From NCBI GenBank assembly GCA_902774025.1, contig CACYGY010000002.1:1-64000 (forward strand): a stretch of 64,000 nt of DNA, in the 5' to 3' direction. Source of the stretch: an uncultured Eubacteriales bacterium. GTDB lineage: Bacteria; Bacillota; Clostridia; Christensenellales; Aristaeellaceae. The translations under genes were made by a program, and so were the position numbers. Shown here one piece after another: positions 1-64,000 of the stretch (positions are counted from its first letter, which is position 1; each line of letters begins with the position of its first letter). Under the pieces are notes generated by a model. It did no database searches. It was not told the origin of the DNA and saw nothing but the letters and a program-made list of their open reading frames with translations.

Positions 1-1614
1 TTTTTCCGCCCTGAGACGGATGGCGAGCAGCAGGATGATCACAAGCAGGACCGCGTTGATGGCAATGAGAATCACAACGGGGGGATGGTCCTGAAGATAG
101 GCAAACAATCCTCTGCTGCTTCCTTCCGAGGAGTAATAGGTCAGAGCTGCGTTCACCGTGGATTTGGGCACCTGTGAGATTACCTTTGCCAGAATGGAAT
201 AGAGCGTGGAATCACCTTCCTTAAGGGCAAAGCTGTAGTCCATATCCACACCCGTATAGACGGTGGTCAGGTTCAGGCGTTCACACTGATGAGCAATATC
301 ATGGTAACGGTAATTGCTGATGAGAATGCAGTCGGCGTTTTTCGATGCCACCGCGTCAAGACAGGCGGGCGTATCGTTGTAGAGAACAGGCGTCCAGGTG
401 GGGTAATGTTCCGTCAGGAACAGTTCATAGTTGGGATTGCCGCGGTTGACACCCACCCGGACCTGGGAATGGCGGAGAAAGTCCTGCTTGTCCTCCTGGC
501 GAACCACAGCGTCCATCTCCGTGCGCATCAGAGGCGGAGACATGACCAGTTCTCCGATTTCAGCGTCATAGTCCGTGAGGTTGGCGGGAAACATGCAGTC
601 AACCTCACCTCTTGCCAGCGCCTCCATGGCCTCGGAAGCGGTGGCATAGCCAATGGCCACAAACTCAGGCTGTGCGTTGTTCAGGACACCGGAGGCGAAA
701 TGAAGATAGTCTTTCAGAGCACCGGTGAGTTCCCCGGTGCGGGGATCTGTTGCGCAGAAAGCCAGGTAATGATCCTGATAACCCACCCGGATGGGCCCGT
801 GAGAATCCAGCCACCGGATTTCATCGGGGGTGAGGTAGCGGTTGGAGCCGGACTCCTGAAGATATTTGGCGGACAGCTCCGCACGGTAGAGTTTGTTTTC
901 ATCCTGAATCCGGCTCAGGGCGGTGTCCAGTTCTGCCAGCAGATCGGGCCGGTCCTTTGCCACGACAAAATAGAAATCCGAGGAGTCGATCTTCCACACA
1001 GGCAGGGCAAGCTCCGGATCTCCATAGGTATCCAGAGTCACAAAGGCATCGATCGCGCCTGTCTTCATCATTCTCAGGGAGTCTTCCTCAGAGCAGTCAA
1101 GACTCACAACATCGGCCTGGACCCCGTGCTTTTCCTGCCACTGGAGAAAGAAGGTTTTCTGCACGCTGGTGCCTGTGACGCCCACTCTTTTTCCGTTCAG
1201 GGAAGAGTAATCATCCATCCGGATCTCCTGGTTGTCCGGGCTGACAAAGAGATAGTAAACTTCCGTGCCCATGGGAATGTGGGAGTAGAGCATGTACTCC
1301 GTTCTTTCCTCCGTGAAGGAGACATCACTCATCAGGTCGATGCGACCATCCTTCAGCAACTCCAGAAGTTCCGTCCATGTGCCTTCCACATACTGGTATT
1401 TCCATCCGGTATAGGCGGCGATTTTCCGCTGATAATCATAGGCGTAGCCGGTACGGCGGCCGAAGGAGTCCTTGCGGTTGAAAGGTGCTTCGTACCACCC
1501 GACCCGGACAATCCTGGATTCGGTTTTTTCTGCGGCATCTGCCAGGACGGACACAGGAATCAGCGTGAACATCAAAAGGCAGAGCAGCAGGAGAACGGTG
1601 AGTCGTCTGATCAT
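1..1614 (-). CDS. Membrane sensor with two tandem solute-binding domains (partial, cut by left edge)
   Basis: The reading frame runs from an ATG at 1614, preceded by GGAGGAG, to the window edge without a stop, giving 538 codons. A signal peptide (about residues 1-25) is followed by two periplasmic type-3 solute-binding domains. The first starts near residue 34 (RVGWYEAPFN) and the second near residue 271 (IRVGYQDHYLAF). A transmembrane helix follows at about 507-530, then a charged RLRAEK start of a cytoplasmic part. Two such domains plus one helix is the layout of BvgS-like sensor kinases and of some diguanylate cyclases. The output domain lies outside the window, so I cannot say which. It probably senses amino-acid-like ligands outside the cell. 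It is transcribed away from the flavoprotein operon. Confidence 0.85.
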   Translation of the reverse strand, partial: MIRRLTVLLLLCLLMFTLIPVSVLADAAEKTESRIVRVGWYEAPFNRKDSFGRRTGYAYDYQRKIAAYTGWKYQYVEGTWTELLELLKDGRIDLMSDVSFTEERTEYMLYSHIPMGTEVYYLFVSPDNQEIRMDDYSSLNGKRVGVTGTSVQKTFFLQWQEKHGVQADVVSLDCSEEDSLRMMKTGAIDAFVTLDTYGDPELALPVWKIDSSDFYFVVAKDRPDLLAELDTALSRIQDENKLYRAELSAKYLQESGSNRYLTPDEIRWLDSHGPIRVGYQDHYLAFCATDPRTGELTGALKDYLHFASGVLNNAQPEFVAIGYATASEAMEALARGEVDCMFPANLTDYDAEIGELVMSPPLMRTEMDAVVRQEDKQDFLRHSQVRVGVNRGNPNYELFLTEHYPTWTPVLYNDTPACLDAVASKNADCILISNYRYHDIAHQCERLNLTTVYTGVDMDYSFALKEGDSTLYSILAKVISQVPKSTVNAALTYYSSEGSSRGLFAYLQDHPPVVILIAINAVLLVIILLLAIRLRAEK

Positions 1615-1653
1615 TTCCTTCACTCCTCCGGAAAAAGCTTTCCAACGGTCCTG

Positions 1654-1681
1654 ATTATAGCACAAAAGGCGCCCACTGGAA
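1654..1681 (-). promoter_or_regulatory. Putative promoter of the two-domain sensor gene
   Basis: On the minus strand a perfect TATAAT (1659-1654) lies about 40 nt before the sensor start codon. A weak -35, TTCCAG (1681-1676), sits 16 nt upstream and touches the inverted repeat at 1681-1708. Confidence 0.45.
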
Positions 1682-1708
1682 TGACTCCGGAAGAACTTCC
1701 GGAGTCAT
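1681..1708. promoter_or_regulatory. 28-bp perfect inverted repeat between divergent promoters (candidate operator)
   Basis: Half-site ATGACTCCGGAAG is followed after two A residues by its exact reverse complement. It lies between the divergent sensor and flavoprotein genes, next to the minus-strand -35. A terminator is less likely because no gene ends here and there is no T tract. No regulator is known. Confidence 0.5.
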
Positions 1709-1748
1709 ACAGGAAAATCGCGGGATGCCTCCGTTTCTGTTCAAGGGC

Positions 1749-1777
1749 TTGACAGGACAGCCGAAAGGAATTAATAT
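1749..1777 (+). promoter_or_regulatory. Sigma-A-type promoter of the flavoprotein/TetR operon
   Basis: TTGACA (1749-1754), a 17-nt spacer and TAATAT (1772-1777) precede the gene at 1833. The following 30 nt are unusually AT-rich for this window. Confidence 0.6.
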
Positions 1778-1832
1778 GAACGCGTTTATATAAACTATTT
1801 TATATTAAATCAGACGAGAAAGGAAGCAGGTT

Positions 1833-2339
1833 ATGGTTCTCCTGATCAATACCACCGATGACACCGGCGTGACCGGGCAGCTGCGTGAACTTCTGGAAAA
1901 GACGGGCACGAATTTTGAAATTGTGCAGACCGCCGGGATGAAGATTAACCCCTGCATGGGATGCAATCACTGCTGGCTCAGAACACCGGGCATCTGTTCC
2001 ATCCGGGATGATTATGAGACGGTTCTGAAAAGGATCATCGGAGCGGGTCAGATGTGGGTGATTACGGATACGGCACTTGGGTTCATGGATCACAAAGGGA
2101 AGAACATCTTTGACCGCATTCTTCCCATCACCACCATGTACCTGCATTTCAGGAACGGGCAGATGCGTCATGTGCCCCGTTATCCGGTTCTCCCGGATGT
2201 GGGGATCATCTTCAGGGGCGAAGCGGACAGGGCATACCTTGAGCGATGGACGGAGAGGGCAGCTCTGAATTTTGAACGGAAGGCCCTTGGTGTGTTCAGA
2301 AGCGATGAAATCAGGGAGGCGGTTGCATGCATGCGGTGA
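1833..2339 (+). CDS. Flavodoxin-fold NAD(P)H-dependent oxidoreductase with Cys cluster
   Basis: This 168-residue protein resembles the NADPH-dependent FMN reductase / iron-sulfur flavoprotein group. After the first beta-strand and helix it has a compact cysteine motif, CMGCNHCW, followed by a further GIC Cys. In iron-sulfur flavoproteins a similar motif holds a cluster. An N-terminal ribosome site (AAAGGAAG) precedes the ATG. Its last 13 nt overlap the next gene, also a flavodoxin-like protein, so the two are probably translationally coupled and may work as a pair. The substrate is unknown. The usual GSPR-type phosphate loop is poorly formed here (NTTDDTG) but well formed in the partner. Confidence 0.7.
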   Translation: MVLLINTTDDTGVTGQLRELLEKTGTNFEIVQTAGMKINPCMGCNHCWLRTPGICSIRDDYETVLKRIIGAGQMWVITDTALGFMDHKGKNIFDRILPITTMYLHFRNGQMRHVPRYPVLPDVGIIFRGEADRAYLERWTERAALNFERKALGVFRSDEIREAVACMR

Positions 2340-2989
2340 TCATGAACGGGAGCCCGAGGGTTCGGAAACACAGTAACACGGACAGAATTCTCGCCCGTTT
2401 TCTTCAGGGCATGACAGAGGACGGCAGCACCTTTGAGCAGTATGAGATTTCAGACAGGAAGCAGTGGGAAAGGGCCCGGACAGCCTTTCAGCACAATGAC
2501 CGGATCCTCATTGCCCTGCCCCTGTACGTGGAAAATATTCCCGGCCTTCTCATGGAGTTTCTGGAAACCCTCATCCCCAGGGGCGGGGACGCCACGCTGT
2601 CCTTTATTCTTCAGGGCGGCTTCGCGGAGGGAGCTCAGCTTCGCTGCGGGGAAGCCTACCTGGAGATGCTGGCGGGCAGGCTGGGATGCCGCTATGGCGG
2701 GACGCTGGTGAAGGGCGACAATTTCGGCATCCGTCTCACGGAGGGAAAGGAGCAGGAAAGGATCACTGCCCCCTACAGGGAGATGGGACGCGTTTATTCC
2801 CGGGAAGGATCCTTCTTTTCGGAAGAGTGCAGAAAGTTCACCGGGCCTGAGACATTTCCCTTTTTTACGCGGCTTCTCATAAGCGTCGTCTTCAGGATGA
2901 TTGCCAGGAAAAGGTTTGCCCGTGCCGCCCGGGCATGGGGAGCCACCAGACCGCTGGATGACCGCCCTTACGGGGGCAGGGGGGTCTGA
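2327..2989 (+). CDS. NAD(P)H-dependent FMN reductase-like protein
   Basis: The protein has 220 residues. It opens with the strand-loop typical of the family (VIMNGSPRVRKHSNT, FMN phosphate loop), followed by a second loop near residue 60 (ALPLYVENIPGLLMEFLE) that matches the flavin-contacting region of flavodoxin-like reductases. The ATG is preceded by GGGAGG. It overlaps the upstream flavoprotein gene and is 3 nt from a TetR regulator, so the three form one operon. The C-terminal 60 residues are basic and not recognised. The substrate cannot be predicted. Confidence 0.7.
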   Translation: MHAVIMNGSPRVRKHSNTDRILARFLQGMTEDGSTFEQYEISDRKQWERARTAFQHNDRILIALPLYVENIPGLLMEFLETLIPRGGDATLSFILQGGFAEGAQLRCGEAYLEMLAGRLGCRYGGTLVKGDNFGIRLTEGKEQERITAPYREMGRVYSREGSFFSEECRKFTGPETFPFFTRLLISVVFRMIARKRFARAARAWGATRPLDDRPYGGRGV

Positions 2990-2992
2990 GCC

Positions 2993-3643
2993 ATGGGGAG
3001 AAAGGCGAGGCTCAGCAGGGAGATGATTCTGGAGGCGGCATGGTGGATCCTTGACACGTCGGGAATCGGGGCGGTGACCATCAAATCTGTAGCGGAGGCA
3101 CTGGGATGTTCCACTCAGCCGATCTCGTGGCATTTCGGAAGCATGACGGAGATGAAGAAGGCCCTGTGGGCATACGCGGCCTTCCGTCTTTACGGTTCAC
3201 TGGAGGAGGAAATGAAGAAAATGGATGCTGTCGGAGCCTTTCTATACTCCGGTATCCGTTATATTTCCAACGCCTGTGATCATCCCAGAGTGTTCAGGTT
3301 TCTGAATATCGATGATCCTCTTGAGACTGTGGGGGAGGAAATGCGCGGTGAAAAAAGCATTTTCTCGACACAGATGGATGAATTCGCCGTGAGGATGCTG
3401 TCCGAAACATACCGGGTCTCTCCGGAGAGAATCGGAGAGGCTGTTCAGAACACGGTCATCTATACCCACGGCCTGGCGGTGATGATGATGTGGGACAGGT
3501 ACAGGCTGGATAAAGGAAAGGCCTGCCGGATGATCTTTGAAATCGGGACACGGATGCTGAGGGACGCGGGGATCCGGATGAACAGGGAAGAAATGGTACG
3601 GTGGCAGTCCATGATCCCGGGATCGGCGGATGCAGAATCGTGA
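2993..3643 (+). CDS. TetR/AcrR-family transcriptional regulator
   Basis: The protein has 216 residues with an N-terminal TetR helix-turn-helix: SREMILEAAWWILDTSG, then the recognition region ALGCSTQPISWHFGS at about residues 33-47. The ligand-binding half (about 60-216) is divergent. It is the last gene of the flavoprotein operon, so it probably autoregulates that operon in response to a small molecule handled by the two reductases (inference from position). The 28-bp palindrome at 1681-1708 is a possible binding site, though it is long for a TetR operator. Confidence 0.8.
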   Translation: MGRKARLSREMILEAAWWILDTSGIGAVTIKSVAEALGCSTQPISWHFGSMTEMKKALWAYAAFRLYGSLEEEMKKMDAVGAFLYSGIRYISNACDHPRVFRFLNIDDPLETVGEEMRGEKSIFSTQMDEFAVRMLSETYRVSPERIGEAVQNTVIYTHGLAVMMMWDRYRLDKGKACRMIFEIGTRMLRDAGIRMNREEMVRWQSMIPGSADAES

Positions 3644-3946
3644 TTCCGGAGCGGCAGGAAAACAGGGCATGGAGTGAACGGGGATCAGAGACAGGGAGAG
3701 AGGTTCTTTCAGGAATTTGTCCGGGAAATGAGACGGGAAAGAGTCTTGTATTCAGGAACGGACAGGCCCGGGCGAGTCGCGGCGGGCCGTGAAGAACGCC
3801 ATGGGGAGGGGTCGTCCGCGGGCGGACACCCGGGAAAAACGTCCAGGGTCCGCGGTTTTCATTGAAGCCTGCAGGGTTCCGGAGGATTCATTCCTGCGTC
3901 TGAAATATCGGGATATTCGGTGATGACAGTCAGGAGGCAGGGTCAT
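3644..3946. other. Intergenic stretch, no gene recognised
   Basis: About 300 nt between the TetR gene and the hydrolase. Short open frames exist on both strands but lack ribosome sites or recognisable content. GC-rich partial inverted repeats around 3820-3860 (CCGCGG, GTCCGC) could be the operon terminator, but no clean stem with a T tract is visible. Confidence 0.5.
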
Positions 3947-4636
3947 ATGCGGAAGGAACGGTTTACTGTGGAGGGAATTCCGGCGCTGCTCTGGGGAGAA
4001 CCCTCCCGGCATCTGTATGTGTATGTACACGGGAAGATGAGCAGCAAGGAGACGGCAGAAGGATTTGCCCGGCTTGCCGGGGAGAGAGGCATGCAGACCC
4101 TGAGCTTTGATCTGCCCGGACATGGTGAAAGGACAGACAATGCGAATCCGGACTTTTTTCACGGGATGCGTGATCTGAACACGGTGGCGGACTATGCCTT
4201 CGGGCGATGGGAGCATTTATCCCTGTACGCCTGCAGTCTGGGTGCTTACTTTTCCCTGCAGGCCTTCAGTGAACGTCCATTTGAAAGGGCGTTGTTCCAG
4301 TCCCCCATTGTGGACATGGAGTTTCTTGTGAAGCGGATGATGGAGTGGTTTGGTGTCACGGAGGAGGAACTGAAAGCGAAGGGGATCATTGACACACCTC
4401 TGGAAACGATGAGATGGGAGGAGTACCGGTATATCCTGACCCATCCCACCGAGCGGTGGACCATTCCCACAGCCATTCTCTTTGGCGGCAGGGACAACCT
4501 GCAGTCCCGGGAGGTCATGGACGGATTCTCACGGCGTTTCGGAGCCAGGCTGACCGTTTCCCCCTGCAGTGAGCATCCCTTTATGGGAGAAGGAGACGGA
4601 CAGATTGTGGAAAAGTGGCTGAAGGAGTCCATGTGA
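3947..4636 (+). CDS. Alpha/beta hydrolase
   Basis: I chose the ATG at 3947 because AGGAGG lies 7-9 nt upstream. An upstream GTG frame extension would include that site. The 229-residue protein has the alpha/beta-hydrolase plan: VYVHGK oxyanion strand near residue 24, LPGHGERT loop, nucleophile elbow ACSLGA (Ser inside a C-S-L-G version of G-x-S-x-G), an Asp in FGGRDNL and a His in CSEHPF. No signal peptide is present, so it is cytoplasmic. The substrate is unknown. A GNAT acetyltransferase follows 120 nt downstream. Confidence 0.75.
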   Translation: MRKERFTVEGIPALLWGEPSRHLYVYVHGKMSSKETAEGFARLAGERGMQTLSFDLPGHGERTDNANPDFFHGMRDLNTVADYAFGRWEHLSLYACSLGAYFSLQAFSERPFERALFQSPIVDMEFLVKRMMEWFGVTEEELKAKGIIDTPLETMRWEEYRYILTHPTERWTIPTAILFGGRDNLQSREVMDGFSRRFGARLTVSPCSEHPFMGEGDGQIVEKWLKESM

Positions 4637-4756
4637 GGGATGGGGCAGAAGGCCGGTTCTGCGGAAAAAGCAGGATCCGGACCGGAGAAAGGACCCTGTT
4701 CCGCACGGGGATTCAGGAAAAGGACAGACGGGAAATCCCGGGGAGGAAAAATCAGA

Positions 4757-5329
4757 ATGTTTCTTCTGGAGACGGACAGGCTGAGGATCACGGAGTTTAC
4801 TCCGGATATGGCCCCGGCAGTGTACAGGAATTCCCTGGATGAGGCGAACCGCCGTTTTCTGCCGGATGAGGTGTTTGAAACCGTGGAGGCGGCAGAGGAA
4901 ACCATTCGGTTTCTTGTTTCCAGGTACGAAGGCCGGGAGGGGCCTTTTGTCTATCCTGTGCTGCTTGGGGATGTACCCGTCGGGCATGTGCAGGTTCTGA
5001 CACTGGAGGATCACATGTGGGAGACGGGATTCCACATCGCCGCGGACTTCACGGGGAAAGGCTATGCCACAGAGGCCCTCGGCGCCTTTCTTCCCGTGAT
5101 GATGCGGATACTGGGAATTCACCGGATTTACGGCATCTGTCTTTCAGACAACACGGCTTCCCGCAGGGTGATGGAAAAGTGCGGGTTTGAGCTGGAATTC
5201 TCCGGGAAGGGAATGTATCAGGGGAAGATCCGGGACATCTGCCGTTATATCCTTCATTCCGGGGCGCAGGGCAGCGCTCTACGGAGCGTAGGTTGCGGGA
5301 CAGTCGGTCAGGCATTATCCTCCCTGTGA
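4757..5329 (+). CDS. GNAT-family N-acetyltransferase (RimJ/RimL type)
   Basis: The start is the ATG at 4757 after GGGAGG. The open frame extends 39 codons upstream without a ribosome site. The 190-residue protein begins with the RimJ/RimL signature LETDRLRITEF. It carries the acetyl-CoA loop in the segment DFTGKGYATEALGAF (a Q/R-x-x-G-x-G/A variant), then the helix DNTASRRVMEKCGFE that ends the fold. The last 25 residues are low-complexity and may be a frame extension into the next gene's leader. It probably acetylates an N-terminus or small amine in the cytoplasm; the substrate is unknown. Confidence 0.8.
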   Translation: MFLLETDRLRITEFTPDMAPAVYRNSLDEANRRFLPDEVFETVEAAEETIRFLVSRYEGREGPFVYPVLLGDVPVGHVQVLTLEDHMWETGFHIAADFTGKGYATEALGAFLPVMMRILGIHRIYGICLSDNTASRRVMEKCGFELEFSGKGMYQGKIRDICRYILHSGAQGSALRSVGCGTVGQALSSL

Positions 5330-5343
5330 AAGGAGGCGGATGT

Positions 5344-5955
5344 ATGGACCAATATGTAACCGGCTCAGTGATCCGAACCCTGCGGGAAAGGCAGGGGATG
5401 ACACAGGCGGAACTGGCGGAGCGGGTCCGTGTCAGTGACAAGGCCGTTTCCAAATGGGAAACCGGAAGAGGGTTTCCGGATGTGTCGCTCCTGGAACCTC
5501 TTGGACAGGCCCTTCATGTTTCCGTACCGGAACTGCTCTGCGGGCAGGCTGTGGTCAATGGAAACCGCGCATCCAACATGCTGAAGAGCTGTTTCCATGT
5601 CTGTCCTGTCTGTGGAAATGTGCTTTTCTCAAGAGGTGAGGCGGTGATCTCCTGCTGCGGGATCCGGCTTCCGGCCCTGGAAGCGGAAGAACCGGATCCA
5701 CTCCATGAGGCGGATGTGAAGAGTGTGGAGGATGAGTTCTTTGTGACACTGAATCACCCCATGGACAAGAGCCACTTTCTGCCCTTTATGGCCTATATGA
5801 CAGGAGACCGGTGCGAAATCCGGGCGCTGTATCCTGAGGGCAGCGCGGGATCACGGTTTTTCTGGCGGGGAAGCGGCTGGCTGTATGTCTTCTGCAATCA
5901 GCATGGCCTGTTCCGGCAGAAAATCCTCCGGCCTGCGGACAGGCGCAGGCAGTAA
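5344..5955 (+). CDS. XRE regulator fused to a desulfoferrodoxin/superoxide-reductase-like domain
   Basis: Residues 8-62 form an XRE helix-turn-helix (MTQAELAERVRVSDKAVSKWE). The rest matches a two-domain desulfoferrodoxin. A Dx-type rubredoxin-like site is made of C87, C90, C104 and C105 (CPVCG, then SCCG). A neelaredoxin-like part follows with H138 and H144 (HPMDKSH), C184 and H187 (CNQH), and H121 as a possible fifth ligand. Spacings of 6 and 3 residues equal those of the His/His and Cys/His ligands of the superoxide-reductase iron centre. The start is ATG 5344 after AAAGGAGG. It probably acts as a DNA-bound sensor of superoxide, oxygen or iron; the role is inferred, the ligand pattern is seen. 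Confidence 0.8.
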   Translation: MDQYVTGSVIRTLRERQGMTQAELAERVRVSDKAVSKWETGRGFPDVSLLEPLGQALHVSVPELLCGQAVVNGNRASNMLKSCFHVCPVCGNVLFSRGEAVISCCGIRLPALEAEEPDPLHEADVKSVEDEFFVTLNHPMDKSHFLPFMAYMTGDRCEIRALYPEGSAGSRFFWRGSGWLYVFCNQHGLFRQKILRPADRRRQ

Positions 5956-5962
5956 AGAAAAG

Positions 5963-5993
5963 TGCCCGTCTCATCCATGGGGGTGGACGGGCA
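5963..5993 (+). terminator. Probable terminator of the XRE-desulfoferrodoxin gene
   Basis: TGCCCGTC pairs with GACGGGCA, extended inward by CATCC/GGGTG. The stem starts 7 nt after the stop codon. There is only a short T tract. Confidence 0.55.
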
Positions 5994-6303
5994 TTCTGAG
6001 TACTGCGGGGGCTGTTTCACCTGCAGGTGCAAAGAGGCGCCTGTGTGCCGGGGGACGATGTGAAGGACAGACTCCGCAGAAGGCGTTTTCTGCTCATGCC
6101 GGTACACGCATGCCGCAGGGAACTTTTCACGCCTGAAATACCGGATGATCTGCGATCTGGCAGGAACCATTCTGAACGGGCGGCAGCACAGTTTCGTCTG
6201 TGTTTTCAGTCGTTACCGCACCATCCTGACGGTTCCGGAAAACCTTCCGTTCAACGCGCCGGAGACAGGGCAGGGATCAGCCGCCGATCCTGAAGCGGAT
6301 ACC

Positions 6304-6333
6304 TTGCGGAATTCTGCCGGGGACAGTTATAAT
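6304..6333 (+). promoter_or_regulatory. Promoter of the esterase/amidohydrolase operon
   Basis: TTGCGG (6304-6309), an 18-nt spacer and a perfect TATAAT (6328-6333) lie 33 nt before the esterase ATG. Confidence 0.55.
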
Positions 6334-6365
6334 ACGTTTACTGAAAAGACAGGGGTGAAAGTGTC

Positions 6366-7139
6366 ATGTGGGTGACGGATGACGGAATACAGCTGAGCGC
6401 TGTTCTGGAAAGACCGGATGAGAACCGGTGCCCTCTGGTGATCTTTCTTCACGGTTTTACCAGCACGAAGGACAGGCCTCATAACATGGCGTGCTGCGCG
6501 GCCATGAGAAGTGCCGGGTTTGCCACGCTCCGGATGGATCTGTACGGACATGGGGAAAGCGGCGGAACCTTCGGGAAGCATACGCTGTACAAATGGATTT
6601 CCAATACCATGGCGGCCATTGAGTACGCGAGGCATCTGGATTTCGTGACGGATATCTATCTTTCCGGACATTCCCAGGGCGGTCTGACGGCTTCCATTGT
6701 GGCAGGCATGGAACCGGACCGGATCCGGGGCCTCATTCTGCGCGCGCCTGCCTTTCTGATCCCGGAAGGATCGAGGAAGGGACATCTTCTGGGCTTTGAC
6801 TTTGATCCCATGCATGTGCCGGATGCAGTGGAGATCGCACCGGGTCTGATGCTGGAGGGATCATACGTTCGTGTGGCCCAGACCATCCGGGTGGAGGAGG
6901 CCATGGACCGGTTCCGGGGACCTGTGCTTATGATCCATGGGGAGAAGGATGAAACGGTACCGGTGGAGGATTCCGTGAAGGCGGCGCAGCGCTACAGACA
7001 GTGCCGCCTTGAGATCATTCCGGGGGAGTCCCATCATTTCGACCGGAATCTTCCCCGGACAGAGGAGATCATCCGGGAATGGCTTCTGGAAAGGCAGCGT
7101 GAGGATCTGCCACGGGAAGACGAGGGAGGCAGCACATGA
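6366..7139 (+). CDS. Est1E-like cinnamoyl/feruloyl esterase (alpha/beta hydrolase)
   Basis: The 257-residue protein strongly resembles Est1E, the feruloyl esterase of the rumen bacterium Butyrivibrio proteoclasticus. Shared features are HGFTS, the DLYGHGESGG loop, HTLYKWISN, LDFVTDIYLSGHSQGG, and the insertion segment YVRVAQTIRVEE. The triad is Ser103 (GHSQGG), Asp195 (GEKDETVP) and His223 (GESHHFD), each two residues earlier than in Est1E as I recall it. Enzymes of this type free ferulate or p-coumarate from plant hemicellulose esters. There is no signal peptide, so it would act on imported oligosaccharide esters or small phenolic esters. It overlaps the next gene by 4 nt (ATGA), so the pair is co-translated. 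Confidence 0.85.
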   Translation: MWVTDDGIQLSAVLERPDENRCPLVIFLHGFTSTKDRPHNMACCAAMRSAGFATLRMDLYGHGESGGTFGKHTLYKWISNTMAAIEYARHLDFVTDIYLSGHSQGGLTASIVAGMEPDRIRGLILRAPAFLIPEGSRKGHLLGFDFDPMHVPDAVEIAPGLMLEGSYVRVAQTIRVEEAMDRFRGPVLMIHGEKDETVPVEDSVKAAQRYRQCRLEIIPGESHHFDRNLPRTEEIIREWLLERQREDLPREDEGGST

Positions 7140-8761
7140 AAAGCGCCTATATCAATGGCAATGTCTACACAGGTCAGCTTCCCGTGCGCCAGGCTTTCCT
7201 TGTGGAGCAGGGCGTGTTCCGGAAGGTGGGAAGCAACGGGGAGGTTCTCCGGGAGATTTCCGGGGAGGACAGAGTGGTGGATCTGCGGGGACACTTTGTC
7301 TGTCCGGGTTTCAACGATTCCCATATGCATCTTCTGAGCTTTGGCAATTCTCTTCGGACCCTGAGGCTCGCGGAGCATTCCGGCAGTCTTTCCGACATGC
7401 TGCGTTATGTCCGTTCCTGCCTTGAGGAGCATCCGCCCGGGGCCGGACAGTGGCTTCTGGGCAGGGGATGGAATCAGGATTCCTTTTCGGATGTCTCCAG
7501 GATGCCGGACCGGTATGACCTGGACGGAATCTCCACAGAAGTCCCCATCATGCTGACCCGGGCCTGCGGCCACTGCTGTGTGGTGAATACAAAAGCGCTT
7601 GAAATTTCCCGTATTGACGGGAATACACTCTCTCCGGAGGGGGGAGACGTGGGCATGAGAGACGGGCGTCCGGACGGCCGGTTCTATGACAATGCCATGG
7701 AACTGGTTCAACGCTGTCTGCCCCCTCCCGGTCGTGAGGAAATCCGGGACATGCTGAGAAACGCATGCCGGGAAGTGAACCGCTATGGCATCACCAGTGT
7801 CCAGTCGGACGATTATCTGGTGTTTCAGGGAGTAAGCTGGGAGACGGTTCAGGACGTGCTGGAGGAAATGGCCCGGACAGGAGAGCTGACCGTCCGGGTG
7901 TACGAACAGGCTCAGTTCACGGATGTGAAAGGGCTTGAGGATTTTCTGGGGAAGGGGAACCGCACCGGGAAGGGAGGGAACATGTTCCGGATCGGACCGG
8001 TCAAGCTTCTGGGAGACGGTTCACTGGGCAGCCGGACCGCCTATCTTTCCCGTCCCTACGCAGACTCGGACGCGGATACCAGAGGTTTTCCCCTGTACTC
8101 CGACCGTGAGATGCAGGCAATGGTCACATGCGCCCACAGCCACGGCATGCAGCTGGCGGTCCACGCCATCGGGGATGCCTGTCTGGATCAGATTCTCAAT
8201 GCCATGGAGCAGGCCATGCAGGCGTTCCCCAGGCCGGATCCCAGGCACGGCATCGTGCACTGTCAGATCACCCGTCCGGACCAGCTGCGGCGTATCCGGG
8301 ACCTGGGGCTGCATGTTTACGCCCAGTCCATTTTTCTGGACTATGACAACCATATCGTGGAGAAAAGGGCCGGAAAGGAACTGGCGGGTACCAGCTACCA
8401 CTGGAAAACCCTTATGGATATGGGAGTCAGCGTGTCCAACGGTTCGGACTGTCCCGTGGAACTTCCCCATGTCATGGCAGGCGTTGAGTGCGCCGTAACC
8501 CGTACCTCCATGGATGGCACGGGGCCCTATCTGCCCGGCGAAGCCTTCAGTGTGCGGGAAGCACTGGACAGCTATACCCTGCGGGGTGCGGAAGCCAGTT
8601 TTGAGGAAACGGTCAAGGGGCAGATCGCACCCGGTTTCCTGGCGGATTTCACGGTGCTCTCGGAGAATCCCTTTGACACAGACCCCCGAAGACTCCATGA
8701 GATTTCTGTTCTCCTGTGCTGCCTTGGGGGAAAAGAAGTCTATGACGCACACCTTTTCTGA
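7136..8761 (+). CDS. YtcJ-like amidohydrolase (amidohydrolase family 3)
   Basis: The 541-residue cytoplasmic protein has the amidohydrolase layout: a small beta-sandwich at residues 1-55, then a TIM barrel starting with the metal motif DSHMHL (His63, His65). The YtcJ-type segments GDGSLGSRTAYL and AVHAIGDACLDQ follow, then SNGSDCPVE near the C-terminal metal Asp, and a closing sandwich strand GFLADFTVL. YtcJ-family enzymes hydrolyse amide or related bonds but most have no proven substrate. The start overlaps the esterase stop, which ties it to that enzyme. It may process an aromatic amide or ester product (inference). Confidence 0.85.
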   Translation: MKSAYINGNVYTGQLPVRQAFLVEQGVFRKVGSNGEVLREISGEDRVVDLRGHFVCPGFNDSHMHLLSFGNSLRTLRLAEHSGSLSDMLRYVRSCLEEHPPGAGQWLLGRGWNQDSFSDVSRMPDRYDLDGISTEVPIMLTRACGHCCVVNTKALEISRIDGNTLSPEGGDVGMRDGRPDGRFYDNAMELVQRCLPPPGREEIRDMLRNACREVNRYGITSVQSDDYLVFQGVSWETVQDVLEEMARTGELTVRVYEQAQFTDVKGLEDFLGKGNRTGKGGNMFRIGPVKLLGDGSLGSRTAYLSRPYADSDADTRGFPLYSDREMQAMVTCAHSHGMQLAVHAIGDACLDQILNAMEQAMQAFPRPDPRHGIVHCQITRPDQLRRIRDLGLHVYAQSIFLDYDNHIVEKRAGKELAGTSYHWKTLMDMGVSVSNGSDCPVELPHVMAGVECAVTRTSMDGTGPYLPGEAFSVREALDSYTLRGAEASFEETVKGQIAPGFLADFTVLSENPFDTDPRRLHEISVLLCCLGGKEVYDAHLF

Positions 8762-8770
8762 CATACCCAC

Positions 8771-8808
8771 GAACCCCCCTGACGGGCGTTTGCCTGCCAG
8801 GGGGGTTC
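8771..8808. terminator. Bidirectional terminator between convergent genes
   Basis: GAACCCCCCTG pairs exactly with CAGGGGGGTTC across a loop of about 16 nt. It lies between the stop codons of the amidohydrolase (+) and the glycerol-1-phosphate dehydrogenase (-). Confidence 0.75.
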
Positions 8809-8815
8809 TGATCTG

Positions 8816-10027
8816 TCATTTCCAGTCCGGGAAGCGCTCCCGGAAGGTGCCGAAGTAATGCTTTTCCATCATGGCGTCGTAGGCGGCTTCCGCATACTCT
8901 TCCAGTCTGCCCAGATCATACAGATACTGAAGCACGGTATACCGGTCCCGGAAGGTGCGGCCCCGAAGGACGCCGTCGACAAAGCGCTCCCGGTCCGTGA
9001 CGGTGAAAGGAAGCTTCAGGGTTTTCTGCAGCGTTTCCAGGCGGTCAAAGGCGGGCAGATACTTTTCAATCAGCCCTTTCATGCCCTTATCATGGGTTTC
9101 CCGGTGGAGTTTCCTGAAAATCTCCATGGCGGCGAAGGTGCCTTCGCCCACTTCAATGCCATGAAGGTTGGGTACATGCCCATCTTCCACGTCCATCACT
9201 TCCCAGGTCTGGGCGATCATGTGTTCCGTACCGGAAGCCGGACGGGAAGACCCGCAGAAGGCGATGCACTCTCCGGAGAGGATCAGTCCTTCACTGGCGG
9301 CCCGGATGGCGGCGGGTTCCCTCTTCTCCAGACCATAGGCGGCTTCCGCGCACTGAGCGGTGGCTGTCAGGACCATATCCGCGATCTTTTCACAGAAGTA
9401 TTCACCGTTGCGGTCACGGCTGATCTCCCAGTCCAGAATGGCCACATATTTGCCCAGCATGTCCCCTGCGCCGCTGAGCAGGAGGGGGTAAGGGGCGGCG
9501 GCGTTGACAGTGAGGTCAATGATGATGTGTCTGGCGATGGAGCAGTTGTAAACGATCTTTTTCCGCCCGTTGAGGAGCGGGGCCACCACGGAAGCATAGC
9601 CGTCCATGGACGGGGCTGTGCCCACAATACCGTAGGGAATGCCCAGACGGTAACTCACCATGCGGCAGGTGTCATTCAGGGAACCGGAGCCCACGGCCAG
9701 AATGTAGTCCGGGTTCAGGCTCCAGGCATTGATGTCATAGACTTCCCGGTCCTGTCCCGCTTCCATGAGCACTCTGCCGATGCTTTCAGCGTTGGGCAGG
9801 GCCGGAACCGGGAGAACCAGGGTATGGGAGAGCAGGCCGGCGGCCTGGAGGAGTCCCTCCACCCGCCTGCCTGCCACCTGATAGGTGTTCTCATCCGCAA
9901 CCATGAAGATGCGGTGATAGGCCGAGAGAATGTCCGCGATTTTTTCCAGGGCATTATCGGATATCTCAATGACTTCCGTGGGAATGCAGTGGTGCCCCTG
10001 TGTACAGGTGCAGTCCATTTCGATCAT
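8816..10027 (-). CDS. egsA: sn-glycerol-1-phosphate dehydrogenase (AraM/EgsA family)
   Basis: The start is ATG 10027, directly after AAGGAGG; upstream extension would run into the preceding gene. The 403-residue protein has the iron-alcohol-dehydrogenase-like fold of AraM. It carries the nucleotide loop VGSGSLNDTCR near residue 110, the substrate/metal segment APSMDGYAS, SGAGDMLGKYVAILDW with a conserved metal Asp, and metal His residues in SGTEHM and PNLHGIEVG. The family reduces dihydroxyacetone phosphate to sn-glycerol-1-phosphate with NAD(P)H. In Bacillus the product feeds heptaprenylglyceryl phosphate synthesis. Here it follows an amidohydrolase gene by 10 nt in one operon, which suggests a catabolic or specialised role rather than archaeal-type lipid synthesis. 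Confidence 0.85.
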   Translation of the reverse strand: MIEMDCTCTQGHHCIPTEVIEISDNALEKIADILSAYHRIFMVADENTYQVAGRRVEGLLQAAGLLSHTLVLPVPALPNAESIGRVLMEAGQDREVYDINAWSLNPDYILAVGSGSLNDTCRMVSYRLGIPYGIVGTAPSMDGYASVVAPLLNGRKKIVYNCSIARHIIIDLTVNAAAPYPLLLSGAGDMLGKYVAILDWEISRDRNGEYFCEKIADMVLTATAQCAEAAYGLEKREPAAIRAASEGLILSGECIAFCGSSRPASGTEHMIAQTWEVMDVEDGHVPNLHGIEVGEGTFAAMEIFRKLHRETHDKGMKGLIEKYLPAFDRLETLQKTLKLPFTVTDRERFVDGVLRGRTFRDRYTVLQYLYDLGRLEEYAEAAYDAMMEKHYFGTFRERFPDWK

Positions 10028-10037
10028 GGTTTCCTCC

Positions 10038-10910
10038 TTATTCCGCCATATGATGCACATACGGCATATCCGGCAGATCATGAAAACGGTAAAAGGATTC
10101 AGCGTTGCGATGGAGAAAAGCAGTCCTTTCCTCACCGGTCAGAAGGGGGGAGCGCAGGACAAAGTCCCAGCTCATCCGGTAGGTAATGGCCGTCATGGTA
10201 CGGGGATAATCCGATCCCCACATGAGCTTGTGGATACCGCAGATATCCCGGGCCTCCCGGATGGCACGGACAGCGGAGGGATAGGGGTAGAACTCGCTGT
10301 TGAACAGCCAGGTGATGCCCCCGCTTTCAATGAAGACACCGGGCAGCCGGGCAAGGGCGATCTGCTCACGCCAGTTGCCTGCAGTGACCATGCCGAAGTG
10401 CCCTATGGCGATGCGCAGTCCGGGAAAGGTTTCGGCCATTTCCCGAAGGGATGCGCACTGTGTGTCCCCTTCCAGCAGATCAATGGAGATAAAGAGGTCT
10501 TCCTTCCAGGCCCGCTCAAAAACATGGCTTATGTGGGTGAGGTCCGGGTCGGAAAGACGGCCGGCGCAGATTTTGATGCCGTCAAAACCTTTCAGATCTG
10601 CCGGAAGCGGTTTCTCCTCATACAGGGCGGTTACCCGGAAGCGGACGGGAAAGTCTCTGCGGACCCGGAGCAGATAGTCGTTCTGGGAACCATCGATAGT
10701 TTCCTGGGTGACCACGGCTCCCGCCACCTGGGCAAAATCCATGCAGGCCAGCAGGCGCTGCACACTGTTCACCCCGTCGGTCATATACGGGGGCAGCATC
10801 TGGCGGACCTCCGTTCCGAACCAGCTTCGGCCGCCTCCCAGGTCATAGACCGGCAGGCCGTTGACCCGTCCATGCTGTTTTTCCCAGAGATGTACATGAG
10901 CATCAATCAT
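10038..10910 (-). CDS. Amidohydrolase-2 family TIM-barrel hydrolase
   Basis: The 290-residue protein begins MIDAHVHLWE, the N-terminal H-x-H metal motif of amidohydrolase-2 proteins (2-pyrone-4,6-dicarboxylate lactonase and ACMS decarboxylase relatives). Further metal or substrate residues lie in AIGHFGM (His) and KLMWGSDYPRTM (the C-terminal Asp). AAAGGAGG lies before the ATG. It is the first gene of the operon with the glycerol-1-phosphate dehydrogenase. The likely reaction is hydrolysis of a lactone or decarboxylation of a small acid; the substrate is unknown. Confidence 0.8.
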   Translation of the reverse strand: MIDAHVHLWEKQHGRVNGLPVYDLGGGRSWFGTEVRQMLPPYMTDGVNSVQRLLACMDFAQVAGAVVTQETIDGSQNDYLLRVRRDFPVRFRVTALYEEKPLPADLKGFDGIKICAGRLSDPDLTHISHVFERAWKEDLFISIDLLEGDTQCASLREMAETFPGLRIAIGHFGMVTAGNWREQIALARLPGVFIESGGITWLFNSEFYPYPSAVRAIREARDICGIHKLMWGSDYPRTMTAITYRMSWDFVLRSPLLTGEERTAFLHRNAESFYRFHDLPDMPYVHHMAE

Positions 10911-11951
10911 CCGGCTTCCTCCTTTCCGAGCGTTTCCATGTGAACCGGATTTCGTGTGTCAGCGGTTTTCCCTGGAGAACGGACCGGCTCTCACAGACGG
11001 TCATGGGACAGCCCTCCAGCCTGTCACAGATGTTCTCACACGGAAGTGAAGGGTGGAAAAATCCGGAGAATGCGAATCCGGGAGACATGGCGGCGCCGTG
11101 GTTCTGCATGAAAGCTCTGTCTTTTCCAAGGCATGGCCCCGTTCAGCTGTTGCCATATTCGCTCCGGTTGTTCCTTTCGCGCTTTCATCCCGCAACCTGT
11201 TCCGCTGCAATGACTGCGGAGGGGAGAAGCCTGACGGAATCCACCGGTGAACCGCTATCCGATGGTGCGGATGCGTCCGGGATCAGTCCCAAAAGGGAGG
11301 ATATGGACTGCGGCATGCCCTGATCCGGGTTTTCAGATGCTCATGCGCATTTTCCACGGCGCTGATCCTGTGTGGTCTTTTCCGGAGGAGACGCAAAGTG
11401 AGAATGCCGGAAGGAACGGCGGAATCCAAAGGGTCCTGCCAGCGGATCAGGTGGGCTGTGCCGCCTTCCGGATTTCCGCCATTGTGCGGACGGAGGAGCC
11501 GGATCGATGCCTGGTGATATCAGGATGGTCCGGACCTGCCGACGAAACTGTTTCCGCACCGGACACGGTGGCCGGCACCGGATCCGTACGGATGATCTGT
11601 CCATCACCACAGCCGCCAGCCCGCTTCTGTGTGACAGCGCGGATCAGATCAGGGCACCGGCCGGGGAAGGCAGCGGACAAACTGTCCGGGTTCGTACACT
11701 CCGCCAGCGAGATTCTGAGCCGCACGGACAAGATGATCCTCCTGCCGGAAAGGGCACCGCTTCCATGGCAGGAGACACAGCGGAAACCATACGTCGGGGT
11801 TTCGAAGCGGTGAAAGGCGCGGCGGATCTGGACATGCTCAAATGTGCGCTTGACAGCGGACTTGCGGGCATGGCGTCGGAAAAGACTTCCGGGTGAGACA
11901 CATCCGGACAGCCCGGGGCCGATGGCTCCGGGCTGCTGTCCATTTCGCGTT
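10911..11951. other. About 1 kb without a convincing gene
   Basis: Several open frames overlap here on both strands (longest about 188 codons, plus strand 11247-11813), but none has a good ribosome site or recognisable domain. A minus-strand frame (stop at 11143-11145, end 10903) gives a basic tail somewhat reminiscent of the end of a LacI-type regulator. A 43-codon plus-strand frame at 11765-11896 encodes an amphipathic helix-like peptide and ends 10 nt before a strong hairpin. Either could be a gene relic or a small gene; I cannot support them as real. Confidence 0.4.
11906..11942. terminator. Strong hairpin downstream of the potassium-transport operon
   Basis: GGACAGCCCGG pairs with CCGGGCTG(C)TGTCC. 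It begins 10 nt past the stop of the minus-strand ktrA-like gene and can serve either strand; the T tracts are weak. Confidence 0.55.
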
Positions 11952-12599
11952 TCAGATGTGAAAACACTTCTGTATATCTTTCCAGGTGCCCAGTACAAGC
12001 AGAGTCTGGTCCTGGTGCAGCTGTGTTTCGCTGTTGACCACGGTGGTGGCTTTTCCGTGTTCCCGCACAGCCAGAATATTCAGATTGTATCTTTTCCGGA
12101 TATCCAGATGTCCCACGGTCTTTCCCACCCACTCCTGCGGAACGGACAGATCATAGATGCTGTAGTTCTCATCCAGGGCAATATAATCCAGCACATGGTC
12201 GGTGGTATGGCGGATGGCCAGCCAGGCGGCCAGCTGCTTTTCCGGATACACAACATCGTCCGCGCCGTTCCGGAGAAGGAACTGCCGCTGGACTTCCATG
12301 GAAGCCCGGGATACCACTTTTCGGGCACCCAGTTCCTTGAGATAGGAAGTCACCACCAGGGAGCTCTGGAAGTCATCTCCGATGGCCACAAAGCAGATGT
12401 CGAAGTTGTCAACGCCCAGAGTTTTCAGGAAGGGCATACTGGTGCCATCGCCAATCTGTGCATCCGTGAGGAAGGGGAGCGCTTCATTCACCCGGTTTTC
12501 GCTTTTGTCAACGCCCATCACCTGATGACGAAGACCGTTGAGTTTTTCGGCAATATGCCTGCCGAAGCGGCCCAGACCGATGATCAGAACTGATTTCAT
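11952..12599 (-). CDS. ktrA: KtrA/TrkA-type potassium channel gating subunit
   Basis: The 215-residue protein has one RCK_N Rossmann domain (VLIIGLGRFGRHIAEKL, then VMGVDKSE, with the adenine-site Asp) and one RCK_C domain from about residue 140. It is cytoplasmic and forms a ring under the membrane subunit, gating potassium uptake in response to nucleotides. One RCK pair is the KtrA layout rather than the duplicated TrkA of enterobacteria. It lies 11 nt downstream of the membrane subunit gene, so both are co-transcribed. Confidence 0.9.
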   Translation of the reverse strand: MKSVLIIGLGRFGRHIAEKLNGLRHQVMGVDKSENRVNEALPFLTDAQIGDGTSMPFLKTLGVDNFDICFVAIGDDFQSSLVVTSYLKELGARKVVSRASMEVQRQFLLRNGADDVVYPEKQLAAWLAIRHTTDHVLDYIALDENYSIYDLSVPQEWVGKTVGHLDIRKRYNLNILAVREHGKATTVVNSETQLHQDQTLLVLGTWKDIQKCFHI

Positions 12600-12610
12600 G
12601 TGTTTCTCCT

Positions 12611-13939
12611 TTATCCCACCGTGATTTTTTCAAGCGGAAGCATGCCGCGGGACTTCTTCGCCGACTGGGCGGCATAAATCAGGGTCAGTCCTCCCACTCT
12701 TCCCAGGAACATGAGCAGGATGAGGATCAGGCGGGAAGGTGTGGACAGTTCCGGTGTGATGCCCAGCGTGAGTCCCACGGTACCCAGTGCGGAAGCGGTT
12801 TCAAACAGACAGGCGCGCAGGGGCAGGGCTTCCAGCTGGCTGATGACGACCCCGCTGAGGGCGAAGAGAATGCCGTACATCATCAGAATGGTCACGGCAT
12901 TGTGGACCACATCCTCCGGAACCCGGCGTCCGGGGAAGGATATGGCATCACGGCGGCGGGAGACAGACCAGGCAGTGGTAAGCAGGACCGCCAGTGTGGT
13001 CGTCTTCATGCCGCCTGCGGTGGAGCCGGGAGAGCCGCCTACCAGCATGCAGAAGATCATCATGGTATGCCCTGCGGGACTGAACTGACTGAGATCCACT
13101 GTATTGAACCCTGCGGTGCGCAGCGTGACAGACTGGAACAGAGCCGGCCAGACGCGCTCCAGGGGGGAAAGCTGCCGTAACTCCAGGAAGTAGAACAGGA
13201 GGGCCGGGAGCAGGGTGAGGAGGAAGGACGTGATGAGAACCACCCGGGTCTGCAGCCTGAAGAGTTTCCAGTGAAAACCGTGCTCCCTCAGGTCGTCCCA
13301 TACCAGAAAACCGATGCCGCCAACGGTGATGAGCAGCAGAACAGCCAGGTTCATAAAGGGATTCCAGGCAAAGGCGGTGAGGGAGGAGAAAGGCACCGTC
13401 TCACCCATCAGATCAAATCCCGCATTGCAGAAGGCGGAAACGGAATGGAACAGGGCATACCACAGGCCCTTTCCCCAGCCGAAGGCGGGAATCATGGCGG
13501 GAAGCATCAGCAGAGCGCCTGCTCCCTCCACGGCCAGGGAGGCGAGAATCAGGAAACGGGTCAGGCGGATAATGCCTCCCACCTGAGGGGCGGAGATGGA
13601 CTCCTGCATGATACTCCGCTGCATGAGGCCGATCCTGCGGCCCGAAAGGAAGGCCAGGGAGACGGAAACGGTGATGACGCCCAGACCGCCGGTCTGGATG
13701 AGGAAAAGAATCACCGCCTGTCCGAAGGGCGACCAGAAAGTCGAGGTGTCCCTGACCACCAGGCCTGTGACGCAGGTTGCGGAGGTCGCGGTAAACAGGC
13801 ACTCCAGAAAATTCGCCTCTCCCTCTCCCCGCCGGGCAAAGGGGAGCATCAGGAGAAGTGTTCCGAGCAGGATGATCCCCAGGAAACCCAGAACAATCGT
13901 CTGGAAAGCGGTGATGCGGATTCTTCCAAAGAGACGCAC
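12611..13939 (-). CDS. ktrB: KtrB/TrkH-type potassium uptake membrane subunit
   Basis: I chose a GTG start at 13939 with GGAGG 7 nt upstream. The open frame extends further upstream into unrelated sequence. The 442-residue protein has the fourfold membrane-pore-membrane fold. The four filter segments are visible as SATCVTGL, SAFCNAGFD, TLRTAGFNT and SALGTVGLT, each with the conserved filter Gly. With the downstream KtrA it makes a potassium (sodium-coupled in known Ktr systems) uptake complex used in osmotic adaptation. Confidence 0.9.
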   Translation of the reverse strand: MRLFGRIRITAFQTIVLGFLGIILLGTLLLMLPFARRGEGEANFLECLFTATSATCVTGLVVRDTSTFWSPFGQAVILFLIQTGGLGVITVSVSLAFLSGRRIGLMQRSIMQESISAPQVGGIIRLTRFLILASLAVEGAGALLMLPAMIPAFGWGKGLWYALFHSVSAFCNAGFDLMGETVPFSSLTAFAWNPFMNLAVLLLITVGGIGFLVWDDLREHGFHWKLFRLQTRVVLITSFLLTLLPALLFYFLELRQLSPLERVWPALFQSVTLRTAGFNTVDLSQFSPAGHTMMIFCMLVGGSPGSTAGGMKTTTLAVLLTTAWSVSRRRDAISFPGRRVPEDVVHNAVTILMMYGILFALSGVVISQLEALPLRACLFETASALGTVGLTLGITPELSTPSRLILILLMFLGRVGGLTLIYAAQSAKKSRGMLPLEKITVG

Positions 13940-14065
13940 GCAGATCCTCCTTTCCCGGAAAGTGTGATCCGGCCGCCGGAAAAAATGAGCTCCGTGCGGC
14001 ACCCCATGAGTGTATAGACTCTGCCCGCTTTTGTCCAGAGGCAGGCAGAGTACAGAGCGATGAAT

Positions 14066-14088
14066 CAAAAAATCCCGCCTCAGGCGGG
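14066..14088 (-). terminator. Rho-independent terminator of the 139-residue hypothetical gene
   Basis: On the minus strand TCCCGCC / GGCGGGA is followed by six T residues, starting 7 nt after the stop at 14095. This separates that gene from the downstream ktrB-like gene. Confidence 0.85.
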
Positions 14089-14094
14089 AAAATG

Positions 14095-14514
14095 TCACAG
14101 GGTAACGATGCTGTCCAGCAGTTCCTTCCGGGCGGCTTCCACCTCCGGAAGCTGTGCCCGAAGCTGTTCCTCGATCTGACGGAGATACATCAGGGGCAGG
14201 CCGAGCTTTTTTCGGATCAGATCCACCATGTCCGGGCAGGTGGGGTCAAGGACCAGTGTAATGGTGGCCTTGCCGTCGGCGGAGGCGGTGGCGCCAAAGA
14301 CAGCGGCACTTGCTGACAGGGCGCCGGGGCCCTCTTCGTCCAGGTCGACACAGAAGAGGTCGAATCCGTCACTGTCGGTCATTTTCAGAGATTCGGGCCG
14401 AAAATCCAGAAAGGTCCGGATCTCTTCCTTGGTCAGACTGGAAATGATGACGCAGGCGGAGCCCATCACGATGACTTTGAGGGAGGAGGAAACGGCAGGA
14501 TTGTTGTTTTCCAT
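14095..14514 (-). CDS. Hypothetical protein (139 residues)
   Basis: The start is ATG 14514 after GGAGG; an in-frame ATG 15 nt upstream contains that site. I do not recognise a family. The protein is soluble and acidic. A beta-rich first half (SLKVIVMGSACVIIS, then FDLFCVDLDEEGPG) is followed by an Ala/Ser-rich strand region and a charged C-terminal helix (RQIEEQLRAQLPEVEAARKEL) that could form a coiled coil. It sits downstream of a small XRE regulator on the same strand and has its own terminator. Confidence 0.6.
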   Translation of the reverse strand: MENNNPAVSSSLKVIVMGSACVIISSLTKEEIRTFLDFRPESLKMTDSDGFDLFCVDLDEEGPGALSASAAVFGATASADGKATITLVLDPTCPDMVDLIRKKLGLPLMYLRQIEEQLRAQLPEVEAARKELLDSIVTL

Positions 14515-14586
14515 GATGCATACCTCCATGCTTCTGTTCGCTGTTTGGTTGAGACGCGGGGATTGTACAGCATGAGGCGGGATCTG

Positions 14587-14904
14587 TCATTGAACCCATG
14601 GTTGAAAAGTGTTTCCGGCGAAAAGATGAACGCCGCAGGAGCTGTCCTGCGGCGCGTCGGTCTGTTCGATGAACTGGTAAACCAGGATTTTTTCCACGGG
14701 GACTTCCAGGAGATAACCAAGGGCCAGGAGGTTGTCCGTGCTGGGGAGGGCCTCTCCCCGCTGCCATTTGTAGATGGCCTGAGGCGCCTCGAAGCCGAAG
14801 TACTGCTGGAGGGACCGGACGGAGTAGCCTTTGCTCTGCCGGAGCCTGAGAATGTTGGCACCGGTTCCGGGCAGATCGATGACCGGGAATTTTCTGACAG
14901 CCAT
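14587..14904 (-). CDS. XRE-family helix-turn-helix regulator
   Basis: The 105-residue protein is almost entirely one HTH domain (residues 15-75): ANILRLRQSKGYSVRSLQQYFGFEAPQAIYKWQRGEALPS, with recognition helix APQAIYKWQ. A short C-terminal tail follows. AGGAGGAG precedes the ATG. No ligand domain is present, so it probably acts as a small dimeric repressor, perhaps of the hypothetical gene just downstream. Confidence 0.8.
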   Translation of the reverse strand: MAVRKFPVIDLPGTGANILRLRQSKGYSVRSLQQYFGFEAPQAIYKWQRGEALPSTDNLLALGYLLEVPVEKILVYQFIEQTDAPQDSSCGVHLFAGNTFQPWVQ

Positions 14905-15148
14905 AAATCTCTCCTCCTCATGTTGCTCGCTCAGACAGATCCGGGAAGGGTTGATTCTGTTGCTCAGCAGGTCGGTCCGTTTTCGTACATTTCCTTTTGT
15001 GATGCGTGGCTATGATACCAGACAGACGGGTTTCGAAAAAGAGTCTGGAAGGATTTTTTCACGGCCCCTTTTTTCTGCGAAAAACCATGGTATGATGGGG
15101 ATGAGAATCTGGATACGAGCCCCCTGAAGGGGTCGGGAGGGTGATGCC

Positions 15149-16267
15149 ATGATCAGAATGGTGAACTCGGAAAAGATCAATATCTATGTGCCGGATGAGA
15201 CGGGGAGAATGCTGAAAAGAGACGCGGAACTCTTTGAGGTGTACAGGCAGGATGGCAGGGAGATCAATCTGAACCGCTTTCTGAGCCGTCTGATCGTGGG
15301 CTACTACAATGGATACAAACGGGAATGGAGCGACGGCACCGGCGCGATCCGGGGAATCCTCACACCGTATCTGCAGGACAGGGATCAGCGGGATGCCGCG
15401 GCCCGGGAAATCATGGAAAAGGTGGTTCTGCCTCCCGCTCCGAGGCGCAAGGGGCCCAATCCGCTGCGTCTGTCCCTGAAGCCGACCCGGGAGACAGACC
15501 AGATCCTTACGGAGATCCGGTCCAATATGAGTCCCCATGCGGCCCTGTCCCAGGAACTGTGTCGCATGTTCATGAGCTACTGTGTCAAACCCATTTATGA
15601 GCGGGAAAGGATGATCTTCCGCAGCCGGTTTGAGTTTCTGGAGGAGGCCTGCAGGGAAGGGCGGTGCATCACTTTTGCCCTGACCACTCATCCGGAGGCC
15701 ATCCGTCATGTCATGCCCTACGCGGTGGTGGCAGGAAGCGAGGAGATGTTCAATTATCTCCTCTGCCAGGAATATGACAGCCTGCGGGAGAGGAATGAGG
15801 CAAAATCCTATCGGCTCTGCCGGATTCACCACCCCGCCTATGACCATGCCGGAGGTGGCCTGGAGGAGCGGGTGAAGACGTTTCTGGAAAAGATGAGACA
15901 GACAGCGCCTCAGTTTGCCATCGGGGAAGACGTCCGGACACGCGTTTATCTGACGGCAGCCGGGAGAAGGTCTTTTCAGAAAATCTACACTTTCCGGCCC
16001 GTGCCGGACAGGGTGGAGGAGAACCCGGAGGACGGGAGCGCCGTTTATGAGTTCAGCTGTTCAACGGATCAGATCTACCGCTATCTCCTCCGGTTCAACG
16101 CGGGGGAGGCGGTGGTGCTGGAACCCGCGGAAGTGAAGGAACGGCTCAGAAATTACTACCTGAAAGCGCTGGAAAGCCTGGTGCAGGGCGGAATAGGCGG
16201 ATCAGCCGGAGGGGGAGAGGGCTTTGAAGGGGAAACAGAAGGCCCGGGACAGACGCACCCGGGATGA
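15149..16267 (+). CDS. WYL-domain regulator with N-terminal ribbon-helix-helix-like segment
   Basis: The protein has 372 residues. The N-terminus (KINIYVPDETGRMLKRDAE, then NLNRFLSRLIVGYY) looks like a ribbon-helix-helix DNA-binding segment instead of the usual winged helix. The C-terminal half has WYL character: an RLCRIHHP strand near residue 230 and the closing segment STDQIYRYLLRFNAGEAVVLEP at about 310-331, typical of the end of WYL domains. WYL proteins sense nucleotides or nucleic acid. GGGAGG lies before the ATG. The 3' end overlaps the Smr gene start, so the two are coupled. Confidence 0.7.
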   Translation: MIRMVNSEKINIYVPDETGRMLKRDAELFEVYRQDGREINLNRFLSRLIVGYYNGYKREWSDGTGAIRGILTPYLQDRDQRDAAAREIMEKVVLPPAPRRKGPNPLRLSLKPTRETDQILTEIRSNMSPHAALSQELCRMFMSYCVKPIYERERMIFRSRFEFLEEACREGRCITFALTTHPEAIRHVMPYAVVAGSEEMFNYLLCQEYDSLRERNEAKSYRLCRIHHPAYDHAGGGLEERVKTFLEKMRQTAPQFAIGEDVRTRVYLTAAGRRSFQKIYTFRPVPDRVEENPEDGSAVYEFSCSTDQIYRYLLRFNAGEAVVLEPAEVKERLRNYYLKALESLVQGGIGGSAGGGEGFEGETEGPGQTHPG

Positions 16268-16829
16268 GCAGGCAAGAAAGAATCTGTGGCGCACACCGAA
16301 ACCGGAGCCGGCCGTGAATGAGCCTGCCGTGGTGCCGGAAAAGACGAGAGTCGCACCGCGTCAGGAGCCGGCGGGACTGCAGGAAGAGGAAACCCGTGAA
16401 TTCCTGGCCTATCTGGAGAAAAATACCATCCGGTTTCCGGTGAAGGATGAGGATGAGGTGCCTGAACGGAAGAAAAGGGCGCGGGGGACGTCCATACAGA
16501 ATCTGAATCTGGAGGAGGGAATGCCTTCGGTGGAGGAAGCAGTCCGCAGAATGCGGGTGGGTCTTCAGGGGATCCGGTCGGGACATGGAGCCATGGTGCG
16601 CCTGATTCACGGGTACGGCAGTACCGGGAAGGGCGGCAGGATCCGCGTCGGCATTCGGAAGGAACTGGAGGACATGAAGAGAAAGCGTCTGATCCATGCC
16701 TTTGTGCCGGGGGAGGATTTCGGACCCTGCAGCGAAGAAGCCAGGAAGATCGTGGACCGGTATCCGGAGGCGGCCCGGGATCCGGATTACGGAAGATGCA
16801 ATCATGGAATCACCATTGTGCTGCTGTAA
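16224..16829 (+). CDS. Smr-domain protein
   Basis: The likely start is TTG 16224 behind GGAGGGGGAGAGG, overlapping the WYL gene by 44 nt; no in-frame ATG occurs until the domain itself. The protein has 201 residues. A long charged, Pro-rich linker (1-90) precedes an Smr domain (about 93-201) with LNLEEGMPSVEEAV and the loop IHGYGSTGKGG, the Smr nucleic-acid-handling motif. Stand-alone Smr proteins bind or nick RNA or DNA structures; in bacteria some act on stalled ribosomes. The pairing with a WYL regulator hints at a nucleic-acid stress role (inference). Confidence 0.75.
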   Translation: MKGKQKARDRRTRDEQARKNLWRTPKPEPAVNEPAVVPEKTRVAPRQEPAGLQEEETREFLAYLEKNTIRFPVKDEDEVPERKKRARGTSIQNLNLEEGMPSVEEAVRRMRVGLQGIRSGHGAMVRLIHGYGSTGKGGRIRVGIRKELEDMKRKRLIHAFVPGEDFGPCSEEARKIVDRYPEAARDPDYGRCNHGITIVLL

Positions 16830-16875
16830 GGAATCCGCCCCGGACCGATGCCTGAGATTTTTACATGAGCACTTC

Positions 16876-16904
16876 TTGATCCATGAAAACAGGGATGGTA
16901 CACT
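16876..16904 (+). promoter_or_regulatory. Promoter of the soluble solute-binding protein gene
   Basis: TTGATC (16876-16881), a 17-nt spacer and TACACT (16899-16904) precede the gene at 17039. Confidence 0.5.
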
Positions 16905-17038
16905 GCATGTGAAGAGCGCATTCCGCTTCATGTCCGCTGCGAAGGTTCCGTCACCGGGCGGACTTGACGGAAAAACAGGGCAGGTGCGACAATTCGGCGG
17001 CGCCTGTGAAAAGGATATACGGACAGGAGGTTGACTGA

Positions 17039-18103
17039 ATGAAGAAATGGATGGCATTCATACTTGTCCTCACACTGCTGGCGGGCATGACGGTCCCGGC
17101 TCTGGGCGACGAGGGAATCATGATCCGGATGGGCATGTTGTCCATGCTGAACTCAAATCCTCAGGAATATATGGTCTATCAGGCGGCCCGGGGGATATCC
17201 GCTGCGATACTGCTGAAGGAAGGCTATATCACCACGGATCTGGATAACTACGCCCGGAGCGAGGAAAGCAGGGTCCTGACAACACAGGATTTTGACAGCC
17301 TGGACGCCATGCTCATGGCCCTTCGGGCGGGACAACTGGATGTAGTCAGCATTTATCAGAATGTGGCATCCTTTATCTGTGCCTCCAGTGACGATATGGT
17401 GATGCCTTACCGCTATGACACGAAGAAGGAGAGAACCACCTTTGCCGAAGTCATGTTCAGCGGGATTCTGGGCAACGATTTCTCTTTCCTGATGACGGAG
17501 GAGAATAAAGCGCTGCGGGACGAGTTCGATACGGCCATTGCCGCCATGAAGGAAGACGGGACAATGGACAGACTGGTGGAAGAGGAAATCTACAGCGTGG
17601 CTTCCACAGGAGTGACCACCGGCGCGGTTCCCATGGAGAAACAGGAAGGACGGGAAACGATCCGGGTGGCTGTGACCGGCGCGCTCCCGCCGATGGATTA
17701 CGTGGAGGCCAATGGTCTTCCTGCGGGATTCAATACCGCGGTGCTGGCGGAAATCGGCCGCCGACTGGGAAAGAACATGGAGCTGGTGGTGGTGGACAGC
17801 ATCGGCAGGGCCACGGCACTGTCCAGCGGGAACGTGGATGTGGTGTTCTGGACCCGGGGCTGCCAGGCGGCCGAGGCTAACAGAACCATGTCTCCCGCGG
17901 AGCTGGCGGCTCAGGAGAAAGCCTGGAAGAATGAAATGTCCATGGAGGAATACACGACCCTGTCGGTGATCAACAGCATGATTACCTTTTCCACCTACGG
18001 GCGCATGGACATGCCTCTGGGAACCATCTGTACGATTCCCTACTACTCGGATGTTCTCGTGGCGCTCAGTACCCGGGAGAACCTGGACAGGCTGATGAAG
18101 TAG
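17039..18103 (+). CDS. Secreted two-part solute-binding-like protein
   Basis: The 354-residue protein has a signal peptide (MKKWMAFILVLTLLAGMTVPALG) without a lipobox Cys. Residues 28-190 resemble a type-3 solute-binding protein that lacks a clear lobe order. Residues 205-350 restart as a second, shortened binding domain (ETIRVAVTGALPPMDY, then PAGFNTAVLAEIGRRLG, a typical amino-acid-binding motif). No permease is nearby. It may be a free or complex-bound sensor rather than a transport component. The domain layout resembles the sensor at 1-1614 without its membrane helix. AGGAGG precedes the ATG. Confidence 0.65.
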   Translation: MKKWMAFILVLTLLAGMTVPALGDEGIMIRMGMLSMLNSNPQEYMVYQAARGISAAILLKEGYITTDLDNYARSEESRVLTTQDFDSLDAMLMALRAGQLDVVSIYQNVASFICASSDDMVMPYRYDTKKERTTFAEVMFSGILGNDFSFLMTEENKALRDEFDTAIAAMKEDGTMDRLVEEEIYSVASTGVTTGAVPMEKQEGRETIRVAVTGALPPMDYVEANGLPAGFNTAVLAEIGRRLGKNMELVVVDSIGRATALSSGNVDVVFWTRGCQAAEANRTMSPAELAAQEKAWKNEMSMEEYTTLSVINSMITFSTYGRMDMPLGTICTIPYYSDVLVALSTRENLDRLMK

Positions 18104-18118
18104 GAAAGTATCTCAAAG

Positions 18119-18143
18119 AGGCTGTGGCTTCACAGCCTTTTTT
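18119..18143 (+). terminator. Rho-independent terminator of the binding-protein gene
   Basis: AGGCTGTG, a 4-nt loop, CACAGCCT and six T residues, 16 nt after the stop. Confidence 0.9.
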
Positions 18144-18509
18144 GAATTGTCCGAACCGGGGAAAACCAGAGGCTCCCCGCGTCCGATGCGCACGGCATCA
18201 GGTGATCTGTCCACGCCCTGTCTGCAACCGGGGGTCCTGCTTCAGGACGCTGAAGATGCCTTTTCACGGAACGGAAAGGTCTCCCGGCAGCAGGGCTCCG
18301 CGGATTCTTTCCGGGCTTTCCGGCACGTGGGGTACGCTGACGTCTGAGGGAAACGGTGCGGTTCCGGTCTCCTTCAGGATTCCTGCAAAGACCGGCACCG
18401 GGTTGCAGATTTCCACACCTTCCGGGATAAACATCGTCAGTCTCTCTCTTCCTTTCGGACGAAGACCTCTTTCAGAATCGTCTTTCACAGGGTTTTGCAG
18501 GAACAGACA
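18144..18509. other. Region between two terminators; possible small minus-strand frame
   Basis: There is no confident gene. A minus-strand frame from ATG 18434 to 18264 (56 codons, MFIPEGVEICNPVPVFAG start) has a moderate GGAAGAG site and protein-like codon choice, but no recognised relative. I list it as a possibility only. Confidence 0.3.
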
Positions 18510-18543
18510 AAGCAGGATTCAGCCTGACTGAATCCTGCTTTTA
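18510..18543. terminator. Terminator downstream of the alpha-mannosidase gene
   Basis: A perfect 13-bp stem (AAGCAGGATTCAG with its complement) has a 5-nt loop. T tracts are short on both strands. It lies 35 nt past the minus-strand stop at 18578. Confidence 0.75.
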
Positions 18544-18577
18544 ATCGGGGATGAATTCACGATTCCTTCTCTGTCTT

Positions 18578-21500
18578 TCAGAAGCAGACCTTCAGGGTGG
18601 TGATGTGGAAGGGCGTGAAGAAGAGTTCCGCATCCTGAGGCAGGGTCTCCTCCTCTTCTTCCAGCATGCTGCATCGTACCAGTCTACGGACCGGGTGCGA
18701 GAAGGTCAGACGGGCCCGGCATGAGCCGCCCGCAGCTTCATAGAGCCGCAGGATATAGGCACGCTGGCGATCCTCGCAGGGTTTGACGGTGTCCACCAGA
18801 ATGCCGGGCTGGTCCACCTTCACCAGGGAAGGAGCGGTGAAACCCATGGGGATATGGACGGGCTGCACATTGAAGGCGGCAGCGGGCCGGATGACGGTCC
18901 GGGGGGTGAGGGGTCCCGTATGGGGAAGAATGGCATAGCGGAAGCGGTGGAGCCCTCTGTCTCCTTCCGCGTCGGGCCGGGTTCCGCCCTTATGCAGGCT
19001 CAGCCGCATGCTGCCCTCCCTGACGGACAGGGCATACTTGCAGTCATTGAGAAGCGCCAGACCGGCATTCTGCTCGGAAAGATCGGAATACCGGTGCTGA
19101 CAGGTCTCGAACCGGGCCTTTTCCCAGCTTGTGGAGCGGTGCGTGCTCCTGCGGGCATAGCCGAACTGGATTTCACTGGATACGTAATCCGTGAGAAAGA
19201 CCGTGTCAAAGGCGGCTTTCAGGAAACGGTGGTCATCCTGCCAGTCCAGAAGGGTATCGAAGGTGATCAGGGGTGTGCGGGCATCCAGGATCATATCCTG
19301 GGTGAGCTTTGTCCTTTCCGTCAGCTGCCACACACTGCGGATGCGCATTTCCACCGGACCGTCGGAGATGAGTGTCCGGGACAGGAGGTGCCCCACGGGG
19401 ATGAACTTGTCTTCCGCGTCTGCGTCCAGGTCCCAGTTGTCCCAGGAGGCAGGGAGATCTTCGGCCATGAGGAAAGTGTTGAAGGGCAGGCCGTTGACCA
19501 GTTCCCGGCCCGTGGGCAGGTCCACCATGGACCGGATCCGTCCTTCTTCGTCAAATTCCAGATGAGCGAAAGGTGTCCGGAGATGCGCGCCCTCCAGACG
19601 GAAGGGGGAGACGGCGGGCAGGGACTCAAGAACGGTGGATACGGGTACGGCGGCGAAGGGCGGAAGGCCGGCCAGGGGCAGGGCGGTCATGGTTTCACCG
19701 CTCAGATCCTCGTATACCTGTCCCGGATGGACCCCGGGAAGGTGCAGGGTATCGCTGCGCTCAAAGGAGAGGGGATTGAACAGAACGAACTCGGTTTCAC
19801 CCTTCAGGGCTTCGGCTGTCAGACCTTCCGCGCGGGCCGTGGCTTCCGAGACTGCCTTCCGGGCCAGCTCATGGACGCTGTGGATGCAGGTGCCGGGCAG
19901 AATGTCGTGGAACTGATGGATCAGGAGCGTATTCATCATGGGCTGCACGGGCGTCTCATCCGGCTCTCTGCCCTCCATGACGGAGCGCAGCACAAGGGCG
20001 GACTCCAGAGTGTGCAGGGCATTTTCGCACAGACGGTTGTTCCGCTTGATCTCATGCTGATTGGTCAGGGTGCCCCGGTGGAGTTCCAGATACAGTTCCC
20101 CGGACCATACGGAGGGATGGACCACTTCCTTCTCCAGACGGTGCATGAAATCAGATACCGTGGTGTAGCCTGTGCGGGGAAGACCTTCCAGGTCCTGAAG
20201 CCGACGGGCAGTCTCCAGCATCTCAAACTCCGGTCCGCCGCCTCCGTCACCCCGGCCGAAGGAGAAGAGCCGCAGGGGGGCAGTCCGGGATTCCCGAATC
20301 CTGTCGCTGCCGTCCGCCACTTCCATCAGGGTTTCCGGAGTCGGCCCGATATGGGTGCGGTTGAAATGGGTCAGCACCCGGCTGCCGTCCAGCCCCTGCC
20401 AGAGGAAGGTGGTCATGGGGAAAAGATTGGTGTCGTTCCAGGAAATCTTGGTGGTGAGGAAATAGCGAAGGCCGCAGCCCAGAATGATCTGAGGGAGGGC
20501 CGCGGAATAACCGAAGGTGTCCGGCAGCCAGAAGGCGTCCGCCGTATAGCCGAAATGCTCCCGGGTGAAGCGCTGGCCCCACAGGAACTGGCGGATCAGA
20601 TACTCGCCTCCCGTGATATTGCAGTCACATTCCACCCACACGCCGCCGTTGGGTTCCCAGCGGCCCTCACGGACATAACCGGCGATGCGCCGGAACATCT
20701 CCGGCTGGTCTTCCAGGATAAAGGCGCCATGGGCGCAGGAGGACTGCATGAAACGGTATTCAGGGTATTCCTCCATCAGATTCAGCTGCCCAGCATAGGT
20801 CCGGGCGCACTTCTTCCGGGTTTCCTCAATGGGCCAGAGCCAGGCGGTGTCCATGTGGCTGTGCCCGATAAGGCCCACGTAAGGCGCGAAGGTGCCGTTG
20901 CGGCGCTCCAGGATGGATTTCAGGAAGGGGAGGGAATCCCGCAGACCCTTCCTGAACAGGTCCTCCCCGCAGGCGTCCGGATCATAGAAGAGACGGAGAT
21001 GAGCCTCATACAGGGCATTTTCCACCTGCCCCCGGGCCGTGGAATTCCGCCCCAGTGCCCTGCACAGGGAGAGCACGGTGGACAGGTCGAAAAGGAAGGC
21101 GGTGATTTCCTCGTCCCGGGTGCATAGTTCCACAGGTCCCATGGCATAGGTGAAGTCTGTCCGCTCCGGGAGCGAAAGGGGCTCGGTGCCGGGGACAAAG
21201 TGCCAGCAGTAGCATTCCAGATCCAGCACGAGGGTTTCCCCGCTCTGTGCGGAGGGCACAAGACGGTTGCACCAGTGGTTGCCGTGAGAACCTTCCACAA
21301 AGCGCGCGGCAAAATTGGAGTGAATCCTGCCGTTGAGGAAAAGCGTGGATTCATAGGCCTGAATGTGGGGCATGACGTACAGGGCCCGACCTTCCAGTTC
21401 CTCCGGAACGGTATAGGTGAGATGAAACCAGCCCCTGAGTCCTTCTTCACCCCAGGTTTTTTCCGGCGCGGGTCCGAGCAGTGTTTCCGGGGGCGGGGTG

Positions 21501-21634
21501 TGAAGACTCTCACGCGTGCCGTAGTACCCAAGAAGCGTGGCCTGTCCCCTGGATATGAACATGCGGTCCTTCAGTGTCGATACAAACCGGTCCAGCTTCC
21601 TCAGCGTCTGATCCATACTGCGTTCCGTCAGCAT
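18578..21634 (-). CDS. GH38 alpha-mannosidase
   Basis: The 1,018-residue protein has the family's usual length. An N-terminal jelly-roll-like region (about 60-190) is followed by the catalytic seven-stranded barrel. That barrel has the zinc motif GHSHMDTAWLWP (His258, His260 region, Asp262) and the nucleophile Asp372 in WLPDTFGYSAALPQI. The large beta-sandwich C-terminal half follows. No signal peptide is present, so it acts in the cytoplasm on imported mannosides, as in bacterial N-glycan or mannan use. AAGGAGG precedes ATG 21634. It is monocistronic and flanked by terminators; no transporter is adjacent. Confidence 0.92.
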   Translation of the reverse strand: MLTERSMDQTLRKLDRFVSTLKDRMFISRGQATLLGYYGTRESLHTPPPETLLGPAPEKTWGEEGLRGWFHLTYTVPEELEGRALYVMPHIQAYESTLFLNGRIHSNFAARFVEGSHGNHWCNRLVPSAQSGETLVLDLECYCWHFVPGTEPLSLPERTDFTYAMGPVELCTRDEEITAFLFDLSTVLSLCRALGRNSTARGQVENALYEAHLRLFYDPDACGEDLFRKGLRDSLPFLKSILERRNGTFAPYVGLIGHSHMDTAWLWPIEETRKKCARTYAGQLNLMEEYPEYRFMQSSCAHGAFILEDQPEMFRRIAGYVREGRWEPNGGVWVECDCNITGGEYLIRQFLWGQRFTREHFGYTADAFWLPDTFGYSAALPQIILGCGLRYFLTTKISWNDTNLFPMTTFLWQGLDGSRVLTHFNRTHIGPTPETLMEVADGSDRIRESRTAPLRLFSFGRGDGGGGPEFEMLETARRLQDLEGLPRTGYTTVSDFMHRLEKEVVHPSVWSGELYLELHRGTLTNQHEIKRNNRLCENALHTLESALVLRSVMEGREPDETPVQPMMNTLLIHQFHDILPGTCIHSVHELARKAVSEATARAEGLTAEALKGETEFVLFNPLSFERSDTLHLPGVHPGQVYEDLSGETMTALPLAGLPPFAAVPVSTVLESLPAVSPFRLEGAHLRTPFAHLEFDEEGRIRSMVDLPTGRELVNGLPFNTFLMAEDLPASWDNWDLDADAEDKFIPVGHLLSRTLISDGPVEMRIRSVWQLTERTKLTQDMILDARTPLITFDTLLDWQDDHRFLKAAFDTVFLTDYVSSEIQFGYARRSTHRSTSWEKARFETCQHRYSDLSEQNAGLALLNDCKYALSVREGSMRLSLHKGGTRPDAEGDRGLHRFRYAILPHTGPLTPRTVIRPAAAFNVQPVHIPMGFTAPSLVKVDQPGILVDTVKPCEDRQRAYILRLYEAAGGSCRARLTFSHPVRRLVRCSMLEEEEETLPQDAELFFTPFHITTLKVCF

Positions 21635-21948
21635 ACAGGTCCTCCTTCAGATATGGTTCTGTGATCCGGACGATATCCGAATCGGCGAAAAAAAGCAAGA
21701 ACCTTCCTTCCGCGAGTCTGAAAGGATGCGCAGACATGGCGGACGGAACCGCTCTTCAGGGTATCCCTTTGGGGGGATGCCGGTGAACATGGCCGGAAAC
21801 GGATGCGGGGCACGGGTTCTCCGGCCTTTTCCGGCGGGGCCGGTTTGCCGGAATGCGGGGAAACCGTTTTCTCATGCCGCACGCTTCCATCACGCACCCG
21901 GGAAAAAAGCAGAGCCTGACCGGAAAACCGGCCAGGCTGAAGGATCCG
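21635..21948. other. Intergenic region between the mannosidase and the PP2C phosphatase gene
   Basis: About 310 nt. It contains the phosphatase terminator (21913-21937) and presumably the mannosidase promoter, which I could not assign to clear hexamers. Confidence 0.4.
21913..21937 (-). terminator. Terminator of the M4 protease/PP2C phosphatase operon
   Basis: AGCCTG and CCGG arms pair across an AAAA loop. On the minus strand the stem is followed shortly by a run of six T residues. Confidence 0.8.
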
Positions 21949-23640
21949 TCAGGATCTGCCATGGAAGCGCAGACAGAGCATGGTCAGGTCATCGTACTGT
22001 TCGGCACTGCCCACAAAGGATTCCACATCCGCGGAAATCCGGCTCAGCACGGTATCCGGGTCCGGATTGTCCAGGGAGTTGAGCAGATTCGTGAGCCGGT
22101 CCAGACCGTACCGCTGGCTTTGGGTGTCCGTGGCTTCCGGAAGTCCGTCGGTGTAGACCAGAAGGACATCCCCCGGATGCAGCTGGATTTCATAGGACGT
22201 GTACCGGGAGCGGGCCAGCCCGCCCACCACAAAACCGTGGGGATCCCTGAAGACGGAGAAAACGCCGTCATCTCCCCGGATCACGGGGAATTCGTGACCT
22301 GCGTTGGAGCAGGTCATCACACCGCTGCGCAGGTCCAGGATGCCGATCCATACGGTGACGAACATTTTGGAACGGCGGTTGACCTGACAGATGCGCTGGT
22401 TGACAGTGCTCAGGATTTCATTGGGCGCCAGACCGGTCATGGCCTGGTCGTAGACCAGGATCCGGCTGGCCATCATGAAGAGGGCCGCCGGGATCCCCTT
22501 GCCGGACACATCGGCCATCACCAGAACCATATGATCCGGGTCAATCATGAAGAAATCGTAAAAGTCGCCTCCCACTTCCCGGGCCGGCCGGATGCTGACG
22601 GCCAGATCGAATTCGGGATGGGACGTAAAGTCAGGGGCCACGCTGGGAAGCATGGAAGACTGAATGGAACCTGCCAGCGCCAGCTCGGTGTTGATGTGCT
22701 CCTTCTCCGCCGTGACCTTTTCCAGGCTCGACTGGTCTGAAATAATGCGCATCTGCATGTTCCGGATTTCCTGATACAGGTCCTGGATTTCATCATGGGA
22801 TTTGATTTTCAGATGAATGACCCGGTCCTCTCTGGCACCCAGGGAAAAGGCTCTGGTTCCCCGGGCCAGGGCCCGGAGGGGTCTGACCATCCTCCAACGG
22901 ATGAGGAAGATGCACAGGAATATGGATACCAGGGTGAGAATCACCACAAAGATGATGGACCGCATGAGGAACCGGTGATGACGCACGACAATCCGGTCCA
23001 CATCCAGATCGATGACCACCCGTGCAACAGGCTGTCCGTTCTCTCCTTCAATGGCGATAAAGGAAGAGGTAAACCAGATATTCCCGACCTGATAGGTGAT
23101 GGAAGGAATGGTTGCATTATCCCCATACGCTTCCGTGCCCGCCACAGGCTCCGTGATGCCGCCGCACCTGAAGATCCGGCCGCTGGATGTCACCAGGCTG
23201 TAGGTAACCCCGTTCCGCTGCGTTTCCATGTAGATGCCGCTCATTTCATAGGTATCCCGCATTTCGCTGAACACATATTCAATGCTGTTGTAGGCATCCA
23301 GCATTGAATAGACCATGGGGTCCAGCTCCTCATAAGCTCCGATCCCGTCTAAATAATCCGTGATCAGTTCTGCGGATTCCTCCTCCACCGCCTTCCGGCG
23401 GAGCTGCTGGAACTCATCGGACAGAACAATATCCACAAGCCTCTCGATAATGGCATTATCAAAGGAGTCCCTGCAGGACACGGCGATCTTCTCCATCCAG
23501 TCCATATACATGTCATCAATGATGGAGGACTGAATGAGGTATCCGTTCACCACCACGGCCAGGGAAATGGCCAGAATGACTACCGACACAAACACCGAGG
23601 CTTTGGCGGCAAGAGAAAACCGCCACTCCTTCTTCTTCAC
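21949..23640 (-). CDS. Membrane-bound SpoIIE/RsbU-type PP2C phosphatase with HAMP domain
   Basis: I favour a GTG start at 23640 (after GGGAGGGC), giving 563 residues. A GTG at 23682 overlapping the upstream stop would add 14. The protein has one transmembrane helix (about 12-34), an extracellular sensor domain (about 35-245), a second helix, a HAMP segment (RWRMVRPLRALARG), a coiled coil and a PP2C/SpoIIE domain. The metal and active-site motifs are intact: GGDFYDFF, MADVSGKG, NAGHEFP, YTDGLPEA and DDLTMLCL. Family members dephosphorylate a STAS anti-anti-sigma factor. A STAS protein is encoded at 32552 and an RsbW-fold-like protein at 37989, so this is probably the input phosphatase of a partner switch. 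It is co-transcribed with the M4 protease. Confidence 0.88.
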   Translation of the reverse strand: MKKKEWRFSLAAKASVFVSVVILAISLAVVVNGYLIQSSIIDDMYMDWMEKIAVSCRDSFDNAIIERLVDIVLSDEFQQLRRKAVEEESAELITDYLDGIGAYEELDPMVYSMLDAYNSIEYVFSEMRDTYEMSGIYMETQRNGVTYSLVTSSGRIFRCGGITEPVAGTEAYGDNATIPSITYQVGNIWFTSSFIAIEGENGQPVARVVIDLDVDRIVVRHHRFLMRSIIFVVILTLVSIFLCIFLIRWRMVRPLRALARGTRAFSLGAREDRVIHLKIKSHDEIQDLYQEIRNMQMRIISDQSSLEKVTAEKEHINTELALAGSIQSSMLPSVAPDFTSHPEFDLAVSIRPAREVGGDFYDFFMIDPDHMVLVMADVSGKGIPAALFMMASRILVYDQAMTGLAPNEILSTVNQRICQVNRRSKMFVTVWIGILDLRSGVMTCSNAGHEFPVIRGDDGVFSVFRDPHGFVVGGLARSRYTSYEIQLHPGDVLLVYTDGLPEATDTQSQRYGLDRLTNLLNSLDNPDPDTVLSRISADVESFVGSAEQYDDLTMLCLRFHGRS

Positions 23641-23678
23641 AAAGCTGCCCTCCCAGCGATGCCCGGCGTATTTCCGCT

Positions 23679-25454
23679 TCACTCAAAATCCATAAAACTG
23701 CCACCGCCTGCCAGGACAGGCTCTCCCATCTGCAGGTCTTCGGGATCCACACCTTCCGGGGCTTCCGCAAAGCCGTCACCGGTCCAGAAATACAGAGGGG
23801 TGGAATTCGGATCGCCCAGGACAAGATAATAGGTTCCCTCATCCACCACGGCCATAAGAGCGCCTGTTTTCGCGTCTGTCCAGGTGGTGAAACTGCTCTG
23901 GGTATCCTCGTTCACCAGGGTGAGCACCACGGGACTGTCCGGATCCTGGTCTGTCACCAGACGGATCAGACTCTGACTTTCCGGCAGATCCTCCGGCGGT
24001 TCCTCACTCCCCAGACGCAGGGATTCCGCAGCATCCTGCAGAATGCCCATATAGTCGGTCAGTCCGGCAATTTCCGCGCACCAGGCCGCTTTGGCGCCGA
24101 TCTCCGCGAACTCGGTTTCGGGGGTGAGACTCAGGTCCATGAGCATCCAGTAAGCGAAACGATCATGGGGAGACACACCGGCTTCCGCCATGCGGTAGGT
24201 CAGCATGGTGACGACAAAGGCGTTGTGATGCACGCTGCCCAGGTCGTTGCTGCTGTCGGGGGCGGCGGTGCGGGGGGTATAATAGGCATCCCAGACATAG
24301 AGCGGATACTGATCCCTGTGATTGGTGAGAAAGCCGTTCAGGAAAACGTCCGACTCAAAACCGTAACCGGTCAGGGACGCGTCCACGGCATTGCCTATGA
24401 TATCGCTGATGGACTCATTCAGTGCGCCTGTCTGATTCTCATAGGGACCGATATGATTGGTGTCGGACACGCCGTGCATGAACTCATGGGCGATGACGGA
24501 TGTGGCCTGGCTGGCTCCGTCATCCACACTGAAATTAAAGATATGGCATCCTTCCTGTTTGCCGGCGTAGCTGGCGTTGCCGCCGCCCTCCCCGGAGAGG
24601 GCAATCTGCAGAAGGGAAGGAGAACCGGTGCCATCCGGGCCTGCCCAGCCCTGGGTCCGGAAAAAGTCATAGACATCAATGAACTTCGCATAGCTCACCA
24701 GGGGACTGTCGGTGGTGAGATTTTCCACGCACAGCGGCTCAGCATCCAGACGGCTGTCCACATCCTCAAGGTTGTCAAGATCCACCAGCATGATCCGGCG
24801 GTCAGGATCCACAAGGTAGGACAGTCCGGATCCGGGGTCGGTCATCACCGGCAGGGAGACCGTGATTTCGGTATCCGAAACGGTGCGAACGCTCATCTCC
24901 AGCGTGTTTTCCACCCAGTCGCCGTAAAGGGCCCGGAAGTCAATGTCCGTTGCATCCTCTGCTTCCGGCTCGGTTTCGGAACTGTCAGGGTCCCGGGTCA
25001 GGGAACTGCTGAGACCGAGCACGGTCCCGTCGCTGTCGGCAAAGAGACGGAGGTATCTGCCGGAGAGGAATTCCTCACCGGTGTTCATCTGCTGGAAGGT
25101 ATAGACGGTGATGTCCCGGAAATCATCCCGGCGCAGGAGCTTCAGGTCCGCGTTTTCAAGGTCCATCCAGTGATAACCGTAGCGGACGGCATCCCCTTCA
25201 TCCACAACCTGCATGTCCAGAGGATCGCCGCTGACAAAGCGGACCTCTCCCGTTTCACTGGTAAAGGTAACGCGGCCCTCTTCCGTGAGGGTGGAGGGAA
25301 TGTTCTCAACCTCGGAAAGAGGACGGAAGGGCCACACACTCCGGGTGGCGGGATCTTCCTCCGCCTCCCGGGCGAGGGAGGATGCGGGAAAAAGCACGGG
25401 AACGACAAGGGACAGGGCCAGAATGTACGAATAGAGGGTGTGTTTCTTCATCAT
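23679..25454 (-). CDS. Secreted M4-family (thermolysin-like) metalloprotease
   Basis: The start is ATG 25454 after AGGAGG. The protein has 591 residues: a signal peptide (MMKKHTLYSYILALSLVVPVLFPASSLA), a propeptide (about 30-220), a catalytic domain with the zinc motif HEFMH (His323, Glu324, His327) and a third ligand Glu347 in NESISD. The 20-residue spacing to Glu347 is the same as in thermolysin. A proton-donor His follows in DLGSVHHNAF. An unrecognised C-terminal domain of about 100 residues comes after the catalytic part. It is exported through Sec and acts outside the cell. Its stop codon lies beside the phosphatase gene in the same transcript, an unusual pairing. Confidence 0.9.
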   Translation of the reverse strand: MMKKHTLYSYILALSLVVPVLFPASSLAREAEEDPATRSVWPFRPLSEVENIPSTLTEEGRVTFTSETGEVRFVSGDPLDMQVVDEGDAVRYGYHWMDLENADLKLLRRDDFRDITVYTFQQMNTGEEFLSGRYLRLFADSDGTVLGLSSSLTRDPDSSETEPEAEDATDIDFRALYGDWVENTLEMSVRTVSDTEITVSLPVMTDPGSGLSYLVDPDRRIMLVDLDNLEDVDSRLDAEPLCVENLTTDSPLVSYAKFIDVYDFFRTQGWAGPDGTGSPSLLQIALSGEGGGNASYAGKQEGCHIFNFSVDDGASQATSVIAHEFMHGVSDTNHIGPYENQTGALNESISDIIGNAVDASLTGYGFESDVFLNGFLTNHRDQYPLYVWDAYYTPRTAAPDSSNDLGSVHHNAFVVTMLTYRMAEAGVSPHDRFAYWMLMDLSLTPETEFAEIGAKAAWCAEIAGLTDYMGILQDAAESLRLGSEEPPEDLPESQSLIRLVTDQDPDSPVVLTLVNEDTQSSFTTWTDAKTGALMAVVDEGTYYLVLGDPNSTPLYFWTGDGFAEAPEGVDPEDLQMGEPVLAGGGSFMDFE

Positions 25455-25650
25455 GTTCTCCTCCTGCAGGAAATGAGGTCCTATGGCTACTCTGCATCTT
25501 AACACGAACGGAATTTCTCTTCAAGAAATCTTCACAGAACAGACATGCTGTGAAAAAGATTTTTCATATATCGGGGAGCATGGATATGGTACGGAACGCT
25601 TTTTCCGATTATAATTGTCCGGACAGGGATAATGCCGGGAGAAGGGGGAC

Positions 25651-27558
25651 ATGATCGTGTCCGGGAAAGCGCGGAAGATGCTGGCACTGCTGGGAATGAT
25701 CCTTCTATGGGCAGTGGCAGCCGGTGCAGCGGCGGGGGAAGGCCTGGCGGAGACGATTCTGTCTTCCATGACCACGGAAGAGAAGATTGCCCAGCTTCTG
25801 ATGCCCGCCTTCTATCAGTACACCGATGCCGGAGGGAAAAAGGCGGACAGGACAGAGGTCACCCCGGACATGCAGGCGCTGCTGGAAAAATATCCCTTCG
25901 GGGGTGTGGTGTTCGGCATTCAGAACAACCGGAACAGCGGGGACGCCGTTCGTTTTCTGGATCAGGTGCAGGTGAGCATGAATTCCCTGGGGGGACGGTG
26001 CCAGGCGTTGACTTTCCTGGACCAGGAAGGCGGGTATGTCACCCGTCTGGCCCGGGGGACGCAGATGCCCGGGAACATGGCGCTGGCCGCTGCCCGGGAC
26101 CTGGCCATGACGGAGGAGGCCGCCGCCCTCATCGGCGGGGAGGTGCGGCGGATCGGCTACAGCGGTGTGCTGGCTCCGGTGGTGGATGTGAACAATGAAC
26201 CGGCCAATCCCGTCATCAATGTCCGGTCCTTCTCGGACGATCCGGAGATCGTGTCTGAGCAGGCACAGGCCTTTATCCGCGGTCTGCACAGCGCGGGCAG
26301 CCTGGCCACTCTGAAACATTTTCCGGGGCACGGGGATACGTCGGTGGACAGCCATTACGGGGTGCCCTGTCTGGACAAGTCCTATGAGGAACTGAAGGCG
26401 CTGGAACTCAGGCCCTTTCAGGCGGGAATCGACGCGGGGGCGGACCTGGTCATGACGGCCCACATCCAGTTCCCCCGGATCGAAAAGGGCACTTATCTGT
26501 CCCCTGTGACCGGAGAGGAAGTCCTGCTTCCTGCCACTCTTTCCAGGGTCTTCCTGACGGATATTCTTCGGGGAGACATGGGGTTTGAGGGCCTGGTGAT
26601 CACGGATGCCATGAACATGGATTTTATCCGTTCCCATTTCGATCCCCTGGACGCGGCCAGACTGGCCATCGAGGCCGGTGTGGACCTGATCCTGCGGCCT
26701 GTGGACACCTCCACCAGGGACGGACTGGAGGCCCTGGACCTGTATGTGCGGCAGGTGGCTGCCATGGCCGGGGAAGGACGCCTGTCCATGGAAGCGGTGA
26801 ACACTGCGGTGCTCCGGGTGCTGTCCTTCAAGGAAAAGCATGGTCTCCTGACGGCATGGGTCAGCGGAAACGTTGAGGAAAGGGCAGCGGCGGCGGAGAC
26901 GGAGGTGGGCAGTGCAGGACATCATGAGACTGAATTCGCCATGGCAAAGCGGGCCGTGACCATGGTCAGGAATGACGGGGTCTGGCCGGTGAAGGCCGGG
27001 GAGAGCATGGTGATCCTGGTGCCCTATGAAACGGAGATTCTCACGGGGGAGTATACGGTAAACCGCCTGAAGGAAGAGGGGCTTCTTCCGCGGGATACGC
27101 AGATTCCGGTACGGTACCTTCTGAACCTGTCCCCGCGGGAGATGGAGGAGATCTGCCGGGAAACGCAGCATATCATTGCCGTGAGTGTGGTCTACAGGCT
27201 CAGCGAACTCAATGCTTCCTCCCCGGAGGGTGTCAGAACCGCCTGCCTGGACCGGGTCATTGCCCTGGCGCATGCCTGCGGCCGGGATGTGACAGTGATC
27301 AGCGGGCACCTGCCCTATGATCTGGCCCGGTTTCAGGCTGCGGACGCCCTTGTGGCATGCTATGGGGCCAGAGGCATGCCGGAAGACCCCGCACGGGTGT
27401 CCCCCGTCCAGCAGTATGGTCCCAATCTGCCCGCTGCCCTGTATCTTCTGCTCTCCGGCGGGGAGATGAAGGGCGTCCTGCCGGTGAACATCCCGGCAAT
27501 GAACGGGACAGCGCTGAGTGATACGGTTCTGTACCCGCGCTTTTACAGCCTGCCCTGA
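25651..27558 (+). CDS. nagZ: Secreted NagZ-type GH3 beta-N-acetylglucosaminidase
   Basis: The 635-residue protein has a signal peptide (about 1-30), a GH3 barrel and a C-terminal alpha/beta domain. The catalytic residues of the NagZ subgroup are intact: the loop KHFPGHGDTSVDSH (Lys222-His235) supplies the Asp233/His235 acid-base dyad, and Asp319 in VITDAMNM is the nucleophile. These numbers nearly coincide with those I recall for Bacillus subtilis NagZ, also a secreted two-domain enzyme. It removes terminal GlcNAc from muropeptides or cell-wall glycan ends. It is the first gene of an operon with the NHLM exporter genes (33-nt gap) and diverges from the M4 protease gene. A TATAAT at 25610-25615 may be its -10 element. 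Confidence 0.9.
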   Translation: MIVSGKARKMLALLGMILLWAVAAGAAAGEGLAETILSSMTTEEKIAQLLMPAFYQYTDAGGKKADRTEVTPDMQALLEKYPFGGVVFGIQNNRNSGDAVRFLDQVQVSMNSLGGRCQALTFLDQEGGYVTRLARGTQMPGNMALAAARDLAMTEEAAALIGGEVRRIGYSGVLAPVVDVNNEPANPVINVRSFSDDPEIVSEQAQAFIRGLHSAGSLATLKHFPGHGDTSVDSHYGVPCLDKSYEELKALELRPFQAGIDAGADLVMTAHIQFPRIEKGTYLSPVTGEEVLLPATLSRVFLTDILRGDMGFEGLVITDAMNMDFIRSHFDPLDAARLAIEAGVDLILRPVDTSTRDGLEALDLYVRQVAAMAGEGRLSMEAVNTAVLRVLSFKEKHGLLTAWVSGNVEERAAAAETEVGSAGHHETEFAMAKRAVTMVRNDGVWPVKAGESMVILVPYETEILTGEYTVNRLKEEGLLPRDTQIPVRYLLNLSPREMEEICRETQHIIAVSVVYRLSELNASSPEGVRTACLDRVIALAHACGRDVTVISGHLPYDLARFQAADALVACYGARGMPEDPARVSPVQQYGPNLPAALYLLLSGGEMKGVLPVNIPAMNGTALSDTVLYPRFYSLP

Positions 27559-27591
27559 GGCGGAGATCAATACGAAGAAGGAGAGAAGGAA

Positions 27592-28017
27592 ATGGATCAG
27601 CAGATTTTCCGTAAAAAGAGCCTGGAGCGGATTTCCTCGCCTGAACAGCTGCAGGACTACATGCATGTGACCAGTCCGGGCATCTGGCTGGTGCTGACGG
27701 GGGTGATTCTGGTGCTGGCCGGGCTGATCCTGTGCTCGGCGGTAGGAAGTCTGGAGACCGTGACCACCTGCGTGGCGGAGATTAACGGCGGACAGGTGAC
27801 CTGTGTGCTGAGTGAGGAGCAGTCTCAGAGAGTGGAAGACGGCATGAGCATCCGCATCAGCGGGCACACGGGCGTTGTGGATGTGGTTTACCGGAGTGAC
27901 GGGGATGTGCCCATGGCCATGTGCTTTATGGATCTGCCGGACGGAAACTATAAGGCGGAGATCGTGCTGGAGTCCATCTCTCCCATCAGCTTCCTGCTGA
28001 ATCAGAAGGGAGGCTGA
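27592..28017 (+). CDS. Short HlyD-like NHLM secretion protein
   Basis: The 141-residue protein begins with the hallmark of NHLM bacteriocin-system secretion proteins: IFRKKSLERISSPEQLQDYMHVTSPG. One membrane helix follows (about 30-52), and a small extracellular beta domain makes up the rest. Full-length family members carry a long coiled-coil hairpin and are some hundreds of residues; this one lacks it. It probably acts as a minimal adaptor next to the two ABC proteins encoded 4 nt downstream. GGAGAGAAGG precedes the ATG. Confidence 0.75.
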   Translation: MDQQIFRKKSLERISSPEQLQDYMHVTSPGIWLVLTGVILVLAGLILCSAVGSLETVTTCVAEINGGQVTCVLSEEQSQRVEDGMSIRISGHTGVVDVVYRSDGDVPMAMCFMDLPDGNYKAEIVLESISPISFLLNQKGG

Positions 28018-28021
28018 CGAT

Positions 28022-30250
28022 ATGGCCGGGGAAGAAAACGGAAAGAAACAGGTCTCCGGTGAAGAGCGCAGAAAACGCCGGAAGATTCCCCAGCCCGTGA
28101 CCCGTGGCGCGGCACGGGTGCCCATGATCATGCAGCTGGAAGCACTGGAATGCGGTGCGGCCTGCCTGGCCATGATCATGGCCTATTACCAGAAATGGGT
28201 GCCCCTTGAGCAGGTACGGCTGGACTGCGGTGTGTCCAGGGACGGCTCCAATGCCAGAAACGTGATGGCCGCGGCCAAGATGTACGGATTTGAGACACAC
28301 GGCTACAGGATGGAAACCGATGCCCTGAAGACCAGTGTCAAGTTCCCCTGCATTATCCACTGGAACTTCAACCATTTTGTGGTGCTCAACGGGTTTCAGG
28401 GGAAACATGCCGTGCTCAATGATCCGGCCAGAGGGACGGTCAAGGTGACCATGGAGGAGCTGGACCAGGCTTTTACGGGAATCTGCCTGGTCATAACCCC
28501 CGGGGAAGACTATGTGCCGGGCGGAAAGAGAAAAAGCACGATCCGATTTGCCCGCCAGCGTCTGAGGGGCGCCGCTGCTGCGGTTTTCTTTGTCATGCTC
28601 ACCACCGTCATTTCCTATCTGTTCGGCGTGATCGATCCGGTGCTCAGCAAGGTCTTCTATGACCGTCTCCTCACCGGGCGGAACCTGGAATGGCTCAACC
28701 CCTTTATCATGATCATGGGTCTTCTGTGCGTCCTTCAGATCGTGGTGGAGTGGGTCAGGGTGATCTATAACCTGAGGATCAACGGCAAGATGGCCGTGAT
28801 GGGGTCCAGCACCTACATGTGGAAGGTACTCCGTCTGCCCATGGAGTTTTTCTCCCAGCGCATGACCGGCGATATCATGCAGAGAATGCAGACCAACGCC
28901 GGGATTGCGGGGACATTGGTGGAGACAGCGGCACCCCTTGCCCTGAATACCATCATGATGGTGTTCTATCTGGTGCTGATGATCCAGTACAGTCCGCTCA
29001 TGACCCTTTTCGGTCTCTTTTCCATTTTGGTCAATGTGTTCATGGCCCGGATCATCTCCCAGAAGCGGATCAACCTGACCCGCGTGCTGGTGCGGGATGA
29101 ATCCAAGCTTTCCTCCACGACCATGGCGGGCATCAGCATGACGGAAACCATCAAGGCCTCCGGCGCGGAAAACGGGTTCTTCAGACGCTGGTCCGGTTTC
29201 CAGGCCTCCGTAAACACCCAGACCACCCGGGCGGAACGTCTCAACGCCCAGTGGGGCATTCTCCCCACCTTTATCAACAACCTGGCCAGCTACATGGTGG
29301 TGTTTCTGGGCGTGCGCCTTGCCATGGACGGGAATTTCACCATCGGTGCCATTACCACCTTCCAGATGTATCTCACCTCCTTCACAACCCCCGCCATGAC
29401 TCTGGTGGAGTCGTCCCAGACCCTGCAGGAAATGCGCACGGACATGGAACGCGTGGAGGACGTGATGCAGTATCCCACGGATGCGAATGTCCGGGATGAG
29501 GAAATGCGGGATGACATTGACTATTCCAAGCTCAGGGGCGGTCTGGAACTGAAGCATGTGAGCTTCGGGTATTCCAAACTGAGCAAACCCCTGATCAAGG
29601 ATTTCTCCATGACGCTGAAGCCGGGCAGCCGGGTGGCCATCGTGGGTCCCAGCGGCTGCGGAAAATCCACCCTGAGCAAGCTGATCTCCGGTCTTTACAA
29701 CCCATGGTCCGGCGAAATTCTCTATGACGGCAGGCCCATTCAGGACATTCCCAGGAGCGTGTTCACCAGTTCCGTGGCAGTGGTGGATCAGGATATTGTG
29801 CTCTTTGAGGACACCATCTCCGCCAATGTGCGGATGTGGGACGACTCCATTCAGGATTTTGAGGTCATTATGGCGGCAAGGGACGCTCAGATCCATGATG
29901 ATATTATCCAGCGTCCCGGCGGATACCGGGGACATCTGAATGAAAACGGGCGGGATCTGTCCGGCGGTCAGCGCCAGCGCCTGGAGATCGCCCGGGTCCT
30001 GGCTCAGGATCCCTGCATTATCATTCTGGACGAGGCCACAAGCGCACTGGATGCCAAGACGGAATACGACGTGGTCAATGCCATCCGCAGGCGCGGCATC
30101 ACCTGTATCGTCATTGCCCACCGGCTGAGCACCATCCGGGACTGCGATGAGATCATTGTCCTGGACCATGGCGAAGTGGTGGAGCGGGGCACCCATGACG
30201 AGCTGTATGCCAACGGCGGTGCCTATACGGAACTGGTCACCAGTGAATAA
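28022..30250 (+). CDS. NHLM-type peptidase/permease/ATPase ABC exporter
   Basis: The 742-residue protein has three parts. A C39 peptidase (about 30-165) has catalytic Cys44 in LEALECGAAC and His in HWNFNHFV, with the usual NDPARG strand. A six-helix exporter membrane domain spans about 180-480. The nucleotide-binding domain has Walker A GPSGCGKST (Lys548), signature LSGGQRQR, Walker B IIILDEATSALD and an H-loop IAHRLST. C39 exporters cleave double-glycine leaders while exporting peptides. It is followed 17 nt later by the second NHLM ABC gene, with which it probably pairs. Confidence 0.9.
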   Translation: MAGEENGKKQVSGEERRKRRKIPQPVTRGAARVPMIMQLEALECGAACLAMIMAYYQKWVPLEQVRLDCGVSRDGSNARNVMAAAKMYGFETHGYRMETDALKTSVKFPCIIHWNFNHFVVLNGFQGKHAVLNDPARGTVKVTMEELDQAFTGICLVITPGEDYVPGGKRKSTIRFARQRLRGAAAAVFFVMLTTVISYLFGVIDPVLSKVFYDRLLTGRNLEWLNPFIMIMGLLCVLQIVVEWVRVIYNLRINGKMAVMGSSTYMWKVLRLPMEFFSQRMTGDIMQRMQTNAGIAGTLVETAAPLALNTIMMVFYLVLMIQYSPLMTLFGLFSILVNVFMARIISQKRINLTRVLVRDESKLSSTTMAGISMTETIKASGAENGFFRRWSGFQASVNTQTTRAERLNAQWGILPTFINNLASYMVVFLGVRLAMDGNFTIGAITTFQMYLTSFTTPAMTLVESSQTLQEMRTDMERVEDVMQYPTDANVRDEEMRDDIDYSKLRGGLELKHVSFGYSKLSKPLIKDFSMTLKPGSRVAIVGPSGCGKSTLSKLISGLYNPWSGEILYDGRPIQDIPRSVFTSSVAVVDQDIVLFEDTISANVRMWDDSIQDFEVIMAARDAQIHDDIIQRPGGYRGHLNENGRDLSGGQRQRLEIARVLAQDPCIIILDEATSALDAKTEYDVVNAIRRRGITCIVIAHRLSTIRDCDEIIVLDHGEVVERGTHDELYANGGAYTELVTSE

Positions 30251-30267
30251 GGAAAGGAGGCGCAGAG

Positions 30268-32484
30268 ATGGGATGGTTTGACAAGCAGGTTCGCCAGCGC
30301 ATGAAAAACGATCAGGAAGTCTTTGAAGACGCGTTTTTCAGGATCGCCGGGTCCGTTCTGGGAAACCAGACGGAAAACCCCATGCTGGATGAACGCACGG
30401 TTACCAAGGAAGCTCTGGAAGGCATTCTGAGATACTACCACTGCAAGATGCCCGAGATCCCCGAATCCATAACGGATCCGTTGGACCAGATGGAATATGT
30501 GCTGCGTCCCCTGGGCCTGATGACCCGCAACGTATCCCTCACCGAGGGGTGGTACAGGGACGCTTACGGCCCCATGCTCGGGTTTTTCCGGGAAAGCGGA
30601 CGCGCGGTGGCGCTTCTTCCCGGCGCGGTGTTCGGATACTGGTATCTGGACCCGGAAACGGGCAGGAAGATCCGGATCAACCGCAGGAACGTGTCGATGT
30701 TTGATCTGGAGGCCCTGTGCTTCTACCGGCCGCTGCCCATGAAGAAACTGGGCATTCCGGATCTTCTCCTGTATATGCGCAGAAGCCTGTCCAATAATGA
30801 TCTGATTCTGATTATCCTGGCCACTCTGGTGGTCACTCTGGTCACCTTTATTGAACCGGCCGTGTACAACGTGATTACGGGCCCTGTTCTGGCTTACAAG
30901 AGCACGACGCTTCTGCTGGGCATGGCCGTCTGCCTGGTGAGCTCCTCCCTGGCCACCAGCATCTTCAATGCCGTCAAGACGCTGATGATGGACCGCATCG
31001 GAAACAAGGCCTCTCTGGCGGTGGACGCGGCGGTCATGATGCGGATTCTGTCTCTTCCGGTGAGCTTTTTCCGGAAGTTTTCATCCGGTGACCTGGCCAC
31101 CCGTACCAGTTCGGTGAACTCTCTGTGTACCATGATGCTCAATGAGATTCTGTCCACAGGACTCACATCTCTCATGTCCCTGCTGTACATAACGCAGATT
31201 TTCAATTATACTCCTGCCTTGGTGGGACCCGCACTGATTCTGATTCTCAGCACGGTGGCGGTGAATACCATCGCTTCCCTGATGCGCGTCAGTATCAGCC
31301 GGAAAAAGATGCAGATTGAAGCCAAGGAGGCAGGCGTCAGCTTTGCCATGTTCAGCGGGGTGCAGAAGATCAAGCTCTCCGGATCGGAAAAGCGCGCTTT
31401 TGCCCGGTGGGCCAATGTATATTCAAAAGGCGCGGAACTGGATTACAATCCTCCGACCTTCATCAAGGTCAGTGCGGTCATTCAGAAGGGCATTACTCTG
31501 GTGGGTACCGTGGTGCTCTACTACCTGGCGGTGAAATCCGGTGTGGCCGCCAACAATTACGTGGCCTTCAATGTCACCTACGGGAAGGTCATGAGCGCCT
31601 TTACGGCCCTTGCGGGCATTGCCCTGTCAGTGGCACGGATTCCCCCGATTCTGGAGATGGCCGAGCCGATTCTGAAAACAGAACCGGAGGTGACCGAGGA
31701 AAAGGAAGTGGTCACCCAGGTCAGCGGAAGCATTGAGATCAGCCACGTGTCCTTCCGGTATGAAGAGAATACGCCCTATGTGCTGGACGATCTGTCCCTG
31801 AATATCAGAAGCGGCGAGTATGTGGCCATTGTCGGCCGGACAGGCTGCGGAAAGTCCACGCTGGTCCGTCTTCTGCTGGGATTTGAGAAGCCTGAGAAAG
31901 GCGCCATTTACTATGACGGCCGGGACATGGACTCCGTGGACCCCAGATCCCTGAGAAAGATGATGGGTGTGGTTACCCAGAACGGTCAGCTCTTCCAGGG
32001 AGACATCTATTCCAACATCGTGATCTCCGCGCCGCATCTTACTCTGGACGATGCCTGGGAGGCCGCGGAAATCGCGGGGATTGCCGACGATATCCGGGAG
32101 ATGCCGATGGGCATGAACACCGTGATATCCGAGGGCCAGGGCGGTGTTTCCGGCGGCCAGAAGCAGCGGCTGATGATTGCCCGGGCGATTGCGCCCAAGC
32201 CGAAGATCCTGATTTTTGACGAAGCCACCAGCGCGCTGGACAACCGGACACAAAAACAGGTGTCCGAGTCTCTGGACAGCCTGAACTGTACAAGGATCAT
32301 CATTGCGCACCGCCTGAGCACCATCCGGAACTGTGACCGGATCCTTGTGCTGGACAAGGGCAGAATCCTGGAAAGCGGCACCTATGATGAGCTCATTGAG
32401 CGCAATGGCATGTTTGCGGAACTGGTAGCCCGTCAGAGACTGGATATTTCCACCCCGTCCCCTCAGGAAGAGCCGGAAGCATAA
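30268..32484 (+). CDS. NHLM-type ABC exporter permease/ATPase (second subunit)
   Basis: The protein has 738 residues. A soluble N-terminal region (1-165) that replaces the peptidase is characteristic of the second NHLM transporter. A six-helix exporter domain (about 175-470) follows, then an ATPase domain with Walker A GRTGCGKST (Lys529), signature VSGGQKQR and ILIFDEATSALD. AAAGGAGG precedes the ATG. Together with the peptidase-bearing partner and the short HlyD-like protein it would form the export machine. Peptide substrates of related systems are RiPP precursors with nitrile-hydratase-like or Nif11-like leaders; none is seen here. Confidence 0.88.
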   Translation: MGWFDKQVRQRMKNDQEVFEDAFFRIAGSVLGNQTENPMLDERTVTKEALEGILRYYHCKMPEIPESITDPLDQMEYVLRPLGLMTRNVSLTEGWYRDAYGPMLGFFRESGRAVALLPGAVFGYWYLDPETGRKIRINRRNVSMFDLEALCFYRPLPMKKLGIPDLLLYMRRSLSNNDLILIILATLVVTLVTFIEPAVYNVITGPVLAYKSTTLLLGMAVCLVSSSLATSIFNAVKTLMMDRIGNKASLAVDAAVMMRILSLPVSFFRKFSSGDLATRTSSVNSLCTMMLNEILSTGLTSLMSLLYITQIFNYTPALVGPALILILSTVAVNTIASLMRVSISRKKMQIEAKEAGVSFAMFSGVQKIKLSGSEKRAFARWANVYSKGAELDYNPPTFIKVSAVIQKGITLVGTVVLYYLAVKSGVAANNYVAFNVTYGKVMSAFTALAGIALSVARIPPILEMAEPILKTEPEVTEEKEVVTQVSGSIEISHVSFRYEENTPYVLDDLSLNIRSGEYVAIVGRTGCGKSTLVRLLLGFEKPEKGAIYYDGRDMDSVDPRSLRKMMGVVTQNGQLFQGDIYSNIVISAPHLTLDDAWEAAEIAGIADDIREMPMGMNTVISEGQGGVSGGQKQRLMIARAIAPKPKILIFDEATSALDNRTQKQVSESLDSLNCTRIIIAHRLSTIRNCDRILVLDKGRILESGTYDELIERNGMFAELVARQRLDISTPSPQEEPEA

Positions 32485-32551
32485 CCCTTGGAACCCTGCA
32501 GCCCGGGAAACCGGGGGCTGAATCATGAACAATCAGAAAGGACGAATGACG

Positions 32552-32854
32552 ATGACAGTAACGACCCATAAGGATGCAGACGGAGTTGTGATCGCACTGG
32601 AGGGCGAACTGAACACGCTGGCGGCGCCGGCCTTTGAAGAGGCAGTGACCAGGGAACTGGAGAACACCACCCATTTGGTGGTGGACATGGAGAAACTGAC
32701 TTACATTACCTCCGCCGGCCTTCGCATTCTGCTCATGGCCCAGCAGGGGATGGATGACAAGGAGGGAACCCTTGTGATCCGTCATGTGAATGCCGAAGTT
32801 TCGGAAGTGTTCAATGTGACGGGATTTTCCGGAATCCTCACGGTGGAAGCGTAA
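32552..32854 (+). CDS. STAS-domain anti-anti-sigma-factor-like protein
   Basis: I chose ATG 32552, 9 nt after AAAGGA; two in-frame ATGs upstream (32525, 32546) have worse spacing. The 100-residue protein is a single STAS domain: DGVVIALEGELNTLAAPAFEEAV, then LVVDMEKLTYITSAGLRIL. Ser54 in TSAGLR is the expected phosphorylation site. In partner switching, the unphosphorylated STAS protein binds an RsbW/SpoIIAB-like kinase and frees its partner. It is the last gene of the nagZ-NHLM operon and is followed by a terminator. Candidate partners in the window are the PP2C phosphatase (21949) and the RsbW-fold-like protein (37989). Confidence 0.88.
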   Translation: MTVTTHKDADGVVIALEGELNTLAAPAFEEAVTRELENTTHLVVDMEKLTYITSAGLRILLMAQQGMDDKEGTLVIRHVNAEVSEVFNVTGFSGILTVEA

Positions 32855-32936
32855 GATCCCGGGGGTTTATCCGATTCAGGACGCGATGTCTGTCAGAACG
32901 CCTGAACCGGGAGAAGGACAGAATCTGAGAAAAGGT

Positions 32937-32973
32937 CAGGGCAGGGAGAAACCGTTCTTTCTGCCCTGCTTTT
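32937..32973 (+). terminator. Terminator of the nagZ-NHLM-STAS operon
   Basis: CAGGGCAG pairs with CTGCCCTG across a 16-nt loop that itself contains a short stem, followed by CTTTT. Confidence 0.8.
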
Positions 32974-33105
32974 CGTGCCCGATGAACGGATGTACGTTCC
33001 GGGACGGTGAAAAATCCAAAGGGGAAAATCTCTTCCCACGCCATGCGTACACCGGGGAAGAGCTTTCAAAACCGGAACAGCACCCGGACACGGAGGAAGA
33101 AGAAA

Positions 33106-33804
33106 ATGCCGGATCTGGATGAGTATCTGCGGAAACTGATTTCCGCATGCAGGGCAGCCTTTGGTGACCGGCTGCGCTATGTGGGACTTCAGGGAAGCCA
33201 TATGCGTGGAGAAGCGAACGAAAACAGCGATATCGACATCATGGTCGTCCTTGACCGCTTTTCCGTGAAGGACATGGATGTGTACAGAGACATTCTTGAA
33301 AAGGCGGGGAACAGGGACAAGTCCTGCGGGTTTATCTGCGGCCGTGACGAAATGAGACGGTGGAATCCGCTGGAAGTCTGCCAGCTGCGGAATACGACGA
33401 AAGACCTCTACGGGTGTCTTGCGGATGATCTTCCGGAGGCATCCAGGGCCGACGAGGTGAACTACGTCAAAGTCAGCCTTGGGAATCTGTATCATGAATT
33501 GTGCCATCGGTATGTCCATGCGGACCGTGAAAAAAACATCGCAAAGTTCCGCGGGACCTGCAAGGGAGTGTTTTTCCTGATCCAGAACATGTACTACCTG
33601 GAAAGCGGCCGGTTTATTGTGACCCGTGAGGAACTGAAGCGTCTTCTGGATGAAGAGGACAGGCATGTGCTGGAGATGGCGGAACTGCCGGACGGCTTTG
33701 ACTTTGACAGCGCGTTTTCATCGGTGTTCCTGTGGTGTCAGCGCGCGTTTCAGCGAGCCGACCGGCTGGAGCGCTGTGAACTTCCGCCGCTTCCGGAGAG
33801 GTAA
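33106..33804 (+). CDS. Nucleotidyltransferase-domain protein
   Basis: The start is ATG 33106 behind CGGAGG; a longer open frame upstream has no site. The protein has 232 residues. The N-terminal nucleotidyltransferase motif is clear: GLQGSHMRGEANENSDIDIMVVLD, that is G-S then D-x-D at about residues 30-48. The C-terminal helical half resembles the substrate-binding part of aminoglycoside-type nucleotidyltransferases or MNT proteins. It could modify a small molecule or protein; no HEPN partner gene is adjacent, so a toxin-antitoxin role is unsupported. It sits between two terminators. Confidence 0.75.
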   Translation: MPDLDEYLRKLISACRAAFGDRLRYVGLQGSHMRGEANENSDIDIMVVLDRFSVKDMDVYRDILEKAGNRDKSCGFICGRDEMRRWNPLEVCQLRNTTKDLYGCLADDLPEASRADEVNYVKVSLGNLYHELCHRYVHADREKNIAKFRGTCKGVFFLIQNMYYLESGRFIVTREELKRLLDEEDRHVLEMAELPDGFDFDSAFSSVFLWCQRAFQRADRLERCELPPLPER

Positions 33805-33818
33805 AACAGGCGGACGTC

Positions 33819-33852
33819 AGAAAGAGCACACCGGCAGGGGTGTGCTCTTTCT
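33819..33852. terminator. Bidirectional terminator between convergent genes
   Basis: A perfect 14-bp stem (AGAAAGAGCACACC with its complement) around a 6-nt loop. A/T-rich ends serve both the nucleotidyltransferase (+) and the AmiE-like gene (-). Confidence 0.9.
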
Positions 33853-33856
33853 GATT

Positions 33857-35851
33857 TCAGGCGGCGGGTGTCAGGAGGCCGCTGACATACTTTCCGAGCT
33901 CATCGAGAATCGTGTCAGCCATGCGGAGATGCTCATCACTCCCGTACCTTTCCGCCCACTTCCTGAGTACGTCAATCTTGCTCAGGACATTCCGGACGGA
34001 GGGATGATCGGGACCGGCGCCGCCGGCCACCCGCTTGATGCTTTCCGCGGCCATGTCTGCCAGGAGGTCCAGAAGCTGCGGAATGAGGTCTCCCTCATCG
34101 TCCAGTCCCATGGAAAGGAGCTGGGGCACAAAGCCCAGAGTGGAAGCGGTAAACCAGCTGCCGTCAAATGAATTCAGGGAGGAAGGGGAGGTTACGGGGC
34201 TGTTGATCTTGTTGGTGAGATAGACAACGACCAGTTCCCGGGCCGGATCAATCATGGCAAGTGTCCCGGTCCAGCCCTGGTGTCCGATGGTGGCGCGGTC
34301 CGCCTGGGTGCCGAAATACCAGACCCGGCGGTCATCCCCCTGGCGCTGCCAGCCCTCCCCGTAGGAATCCTTTTCCGGAAGACCGGGGGAAGTGAAATAG
34401 TCCAGCACCTGATTGCTGAAGAAACGGTTCTGGCCATACCCGCCGGTGAGCATGACGGAAGCCAGCCTGGCAAGGTCGGACGCGCTGGCGAAGAGGCCTG
34501 CGTGGCCGGAAATGCCACCCATGGAATAATAGGCTTTTTCGTCATGAACCTGGCCCTGAAGGGTTTCCGTGCGTACGCCCGGAAAAGTGATATGCAGATC
34601 CCGGGTATTGCCGTTCAGTTCCGTGGCGGCGCAGTCCTCCATCCGGAATCCGTGCTCCAGAGGCGTAAAGGATATCCTTGTCAGTCCCATGGGCTCCCAG
34701 AAGGACTGCCGGTTCAATTCATCCAGGCGCTGTCCCGAAACCTTTTCCACGATGAAGCCCAGAAGCATGTACCCCAGGTCGGAATACAGGGTTTTGCTCC
34801 GGGGTTCATAGGACAGAGGGGTCTTCAGAAGGGATCTGTAGGTTGCTTCCCGGGTTTCCGGGGACGCATCACTGCCGGAGAAGAGGCTGTTTGCGGGCAG
34901 AAGGGAGAAGGACTGGGAGGCGGGATCAACGTTGTGAATGTAATAGTAAAAGGTTGCGGGAAAGCCCGCCTGGTGAAGCAGCAGATCCTGGACAGTTAAG
35001 CGGCTTTTCCATTCACGCTGTGTCTGGGGAGAGACGGGCGCTGATCCTGAAAAGGAGAAATCCAGTGTCTGATTCAGAAATTCATCTCCCAGGATGTCCG
35101 CCACCCTGTCATTCACGTTCAGCAGGCCGTCCGTGACTAGCTTCTGAAGGGCATAGACGGTGGCAAACATCTTTGTGACACTGGCAAGATCATACATGGT
35201 GAGGGAGGTGACCATGGGGCTGTCATTCTTCCGTTCCCCGTTCTTTTCGTAACTGCTGATCTGTCCCCAGTTTCCGGTGAAGACCAGGCGGCCGTTGCGA
35301 ATGACAGCCAGCTGAGCACTGGGAAAACCCCGGGCGATATCCGACTCAATCAGGTCGGAGATGAGCTGCAGGGGCTCGGAACGGATGCCTTCTTCCTCCG
35401 GGGTGCCTTCCAGCACGACGGGGTAGGGAATATACGCCGTGACGGCCTTCTGAAGCCCGAGAGGCAGGATGTTGGAAACCTGCAGGGTGTTGATGCCGTT
35501 GAGTGCCAGGTCCGAAAAGTCCACCTCATAGACGCCCGGAGTGACTCCGGTGGTGTCGAAGGCCTGTCCGTTGATGTAAACACGGAAGGATTCCACTTCA
35601 TCGCTGATATGGAGACAGAGGCTTCCCTGGCCGTGCCAGAACCGGAAGCTGATGGTGCTGTTCATGGCAAGGGTATCATCCGTATATCCCTTCCAGTCCG
35701 GGAAGGCGGCGGTTTTTTGCCAGGCGCCTTCCGGAAGGGCGGGGAGAGGCATAAGGGTGCGGGCAGAGGCGAAGGAGGGGGCGGGGATCATGGAAAGGAC
35801 CAGGATGCAGGCGGCCGCAAGGGAAACGAACCGCTTCAGAACTCGCGTCAT
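33857..35851 (-). CDS. Extended AmiE-like secreted serine hydrolase (beta-lactamase fold)
   Basis: The start is ATG 35851 after GGAGG. The protein has 664 residues with a signal peptide. An extra beta-rich domain (about 30-160, SISFRF-like strands ending in NGINTLQVSN) is followed by a class-C beta-lactamase-fold domain with Ser224-x-x-Lys227 (SVTK), the YSDLGY second motif and a GHQGWTGT third motif. A helical tail of about 60 residues ends it. Bacillus AmiE (YbbE), about 440 residues, is an exo-N-acetylmuramyl-L-alanine amidase that cooperates with NagZ. The nearby GH3 and NamZ genes support the same role here, but a D-aminopeptidase or esterase is possible. It follows the GH3 pseudoenzyme gene by 20 nt in one operon. 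Confidence 0.8.
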   Translation of the reverse strand: MTRVLKRFVSLAAACILVLSMIPAPSFASARTLMPLPALPEGAWQKTAAFPDWKGYTDDTLAMNSTISFRFWHGQGSLCLHISDEVESFRVYINGQAFDTTGVTPGVYEVDFSDLALNGINTLQVSNILPLGLQKAVTAYIPYPVVLEGTPEEEGIRSEPLQLISDLIESDIARGFPSAQLAVIRNGRLVFTGNWGQISSYEKNGERKNDSPMVTSLTMYDLASVTKMFATVYALQKLVTDGLLNVNDRVADILGDEFLNQTLDFSFSGSAPVSPQTQREWKSRLTVQDLLLHQAGFPATFYYYIHNVDPASQSFSLLPANSLFSGSDASPETREATYRSLLKTPLSYEPRSKTLYSDLGYMLLGFIVEKVSGQRLDELNRQSFWEPMGLTRISFTPLEHGFRMEDCAATELNGNTRDLHITFPGVRTETLQGQVHDEKAYYSMGGISGHAGLFASASDLARLASVMLTGGYGQNRFFSNQVLDYFTSPGLPEKDSYGEGWQRQGDDRRVWYFGTQADRATIGHQGWTGTLAMIDPARELVVVYLTNKINSPVTSPSSLNSFDGSWFTASTLGFVPQLLSMGLDDEGDLIPQLLDLLADMAAESIKRVAGGAGPDHPSVRNVLSKIDVLRKWAERYGSDEHLRMADTILDELGKYVSGLLTPAA

Positions 35852-35871
35852 TGTCAAATACCTCCGATGGA

Positions 35872-37800
35872 TCAGCGGACCTGACGGGCATAAAGGATAT
35901 CATTCCGCAGCCGGAAGGTGGTCAGGTCCAGGGCGGGAATGGAGACGGGGAGTTTTCCGCCCGCGTTTTCGGCGCCGAAGACGGCACAGATGGCGGCAGG
36001 CAGATTTGGCATGAAGGCGCTGTCGGGGCCTGTCTCCTGAGGCAGTTCACGCATGGGCGAGGAACCATAGCACAGCATGATTGCGTCTGCCTCCGGAAAG
36101 CGGGCTGCGTCATAAGGCAGCTGACAGCTGATGAGGGCGACCGTCCTCCCCTCTCTGTGGATCGTCTCCATGACGGTGTCGAATGCTTCGGAGGAGAAGC
36201 CGTCCTGGGTCCGGGGATTCAGGCAGTCCAGGTTATAGGTGCGGTAGATCAGCAGTACATGACTGGCCTGCCGGGCCGCCTCCAGGCATTCCTCCGTATT
36301 TCCCCTGGAATGAACCATGGTGCGGACCGTAAGCCTCTCGGGGAGCTTTCCGGCCTTTTTCATGGCTGAGACCGCCAGCTCCGCCGTGGCCGCGCGGTTG
36401 GCACAGGAGTCCGAGAAGAGAATGAGCACTTCGCTTCTTTCCGATACCTGGAAGGGCAGGGTCCGGTTCTCGTTTTTCAGGATGGTCAGGCCGTCCGCGG
36501 CGGCTCTCCAGGCGACCCCCAGGTTTTCCCGGCTACCGATAGACTTCAGGGTATGGCGCTTCTCGTCATTCATCTCGAAGCTGGTCTGGTCCAGAATGCC
36601 GTACTTTTTTTTCAGAAGAAGGATTCTTCCCACGGATTCATCGATCCGGTCCCTGCTGATGATGCCCTTTTCCGCCAGTCTGACCGCTTCATCCAGCATT
36701 TTCCGGATCTTTTCCATATCGGAAGGGCCTGTGATCCCCGGGAGAAGGATCATATTGACGCCGGCATTGATGAGCAGGGGCAGGAGATCGCTCCCGGCAA
36801 TGTTTTTGCGGATGACATCCGCATCCAGGGAGCCTGAGACAATGACACCCTGAAATCCCATCTCTTTCCGGAGGATGTCCTGAAGGATGGCGGGGCTCAT
36901 GGTGGCGGGGAGGCAGATTTTTTCCCCGGTGGAAGCGGAAACGCAGGTGCCTTTCTCAAGCTGCGGATACTGGACATGGGCGGTCATGATCATGTCCGCG
37001 CCTTCCTGGATGGCGGCCTGAAAGGGAACAAGCTCCGACTTTTTCATCTCTTCAAGGGTACGGTCTGCCACAGGAAAGCCCGCAGAACCGTCCGTCACCG
37101 CATTTCCATACCCGGGAAAATGCTTGAGGGTGGCGATGACATTCTTCTCATGCAGACCCCGCAGGAAGGCGACGGCCATGGAGGCGGCAAGCGCGGGATC
37201 ATCCGAAAAGGCGCGTACGCCGATGACCGGATCCCCCGGGCGGCTGTTCACATCCGCCACGGGAGCCAGATCGGCCTGTATGCCCAGAGCGGCCAGCTCC
37301 GAGGCGTGCACGGCGGCCATTTTCCGGACGGTGTCCGTGTTTCCCGTGGCGGCCAGTGCCATGTTCCCCGGGCCTGCGGTGCCGAAGTTCAGCCGGCTGA
37401 CGGAACCGCCTTCCTGGTCGGCGGCAAAGAGCAGCGGCACCGGGCTGTACTGATGATTGGCCTTCTGGATGTCCAGCGTCAGCTGAAGGGTCTGCTCGGC
37501 GGTGCGGATGTTGAGGTCATAGAGGAGGACGCCCCCGATGTGCCAGTCCCTGAGAAAGGAGCGGAGCGGACTGTTCATCAGCGTCAGGGGAATGGTCTGC
37601 TTTTTCTGTCTGTCGGCGGGCGTGGTCTCGCTTTCCCAGCCGGTGATGGTGAGCACCATCATCTGACTGAGCTTGTCCCGGAGAGACATGCCCTTCACCA
37701 GCTCCTCAACGGATGCTGCAGAACCCCGGGAAGGAAAAAAGGCGGGAAGGATCAGGAGAAGACTCAGGAAGAGACAGAGCCTGTTCCGAAAACGACGCAT
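35872..37800 (-). CDS. Secreted GH3-family protein with both catalytic residues lost (pseudoenzyme)
   Basis: The start is ATG 37800 after AGGAGG. The 642-residue protein has a signal peptide and the same two-domain plan as the NagZ at 25651. The conserved framework is present (AADQEGGSVSRL, GPGNMALAAT, LAPVADVNSRP). At the active site the NagZ loop reads KHFPGYGNAVTDGS instead of KHFPGHG...DSH, so the acid-base His is Ser239. The nucleophile Asp of V-I-T-D-A is Gly323 in VIVSGSLDAD. It should not hydrolyse glycosides by the family mechanism. The intact frame, start site and operon with an AmiE-like enzyme argue for a retained binding or scaffolding role. Confidence 0.88.
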   Translation of the reverse strand: MRRFRNRLCLFLSLLLILPAFFPSRGSAASVEELVKGMSLRDKLSQMMVLTITGWESETTPADRQKKQTIPLTLMNSPLRSFLRDWHIGGVLLYDLNIRTAEQTLQLTLDIQKANHQYSPVPLLFAADQEGGSVSRLNFGTAGPGNMALAATGNTDTVRKMAAVHASELAALGIQADLAPVADVNSRPGDPVIGVRAFSDDPALAASMAVAFLRGLHEKNVIATLKHFPGYGNAVTDGSAGFPVADRTLEEMKKSELVPFQAAIQEGADMIMTAHVQYPQLEKGTCVSASTGEKICLPATMSPAILQDILRKEMGFQGVIVSGSLDADVIRKNIAGSDLLPLLINAGVNMILLPGITGPSDMEKIRKMLDEAVRLAEKGIISRDRIDESVGRILLLKKKYGILDQTSFEMNDEKRHTLKSIGSRENLGVAWRAAADGLTILKNENRTLPFQVSERSEVLILFSDSCANRAATAELAVSAMKKAGKLPERLTVRTMVHSRGNTEECLEAARQASHVLLIYRTYNLDCLNPRTQDGFSSEAFDTVMETIHREGRTVALISCQLPYDAARFPEADAIMLCYGSSPMRELPQETGPDSAFMPNLPAAICAVFGAENAGGKLPVSIPALDLTTFRLRNDILYARQVR

Positions 37801-37913
37801 GGTATTCCTCCTGCTGCGTTTCTGAATGTGCAATGAGACAAGATATTCTGACATATCCGGCCGACGGCATCAAGAGAAGGAACGGATTTGTAACATCTTT
37901 TTTCCGGAGAAGC

Positions 37914-37942
37914 TTGAAATGAACGGAGCAATTGTTTATCAT
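37914..37942 (+). promoter_or_regulatory. Promoter of the RsbW-fold-like gene
   Basis: TTGAAA (37914-37919), a 17-nt spacer and TATCAT (37937-37942) lie 47 nt upstream of the ATG. Confidence 0.55.
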
Positions 37943-37988
37943 CTCCCTGCCGGTGCATGAGGCGTTGCCGGGTGAGGAGGAATACAGA

Positions 37989-38594
37989 ATGAAAACAGAT
38001 GTGATAACAGTGTCCAGTCGCGGCAGTCAGATGGAGGCTGCCCTGGAGCAGGTGGAACTGGTGGCGCGCTATAAGAACCTTTCGGAGAAGAGTTCTCTGC
38101 ATCTGCGGCTCCTGGCGGAAGAGACCCTGGGGATGATGCGCAGCATTACGGGAGAAACCGAAGGCCAGTTCTGGATTGAGGATGCGGACGGTGAATTCCA
38201 GCTTCATCTGGTGGTGGAAACCCGGATGAACAGTGAAAAGCGGGGACAGCTTCTGTCCGCCGCCTCCAGCGGAAGGAACGAGTCTGCAAGGGGTCTCATG
38301 GGACGGATCCGGGACTTCTTTGACCGGGGTGCCGATGAGGATGTGGCTACCCTGACCGCTCCCATGTTCATGGGCGGCGCCATTGAGCCCACCGCTTCCC
38401 ATGCCATGGATGTGGAATGGTCCATGACCCAGTATCAGAACTCCCTGGCTCAGAGAGTGGAGGAGAACGACGAGGAAGCGAAGGCTGCCTGGGACGAGAT
38501 GGAGAAGTCCGTGGTCACGCATGTGGCCGACGATATCCGGGTGAGCATCCGGGGTCCCCGCGTGGAAATGATCATCATCAAGAAAATGGCGTAA
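37989..38594 (+). CDS. RsbW/HATPase-fold-like protein, probable partner-switch component
   Basis: The start is ATG 37989 after AGGAGG. The protein has 201 residues. The helix LHLRLLAEETLGMMRSITGE matches the position of the N-box helix of RsbW/SpoIIAB-type anti-sigma kinases (normally E-E-x-x-x-N-A-x-x-H), and the following strands have the same order. The catalytic Asn and His of that box are missing, no clear D-x-G-x-G box follows, and a 60-residue insertion (about 95-155) separates the last strands. It may bind a STAS protein without kinase activity, or bind ATP in a diverged way. The next gene downstream is separated by a terminator. Confidence 0.55.
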   Translation: MKTDVITVSSRGSQMEAALEQVELVARYKNLSEKSSLHLRLLAEETLGMMRSITGETEGQFWIEDADGEFQLHLVVETRMNSEKRGQLLSAASSGRNESARGLMGRIRDFFDRGADEDVATLTAPMFMGGAIEPTASHAMDVEWSMTQYQNSLAQRVEENDEEAKAAWDEMEKSVVTHVADDIRVSIRGPRVEMIIIKKMA

Positions 38595-38599
38595 GCATG

Positions 38600-38632
38600 A
38601 CATGCAGGCCCGAAAGCGGACCTGCATGTTTT
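38600..38632 (+). terminator. Terminator of the RsbW-fold-like gene
   Basis: ACATGCAGG pairs with CCTGCATGT, loop of 12 nt, followed by TTTT. It starts 6 nt after the stop. Confidence 0.85.
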
Positions 38633-38656
38633 CGGATTCCGGGGGGAGGAGAGGGG

Positions 38657-40591
38657 ATGAAGAGAATCTGCGCGGCCATCCTGGCCCACGTGGACGCCGG
38701 AAAGACCACACTTTCCGAACAGCTGCTGCTTCATGCCGGACGCATCCGGGAAGCGGGCAGTGTGGACGCGGGCACGGCGCATACGGATGACCTTCCGGTG
38801 GAGAGACGGAGGGGAATATCCGTTCGCACGACCTGCGTGAGTTTCACATGGAAGGATACGGAAATCCAGCTCATGGATACGCCTGGGCATACGGATTTTT
38901 CGGCACAGATCGAGCGGGCCTTCTGGGCTCTGGACGGGGCGGTGCTGGTGGTGGACGCGGCACGGGGTGTTCAGCCTCAGACAGAGCTTCTGTGCAGGGA
39001 ACTGAGAAAGCAGAACATGCCCTTCATCATCTTCCTGAACAAAATGGACCGGAGCGGGGCGGATCGGGACGGGACGCTGAAACGGATACAGCGCCGGCTC
39101 ACGGAGGCGGCGCTGCCCATGTGGGACCGGGAAGTCCTGACGGAAACCCTGTGTTCTCTCCGGGAGGACTGGATGGTCCGGTATCTGGAGGGAGATGTTC
39201 CCACCCCGGAGGAGGTGGAGACAGAGATTGCGGAAGGTACCTGCGCCGGCAGACTGCATCCGGTGCTCTGGGGATCGGCACTCAGGGATGAAGGCGTGGA
39301 AAGACTCATGGACGCCATGACGGCATGGCTCCCGGACACACGGGATCATGGACAGGGGCTGTCCGGTGTCGTTTTCGCGGCCACGCAGGACAGGACCATG
39401 GGCAGAGGCCTTTGGGTCCGTCTGTTCGGGGGACGGCTGGAAAACCGCATGGCCCTGGAACTGCCGGTTCCGGGGAGCGGGTGGACAGGATCCGGGGAAA
39501 AGGTGGAGCGGAAGATCACCCAGATTCGGGATGGGGACGGCCGGGATCTGGGGTTCCTGGAGGCGGGGCAGACAGGTGTGGTGTACGGGCTGGGGGATCT
39601 GGAGATCGGGCATGTGTTCGGCAGGGTGCCCAGAGTGGTGTCCCCGGGGCAGCTGAGGACGCCGCTGATCACGGTTCAGGTGCTTCCCGACCGGGAGGAG
39701 GAGCGGAAAAGCCTCTGGGAGGCCTGCCGGGAACTGTCCTGGGAGGATCCTCTTCTCCATGCCCGGTATGTGAAGATGACCGGGGAAATCTGCCTTCAGG
39801 TCATGGGCCGGGTACAGCTGGAAATCCTGCAGGAAATCCTGGAAACCCGCTTCGGCCTGAAAGCCCGCTTCGGAGAAGCCCGGGTGATTTACCGGGAGAC
39901 CATCCGGGAAGCAGCCCGGGGATTTGTGGCATATACCATGCCCAAGCCCTGCTGGGCGGTAATGGAGTTTTATCTGGAACCCGGGGAGGCGGGAAGCGGC
40001 GTGACGTTCGTATCCACCGTTGCGGACCGGGACATCATGCCCAGGTACCAGCATCAGGTGGAGCAGGCACTGCCGCTGGCGCTGCGGCAGGGACGTCTGG
40101 GATGGCAGGTGACAGACATCCGGATTACCCTGTGCGGAGGGAACCACCATCTGATTCATACCCATCCTCTGGACTTCATTGTGGCCACCCCCATGGGCAT
40201 TCATGACGGACTGAGAAGGGGCGGGAGCGTCCTGCTGGAACCGATTCTGGAAATGGTGATGATTTTCCCGGAGGAACTGGCGGGGCGGGTGACCAGCGAG
40301 ATCCTGCAGATGCGGGGACAGGTCACGGACACAGAGAACGGCGACGAATCCGTGATTCTGCGTGCCCTTGTGCCGGTGGCCGCCAGCATGGACTGGACGG
40401 ATACCTTCGCATCCCTCACGGGCGGACGGGGAAGCATGACATCCAGTCTTCACAGCTATCGCCCCTGCCCGGAGGGCGTGAAACAGGTCTGTGAACGCCG
40501 CAGTGTGGACCCGCTGGATACGGCCCGGTATATTCTTGCGGCCAGGAGTGCCCTGGAGGGGAACCTGTTTGACGGAGAAATACAGGGATGA
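38657..40591 (+). CDS. Tet(M)/Tet(O)-like ribosome-associated translational GTPase
   Basis: The start is ATG 38657 behind GGAGGAGAGG. The protein has 644 residues, close to Tet(M) (639). The GTPase domain starts at once with HVDAGKTTLSEQLL (Lys16). It continues GSVDAGTAHTDDLPVERRRGIS, DTPGHTDF and FLNKMD, in the order and style of tetracycline ribosomal-protection proteins rather than EF-G. EF-G-like domains II-V follow to the C-terminus. Known relatives remove tetracycline from the ribosome, but many chromosomal clostridial paralogues have no demonstrated resistance role. No mobile element is nearby. Confidence 0.8.
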   Translation: MKRICAAILAHVDAGKTTLSEQLLLHAGRIREAGSVDAGTAHTDDLPVERRRGISVRTTCVSFTWKDTEIQLMDTPGHTDFSAQIERAFWALDGAVLVVDAARGVQPQTELLCRELRKQNMPFIIFLNKMDRSGADRDGTLKRIQRRLTEAALPMWDREVLTETLCSLREDWMVRYLEGDVPTPEEVETEIAEGTCAGRLHPVLWGSALRDEGVERLMDAMTAWLPDTRDHGQGLSGVVFAATQDRTMGRGLWVRLFGGRLENRMALELPVPGSGWTGSGEKVERKITQIRDGDGRDLGFLEAGQTGVVYGLGDLEIGHVFGRVPRVVSPGQLRTPLITVQVLPDREEERKSLWEACRELSWEDPLLHARYVKMTGEICLQVMGRVQLEILQEILETRFGLKARFGEARVIYRETIREAARGFVAYTMPKPCWAVMEFYLEPGEAGSGVTFVSTVADRDIMPRYQHQVEQALPLALRQGRLGWQVTDIRITLCGGNHHLIHTHPLDFIVATPMGIHDGLRRGGSVLLEPILEMVMIFPEELAGRVTSEILQMRGQVTDTENGDESVILRALVPVAASMDWTDTFASLTGGRGSMTSSLHSYRPCPEGVKQVCERRSVDPLDTARYILAARSALEGNLFDGEIQG

Positions 40592-40642
40592 GAAGGCCGG
40601 ATTGGACTCAGGGTCCGCGCCGGAGGCATGTACACTTTTCAG

Positions 40643-40673
40643 GTGTCTCTTCACGGGAGGAGACGCTTTTTTT
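40643..40673 (+). terminator. Terminator of the Tet(M)-like gene
   Basis: GTGTCTC pairs with GAGACGC (one G-T pair) across a 10-nt loop, followed by seven T residues. It almost touches the convergent RCC1 gene end at 40677. Confidence 0.8.
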
Positions 40674-40676
40674 CCG

Positions 40677-41858
40677 TCAGGGTTCTCCGGGATCGGAAAG
40701 CTCTCCCGTGAAGAGGTTCAGACCGGTGGAGGTGAAGCGGGTAACATAATGGCTGATTTTTGTCTGCGTGCCCGCCTGTCCGTACCAGTTGCCTCCCGAG
40801 GACAGAACCATCCCGTCCTCCCGGAGCAGGCAGGTGGTATACTGGGAGACGGAAAGGTCAAGGATTCCGGACTCCGGGACCGATGTCATGTCCAGGGTAT
40901 GCCAGGGTCGGTCCCCGGTGCCCTTCTGTCCGTGTCCGTTGGCACCCCACTGGATGACGCCTCCCTGGGAGGTGAGCACGGACACGTGCAGGTTAAAGCT
41001 GCTCAGGGCAGAGATCACCGTACCTTCAGGGAGGGGGACCGGGACAGGATCCTGGGAACGGGCGCCGGCCTTGCTTCCCAGCTGCCAGTAGTCGTTGAGT
41101 CCCCACGCCCACAGTGTGCCGTCGGAGGTCTGCGCATAGACAGTGGCGTTGCCGCAGGCCATGCGCACCACAGACGCTTCAAGGGGCAGAAGTGTCGGGG
41201 ATGTGACGGGTTTCAGACGGCTGACGGTCATGAGCTGCCCTTCCTTGTTGCTTCCCCAGCCGTAAAGCTGCCCGGAGGCATCCAGGGCAAGACTGAAGCC
41301 CTTGCCGCAGGCGATATCCACAATGTTTTCCAGGGGAAGCTGTTCCGGTACGATCCGGCCTTTCCGGTCTCCCAGACCGAGTTCCCCGCTGCTTCCCTGT
41401 CCCCATGCAAACACATGCCCGTCCTCCGTAAGGGCCAGGGAATGCATCCATCCGCAGGCAATGCGCACGATGCCGGAAAGGAACGGGATCTCCCGGGGTT
41501 CTTTCACGTTCTTCCGGGCGGTGTCATAGCCAAGCTGCCCCTGACTGTTCTGACCGCAGCTGAACACGCTTCCGTCCTGCATGAGGAACAGAACGTGAAA
41601 TTTTCCCGCCTGAATCTCCCGGACCGATCCGCCGTCCAGGTTCGGTGCAATGGGAACGGGGCGGCAGAAGGTCTTTTTTCCGGTTACAGCCAGCTGGCCG
41701 TAGCTGTTATCCCCCCACCCCCAGAGGGAGCCGTCCTGTGCTCTTGCATATACGGACACACTGCCGGAGGCGAGCAGCACCGGGCAGGATGCCTCCGATA
41801 AGGCGGGATTCAGAAAGAGAAGGGAGAGCAGGAAACAGGCAAGAAAGCGGCGCAGCAT
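40677..41858 (-). CDS. Secreted RCC1-repeat beta-propeller protein
   Basis: The 393-residue protein has a signal peptide (MLRRFLACFLLSLLFLNPALSEA) and about seven RCC1 repeats of 50 residues, each with G-x-x-H/Y-x-x-x-L-x-x-D-G-x-x-x-x-W-G (for example DGSLWGWGDNSYGQL, DGHVFAWGQGSSGEL, DGTLWAWGLNDYWQL). These should close into one seven-bladed propeller outside the cell. In bacteria such proteins are mostly adhesins or carbohydrate-binding modules, or are uncharacterised. No anchor motif is seen. CGGAGG precedes the ATG. Confidence 0.88.
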   Translation of the reverse strand: MLRRFLACFLLSLLFLNPALSEASCPVLLASGSVSVYARAQDGSLWGWGDNSYGQLAVTGKKTFCRPVPIAPNLDGGSVREIQAGKFHVLFLMQDGSVFSCGQNSQGQLGYDTARKNVKEPREIPFLSGIVRIACGWMHSLALTEDGHVFAWGQGSSGELGLGDRKGRIVPEQLPLENIVDIACGKGFSLALDASGQLYGWGSNKEGQLMTVSRLKPVTSPTLLPLEASVVRMACGNATVYAQTSDGTLWAWGLNDYWQLGSKAGARSQDPVPVPLPEGTVISALSSFNLHVSVLTSQGGVIQWGANGHGQKGTGDRPWHTLDMTSVPESGILDLSVSQYTTCLLREDGMVLSSGGNWYGQAGTQTKISHYVTRFTSTGLNLFTGELSDPGEP

Positions 41859-41972
41859 GGAATCATCCTCCGTATGCAGGTTCTGGTGCCGGAAGCATAA
41901 CAGAAGGCAGGAATTCCATCAAGGGACAGGCACGGGAAGGGAGGGGGACTGATCCTTTTCCGGCGGGATACA

Positions 41973-42001
41973 TCGACAGAAAATGCCCAAAATGATATAA
42001 T
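41973..42001 (+). promoter_or_regulatory. Promoter of the diguanylate cyclase gene
   Basis: TCGACA (41973-41978), a 17-nt spacer and TATAAT (41996-42001), 68 nt before the ATG. Confidence 0.65.
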
Positions 42002-42068
42002 CCTTCCACATGAAAGAGAAAGGCCGGGAACCCGGGCTGCATATTCCGGTTTTCGAGGGTATGGGATC

Positions 42069-43526
42069 ATGAAACTGACACTGAAAATGAAGATCTCCAT
42101 CGTGATGGTCCTTGCGGTTCTTGTGGTGGGCGGTGTTTCGCTCCTGACCAACAGCCAGGCCGTGAATGACGTGATCGACCGGAGTTACGCTTCCCATGTC
42201 CGGAGTCTTGCGGGAACCATCGGGGCGGTGATGGACACGGACCAGGTGATACGGCTGCGGGATGCTGTCATGTCCATCTATGAGCAGTCTGAAAAGCTGA
42301 CAACGGAACGTCAGTATGCACCCACGTATAATACCTACGCCAGACTCTATGACCCGGTGAAGGAAATGGAGGAATACAAAGGCATCCGGGAAATGCTGAG
42401 AAGAATGGATGCCGCCAACGACATGGAATCCAGTTCTCTTGTCGTGCTGGACACGGAAAACAGGACCATGGTTCATCTGCTGGATTCATCCTGGAGAACG
42501 ACCCTTCATCCGGGCCTTTCCGAGCCGCTTTCCCCTGCGAATCAGGGGATTCTGACAAATCCGGCAGGCAGCGTTTTTGTCTATACGATTCATACACTCC
42601 AGGGGGAAAAGAAGATCGCGGCCGCGCCCATTCAGGAGAAGAACGGGCAGGTGGCGGCCTACCTCTGTGTGGAAATGCCCATGGGGAGCATCCATCATCA
42701 GCAGAACCGCTTTCTTCTGATTTCAGCGCTGATTGTGCTGGCTGCCGTGTGCCTGACGGCCTTTATCGGAAACCGGATGGTGCAGCATTCCGTGGTGAAA
42801 CCCATTGCCAGACTGGTGGAAGCATGCAAGCTGTATTTTGATCAGGACAAAATGAACGGGTCTCACGCTTTCCATGATGTGGATATCCATACAGGGGATG
42901 AAATCGAGGAGCTGGCGCATTCCCTGAACCGCATGGAGACCAGCATGCAGGATTACATTCATGAGATTACGGAAACGTCCCGGAAACTTCATGATGAGCG
43001 GATGCGGGCGGACGAGATGGACCGGGAAGCCAGCATTGACACACTGACCCGGGTCCGGAACAAGAGGGCCTTTGAAGAGGCCATGAGCCACCTGAACCGT
43101 CTTGCGGAGTCCGGGAACACCGCCTTTGGCCTGTGCATGGTGGACATGAACAACCTGAAGGTGATCAATGATACGTTAGGACATGAAAAGGGAGATGAGG
43201 CGATCCGGACGGTCTGCGGCATGGCCTGCAGCGTTTACAAGCATTCCCCGGTGTTCCGCATCGGCGGAGATGAGTTCTCCATTGTGCTGGAAAAGCATGA
43301 CTATGAACATGCGGAGGAACTGCGCCGGCATTTCCTGGAGGTTACGGAGGAGCGCCGGGACGATTCCAGGCCTGAATGGGAACAGATTACAGCGGCCATC
43401 GGATATGCCCTGTTTGATCCTGCAACGGACCGGAACGCGGAGGATGTGCTGAAAAGGGCAGACCGGATCATGTATGAACACAAGAAGGCAATGAAGGCGA
43501 AAATGCGGGATCTTCCCCGGAGATAG
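42069..43526 (+). CDS. Membrane-anchored HAMP-GGDEF diguanylate cyclase
   Basis: The protein has 485 residues: a helix at about 8-27, an extracellular sensor domain (about 28-215), a second helix (about 216-237), a HAMP segment (VVKPIARLVEACK and following) and a GGDEF domain. The active-site motif RIGGDEF (Gly399-Phe403) is intact, and so are DTLTRVRNKRAFEE and MNNLKVINDTLGHEKGD. The product would be cyclic di-GMP. No RxxD inhibitory site is visible just upstream of the motif. It probably starts a transcript with the FAD oxidoreductase (21-nt gap) and SGNH hydrolase. Confidence 0.92.
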   Translation: MKLTLKMKISIVMVLAVLVVGGVSLLTNSQAVNDVIDRSYASHVRSLAGTIGAVMDTDQVIRLRDAVMSIYEQSEKLTTERQYAPTYNTYARLYDPVKEMEEYKGIREMLRRMDAANDMESSSLVVLDTENRTMVHLLDSSWRTTLHPGLSEPLSPANQGILTNPAGSVFVYTIHTLQGEKKIAAAPIQEKNGQVAAYLCVEMPMGSIHHQQNRFLLISALIVLAAVCLTAFIGNRMVQHSVVKPIARLVEACKLYFDQDKMNGSHAFHDVDIHTGDEIEELAHSLNRMETSMQDYIHEITETSRKLHDERMRADEMDREASIDTLTRVRNKRAFEEAMSHLNRLAESGNTAFGLCMVDMNNLKVINDTLGHEKGDEAIRTVCGMACSVYKHSPVFRIGGDEFSIVLEKHDYEHAEELRRHFLEVTEERRDDSRPEWEQITAAIGYALFDPATDRNAEDVLKRADRIMYEHKKAMKAKMRDLPRR

Positions 43527-43547
43527 GCGAGGAGGGAAAGAAAAAGC

Positions 43548-45068
43548 GTGCCCGGAATGCGGTTTGAAGCGGACATCATGATCGCCGGGGGGAGTCTGGG
43601 AGGCGTACAGGCTGCCCGCTGTGCCTGCGGGGAAGGTCTGAGGGTGTGGATGTGCGAGAGGAGTCTCTGGATCGGAGGTCAGCTCACCAGTCAGGCGGTA
43701 CCGCCGGATGAGCACGCCTGGATTGAGGAACAAGGCGCGCCCCGGTCCTACATGGCTTACCGGGAGCAGGTGCGGCAGGTCTACCGGAGCCTTCCGGAAG
43801 CCGGAAAAGCCATGCGGAAAGACCGGTTCTGCCCCGGCGGGAGCTGGGTCAGCCGCATTGCACACGAGCCCCGGGTGGCGCATGCGCTTCTCCGGGCATC
43901 CCTGGAGCCCTTCATCCAGTCGGGACTTCTGCACCTGGAAATCGGCGCGTGGCCGGTGCGATCCGATGTGCGGGAGGGCAGGATTCTGTCTGTGGCGTGT
44001 GAAAATGACCGGGGCGAGACGATGGAAGTTTTCGCCCGGATGTTTCTGGATGCCACGGATACGGGAGAAATGCTTCCTCTGACGGGCACGGAATACCGCA
44101 TCGGTGCCGAGAGCCGGGAGGAGACCGGTGAGAACATGGCACCGGAAAAGGCGGATCCCCTGGATCAGCAGCCTGTGACCTGGGTGGCCGCCCTGCGCCT
44201 GGACGCGGAGCGGTCATGGATGGAGAAGCCGGCCAGCTATGATTTCTTCGCCCATGAGACGATCAGGGGGCACAGGGTGCTGGACTGGGAAGCCTGGGGG
44301 GCGGAAGGCCTGCGACGCTTTGCCATGTATGATCACACCCCCGGAGCCGTGGACCTGGGTCTCTGGCGCTACCGGCGTATTGTCTGCGGTGAAAACTACA
44401 CGGACGGGCGGCGGGATGTGAGCCTGCTGAACTGGCCGCAGAATGACTATATCTTCAGCGCCGCCCTGGAGAATGCCGGGGCAGAGGAAAACCTCCGCAT
44501 GGCCCGGGAACTGACAAAGTGCACGGCCTACTGGCTCTGGGCACAGGGCTACCCCGTCTCCCTGGACGGGGAGGCGCTGGGCACCGGGGACGGACTGGCC
44601 CAGGCACCCTATATCCGGGAATCCCGGCGCATTCTGGCCTGCAGAACGGTCAGGGCGGAGGATGTACTGTACCGGGAAGGGGAGGATCCCATCTGCCGCT
44701 TTCCGGATTCCATCGGTGTGGGACACTATGCCATGGATCTGCACATGACCACACGGAGCCGGACATCCATGTATGCCCGGACCCGGCCCTTTGAGATTCC
44801 TCTGGGGGCTATGATCCCCAGACGCACGAAAAATCTCATCCCGGCCAGCAAGAACATCGGGACCACCCATCTCACCACCGGATGCTTCCGCCTGCATCCC
44901 ACGGAATGGACCGTGGGGGAGGCGGCCGGTCTTCTGGCCGTCTTCAGCCTGAGGAACGGATGGGACATCATGGAAGTATGGCGGCACAGAACCGGAATGT
45001 TTCAGCAGTTCCTCACGGAAAGGGGCGTTCAGCTGCACTGGCGGGAAACTGAAATGGGTCTTGAATGA
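43548..45068 (+). CDS. FAD-dependent oxidoreductase (FAD_oxidored family)
   Basis: The protein has 506 residues. A GTG start at 43548 after GGAGGG is preferred; an ATG lies three codons on. The N-terminal Rossmann motif IMIAGGSLGGVQAARCA is followed by the second-strand acidic residue CERSLWIGGQLTSQ, a signature of this family. ARMFLDATDTGEMLPLTG follows, and the C-terminal FAD segment is IPASKNIGTTHLTTG. Such cytoplasmic enzymes are often found with sugar-degradation genes, but the substrate is unknown. It is followed 13 nt later by the SGNH hydrolase. Confidence 0.8.
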   Translation: MPGMRFEADIMIAGGSLGGVQAARCACGEGLRVWMCERSLWIGGQLTSQAVPPDEHAWIEEQGAPRSYMAYREQVRQVYRSLPEAGKAMRKDRFCPGGSWVSRIAHEPRVAHALLRASLEPFIQSGLLHLEIGAWPVRSDVREGRILSVACENDRGETMEVFARMFLDATDTGEMLPLTGTEYRIGAESREETGENMAPEKADPLDQQPVTWVAALRLDAERSWMEKPASYDFFAHETIRGHRVLDWEAWGAEGLRRFAMYDHTPGAVDLGLWRYRRIVCGENYTDGRRDVSLLNWPQNDYIFSAALENAGAEENLRMARELTKCTAYWLWAQGYPVSLDGEALGTGDGLAQAPYIRESRRILACRTVRAEDVLYREGEDPICRFPDSIGVGHYAMDLHMTTRSRTSMYARTRPFEIPLGAMIPRRTKNLIPASKNIGTTHLTTGCFRLHPTEWTVGEAAGLLAVFSLRNGWDIMEVWRHRTGMFQQFLTERGVQLHWRETEMGLE

Positions 45069-45081
45069 GGAGGAGGAGCGC

Positions 45082-45747
45082 ATGCAGGAGGCAGCGGCAT
45101 TTCTGAGGGAACACTTTCAGCGTGAAAAGGAAAAGAAGCGTCTGGGCTACCGGCAGATGAACCGGTATGCCCGCCGGGGTCAGACCCTCATGACGGGGTC
45201 CTCCCTCATGGAACAGTTTCCCGTCACGGAATTCAGCATGAATGAGGGACTGGGCATCGTCTACAACCGGGGCATCGGGGGATATACCACCGATGAATTC
45301 CTGGAGGCGGTGGACGACGTGCTCCTGGACCTTGAGCCCTCGAAGCTGTTCATCAATATCGGCACCAATGACATTCGGAAATGGCCGGACGAAGACTGGT
45401 ACACCCATCTGAAGCGAAATTACGGAAAGATCTGCGGGATCATCCGGGACAGACTGGGGAGTGCCCAGGTTTATATGCTGGCTTATTATCCCGTGAATCC
45501 CTTTGTCCCGGGAGCCCGGAAGAATCCGGGGCTGGAAGTGCGGACTCCGGAAGCACTGGAAAGAGCCAACGGTCTGGTGCGGGAACTGGCGGAAGCCCAT
45601 GGATTCCGGTATCTGGACGTGAATGACGGCCTGAAGGACGAACGGGGCTGCCTGAAGGGGGAATACACCTCCGACGGCATGCATTTTGAGCCTGAACTCT
45701 ACTATACGGTGTTTGAACGGCTTCGTCCCTACCTGAAACAGGCATGA
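45082..45747 (+). CDS. SGNH/GDSL-type esterase
   Basis: The start is ATG 45082 behind AGGAGGAGG. The 221-residue protein has no signal peptide. Block I is MTGSSLMEQFPV (catalytic Ser in G-S-S), block III is NIGTNDIR (Gly/Asn oxyanion residues), and block V is DGMHFEPELY with the Asp-x-x-His pair. Family members deacetylate or de-esterify carbohydrates or lipids. Its place after the FAD oxidoreductase suggests a shared sugar-derivative pathway (inference). Confidence 0.85.
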   Translation: MQEAAAFLREHFQREKEKKRLGYRQMNRYARRGQTLMTGSSLMEQFPVTEFSMNEGLGIVYNRGIGGYTTDEFLEAVDDVLLDLEPSKLFINIGTNDIRKWPDEDWYTHLKRNYGKICGIIRDRLGSAQVYMLAYYPVNPFVPGARKNPGLEVRTPEALERANGLVRELAEAHGFRYLDVNDGLKDERGCLKGEYTSDGMHFEPELYYTVFERLRPYLKQA

Positions 45748-45782
45748 AAGAACCCGGAAGCGAACACTTCCGGGATTCTTTC
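45748..45782. terminator. Bidirectional terminator between SGNH hydrolase and namZ
   Basis: CCCGGAAG pairs with CTTCCGGG, extended outward by AAAGAA/TTCTTT, so there are T-rich tails on both strands. Confidence 0.85.
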
Positions 45783-47087
45783 TTATTCCTCATAGAGCAG
45801 ATAGGGCTTTCGCTGAGCCCGGAACAGATTCAGTCCCTCCTGCCAGGAGGAACGGATTTCCTCCGCGGAGCAGCCTGCCGTGATCATGAGGCGCACCTGG
45901 TCCGTGCCCATGAGTTTGTCCAGATAGTATCGTCCCTGACTGTCCGGGCGTCCGAAAAAATCCACCCCGGGACAGGCTTCGGAGACGGCTCTCCAGGCTT
46001 CCGTGAGGATATCCAGCTGAATCCCGCTCTCCAGGATCCGGGCAGGCTCCATGTCCCTCAGGTCCTTTCCGTAGCAGGTTTCCCCTTCCCACACGGGGGA
46101 GGAAGCGCCGGGACGGCTCTCGGGCACGAAGGTGAAGGAAAAGCCTTCCGTATCCTGCAGATAGGGGCTGCCATAGATTTCAAAGGGGTGATCCGTTCCG
46201 CGGCCCACGGAGACCACTGTGTTCTCAAAGGGGCACAGGGAAGGATACAGGAGTACGGATTTCATGGTCTTCAGGTTGGGGGAAGGCGCGCAGATGAGGC
46301 TGCTGTGCGTCTGGTGCGTGTAGTTCCGGCAGGGAATCACCGTCAGATCCAGGGCATTCCTTCCAGCTTCCAGCCAGCCCTCTCCGTTGATCATCCGGGC
46401 CAGTTCCCCCAGCGTCATGCCGTGTACCACCGGAAGCGGCAGGACACCCACGCCGGAACGGAACCTTTCCTCCAGCATGGGACCGTCCAGAAAATAGCCG
46501 TTGGGATTGGGACGGTCCAGGATAATGACCGGTTTGTGCCAGGCGGCGCACGCATCCATGAGGCGGTACATGGAAATGTAGTAGGTGTAGTAGCGAAGCC
46601 CCACGTCCTGAATATCCACAAGGAGCACATCAAAGGTGTTCATGCTTTCATCGGACGGTCTGCGGCTGTTGCCGGAATAAAGGGAGAGAATCGGCACGCC
46701 GGTTTTCTCATCCACGGAACTGCTGACGGATTCTCCGGCTCCCGCTTCCCCGCGGAATCCATGCTCCGGACTGAAGACGGCCGTGACATGAACGTCCTGC
46801 CGGATGAGTGCGTCCAGAATGTGTTCACCCAGGGTCACACCCTGCCCGAAGGGGACGAGGAGCGGGTCTGTCCCTTCCGGAAAGACGTCTGCAGGCTCCG
46901 TATGGTCTCCCACAATGCCGCTCTGATTGGAAAACAGGGCCACACGTTTCCCCTCCAGGAGGGGCAGGTACAGGGCAAACTGCTCGTCCCCCAGAATGAC
47001 TTCCCCGCCCTGGGAAAGGGCCGTGGGAAGCCCGGGGGAAAGGGCCATGACCAGGATCAGGAGAAAAGAAAGATGGAATCGCTTCAT
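45783..47087 (-). CDS. namZ: Secreted exo-beta-N-acetylmuramidase NamZ (DUF1343, GH171)
   Basis: The start is ATG 47087 after GGAGG. The 434-residue protein has a signal peptide (MKRFHLSFLLILVMALSPGLPTALS). Family hallmarks follow in order: KRVALFSNQSGIVGD, FSPEHGFRGEAGAGE, DVLLVDIQDVGLRYYTY, PVIILDRPNPNG, VHGMTLGELARMING and NTVVSVGRGTDHPFE. Bacillus NamZ (YbbC) releases terminal MurNAc from glycan ends after NagZ has removed GlcNAc, and is encoded with nagZ and amiE. Here the equivalents lie 8-20 kb away. No murQ- or murP-like gene is present in the window. Confidence 0.92.
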   Translation of the reverse strand: MKRFHLSFLLILVMALSPGLPTALSQGGEVILGDEQFALYLPLLEGKRVALFSNQSGIVGDHTEPADVFPEGTDPLLVPFGQGVTLGEHILDALIRQDVHVTAVFSPEHGFRGEAGAGESVSSSVDEKTGVPILSLYSGNSRRPSDESMNTFDVLLVDIQDVGLRYYTYYISMYRLMDACAAWHKPVIILDRPNPNGYFLDGPMLEERFRSGVGVLPLPVVHGMTLGELARMINGEGWLEAGRNALDLTVIPCRNYTHQTHSSLICAPSPNLKTMKSVLLYPSLCPFENTVVSVGRGTDHPFEIYGSPYLQDTEGFSFTFVPESRPGASSPVWEGETCYGKDLRDMEPARILESGIQLDILTEAWRAVSEACPGVDFFGRPDSQGRYYLDKLMGTDQVRLMITAGCSAEEIRSSWQEGLNLFRAQRKPYLLYEE

Positions 47088-47284
47088 GCATGCCTCCGGG
47101 TTGCGGGCAGACGGGAGTCCGCCGGTTCTTCTGTGAATATACAGGACAGCCGGGAAATCATCAAGGGCGGAAGCGGGACGGGAGAGGGCATCGGAGCGGA
47201 ACCTGCCCGTGTTTCCGGACATCCCCGGGCACAGGAGAGGAAATGTAACAAAACCGCAGCCAAAGCAATGAAAAGGTCTTTACA

Positions 47285-47314
47285 TTGACACATGCGGAGG
47301 CGGGTTACTATAAT
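47285..47314 (+). promoter_or_regulatory. Near-consensus promoter of the giant repeat-protein gene
   Basis: Perfect TTGACA (47285-47290), an 18-nt spacer and perfect TATAAT (47309-47314), 57 nt before the ATG. This is the strongest promoter match I saw in the window. Confidence 0.8.
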
Positions 47315-47370
47315 CTTTACAGACACAGCAGGCACAGGGACAGATCCATAATCAGCCTGGAGGAATCGAA

Positions 47371-50300
47371 ATGCTTGATCATATTGGCGGGAAATACGGG
47401 GTGCGCACGGGTACAAGGGGAAGGATCCTTCTCCTCCTGTTTCTTTTCTGCGTCTTTTTCCTGATGCCTGCGGGCGCCGAGGTGTCTTCCAACCTGCGGA
47501 TCCGGACCACACGGGATACCAGGACAGGCCTTAAGGATATGGATACCTATGTGGACAGCCAGGATCAGGTGGTGGTTCCGGAGGACCTGGGCTACGCTTC
47601 CATCAGGTATATCTACGGGACCAATGACCGTGTGATCCGGGAGGAGCATCTGGATGCCCGGGGTCAGCTGACCGACGGCGTGGAAGGCTATGCCAGCAGG
47701 AATTACAGGTATACCGGCCAGAACGTTTCGGAAACACGCTATGAAAATAAGGACGGGCAGACGGTCACAGGTCCGGAAGGATATGCCCGCCAGGTCGTAA
47801 ACTGGCAGAACGGGCTGCACCAGACCACCTATGCCTATGATCCGGAGGGAAACCTGACAGGTCTCCACCGGATTTCCGAGTATGTCAAAAACACCCGGAG
47901 GCTTCTTCGGGACAGCTGGTATGACGTGGAGAACAATCTGGCCATGGGTCCGGATGGTTATGCCAGGGTAGAGTATGAGTACCAGGGAACCCAGATTACA
48001 AAGATCACCTATCTGAACGAACGGGAAGAGCTGTGCATCCATGGCGGATTTGCCGTCATGGTGTCTGAGTATGCCCAGGGAAAGGTGCGCAGGACCGCCT
48101 ATTATGGCACCAAGGGTCAGCTGATTGCCGGACCCAAGGGTTACGCGGAGGTGATCTACAGCTATCCGAACTCGGAACTGTGTCTGGAAATGTACTACAA
48201 CGCCGACCGGACTCCCTGGTTTCACAGGAATGGTTACTGCGGTTATGCCTGGGCCAAAACCGTCCGCAGACGCCTTGGAGAGGAGATCTATTACAAGGGG
48301 GAAAATATCCGGGGCAACAGCAAGGAGAATTACAGCCGGGTCAAGAGGACGTTTATCCGCCGGGGCGATGTGGCCACGGAAAAGTATTATGATGTGAATG
48401 ACGAACCCCTGATGGTGCCCACCCTGGGCTATGCATCCCTGAAGAACTCATACTATAACGGGAAGTACCTGGTTCAGACGGTTTACTATGATGTGGCGGG
48501 AAAACCCGTACGCAATATACAGGGCGTTGCGGTGGTGAACCACAGGTATGAAAAAGGCTACCGGGTGGAAACGAGTTACTACGACACGGATGGAAAAACC
48601 CCGGTGGAGGATGCCAACGGCATTTCCCGGATCCTTTTTGAAAACAACAGTGACGGCCGGAACATCCGGGTCCGGTATCTGAATGCTCAGGGCGAGGGTA
48701 CCCCCGGTCCCGATGACTGCGATGAAGTGCGGTATGACTGGAACGGCAAGCAGTGCATTTCGGAGAGCTACTGGAACGGAGGCGAGCCGGCCCTGGGAAC
48801 GGAAGGCGCCCACGAGGTCCGTACGGAATATAACGGGAGAGGCAAAGTCATTACCCGGTCTTTTCTGGACGCCGAAGGGCAGATGATGACGGGCAGTAAG
48901 GGCTATGCCCGGGAAGAAACGGAATACAGCCCGGCAGGCACCGTCATCGCGGTGCGCTATACGGATACGGAGGGGCATCTGGTCCTGACTCCCAACAAGG
49001 AATATGCCTTTATCCGGACTGTGCACAGCCGTGAAGGTTCTGAGGAAATCTTCATGGAAGAGGAGGAAGGCGGGGAAGAAGAGGAAACGGAGACCGATAT
49101 GGCCGGGACCGGGGATGAGGAGACGGAAGGGGAAGAAGAAGAGGAAGCGGCTTCAGCCTATGACATTGTGCGGGTGGAATATCATGGCCTGGACGGCCGC
49201 CTGATGACTGTCCGGGACGGTTACGCCTGCATCATCCGGGAGATGGATGCCCATGGTCTCTGCACAAAGGAAACCTATCTGGATACGGAGGGCCGGATCG
49301 TCAGGCAGAGGCAGGGATATGCCATCCTGTGCATGGAGTATGACGAAAGCGGCCGGATGACGACAAAGATCTGTCTGGACGAGGAAGGCCGGAGGGTGAA
49401 CAACATCTCCGGATGGCACCGCATGGAACAGTTCTGGACGCCGGGCGGCCAGAAGGCAGGCGAATCCTGGTTTGATGCCAGCCTTCAGCCTGTGGGTGCG
49501 GGCAATACCTATGCCCGGGTGGAGAGAACCTATGACGAGCTGGGCAATGTGAGCAGCGAATCCTACTTCGGACTGGACGGCGAGCCCTGCGCGTGCCTGG
49601 ACGGATATGACCAGGTGAGGCGGGTGTATGATGAAAACCGGAGACTGATCCGGGAGGAATACGATCTGCAGGGCAGCCCGGTGATGCGGATCCAGGGCTA
49701 TGCTATTTTGGAACGGGATTATGATGACGCGGGCCATATCACAATGGAAGCGTACTTCGGCACACAGGGAGAGAAGGTACGGAGTGCTGACGGGTATCAC
49801 CGGGTGGAGCGGCTTTTCAATGACCAGGGAAAGACCGTTCGGGAAGCCTGGTTCGATGAGGAGGACCAGCCTGTGCCCGGGACAGATCTGTATGTCCGGG
49901 TGGAGAGAGACTACAACGCTGAAGGCAGCATGACCGGGGAACGGTATTTCGGAGCCGACGGGCAGCGGATGGCGGGCAGCGCCGGTTATGACACACTTCT
50001 CAGAACCTATGATGAAAATCAGTCACTGATCCGGGAAGCCTTTTATCTGCAGGATCAGCTGGTGATGTGCAGCCGGGGGTATGCCGTGATGGAGCGTACC
50101 TGTGATCCCTCCGGTCTTGTGATCATGGAAAAGTACTTCGGCCCGCAGGGGGAAAAGGTCCTGGGCCCCTCCGGCTATCACCGCATTGAGCGGACCTGGT
50201 ACGCAAAGGATAAGGCGTCCATGGAAGCCTGGTTCGATACGGAGGACCAGCCCATGCCCCTGAGGGACCTGTATGTCCGGGTGGAAAGGACCTACAACTC

Positions 50301-53300
50301 TGTGGGCAATGTGACCGAGGAAAGATACTACGGGCCGGAAGGCCCCGCGGCATGCGCCTCCGGGTATGATACGCTTCGCAGGACCTATAATGAAAAACAG
50401 CAGATGATCCGGGAAGACTATTTCCTGAACGGCATGCCTGTCCTGAACAGCAGGGGATATGCCAGCCTGGAGCGTATCTATGAAGGGAAAGGCCTTGTGG
50501 CCACGGAAAGATACTTCGGAACCGACGGGGAGAGAGTCCGGAGCACCTCGGGATATCACCGTATTGACCGCACCTGGTTTGACAAGGACAGACCGACTTC
50601 GGAGGAATGGTACGACGAGGAGAATCAGCCCGTACCCTTCAGGGACCTGTATGTCCGGGTGGAAAGAGACTATAACCCCGAAGGAAATATCACGGAGGAA
50701 AGATACTACGCTCCGGGCCATCAGAGTACGGCCTGCAGCGGGGGATATGATACGCTCCGGAGAACCTATGACGAGGGGCAGCATATCATTGTGGAAGCAT
50801 ATTTCCTGGACGGACAGCCTGTTCTGAACAGCAAGTGGTATGCCCGTCTGGAGAGGACCTATGACGAAAGAGGCTATGTTGCCTCGGAGATGTATTTCGG
50901 TCTTGAGGGGGAAAGAGTCCGGAGTTCCTCGGAATACCACCGTATTGACCGGGTCTGGTTCGACAAGGACAAGGCTTCCTCCGAAGCCTGGTTTGATGAA
51001 AAAGACCACCCTGTTACCCACAAGGACACGTATGTGCGGGTGGAAAGAATCTATAACGGGGACGGGAATATCACGGAGGAGAGGTATTACAGTCCGGAGG
51101 GCCTGACAGCCTGTCTGGCCGGGTATGATACCCTCAGGAGAACCTATGACCAGGATCAGCGTATGATCCTGGAGGAGTATTACCTGAATGAAAAAAGGGT
51201 TCTGAACAACAGGGGATACGCTGTCCTGGAACGCGCGTATGACAGCGCGGGTCTGGTCACCATGGAGCAGTACCTGGGCACGCAGGAGGAAAAGGTCCGG
51301 AGCACATCGGGTTATCACCGGGTGGAACGCGTGTGGTTTGCCAGGGATAAGGCACTGTCCGAGGCCTGGTTCGATGAAAACGACCAGCCTGTTGCCGTGA
51401 AGGACCTGTATGTGCGGGTGGAAAGGGAATACAACCCTGAAGGGAACCTGACGGAGGAACGGTATTACGGACCGGACGGCCCGACTGCGTGCGCGGCCGG
51501 ATATGATACGCTTCGGAGAACCTACGACCAGGAGCAGCAGATGATCCGGGAAGAGTACTTCCTGGAAGGCAGTCGGGCTCTGGGAAGCAGGGGATATGCC
51601 ATTCTGGAGCGGGAATATGACGATGCGGGCTTAATGGTTCTGGAAAGATACCTGGGCACACAGGAGGAAAAGGTCCGGAGCACATCCGGCTACCACCGGA
51701 TTGAGCGTACCTGGTTTGCCAGGGACAAGGCGGCCTCTGAAGCCTGGTATGACGAGAATGATCAGCTCGTTTTCGTGAAAGACCTCTACACGCGCATGGA
51801 GAGGGATTATGATGACGCCGGCAATGTGACGGAGGAGCGGTATTACGGCCCGGCGGGTCTGACGGCCTGCAGCGACGGATATGATACGGTTCGGAGAACC
51901 TATGACGAAAAACAGCAGATGGTGCGGGAAGAGTACTTCCTGAATGGCCAGCGGGTTCTCTGCAGCCGTGGCTACGCCATCCTGGAACGCGCCTGGGATG
52001 ATCTGGGCCTTGTGGCCATGGAAAGATATCTGGATACGCAGGAGAGAAAGGTCCGCAGCACATCGGGCTATCATCGCGTTGAACGGACGTGGTACGCCAG
52101 GGACAAGGCCTCCTCCGAAGCATGGTTTGATGAGATGGATCAGCCTGTACCGCTGAAGGACCGGTATGTCCGAGTGGAAAGGGATTACAACAGGGAAGGA
52201 AGCGTGACGGAGGAAAGGTACTACGGGCCGGACGGCGGGTATCAGGCATGTGCCGACGGGTATGACACGGTCGTGAGGACTTATAATAAAAAGCAGCAGA
52301 TGATCCGGGAAGAATATTTCCTTGAGGGCCAGCGGGTCCTCTGCGGAAAGGGATATGCGATCCTGGAGCGGGAATATGACGAGGCGGGTCTTGCTGTCAT
52401 GGAAAGGTACCTGGGCGTGCGGGAGGAGAAGGTCCGGAGCACGTCAGGTTACCATCGTGTGGAGCGCACGTGGCATGCCAAGGACAAACCTTCCTCTGAG
52501 GCCTGGTTTGACGAACAGGATCAGCCCGTAACCCAGGGGGATCTGTATGTCCGTGTGGAAATGGATTATGACAGCGCGGGCAATGTGGCGGAGGAAAGGT
52601 ACTACGGAGCGGATGGCCGGCCCCAGGCCTGTGCAGCCGGGTATGACATGGTCCGTAAAACCTGCAACGAAAAGAGAAAGGTGATCCGGGAAGCCTATTT
52701 CCTGGAGGGCATGCCTTTCCTGAACAGGGAAGGATACGCCGTGAGGGAAAGGGATTATGACAGTGCGGGCCTTGTGACCATGGAGCGGTATTTCGGGACC
52801 GCGGATGAAAAGGTCCGGAGCTCTTCCGGATACCACCGCATTGAACGGACCTGGTATGCCCGGGGGAAGGCTTCCTCGGAGGCCTGGTTTGACGAGAATG
52901 ACCAGCCCATCCCCAGGCGGGATCTGTATGTCCGGGTGGAGAGGGAATATGACGCGGCGGGCAATGTGTCGGAGGAAAGGTACTATGGACCTGACGGCCT
53001 GCCCACAGCGTGCAAGGCCGGATATGATGTGATCCGGATGACCCGCAATGAAAAGGGCCAGGTCATCCGTGAAGCCTGCTTCCTGAACGGGCAGCCTTAC
53101 CCGGGCAGCAGCGGCGCGGCCGTGGTGGAGCGCACCTATGATGACGCGGGTCTGGTGGCGACGGAACGGTATTTCGGAGCAGACGGGGAAAGGGTCCGGA
53201 ACGCTTCCGGATACCACCGGATTGACCGGACCTGGTACACCAAGGACAAGGCTGCCTCCGAAGCCTGGTTCGACGAACAGGATCAGCCTGTGACCCTGGG

Positions 53301-55170
53301 AGATCTGTATGTCCGGGTGGAGAGGGAATATGATGCGGCGGGCAATGTGTCGGAGGAAAGATATTTCGGAGTAAACGGCATGACCGCCTGCAGGGCCGGA
53401 TATGACACGGTCCGGAGAACGTACGATGAGAATGGACGGGTGATCCGGGAAGCCTTGTTCCTGAAGGGCCGGCCCTTCAGGAACGGTGAGGGGTATGCCA
53501 GTCTGACCCGGGAGTATGACGATGCCGGCTTTGTGGCTGTGGAACGGTATTTCGGGACAGAGGAGGAAAAGGTCCGGAATACATCCGGTTACCATCGCAT
53601 TGACCGGACCTGGTACGCCAAGGACAAGCCCTCGTCCAAGGCATGGTTTGATGAACAGGATCAGCCCGTGACTCAGGGAGACCTGTATGTCCGGGTGGAG
53701 ATGGACTATGACAGCGCGGGCAATGTGACGGAGGAAAGGTACTACGGAGCGGACGGCCGGCCCCAGGCCTGCTCCGCCGGATATGACATGGTCCGGAGAA
53801 CCTTCAATGAAAAGAAAAAGGTGATCCGGGAAGCCTATTTCCTGGATGGCCAGCCCTTCCTGACCCGGGACGGGTATGCCGTGCGGGAGCGTGACTATGA
53901 CACCGCGGGCCTTGTGGCCATGGAACGGTACTTCGGGACAGCGGGGGAAAAGGTCCGGAGCACTTCAGGATACCACCGCATTGACCGGACCTGGCATGCC
54001 CGGGGCAAGGCTTCCTCGGAGGCCTGGTTTGACGAGAATGACCAGCCCATCCCCCGGAGAGACCTGTATGTCCGGGTGGAGAGAGAGTATGACGCGGCGG
54101 GCAATGTGTCGGAGGAAAGGTACTATGGGCCTGACGGGGAAACTTTGGCCTGCAGGGCCGGACATGATCAGGTGAAGATGACCTGCGACGAAAAGGGACG
54201 GGTCATCCGGGAAGCCTATTTCCTGAAAGGTGAACCCTTCCTGAACAGCAAGGGCTATGCCGGCCTTGAGCGCACCTATGATGACGCGGGGCTTGTAGCC
54301 ACGGAAAGCTATTTCGGAACAGAAGGGGAGAAAGTCAGAAATTCTTCCGGCTATCACCGTATTGAATACACATGGTACGCCAAAGACAGGGCTTCCTCAG
54401 AAGCCTGGTTCGACGAGCAGGATCAGCCTGTATCCCTGAAGGACCTGTATGTCCGGGTGGAGAAGGAATATGATGCGGCGGGCAATGTGTCGGAGGAAAG
54501 ATACTATGGGCCCGATGGCCGGCCTGCAGCCTGCAGGGCAGGATATGATACGATCCGGAAAGATTTCAATGACAGGAAGCAGATCATCCGGGAAGCCTAT
54601 TTCCTGGAGGGTGAACCCTTCCTGAACAGCAGGGGATATGCGGCTCTGGAGCGCACCTGGGATGAGGCGGGCCTTGTGGCCATGGAGCGATACTTCGGAA
54701 CAGCGGGGGAAAAAGTCCGGAGTTCCTCCGGCTACCACCGCATTGAACGGACGTGGTATGCCAAAGACAAGGCTTCTTCGGAGGCCTGGTTCGACGAAAA
54801 GGATCAGCCCATACCTCTGAAGGATCTGTATGTGAGGGTGGAAAGGGTTTATGAGGACGGGGCGGTAACGGAAAAGTACTTCGGCCCGGACGGCCCCACT
54901 GCCTGCAGGGCAGGGTATGAACAGGTCCGCAGGGAACTGGATGACAAAGGCCGGACGGTGCTGGAGTTCTACATGAACGCCGACGGTCAGAGCAAAGCCA
55001 ATGGAAAAGGCGTGTACAGAACGGCCTATGTCTACGATGAAAAGGGCCGCGTGATCCAGGAATCCTATTATGATGAGCAGGGAGAACCCATCGCCGATGT
55101 GAATGGACACCGGAAGGTGAGCCGGACCTATGACGAGAAAGGAAAGGTGACTGCCGAACGGTTTGAGTAA
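47371..55170 (+). CDS. Giant secreted tandem-repeat protein (2,599 residues)
   Basis: GGAGG precedes the ATG. A signal peptide (about 1-36, RILLLLFLFCVFFLMPAGA) leads into a chain of roughly 80 degenerate units of about 31 residues, G-Y-x-x-[VIL]-x-R-x-Y-[DN]-x-x-G-x-[VI]-x-x-E-x-Y-[FY]-x-x-x-[GD]. Units 1 to about 20 are diverse. An acidic linker rich in Glu lies at about 555-600. From residue 745 the units fall into 14 regular four-unit blocks of about 126 residues (types GYDTLRRTYDE, GYAxLERxYDD, GYHRxERTWYA, LYVRVERDYN). There is no LPxTG motif, S-layer domain, enzyme domain or C-terminal toxin. The units resemble Rhs/YD-type beta-hairpins in pattern only. It is probably an elongated surface or released fibre; the function is unknown. 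Confidence 0.9.
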   Translation: MLDHIGGKYGVRTGTRGRILLLLFLFCVFFLMPAGAEVSSNLRIRTTRDTRTGLKDMDTYVDSQDQVVVPEDLGYASIRYIYGTNDRVIREEHLDARGQLTDGVEGYASRNYRYTGQNVSETRYENKDGQTVTGPEGYARQVVNWQNGLHQTTYAYDPEGNLTGLHRISEYVKNTRRLLRDSWYDVENNLAMGPDGYARVEYEYQGTQITKITYLNEREELCIHGGFAVMVSEYAQGKVRRTAYYGTKGQLIAGPKGYAEVIYSYPNSELCLEMYYNADRTPWFHRNGYCGYAWAKTVRRRLGEEIYYKGENIRGNSKENYSRVKRTFIRRGDVATEKYYDVNDEPLMVPTLGYASLKNSYYNGKYLVQTVYYDVAGKPVRNIQGVAVVNHRYEKGYRVETSYYDTDGKTPVEDANGISRILFENNSDGRNIRVRYLNAQGEGTPGPDDCDEVRYDWNGKQCISESYWNGGEPALGTEGAHEVRTEYNGRGKVITRSFLDAEGQMMTGSKGYAREETEYSPAGTVIAVRYTDTEGHLVLTPNKEYAFIRTVHSREGSEEIFMEEEEGGEEEETETDMAGTGDEETEGEEEEEAASAYDIVRVEYHGLDGRLMTVRDGYACIIREMDAHGLCTKETYLDTEGRIVRQRQGYAILCMEYDESGRMTTKICLDEEGRRVNNISGWHRMEQFWTPGGQKAGESWFDASLQPVGAGNTYARVERTYDELGNVSSESYFGLDGEPCACLDGYDQVRRVYDENRRLIREEYDLQGSPVMRIQGYAILERDYDDAGHITMEAYFGTQGEKVRSADGYHRVERLFNDQGKTVREAWFDEEDQPVPGTDLYVRVERDYNAEGSMTGERYFGADGQRMAGSAGYDTLLRTYDENQSLIREAFYLQDQLVMCSRGYAVMERTCDPSGLVIMEKYFGPQGEKVLGPSGYHRIERTWYAKDKASMEAWFDTEDQPMPLRDLYVRVERTYNSVGNVTEERYYGPEGPAACASGYDTLRRTYNEKQQMIREDYFLNGMPVLNSRGYASLERIYEGKGLVATERYFGTDGERVRSTSGYHRIDRTWFDKDRPTSEEWYDEENQPVPFRDLYVRVERDYNPEGNITEERYYAPGHQSTACSGGYDTLRRTYDEGQHIIVEAYFLDGQPVLNSKWYARLERTYDERGYVASEMYFGLEGERVRSSSEYHRIDRVWFDKDKASSEAWFDEKDHPVTHKDTYVRVERIYNGDGNITEERYYSPEGLTACLAGYDTLRRTYDQDQRMILEEYYLNEKRVLNNRGYAVLERAYDSAGLVTMEQYLGTQEEKVRSTSGYHRVERVWFARDKALSEAWFDENDQPVAVKDLYVRVEREYNPEGNLTEERYYGPDGPTACAAGYDTLRRTYDQEQQMIREEYFLEGSRALGSRGYAILEREYDDAGLMVLERYLGTQEEKVRSTSGYHRIERTWFARDKAASEAWYDENDQLVFVKDLYTRMERDYDDAGNVTEERYYGPAGLTACSDGYDTVRRTYDEKQQMVREEYFLNGQRVLCSRGYAILERAWDDLGLVAMERYLDTQERKVRSTSGYHRVERTWYARDKASSEAWFDEMDQPVPLKDRYVRVERDYNREGSVTEERYYGPDGGYQACADGYDTVVRTYNKKQQMIREEYFLEGQRVLCGKGYAILEREYDEAGLAVMERYLGVREEKVRSTSGYHRVERTWHAKDKPSSEAWFDEQDQPVTQGDLYVRVEMDYDSAGNVAEERYYGADGRPQACAAGYDMVRKTCNEKRKVIREAYFLEGMPFLNREGYAVRERDYDSAGLVTMERYFGTADEKVRSSSGYHRIERTWYARGKASSEAWFDENDQPIPRRDLYVRVEREYDAAGNVSEERYYGPDGLPTACKAGYDVIRMTRNEKGQVIREACFLNGQPYPGSSGAAVVERTYDDAGLVATERYFGADGERVRNASGYHRIDRTWYTKDKAASEAWFDEQDQPVTLGDLYVRVEREYDAAGNVSEERYFGVNGMTACRAGYDTVRRTYDENGRVIREALFLKGRPFRNGEGYASLTREYDDAGFVAVERYFGTEEEKVRNTSGYHRIDRTWYAKDKPSSKAWFDEQDQPVTQGDLYVRVEMDYDSAGNVTEERYYGADGRPQACSAGYDMVRRTFNEKKKVIREAYFLDGQPFLTRDGYAVRERDYDTAGLVAMERYFGTAGEKVRSTSGYHRIDRTWHARGKASSEAWFDENDQPIPRRDLYVRVEREYDAAGNVSEERYYGPDGETLACRAGHDQVKMTCDEKGRVIREAYFLKGEPFLNSKGYAGLERTYDDAGLVATESYFGTEGEKVRNSSGYHRIEYTWYAKDRASSEAWFDEQDQPVSLKDLYVRVEKEYDAAGNVSEERYYGPDGRPAACRAGYDTIRKDFNDRKQIIREAYFLEGEPFLNSRGYAALERTWDEAGLVAMERYFGTAGEKVRSSSGYHRIERTWYAKDKASSEAWFDEKDQPIPLKDLYVRVERVYEDGAVTEKYFGPDGPTACRAGYEQVRRELDDKGRTVLEFYMNADGQSKANGKGVYRTAYVYDEKGRVIQESYYDEQGEPIADVNGHRKVSRTYDEKGKVTAERFE
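49603..54912 (+). repeat. Fourteen tandem blocks of about 379 nt (126 codons) inside the giant gene
   Basis: Each block begins with a G-Y-D codon triplet (first at 49603, fifteenth at 54913) and contains four different unit types in fixed order. The mean spacing is 5,310 nt / 14 = 379 nt. The third unit type always carries a W-[YF]-x-[KR]-[DG]-K-[AP] segment and E-A-W-[FY]-D. Confidence 0.9.
52441..54720 (+). repeat. 1,140-nt super-repeat (two copies of a three-block segment)
   Basis: Copy A is about 52441-53580 and copy B about 53581-54720. Matching segments lie exactly 1,140 nt apart, for example 52561/53701, 52891/54031 and 53281/54421, with near-identical DNA over tens of bases. This indicates a recent in-frame duplication of three blocks (380 codons). 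Confidence 0.8.
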
Positions 55171-55273
55171 AGGAATCAGGAAGACAGCATAGTGCTGACA
55201 CCGGGTCTTCCGCCGGGACCGGTGAAAGCGAAGGTAAAAGCGGAAAAACAGTTCGGCGCATCTTCACAGGAAA

Positions 55274-55328
55274 ACAGGCTCTGAGATCCCCGGGACCCTT
55301 TTCGGTGTCCCTGAATCTCAGAGCCTGT
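55274..55328 (+). terminator. Long hairpin after the giant gene, probable terminator
   Basis: A perfect outer stem of about 15 bp (arms starting AACAGGCTCTGAGAT) encloses an inner GGGAC/GTCCC stem. The T tract is weak. It lies about 100 nt after the stop. Confidence 0.6.
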
Positions 55329-55639
55329 TGATTTCAATCCGCTTTCCTCCATGCAGGTGACCTGCTGCTGATTTTCAGCAGGCGGGGGATTGTTTTCTGA
55401 ATGGATCATGTTTGTCCGGAGATATGGACGGGAAGGGATCGTTCCGTGAGGAAACGGAGGCACTGCATTGCGGCTGCTTTCTGTGAGGAGAGGGAAAGGA
55501 TTCTTCACAGCCCGTGAAGCCCATGCCCTCCCGCCTGAGGTGAGCAGGATTCTGCTTTGCAGCGGAAAGCTGGCCCTGCCCCGGTATGCAGACGAAGAAG
55601 ACGGCGTTTCCGGAAGGAAGGCGACTGCGGAAAAGAACA

Positions 55640-55663
55640 CGCACCCTCGGGCATGAGGGTGCG
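55640..55663 (-). terminator. Terminator of the Gfo/Idh/MocA and sugar-transport transcript
   Basis: CGCACCCTC pairs with GAGGGTGCG across a 6-nt loop. On the minus strand a T-rich stretch follows (TGTTCTTTTCC). It lies 14 nt past the stop at 55677. Confidence 0.75.
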
Positions 55664-55676
55664 CGGAACTGCTGAA

Positions 55677-56762
55677 TCAGGGTGCGATGACAACTGCCTG
55701 TTCCTGTGCCCTCAGGCAGAGTTCGGCGGCCTTGAAAGCGTGGGCCTGGGTCATGGCCTTTTCCGTTCTGTTCAGACAGTCCAGAATCAGTCCGCCAAAG
55801 AAGGGGAAGCCGGTTTTGCCCGTGGCATCGAAATACTGTTCGCCTTTTCCGTTGACAAGGAAGACATGGTTTCCGCCTTCGGAATCTGCAGCAAGGTTGA
55901 TGTATTTCCGGATTTCAATGAAGCCCTCTGTGCCGAGAATCAGTGTCCTGCCGTCGCCCCAGGTTCTCAGGCCGTTGGGGGTGAACCAGTCCACACGGAA
56001 ATAGTTGGTCGTGCCATTTTTTCCCGTGAGCGCACAGTCGCCGAAATCGTCCAGTTCCGGATATTCCGGATGACCGTAATTACCGATCCGGGCCAGCGTC
56101 ACCTCCGCATCCTCCTCACCAGCGAAGTGGAGGTACTGCTCAATCTGATGACTGCCGATATCGCAGAGAATGCCGCCGTACCTGGCTTTCTCAAAGAACC
56201 AGGCAGGCCGGTTCCCCGCACCCAGACGGTGGGGACCGAAACCGGTTACGCTGATCACCTTTCCGATTTCACCGGCATCCACCATGTATCCGGCCATGAT
56301 GGCGCCTTCCACGTGCAGACGCTCGGAATAGTACACCATGTATTTCTTTCCGGTTCTGGCCACGGTTTCCTTCGCCTTTTCCAGCTGCGCCATGGTGGTG
56401 AAGGGTGCCTTGTCGGTAAAGTAGTCTTTCCCGTGTTCCATGACCTTTACACCGAAGGGTCCGCGCTCGGAGGTCACAGCCGCTGCGGCCACCATCATGG
56501 TCTCCGGATCCTGCAGAACCTGATCCTCACTTTCAGCCGCTGTGGCCTGAGGATACATCTTCAGGAAATGTGCGACCTTTTCAGGATCCGGATCCCAGAC
56601 ATATTTCAGGGTCGCGCCGGCTTCCGTCAGCGCGTTGCACATGCCGTAGATATGTCCGTGATCCAGCCGCGCCGCGGAGAAGACAAACTCTCCGGGATTC
56701 ACCACCGCTTTTTTCTCACCTACCGGGGCATAGTTCATACCGTCTGCCGAATTCATCTTCAT
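55677..56762 (-). CDS. Gfo/Idh/MocA-family oxidoreductase
   Basis: The protein has 361 residues. The first strand of the Rossmann fold is unusual (FVFSAARLDHGHIYGMCNAL, with no classical GxGxxG). Downstream features are typical: TDKAPFTTMAQLEKAKETVA in place of EKP, and CDIGSHQIEQYLHF with the catalytic Asp/His pair. Family enzymes oxidise or reduce sugars with NAD(P). It is the last gene of the carbohydrate cluster, 49 nt after a second family member, and a sequential two-step sugar conversion is plausible. Confidence 0.85.
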   Translation of the reverse strand: MKMNSADGMNYAPVGEKKAVVNPGEFVFSAARLDHGHIYGMCNALTEAGATLKYVWDPDPEKVAHFLKMYPQATAAESEDQVLQDPETMMVAAAAVTSERGPFGVKVMEHGKDYFTDKAPFTTMAQLEKAKETVARTGKKYMVYYSERLHVEGAIMAGYMVDAGEIGKVISVTGFGPHRLGAGNRPAWFFEKARYGGILCDIGSHQIEQYLHFAGEEDAEVTLARIGNYGHPEYPELDDFGDCALTGKNGTTNYFRVDWFTPNGLRTWGDGRTLILGTEGFIEIRKYINLAADSEGGNHVFLVNGKGEQYFDATGKTGFPFFGGLILDCLNRTEKAMTQAHAFKAAELCLRAQEQAVVIAP

Positions 56763-56811
56763 ATTCAGTTGCCTCCTTGCTGCATATCCTCACGGAGTCG
56801 TCTGAGGATCT

Positions 56812-57972
56812 TCATTTTTTCTCGCCGTAACTGCTGCCCACCGTAATCTCGGAATCGCCCAGATCCATTTCTGACCTGGTCTTCTCATAGAAATGAGGGA
56901 CCGACTTCATGATGCCTTCCACTGTATAGAAGGGATCGTCCGGCGTGAGGGGCAGTTCGACAGCCGTCCTCGTTGCACCGGCCTTGTAGATGGCGGTGAT
57001 CAGTTCAATGGTTCTCCGGCCGTCCTCGGCAGTAATGGCCACGTCCGTGTTCTTTTCAATGGCAGTCAGAACGTTCTCGATCTGACCGTCATGTCCGATG
57101 TAGGGCACGGGCGGCAGACGATCGGTATAGTCACTGATTTCCTTTTCAAGCGCTTCATTGCGTTCCGGGAACCCGTTGGGCTTGGACACGGAGGCGAAAA
57201 CGGAGAAGGGAGCCGCAATCTTGGCTTTCTCACACTGGAAAGTCAGGGTCTGCTCCTCCCCGTGGTCTACAACGGAGGCGGTGAGTGAGGCCAGGGCACC
57301 GGGATATTCCAGGACGGAAATGGAGAGGTCTTCCACTTCGGCGTTGTCATGGGCTGTATTGGCCAGGATGCTGGTCACCCGCTTGGGAAGACCCATCATC
57401 CAGCCCAGCATGTCGATATGATGGACGGCATGATTCAGGGTGCATCCGCCGCCTTCCTTCTCCCAGGTTCCGCGCCACCACAAATCATAGTAGCAGTGAC
57501 CGCGCCACCAGAGAGAATCGATGGTGGCATGGCGAACAGGGCCGGCCAGGCCGGAATCCAGCAGGGCTTTCAGGTCCCGGATCGGCTTACGGAAACGGTT
57601 CTGGGCGATAATGGACAGCTTGACGCCGGTTTCATTCCGGACACGGATCATTTCATCGCACTCCGCCAGGGAGGGGGCCATGGGCTTTTCACAGATGATA
57701 TTCTTGCCGGCTTTCATGCCGTTGATGGATATTTCCGCGTGCACATAGGGAGGTGTACACACGTCCATGACGGTAATGTCCTTCCTGTCCAGCACGTCAT
57801 GGTGGTCCAGGTATACATCGCAGTCCAGGCCGTACTGTTCCTTCACCTTCTGTGCCTTGCCCGGGATGATGTCCACCAGCGCCGCAATGCGGACCCTCTC
57901 CGGGAAAAGCAGCCAGGCATGGATATGCGCATGGGAAATATTCCCCGTTCCGATGATTGCAACCTGTATCAT
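56812..57972 (-). CDS. Gfo/Idh/MocA-family oxidoreductase
   Basis: The 386-residue protein has a classical N-terminal NAD-binding motif VAIIGTGNISHAHIHAW, the family EKP motif in IICEKPMAPSLAECDEM, and active-site residues in GGGCTLNHAVHHIDMLGWM (the His pair). It is cytoplasmic. AAGGAGG lies before the ATG. It is downstream of the binding-protein gene, separated by a very stable hairpin that may limit read-through from that gene. The substrate is probably a sugar or inositol derivative imported by the adjacent ABC system (inference). Confidence 0.88.
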   Translation of the reverse strand: MIQVAIIGTGNISHAHIHAWLLFPERVRIAALVDIIPGKAQKVKEQYGLDCDVYLDHHDVLDRKDITVMDVCTPPYVHAEISINGMKAGKNIICEKPMAPSLAECDEMIRVRNETGVKLSIIAQNRFRKPIRDLKALLDSGLAGPVRHATIDSLWWRGHCYYDLWWRGTWEKEGGGCTLNHAVHHIDMLGWMMGLPKRVTSILANTAHDNAEVEDLSISVLEYPGALASLTASVVDHGEEQTLTFQCEKAKIAAPFSVFASVSKPNGFPERNEALEKEISDYTDRLPPVPYIGHDGQIENVLTAIEKNTDVAITAEDGRRTIELITAIYKAGATRTAVELPLTPDDPFYTVEGIMKSVPHFYEKTRSEMDLGDSEITVGSSYGEKK

Positions 57973-57995
57973 TTTTTCTCCTCCTTCCCTGAAAG

Positions 57996-58022
57996 AGGCG
58001 CCGCGCTTGCGGCGCGGCGCCT
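57996..58022 (-). promoter_or_regulatory. Intercistronic GC-rich hairpin
   Basis: An 11-bp all-perfect stem (AGGCGCCGCGC with its complement) lies between the binding-protein stop and the next start. Without a T tract it is more likely an mRNA-stabilising or attenuating element that gives excess binding protein. Confidence 0.6.
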
Positions 58023-58069
58023 GTCCAGGGTTTCAGTTCAGTCAGTATTCCGTCCGGTCAGAAAGCCGA

Positions 58070-59632
58070 TCAGTGGGCAGCGTCCCAGGCAGCATACTTT
58101 TCTTCCATCACGGCTTTGCCGCCCATGTCCATGTACTTCTGGAGCATATCCTTGTACAGGGCAGAGCATTCTTCGGCGGAGGAGGCCATGGTGCACTTCA
58201 CCAGCATTTCCTGCTCATAGGAAGCCAGAGTGGTGCTGTACTTGGAGTTGTTCTCAAGCGGCACGTCGAAGTGGAAACCGCCCAGGATAGCGTCGTAGTT
58301 GCCCACGATGTATTCCTCTTCGAAGAGATCCGCGAAGCCCTGATAGGACAGAGCCTGGGCCTTCATGGTCTTCTCATCGGTATCCAGCCACTGGCCGTTC
58401 ACCAGCAGAGTGTAGTCGATGTTCTGCATGGAGTTGTAAACCATGTCATGATGCGCTTCATCCACATCCTTGACCACGGGGATGCCGTCCTCGTTCAGGT
58501 CAGAAGTGATGCCTTCCACACCGTTCTGCAGGAAGTAGATGGTGTCATACTGGCACAGCCAGTCCAGATACATGATGGCAGCTTCCGGATGCTGAGAATA
58601 CACGGGGATGAAGTTCAGCAGGCCGGCAGCGGCATACACGGGATGATAGTACTTGGTGGAATCGGTGGCGGATTCGAAGCAGTTGACGGGAGTCAGCTTG
58701 GCGCCGGGCTCATAGGCGCGCAGAGAGGCAAGGATGCCAGGGGAAACACGGATGGGATGATCGTAGTTTCCGGTGTAACCGCCAGCCTTGCCGGAGGTCA
58801 CTTCGCTCCACAGAGCTTCGTCGTTGTTCAGGGCGAAGTCGGGGGAGACCAGGCCTTCGTTGTACAGGGTGTTCAGATAGAGCAGATAGTCTTCATAGCC
58901 TTCGTGGGCCACGGAGGGTTCGCAGGCCAGGGTGCGGGCGTCCAGATCCTTGTAGAAGGACCACTGGAGCTGCATGTTGTACCGGAGATCTCTGCCCAGA
59001 GCGTAGGGGATGCAGCCACCCTCAACCTTGCCGGGGTTCTCGTCACGGAAAGCCCGCAGGGTGTCCAGGAACTCAGCCTTGGTGGTGGGCATCTGACGGC
59101 CCAGCTGCTCCACCCAGTCCTCACGGATGAACATGCCCATCCAGGCCACGACTACGCGGCGGGCGGGAATGGCGTACTGGCCGCCGGCGAATCTTCCGAA
59201 ATCCAGGACTTCTTCGCCCAGGAAGGACTTCAGAGTCTGGCCGTACTTCTCGATGTAGTCGCTGACTTCGATGATGCCGCCCTGATTCACGTAGTCGGTC
59301 ACGATGGACTCGTTGTAGGTGAAGCAGATGTCAGGGCAGGAAGATTCGTCCATCATCAGGGTTGCCAGCTTGGACTCTTCCTCAGAACGGGGGATGACCA
59401 CCCATTCAATCTTGATGTTCCGGGGATCACCGAAATTCTCCTGGATCCACTTGGTCCAGTAGTTGTTATCCACGGCGGTGCCGCCGGTGTTGCCGCGGTC
59501 AAACACGGAAACCTTCAGGGTGACGGGCTGATCATAGCGGAAAACTTCTGCCGTTTCCGCTGTGGCGGGGATGATGCTGATCATCGAGACCAGCAGTGCC
59601 AGGGCCAGCATCAGGGACCATACTTTCTTCAT
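58070..59632 (-). CDS. Extracellular carbohydrate-binding protein of an Lpl-like ABC importer
   Basis: The start is ATG 59632 after AAGGAGG. The protein has 520 residues with a signal peptide MKKVWSLMLALALLVSMISIIPATA ending in A-T-A. There is no lipobox Cys, unusual for a Gram-positive importer. The mature protein is a long type-1 sugar-binding protein of the LplA/YtcQ type (VTLKVSVFDRG, PDICFTYNESIVTDYV, YYHPVYAAAGLLNFIPVYSQHPEAA). It delivers oligosaccharides to the two permeases encoded just upstream. No ATPase gene is in the cluster; a shared MsmX-type ATPase elsewhere is expected. Confidence 0.9.
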   Translation of the reverse strand: MKKVWSLMLALALLVSMISIIPATAETAEVFRYDQPVTLKVSVFDRGNTGGTAVDNNYWTKWIQENFGDPRNIKIEWVVIPRSEEESKLATLMMDESSCPDICFTYNESIVTDYVNQGGIIEVSDYIEKYGQTLKSFLGEEVLDFGRFAGGQYAIPARRVVVAWMGMFIREDWVEQLGRQMPTTKAEFLDTLRAFRDENPGKVEGGCIPYALGRDLRYNMQLQWSFYKDLDARTLACEPSVAHEGYEDYLLYLNTLYNEGLVSPDFALNNDEALWSEVTSGKAGGYTGNYDHPIRVSPGILASLRAYEPGAKLTPVNCFESATDSTKYYHPVYAAAGLLNFIPVYSQHPEAAIMYLDWLCQYDTIYFLQNGVEGITSDLNEDGIPVVKDVDEAHHDMVYNSMQNIDYTLLVNGQWLDTDEKTMKAQALSYQGFADLFEEEYIVGNYDAILGGFHFDVPLENNSKYSTTLASYEQEMLVKCTMASSAEECSALYKDMLQKYMDMGGKAVMEEKYAAWDAAH

Positions 59633-59697
59633 GGGACAACCTCCTTTTGTAGTGGTTACTCTATTGCTCCGGATTGCTCCGGCATCAACCGGGATGA

Positions 59698-60597
59698 TTA
59701 TTCCTTCACCGCGCCGATCATCACGCCCTGCACGAAGTATTTCTGCAGGAAGGGATAGACGATCAGGATCGGCACCGTGGAGAACACGACGGCCGCGCAC
59801 TGAATAGTTTCGGCCAGCACGGCGTTCTTGCCACCTTCCACCATGCTCACATCGGAGGAGGAGGAGGCAAAAACCACCTGATACAGTTTCATCTGCAGGG
59901 TGAACTTGCTGGAAGTATTGATGTAGTACCGGACGTCCGCGTAGTTGTTCCAGCGGGCCACTGCATAGAACAGGGCGATGGTGGCCAGGGACGCGGTGGA
60001 CAGGGGCAGGATGATCCGCACCAGAATCTGGAAATCGTTGCAGCCGTCCAGTTTGGCGCTTTCCTCAAGGGAAGTGGGAACGGACTCAAAGAAGTTGCGG
60101 AGGATGATGGTATTGTAGGTACTGGTCAGGATCGGAAGCACCAGGGACCAGGGACTGTCGATCAGGCCCATCTGCTTCACCCACAGGAAGTTGGCAATGG
60201 TGCCGCCGGTGAAGTACATGGGTATCAGCACGATGATCATCAGGGTCTTCCGTCCCGGCAGGTAATGCCGGCTCAGGGGATAGGCCAGGAGGATGGTGGA
60301 CACCATGGACAGAGCCGTATAAATGGCGGTCCACACGATGGAGAACCACATGGAGCGGATCATCGTGGGATCATTGAACACGGAGGCGTATGCGCTGAAG
60401 TCGATTTCCTTGGGAAGCAGGTAAACCTTGCCGGCCACCACCGGCGCGCGTCCGGAAATGGACTTGGCGATGACGTGGATCACCGGAAGTACGCACAGGA
60501 GCACAAAGATGGTCAGGATCACATTGAAGACAATTTCCGATCCGATGTAGCGACGACCTTTCGCCGTGCGGGGCTTTTTGGCAGCAACGTTACTCAA
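59698..60597 (-). CDS. Carbohydrate ABC permease (LplC/YtcP-like)
   Basis: I chose a TTG start at 60597. It overlaps the upstream stop (TTGA) and has GGAGAGGGGGG in front. The 299-residue protein has six helices (about 25-45, 85-105, 120-140, 150-170, 200-220, 265-285). The EAA loop reads ESAKLDGCNDFQILVRIILPLS, where the coupling helix docks on the ATPase. It ends VQGVMIGAVKE, typical of this permease type. Confidence 0.9.
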   Translation of the reverse strand: MSNVAAKKPRTAKGRRYIGSEIVFNVILTIFVLLCVLPVIHVIAKSISGRAPVVAGKVYLLPKEIDFSAYASVFNDPTMIRSMWFSIVWTAIYTALSMVSTILLAYPLSRHYLPGRKTLMIIVLIPMYFTGGTIANFLWVKQMGLIDSPWSLVLPILTSTYNTIILRNFFESVPTSLEESAKLDGCNDFQILVRIILPLSTASLATIALFYAVARWNNYADVRYYINTSSKFTLQMKLYQVVFASSSSDVSMVEGGKNAVLAETIQCAAVVFSTVPILIVYPFLQKYFVQGVMIGAVKE

Positions 60598-61538
60598 AAC
60601 AGGCCCCCCTCTCCCATACGGCGCGTAATCACGTTGGCGCCAATCACGAAGCACATGTTCACTACGGAGCCGAAGATATCCACCGCCGTCGCGAAGGGAT
60701 ACTGGCGGTTCAGAATACCACGGTCATACACAAAGGTGGAAATCACGTCCGCGGAGTCGGTGACCATCTTGTTCATCATGACATAGGGCCGCTCGAAACC
60801 GATCCCCACCATCTGGCCCAGCCGGAGAATCAGCATGATGACGATGGTCGGCATGATGCAGGGAAGCGTCACGTACCAGATGCGGCGGAGCCGTCCGCAG
60901 CCGTCCACCTCAGCGGCTTCATACAGTTCTGTATTGACACCGGATATGGCAGCCAGGTAGATGATCGTTCCCCAGCCGGCGCTTTGCCAGACACCTGTGG
61001 CAACGTACATGGCAACCCAGTTGCCTTCGTCCATGAGGAAGTTGATGGATGACCCACCCATTTGTGTGATCATGGTGTTGATGGGACCGCTGGTGCCGAA
61101 GATCTTGGAAACCAGGGACCCGATGATGACCCAGGAGAGGAAGTGGGGCAGATACATCAGCGTCTGATACAGTTTCTTCACCTTCATGGAGCGCATCTCG
61201 TACACCATGATGGCCAGAATAATAGGCATCGGGAATCCGAAAAGCAGGTCCAGGAGGTTCAGCTTAACGGTGTTTTTCACCGCGTTCCAGAACTTCGGGC
61301 TCTCAAACACCTCGGAAAAGTATTTGAATAACGGGGATGCCCAGGGGCTTCCGCTGATTCCCTTGAAAACGCTGAATTCCTTGAACGCAACCTGCAGTCC
61401 GGAAAGAGGCGCATAACGGAACAGGAAGTACTGCGTCAGCGGTATGATCAGCATCAGATAGAGCCATTTGTAAGTCTTGATGGCCTTGAAAAAGCTCATC
61501 CGTTTGTACCTGATCTGTCTCGGTGCGTCTTTTTGCAT
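60594..61538 (-). CDS. Carbohydrate ABC permease (LplB/YtcP-partner-like)
   Basis: The start is ATG 61538 after GGAGGG. The 314-residue protein is a six-helix permease of the LplB type: YKWLYLMLIIPLTQYFLFRYAPLSG at the first helix, and the EAA loop ELYEAAEVDGCGRLRRIWYVTLP at about 215-237. It ends GEGGLF and overlaps the next permease gene by 4 nt, giving a fixed heterodimer. It is the first gene of the operon and diverges from the AraC regulator. Confidence 0.9.
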   Translation of the reverse strand: MQKDAPRQIRYKRMSFFKAIKTYKWLYLMLIIPLTQYFLFRYAPLSGLQVAFKEFSVFKGISGSPWASPLFKYFSEVFESPKFWNAVKNTVKLNLLDLLFGFPMPIILAIMVYEMRSMKVKKLYQTLMYLPHFLSWVIIGSLVSKIFGTSGPINTMITQMGGSSINFLMDEGNWVAMYVATGVWQSAGWGTIIYLAAISGVNTELYEAAEVDGCGRLRRIWYVTLPCIMPTIVIMLILRLGQMVGIGFERPYVMMNKMVTDSADVISTFVYDRGILNRQYPFATAVDIFGSVVNMCFVIGANVITRRMGEGGLF

Positions 61539-61710
61539 GCTTTTCCCTCCAACTCGTCCACTCCGTGCTGAAAAAGAATAAAAGGACCAGCACCCTCTGT
61601 CCATGCAGGAGACAGGACCTTTTCTTCTGATTCGCGGCAGGCAGGCCGGGTTCCTTTGTAATCTGGTCTAGTACTTCTCAGATTTTACAGGAGAATCCGG
61701 AACAAGGCAA

Positions 61711-61745
61711 TTGACGAAATTGCTTGAATTATTGCGAAAGTTGCT
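61711..61745. promoter_or_regulatory. Candidate AraC operator: two direct repeats about 20 nt apart
   Basis: CGAAATTGCT (61715-61724) and CGAAAGTTGCT (61735-61745) recur two helical turns apart in the divergent region between the permease operon and the AraC gene. Half-site direct repeats with this spacing are typical of AraC-family binding sites. Confidence 0.5.
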
Positions 61746-61813
61746 GTAAGCTCACAGCATAATCCGGAATGATTCATTCCCACTGCGAAATACTCTGCGG
61801 GGGAGGCGTGCGA

Positions 61814-62695
61814 ATGGACAAGCGCCACTGGACAGAAGCGAATGACCTCCAGGCGGGTGTCGATTTTGACTTCAGACATAACCTGGATACAGACTGGGAG
61901 ACCGCTCCTTTTCATATGCATCACTTCTATGAGTTTTATCTTTTTCTCCGGGGAAAGGTTCAGATGCTTATAGAGGACGAAGCCTTTGACGCGCATCCCA
62001 TGGACCTGTTCATTTTCCCGCCGGGTGTTTTGCACAGGGCCCTGATTCTTGAACCATCCCCGGCATATGAAAGAGCCTATTTTTATGTCACCAGAAAAGC
62101 CCTTTCCGAGATGTATGATGAGCATTTTCCCATGCTGCGCATCCTGGATGGTGCAATGGTACGGGGAGATTATTCCTATCACGCAGATGATGAAAGTGCA
62201 GCTCAGTTCCTGCGGCTGGTGGACGAATGCCTCAGGGAGGAGGGAAACCAGGATCCCTCCTCCCGCGCCATGAACCGATGCCGCGTCAACATGCTTTCAC
62301 TGATTGCCTGCCGGATCGTGCAGCACAAGGATGTGCTGATTCCCCGTCCGCCGGACCGGATCAGTGACGTGATCCGGTATATCAATGACCATATTCTGGA
62401 ACCGCTGTCCCTGGATGTTCTTTCAGACCGCTTTTTCATCAGCAAGTATACGCTTCTCCACGATTTCAAGAGCTATGCCAATATTTCCGTGCATCAGTAC
62501 ATTCTGTACAAGCGCATTCAGCTTGCCCAGCAGCTGATGCAGAGCGGGGTTTCTCCGGGAGACGCGGCAAAACAGAGCGGGTTCAACGACTATGCCGGCT
62601 TCTACAGGGCTTTTGTCCGGCAGAATATCATCACGCCTCAGGCTTATTACACCGGCGTCCAGCATACCGGGAATGCGGTCAGAGGGCAATCCTGA
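61814..62695 (+). CDS. AraC-family transcriptional regulator
   Basis: The start is ATG 61814 behind GGGAGG. The protein has 293 residues. An N-terminal cupin-type sensor (HMHHFYEFYLFLRGKVQMLIED, then PMDLFIFPPGVLHR) is followed by two C-terminal helix-turn-helix units from about residue 190 (LSLDVLSDRFFISKYTLLHDFKS, then SPGDAAKQSGFNDYAGFYRAF). It probably activates the divergent sugar-transport operon when its sugar is present, through the repeats at 61711-61745. Confidence 0.88.
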   Translation: MDKRHWTEANDLQAGVDFDFRHNLDTDWETAPFHMHHFYEFYLFLRGKVQMLIEDEAFDAHPMDLFIFPPGVLHRALILEPSPAYERAYFYVTRKALSEMYDEHFPMLRILDGAMVRGDYSYHADDESAAQFLRLVDECLREEGNQDPSSRAMNRCRVNMLSLIACRIVQHKDVLIPRPPDRISDVIRYINDHILEPLSLDVLSDRFFISKYTLLHDFKSYANISVHQYILYKRIQLAQQLMQSGVSPGDAAKQSGFNDYAGFYRAFVRQNIITPQAYYTGVQHTGNAVRGQS

Positions 62696-62808
62696 AGGCC
62701 CCGGACAGAAAAGAACGGTTGACAGGGATATCCTGAGGGTATAGCATGCATCCGGCTGTCCTGCGGATGGCTCAATGGCAGGTAACGCAACGGTGAAAGG
62801 AGAATTCC

Positions 62809-63174
62809 ATGAAAATCACGTCATTCTATCCAATCATCGTCTCATCCGGGACGGATGAGATTGTCAGACTCTTTGAGGATCTGGGCTTCGAAAAGCGTCA
62901 TCACAACCAGGAGGTTGCGGACAGACCGTCATACCAGATGAAGGATGCCGGCGGATTTCGAGTGGATGCTGTTCAGAATGATGGTTTGTCCCATGATCAG
63001 GTGATCATCCGCATGAATGTGGACAATTTTGAAGAGGCCCACGCGGTCCTGCAGGCCCACGGTTTTAAGGATGGTCCGAGAATCCTGGATGTCCGGTCCT
63101 CCAAAGCCATGGGCATGGTGTCTCCCACGGGATTTATTATCGGTCTTGTGGAACATAAGAAAGTTCACGACTGA
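62809..63174 (+). CDS. VOC-family (glyoxalase/bleomycin-resistance fold) protein
   Basis: The 121-residue protein has a single VOC domain: the opening strand TSFYPIIVSSGTDEIVRLFEDLGFEKRHH, the second module RMNVDNFEEAHAVLQAHGFKDG and the closing strand SPTGFIIGLVEH. The last Glu-His region could hold a metal ligand, but the first module's usual His/Glu is not obvious, so activity is unclear. AAAGGAG precedes the ATG. It lies downstream of the AraC gene with a 113-nt gap. Confidence 0.75.
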   Translation: MKITSFYPIIVSSGTDEIVRLFEDLGFEKRHHNQEVADRPSYQMKDAGGFRVDAVQNDGLSHDQVIIRMNVDNFEEAHAVLQAHGFKDGPRILDVRSSKAMGMVSPTGFIIGLVEHKKVHD

Positions 63175-63221
63175 AAAGTCTCCGGAACCCGGACAGGACG
63201 TTCAGGCACAGGCAGAGGAGG

Positions 63222-63252
63222 GAGGCACGGGATCGTATCCCGGGCCTCTTTT
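63222..63252 (+). terminator. Terminator of the VOC gene
   Basis: Arms GAGG...CGGGAT and ATCCCG...CCTC pair around a 3-nt loop, followed by TTTT. Confidence 0.75.
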
Positions 63253-63308
63253 CAGTTTTTATGCATGCGGGACATGACGGGAAGAAGCCATCCCGGAAAA
63301 GCGTATGG

Positions 63309-63342
63309 AAAGGCCCCGGTACCTTCGGAATACCGGGGCCTT
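63309..63342 (-). terminator. Terminator of the AEC transporter gene
   Basis: A perfect 12-bp stem (AAGGCCCCGGTA with its complement), loop about 9 nt, with a short T run on the minus strand. It lies just past the stop at 63365. Confidence 0.8.
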
Positions 63343-63364
63343 GCTTGGGTGTGTGGGGGAGAAG

Positions 63365-64000
63365 CTACAGCAGCAGTCCCGCCAGGTAGGTGATCAGAGG
63401 AAGGGTGGCGATGGAGAGGAGGGTGGAGAAGATGACCGTCTCCACGGCATAGGTGTAGTTCTGATGGTGGATCTGGGCATAGACGGCAATATTGGCGCCT
63501 ACAGGGCAGGCTGCCTCCAGCAGAACAGCCAGACGCATATCCCGCATGGAAGCGGGGAAGATCAGGAGGAGGGCCAGGGAGAGAAGGGGGATGACCAGAA
63601 GCCGCATCAGGAGGATGAGATACAGTTTTTTCTGCATCAGCATATGCCGGATGGGTGTCTGAGCCAGGTAGACTCCGATGCAGATCATGGCCATGGGTGT
63701 GTTGACAGCGGCGATGCTGCTGAGGCATGAATTGACGATTTCCGGAAGCTGCAATCCGGTGAAGTACAGAATCAGGCCCACAACAATGGCCACAACGAAG
63801 GGAGCCTTCATGAGCCGGTTCAGGGAGAATCCCTTTCTGGGGGATTCTCCGGTCATGGTGGAAATGCCCCAGGTCCACTGTCCCAGGTTCAGAAAGGCGA
63901 TGAAAAAGGCGGCGTAGAACACGGCTTCCTGTCCCAGAACCGCGGTGATCAGGGGAATGCCAAAGAAACCGGGATTGGAGAAGGCACTGGCAAAGGCGGC
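63365..64000 (-). CDS. AEC-family (auxin efflux carrier-like) transporter, partial at right edge
   Basis: The frame is open to the window edge, giving the C-terminal 211 residues. The conserved segment AFSNPGFFGIPLITAVLG is at the cut end. The inverted second half of helices includes APFVVAIVVGLILYF, then the N-T-P-M motif (AAVNTPMAMICIGVYLA), which is diagnostic of AEC carriers, and EAACPVGANIAVYA. It transports organic acids or similar solutes across the membrane; the substrate is unknown. The N-terminus lies outside the window. Confidence 0.88.
   Translation of the reverse strand, partial: AAFASAFSNPGFFGIPLITAVLGQEAVFYAAFFIAFLNLGQWTWGISTMTGESPRKGFSLNRLMKAPFVVAIVVGLILYFTGLQLPEIVNSCLSSIAAVNTPMAMICIGVYLAQTPIRHMLMQKKLYLILLMRLLVIPLLSLALLLIFPASMRDMRLAVLLEAACPVGANIAVYAQIHHQNYTYAVETVIFSTLLSIATLPLITYLAGLLL

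What the first reader, a model, noticed from the sequence alone, without database searches (positions are those of the whole stretch)
47371..55170. Giant 2,599-residue secreted protein made of about 31-residue units with nested periodicity
The whole mature protein is repeat. Single units of about 31 residues build four-unit blocks of about 126 residues (14 of them), and these build a 380-residue super-repeat. Unit types alternate in strict order, which suggests a regular fibre or superhelix with a four-unit pitch. Tyr, Arg and Glu are placed regularly (RxY[DN] and ExY[FY]). I recognise no named family beyond a loose Rhs/YD-like look.
Basis: seen in the sequence. Interest (0 to 1): 0.82.

Follow-up and report, generated by a model that had tools for sequence, protein, structure and literature searches.

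The report
Giant secreted YD-like hairpin-repeat protein
A gut or rumen Clostridia bacterium encodes a 2,599-residue secreted protein built almost wholly of small beta-hairpin repeats related to Rhs/YD repeats; relatives recur across its bacterial family, and one branch sits in a conserved operon with capsule-assembly genes, which points to a toxin-free building part of the cell's sugar coat.

Summary
ORF 47371-55170 encodes a 2,599-aa pre-protein with a signal peptide and about 80 units of 31-32 aa. From residue 745, four unit types follow strictly A-B-C-D in 14 blocks. The claimed 380-aa super-repeat is not a true level: one block pair (9 and 12) is 87% identical, and three-block spacing is no more alike than adjacent blocks. 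AlphaFold predicts one beta-hairpin per unit (pLDDT 86 and 95). Foldseek's best PDB matches are Rhs/YD shells, but global shape does not superpose. Sequence tests place it on the edge of the YD/RHS family. It has no toxin domain, no Rhs cleavage motif and no plug.

Relatives occur in 57 of 150 genomes of its bacterial family, nearly none outside. Its branch keeps a colinear N-terminal module, then an array whose period varies between relatives (2, 4, 5 or 7 units), so four units is a duplication step, not a structural pitch. A sister branch has constant length (about 1,960 aa). In 20 of 21 genomes it lies between a Wzz/tyrosine-kinase gene and an LCP glycan-ligase gene; 11 of 12 held-out genomes showed the full trio.

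Best reading: a surface-glycan-layer scaffold protein. For the window copy this rests on homology.

The parts
47285..47314 (+). sigma-70-type promoter-like site TTGACA-N18-TATAAT (12 of 12)
   Evidence: 13 of 20 genes of the same branch have a site of at least 9/12 within 220 bp, background ORFs 89 of 649
47359..47364 (+). ribosome-binding site GGAGGA, 6 bases before the ATG
   Evidence: read in sequence
47371..47478 (+). signal peptide, residues 1-36 (predicted cleavage PAGA^EV)
   Evidence: sequence; relatives share the next residues AE[VL]S[ST]NL
47479..49041 (+). conserved N-terminal module, residues 37-557: about 17 diverged hairpin units, colinear in relatives
   Evidence: alignment A3, 30-43% identity to the window protein; profile match starting at the mature N-terminus in about 20 proteins; AlphaFold pLDDT 86
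49042..49155 (+). acidic low-complexity insert, residues 558-595
   Evidence: sequence; pLDDT below 50; similar acidic inserts at this place in L041-L043
49156..49602 (+). transition units, residues 596-744
49603..54912 (+). amplified array: 14 blocks of four units (A-B-C-D), residues 745-2514
   Evidence: AlphaFold of three blocks pLDDT 95, pTM 0.79
54913..55170 (+). C-terminal YD-like units, residues 2515-2599, and stop; no further domain
   Evidence: best stretch of TIGR01643 YD_repeat_2x at 2567-2597

Best explanation
It is a Sec-exported, toxin-free, giant YD-like beta-hairpin repeat protein that works as a structural scaffold in the outer glycan layer of the cell. Shown by computation: signal peptide, hairpin units, conserved N-terminal module followed by a variable array, no catalytic or toxin part, own near-perfect promoter; a sister branch of constant length sits in an operon between a Wzz/BY-kinase (polysaccharide chain-length co-polymerase) and an LCP glycan ligase. 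Inferred: the N-terminal module docks at the surface or onto the polysaccharide machinery, the hairpins stack into one continuous twisted or spiralling sheet that reaches outward, the glycan and the protein hold each other at the surface (the LCP enzyme may join glycan to the protein or to the wall beside it), and recombination between 381-bp repeats changes its reach between species.
For: Signal peptide and repeats to the last residues, no other domain. Hairpin fold. Branch 1 (window type): N-terminal module colinear across up to 15 of 50 genera sampled (some hits are cross-matches inside the other branch) while array period and length vary. Branch 2: 1,950-1,978 aa, 50-61% identical between genera with one 86% and one 88% pair, in 21 of 150 genomes and 11 genera; flanked by Wzz/BY-kinase and LCP. 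From Wzz-LCP spacing alone three further giants were predicted in G082, G055, G099 and found. Held-out test on 12 more genomes: Wzz upstream in 12, LCP downstream in 11; the exception, G036, has a giant frame of only 731 aa. Branch 1 also touches glycan genes in some genomes: CapD-type Polysacc_synt_2 in G120 (same genus as the window) and G066, UDP-sugar dehydrogenase plus glycosyltransferase in L043, Wzz + LCP + CapD in G096 and G135. Other repeat-bearing proteins are fused to VanZ or lie beside DUF6077 and CapD genes. Precedent: LcpA of Actinomyces oris, gene-linked to the surface protein GspA, glycosylates it (PMC7831098).
Against: The window gene is a lone transcription unit with no polysaccharide gene next to it (neighbours NamZ and Gfo/Idh/MocA); its genome has no detected Wzz, and most branch-1 genes lack glycan neighbours. 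No known wall- or glycan-binding domain, no sortase signal. Operon linkage does not tell what the protein does. No expression, localisation or binding data exist here.
Confidence: 0.45

Rival explanations
1. A long adhesive fibre that binds plant fibre, mucus or other microbes, not functionally tied to glycans. The N-terminal module anchors it and the array is a variable-length stalk.
For: Secreted, repeat-only, length varies between species, own near-perfect promoter, lone gene in the window; relatives come from goat, sheep and rumen MAGs.
Against: No known adhesin or anchor domain; branch 2 is fixed in length and bound to Wzz and LCP genes.
Confidence: 0.25
2. A Rhs/WapA-like toxin-delivery shell whose hairpins wrap a toxic cargo.
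For: Sequence and fold kinship with Rhs/YD shells.
Against: No C-terminal domain after the repeats in any of 42 unfused proteins (at most 68 aa left), no DP(I/L)GXXGG... cleavage motif in any, no Rhs core model hit. Published Rhs proteins are defined by both (PMC11461821).
Confidence: 0.05
3. A lattice-forming (S-layer-like) coat protein that self-assembles.
For: Large, secreted, acidic (computed pI 4.98), own consensus promoter.
Against: No SLH or other S-layer wall-binding domain; size varies widely between close relatives.
Confidence: 0.1
4. A repeat array that expands by recombination and carries little function beyond its conserved N-terminal part.
For: Array period differs between homologues; blocks 9 and 12 are 87% identical in DNA.
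Against: Frames stay open over 1,100-3,356 aa in many genomes; substitutions between blocks 9 and 12 favour third positions (12, 10 and 29 in positions 1, 2 and 3); key columns invariant in all 14 blocks.
Confidence: 0.1

Closest known systems
YD/RHS repeats (TIGR01643, PF05593): Rhs and WapA proteins, Tc-toxin shells, teneurins
   Same: Tyr-Asp/Gly hairpin motif, two strands per unit, continuous beta-sheet, best Foldseek and VIA matches
   Different: Unit is 31-32 aa with a GY-start, whereas TIGR01643 is a 42-position model of two repeats; no plug, no Rhs core, no cleavage motif, no C-terminal toxin domain; whole protein is repeat; global shape does not superpose (rmsd mostly above 15 A in the Foldseek alignments)
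GspA-LcpA pair of Actinomyces oris (PMC7831098)
   Same: LCP enzyme gene linked to a secreted surface protein
   Different: Different protein family, no sortase signal here, and a Wzz/BY-kinase is added in the operon of branch 2
CpsA-CpsC-CpsD capsule module of streptococci (LCP, Wzz, BY-kinase)
   Same: The two flanking genes of the branch-2 operon are of these families
   Different: Wzz and kinase are fused (about 470-570 aa), and a giant repeat protein lies between them and the LCP
DUF3836 and BF3112, small Bacteroides proteins (4r8o, 3msw)
   Same: Compact hairpin-repeat pieces superpose locally (Z 8.1, rmsd 2.8 A over 84 residues; Z 8.6, rmsd 4.3 A over 114)
   Different: About 100-140 aa only, no giant arrays; relation by fold, near the noise level of the method

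Membership tests
YD/RHS repeat family | Sequence match to a YD/RHS repeat model above its curated cut-off | tested here: met
   TIGR01643 31.5 bits vs 15.8; relative L082 PF05593 48.8 vs 22. PF05593 itself does not hit the window protein, so the match is at the edge
YD/RHS repeat family | Beta-hairpin units forming a continuous sheet | tested here: met
   AlphaFold models, hairpins only; predicted, not solved
YD/RHS repeat family | Closed spiral shell or cocoon | tested here: inconclusive
   Foldseek E 1.5e-23 to 8qja but TM 0.22 and rmsd 28 A; VIA Z up to 10.6, mostly with high rmsd
Rhs polymorphic toxins | DP(I/L)GXXGGX5YX8D(P/S)XG(L/W) cleavage motif | tested here: not met
   absent from the window protein and all relatives scanned
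Rhs polymorphic toxins | C-terminal variable toxin domain after the repeats | tested here: not met
   repeats run to the C-terminus; at most 68 aa follow the last unit in 42 unfused proteins
Surface-glycan (capsule) locus protein | Gene lies with capsule/EPS genes | tested here: inconclusive
   met for branch 2 (20 of 21 genomes) and for some branch-1 relatives; not met for the window gene itself
Surface-glycan (capsule) locus protein | Physical association with or effect on surface glycan | not testable with these tools
   needs culture work
MORN repeats | Match to MORN models over cut-off | tested here: not met
   no MORN hit for the window protein; relatives reach only 23.6 and 19.5 bits vs cut-off 29.6 for MORN_2

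The most novel reading that the evidence does not exclude
YD-type hairpin repeats, known as toxin shells and neuronal adhesion cores, have here been turned into a dedicated part of polysaccharide assembly: a giant extracellular sheet or tube encoded between a Wzz/BY-kinase and an LCP ligase that serves as acceptor, ruler or conduit for the growing surface glycan, with lineage-specific paralogues such as the window protein forming variable-length extensions.
Probability: 0.2. Interest if true: 0.85.

Novelty: new variant of a known kind. Interest (0 to 1): 0.6.

Why it matters
YD/RHS repeats are known chiefly from toxins and teneurins. A family of toxin-free giants made only of such hairpins, with one branch welded into a capsule-type operon in a gut and rumen bacterial family, would give the fold a new role. 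It would also add an unexpected protein partner to Wzz/LCP glycan assembly, and the fixed-length branch is a clean target for genetics in a cultured relative.

Tried and rejected
Pfam scan: only FAM219A, a low-complexity artefact (28.4 bits, no single stretch passing). PDB sequence search: chance hits only. The four-unit block as structural pitch: rejected from homologues. A 380-aa super-repeat level: rejected. Rhs toxin: rejected. Phage or plasmid origin: no tblastn match in either collection. Aggregate Pfam tally of mixed neighbours showed no dominating partner; the signal appeared only when immediate neighbours were separated by branch. MAFFT misregistered four-block rows, so a three-block alignment was folded instead. 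Literature searches found no paper joining YD repeats to LCP or Wzz genes; the library is open-access only. No paper mentions DUF3836.

Full report
Observation. The ORF is as stated: 2,599 aa, with a hydrophobic N-terminal segment and a signal-peptidase-type site after residue 36, no lipobox and no LPXTG. The gene has its own promoter-like site, TTGACA-N18-TATAAT at 47285-47314 (12 of 12), and a GGAGGA ribosome-binding site. Neighbours are NamZ (divergent, upstream) and a Gfo/Idh/MocA oxidoreductase (convergent, downstream), so it is most likely a transcription unit of its own.

Repeat anatomy. Autocorrelation peaks at 31/32 and, strongest, at 127 residues. The unit consensus is GYARVERTYDEKGKVIRERYFDLEGQPVRN. 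From residue 745 four unit types, starting GYD, GYA, GYH and LYV, follow in strict order through 14 blocks. Before that lie about 20 diverged units (residues 37-744) interrupted by an acidic insert at 558-595. After it come three units closest to canonical YD repeats. Between blocks 9 and 12, DNA differences fall mostly in third codon positions (29 of 51), which suggests the array is under protein-level constraint.

Fold. AlphaFold, without templates, gives pLDDT 86 for residues 37-744 and 95 (pTM 0.79) for three blocks. Nearly every unit is two antiparallel strands, and there is no helix apart from a three-residue turn. Foldseek's best PDB matches are Rhs/YD shells (8qja, E 1.5e-23 and 2.2e-15), then teneurins, Tc-toxin shells, mosquito SGS1 and OspA. 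TM-scores are low and rmsd high, so local build is shared and overall curvature is not established. VIA-align gives Z about 10 to the same group with mostly large rmsd. For scale, the teneurin shell has 78 strands in about 800 residues and is a 7.8 x 4.8 nm tube (PMC5851990); the present protein would have about 160 strands (inference from two strands per unit).

Family. In 150 sampled genomes of the same bacterial family 57 match; the order and phylum samples each add one genome outside the family. Record titles of relatives are goat, sheep and rumen Clostridia MAGs. The family is probably Aristaeellaceae; that is an inference, since the genomes held are unnamed. Two branches emerged. Branch 1, with the window protein, starts AE[VL]S[ST]NL after the signal peptide and keeps a colinear N-terminal module (30-43% identity to the window protein) followed by a free-running array: 4 units in many, 5 in L043 (160 aa), 2 in L056 (66 aa), 7 in L058 and L062 (226-231 aa), while L059, outside both branches, is mixed. 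Branch 2 has no variable array: eight full-length members are 1,950-1,978 aa and 50-61% identical between genera. The four-unit block is thus a duplication unit of some lineages, not a structural requirement.

Genome context. Branch 2 was first seen in L064, L065, L066, L070 and L072 between a fused Wzz/BY-kinase and an LCP gene, with overlapping or nearly touching ends in most. Whole-genome searches for CapD, LCP and Wzz in 27 genomes then showed three Wzz-LCP pairs with a 7-kb gap; fetching these gaps revealed giant repeat proteins of 1,954-1,969 aa in each. A profile of the branch-2 N-terminus finds 21 of 150 genomes in 11 genera. Twelve of these had not been looked at; there the Wzz lies just upstream in all 12 and the LCP just downstream in 11, the exception having a giant frame of only 731 aa. 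With the nine earlier ones, the full trio holds in 20 of 21. Under random placement, 11 of 32 Wzz genes next to a giant would have probability about 4e-18 (a rough figure that ignores shared ancestry and assumes three giants per genome).

For branch 1 the link is weaker: CapD-type genes touch the giant in G120 (same genus as the window) and G066; Wzz, LCP and CapD lie beside it in G096 and G135; UDP-sugar dehydrogenase and a glycosyltransferase flank it in L043. Most branch-1 genes, including the window gene, have no such neighbour, but 13 of 20 have a promoter-like site of at least 9/12 against 89 of 649 background ORFs (Fisher p 4e-7; the background includes some spurious ORFs). Branch 2, inside the operon, mostly lacks one.

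Mechanism. The protein has no catalytic, toxin or known binding domain, no Rhs cleavage motif and nothing after the repeats. A structural role at the surface is the simplest reading. The branch-2 operon ties the family to glycan assembly; the A. oris LcpA-GspA pair (PMC7831098) shows that an LCP enzyme can act on a gene-linked surface protein. Steps shown here by computation: export signal, hairpin build, family structure, operon. Steps inferred: surface location, glycan association, role of array length.

Comparison and novelty. By sequence it belongs at the edge of the YD/RHS repeats; it is not a Rhs toxin. A toxin-free, repeat-only giant family with a Wzz-giant-LCP operon was not found in the literature searched, which covers open-access papers only. 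I rate it a new variant of a known kind.

Noticed in passing
L064, L065, L066, L070, L072, L080, L095, L096, L097: Conserved operon Wzz/BY-kinase - giant YD-like repeat protein of about 1,960 aa - short-form LCP, in 20 of 21 genomes that have this branch. A stronger lead than the window gene itself.
   Followed up: yes
L009:4493-6247 (own genome, contig C1) and L075:8204-11605: Repeats of the same family fused behind a multi-pass membrane region; in L075 next to a DUF6077 gene and a CapD-type gene.
   Followed up: partly
L041:4916-6376 and L071:6612-8036: Secreted hairpin repeats fused to a C-terminal VanZ-like membrane domain.
   Followed up: partly
L077:3813-7478: Outside the bacterial family: a Ser/Thr protein kinase fused to hairpin repeats of this type (1,221 aa).
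   Followed up: no
window 33857-35857, 35872-37854, 45783-47222 (- strand): S12 beta-lactamase-like protein, GH3 glycosidase and NamZ within 14 kb: looks like peptidoglycan recycling close to the giant gene.
   Followed up: no
window 28022-32484 (+): Two ABC transporters in a row, the first with a C39 peptidase domain (bacteriocin-type exporter).
   Followed up: no
window 40677-41858 (-): RCC1-repeat protein of 393 aa, a beta-propeller type better known from eukaryotes.
   Followed up: no
window 25705-28179 (-) and 38450-40654 (-): Two ORFs of 824 and 734 aa without any Pfam match; the first overlaps other long ORFs and may not be a gene.
   Followed up: no
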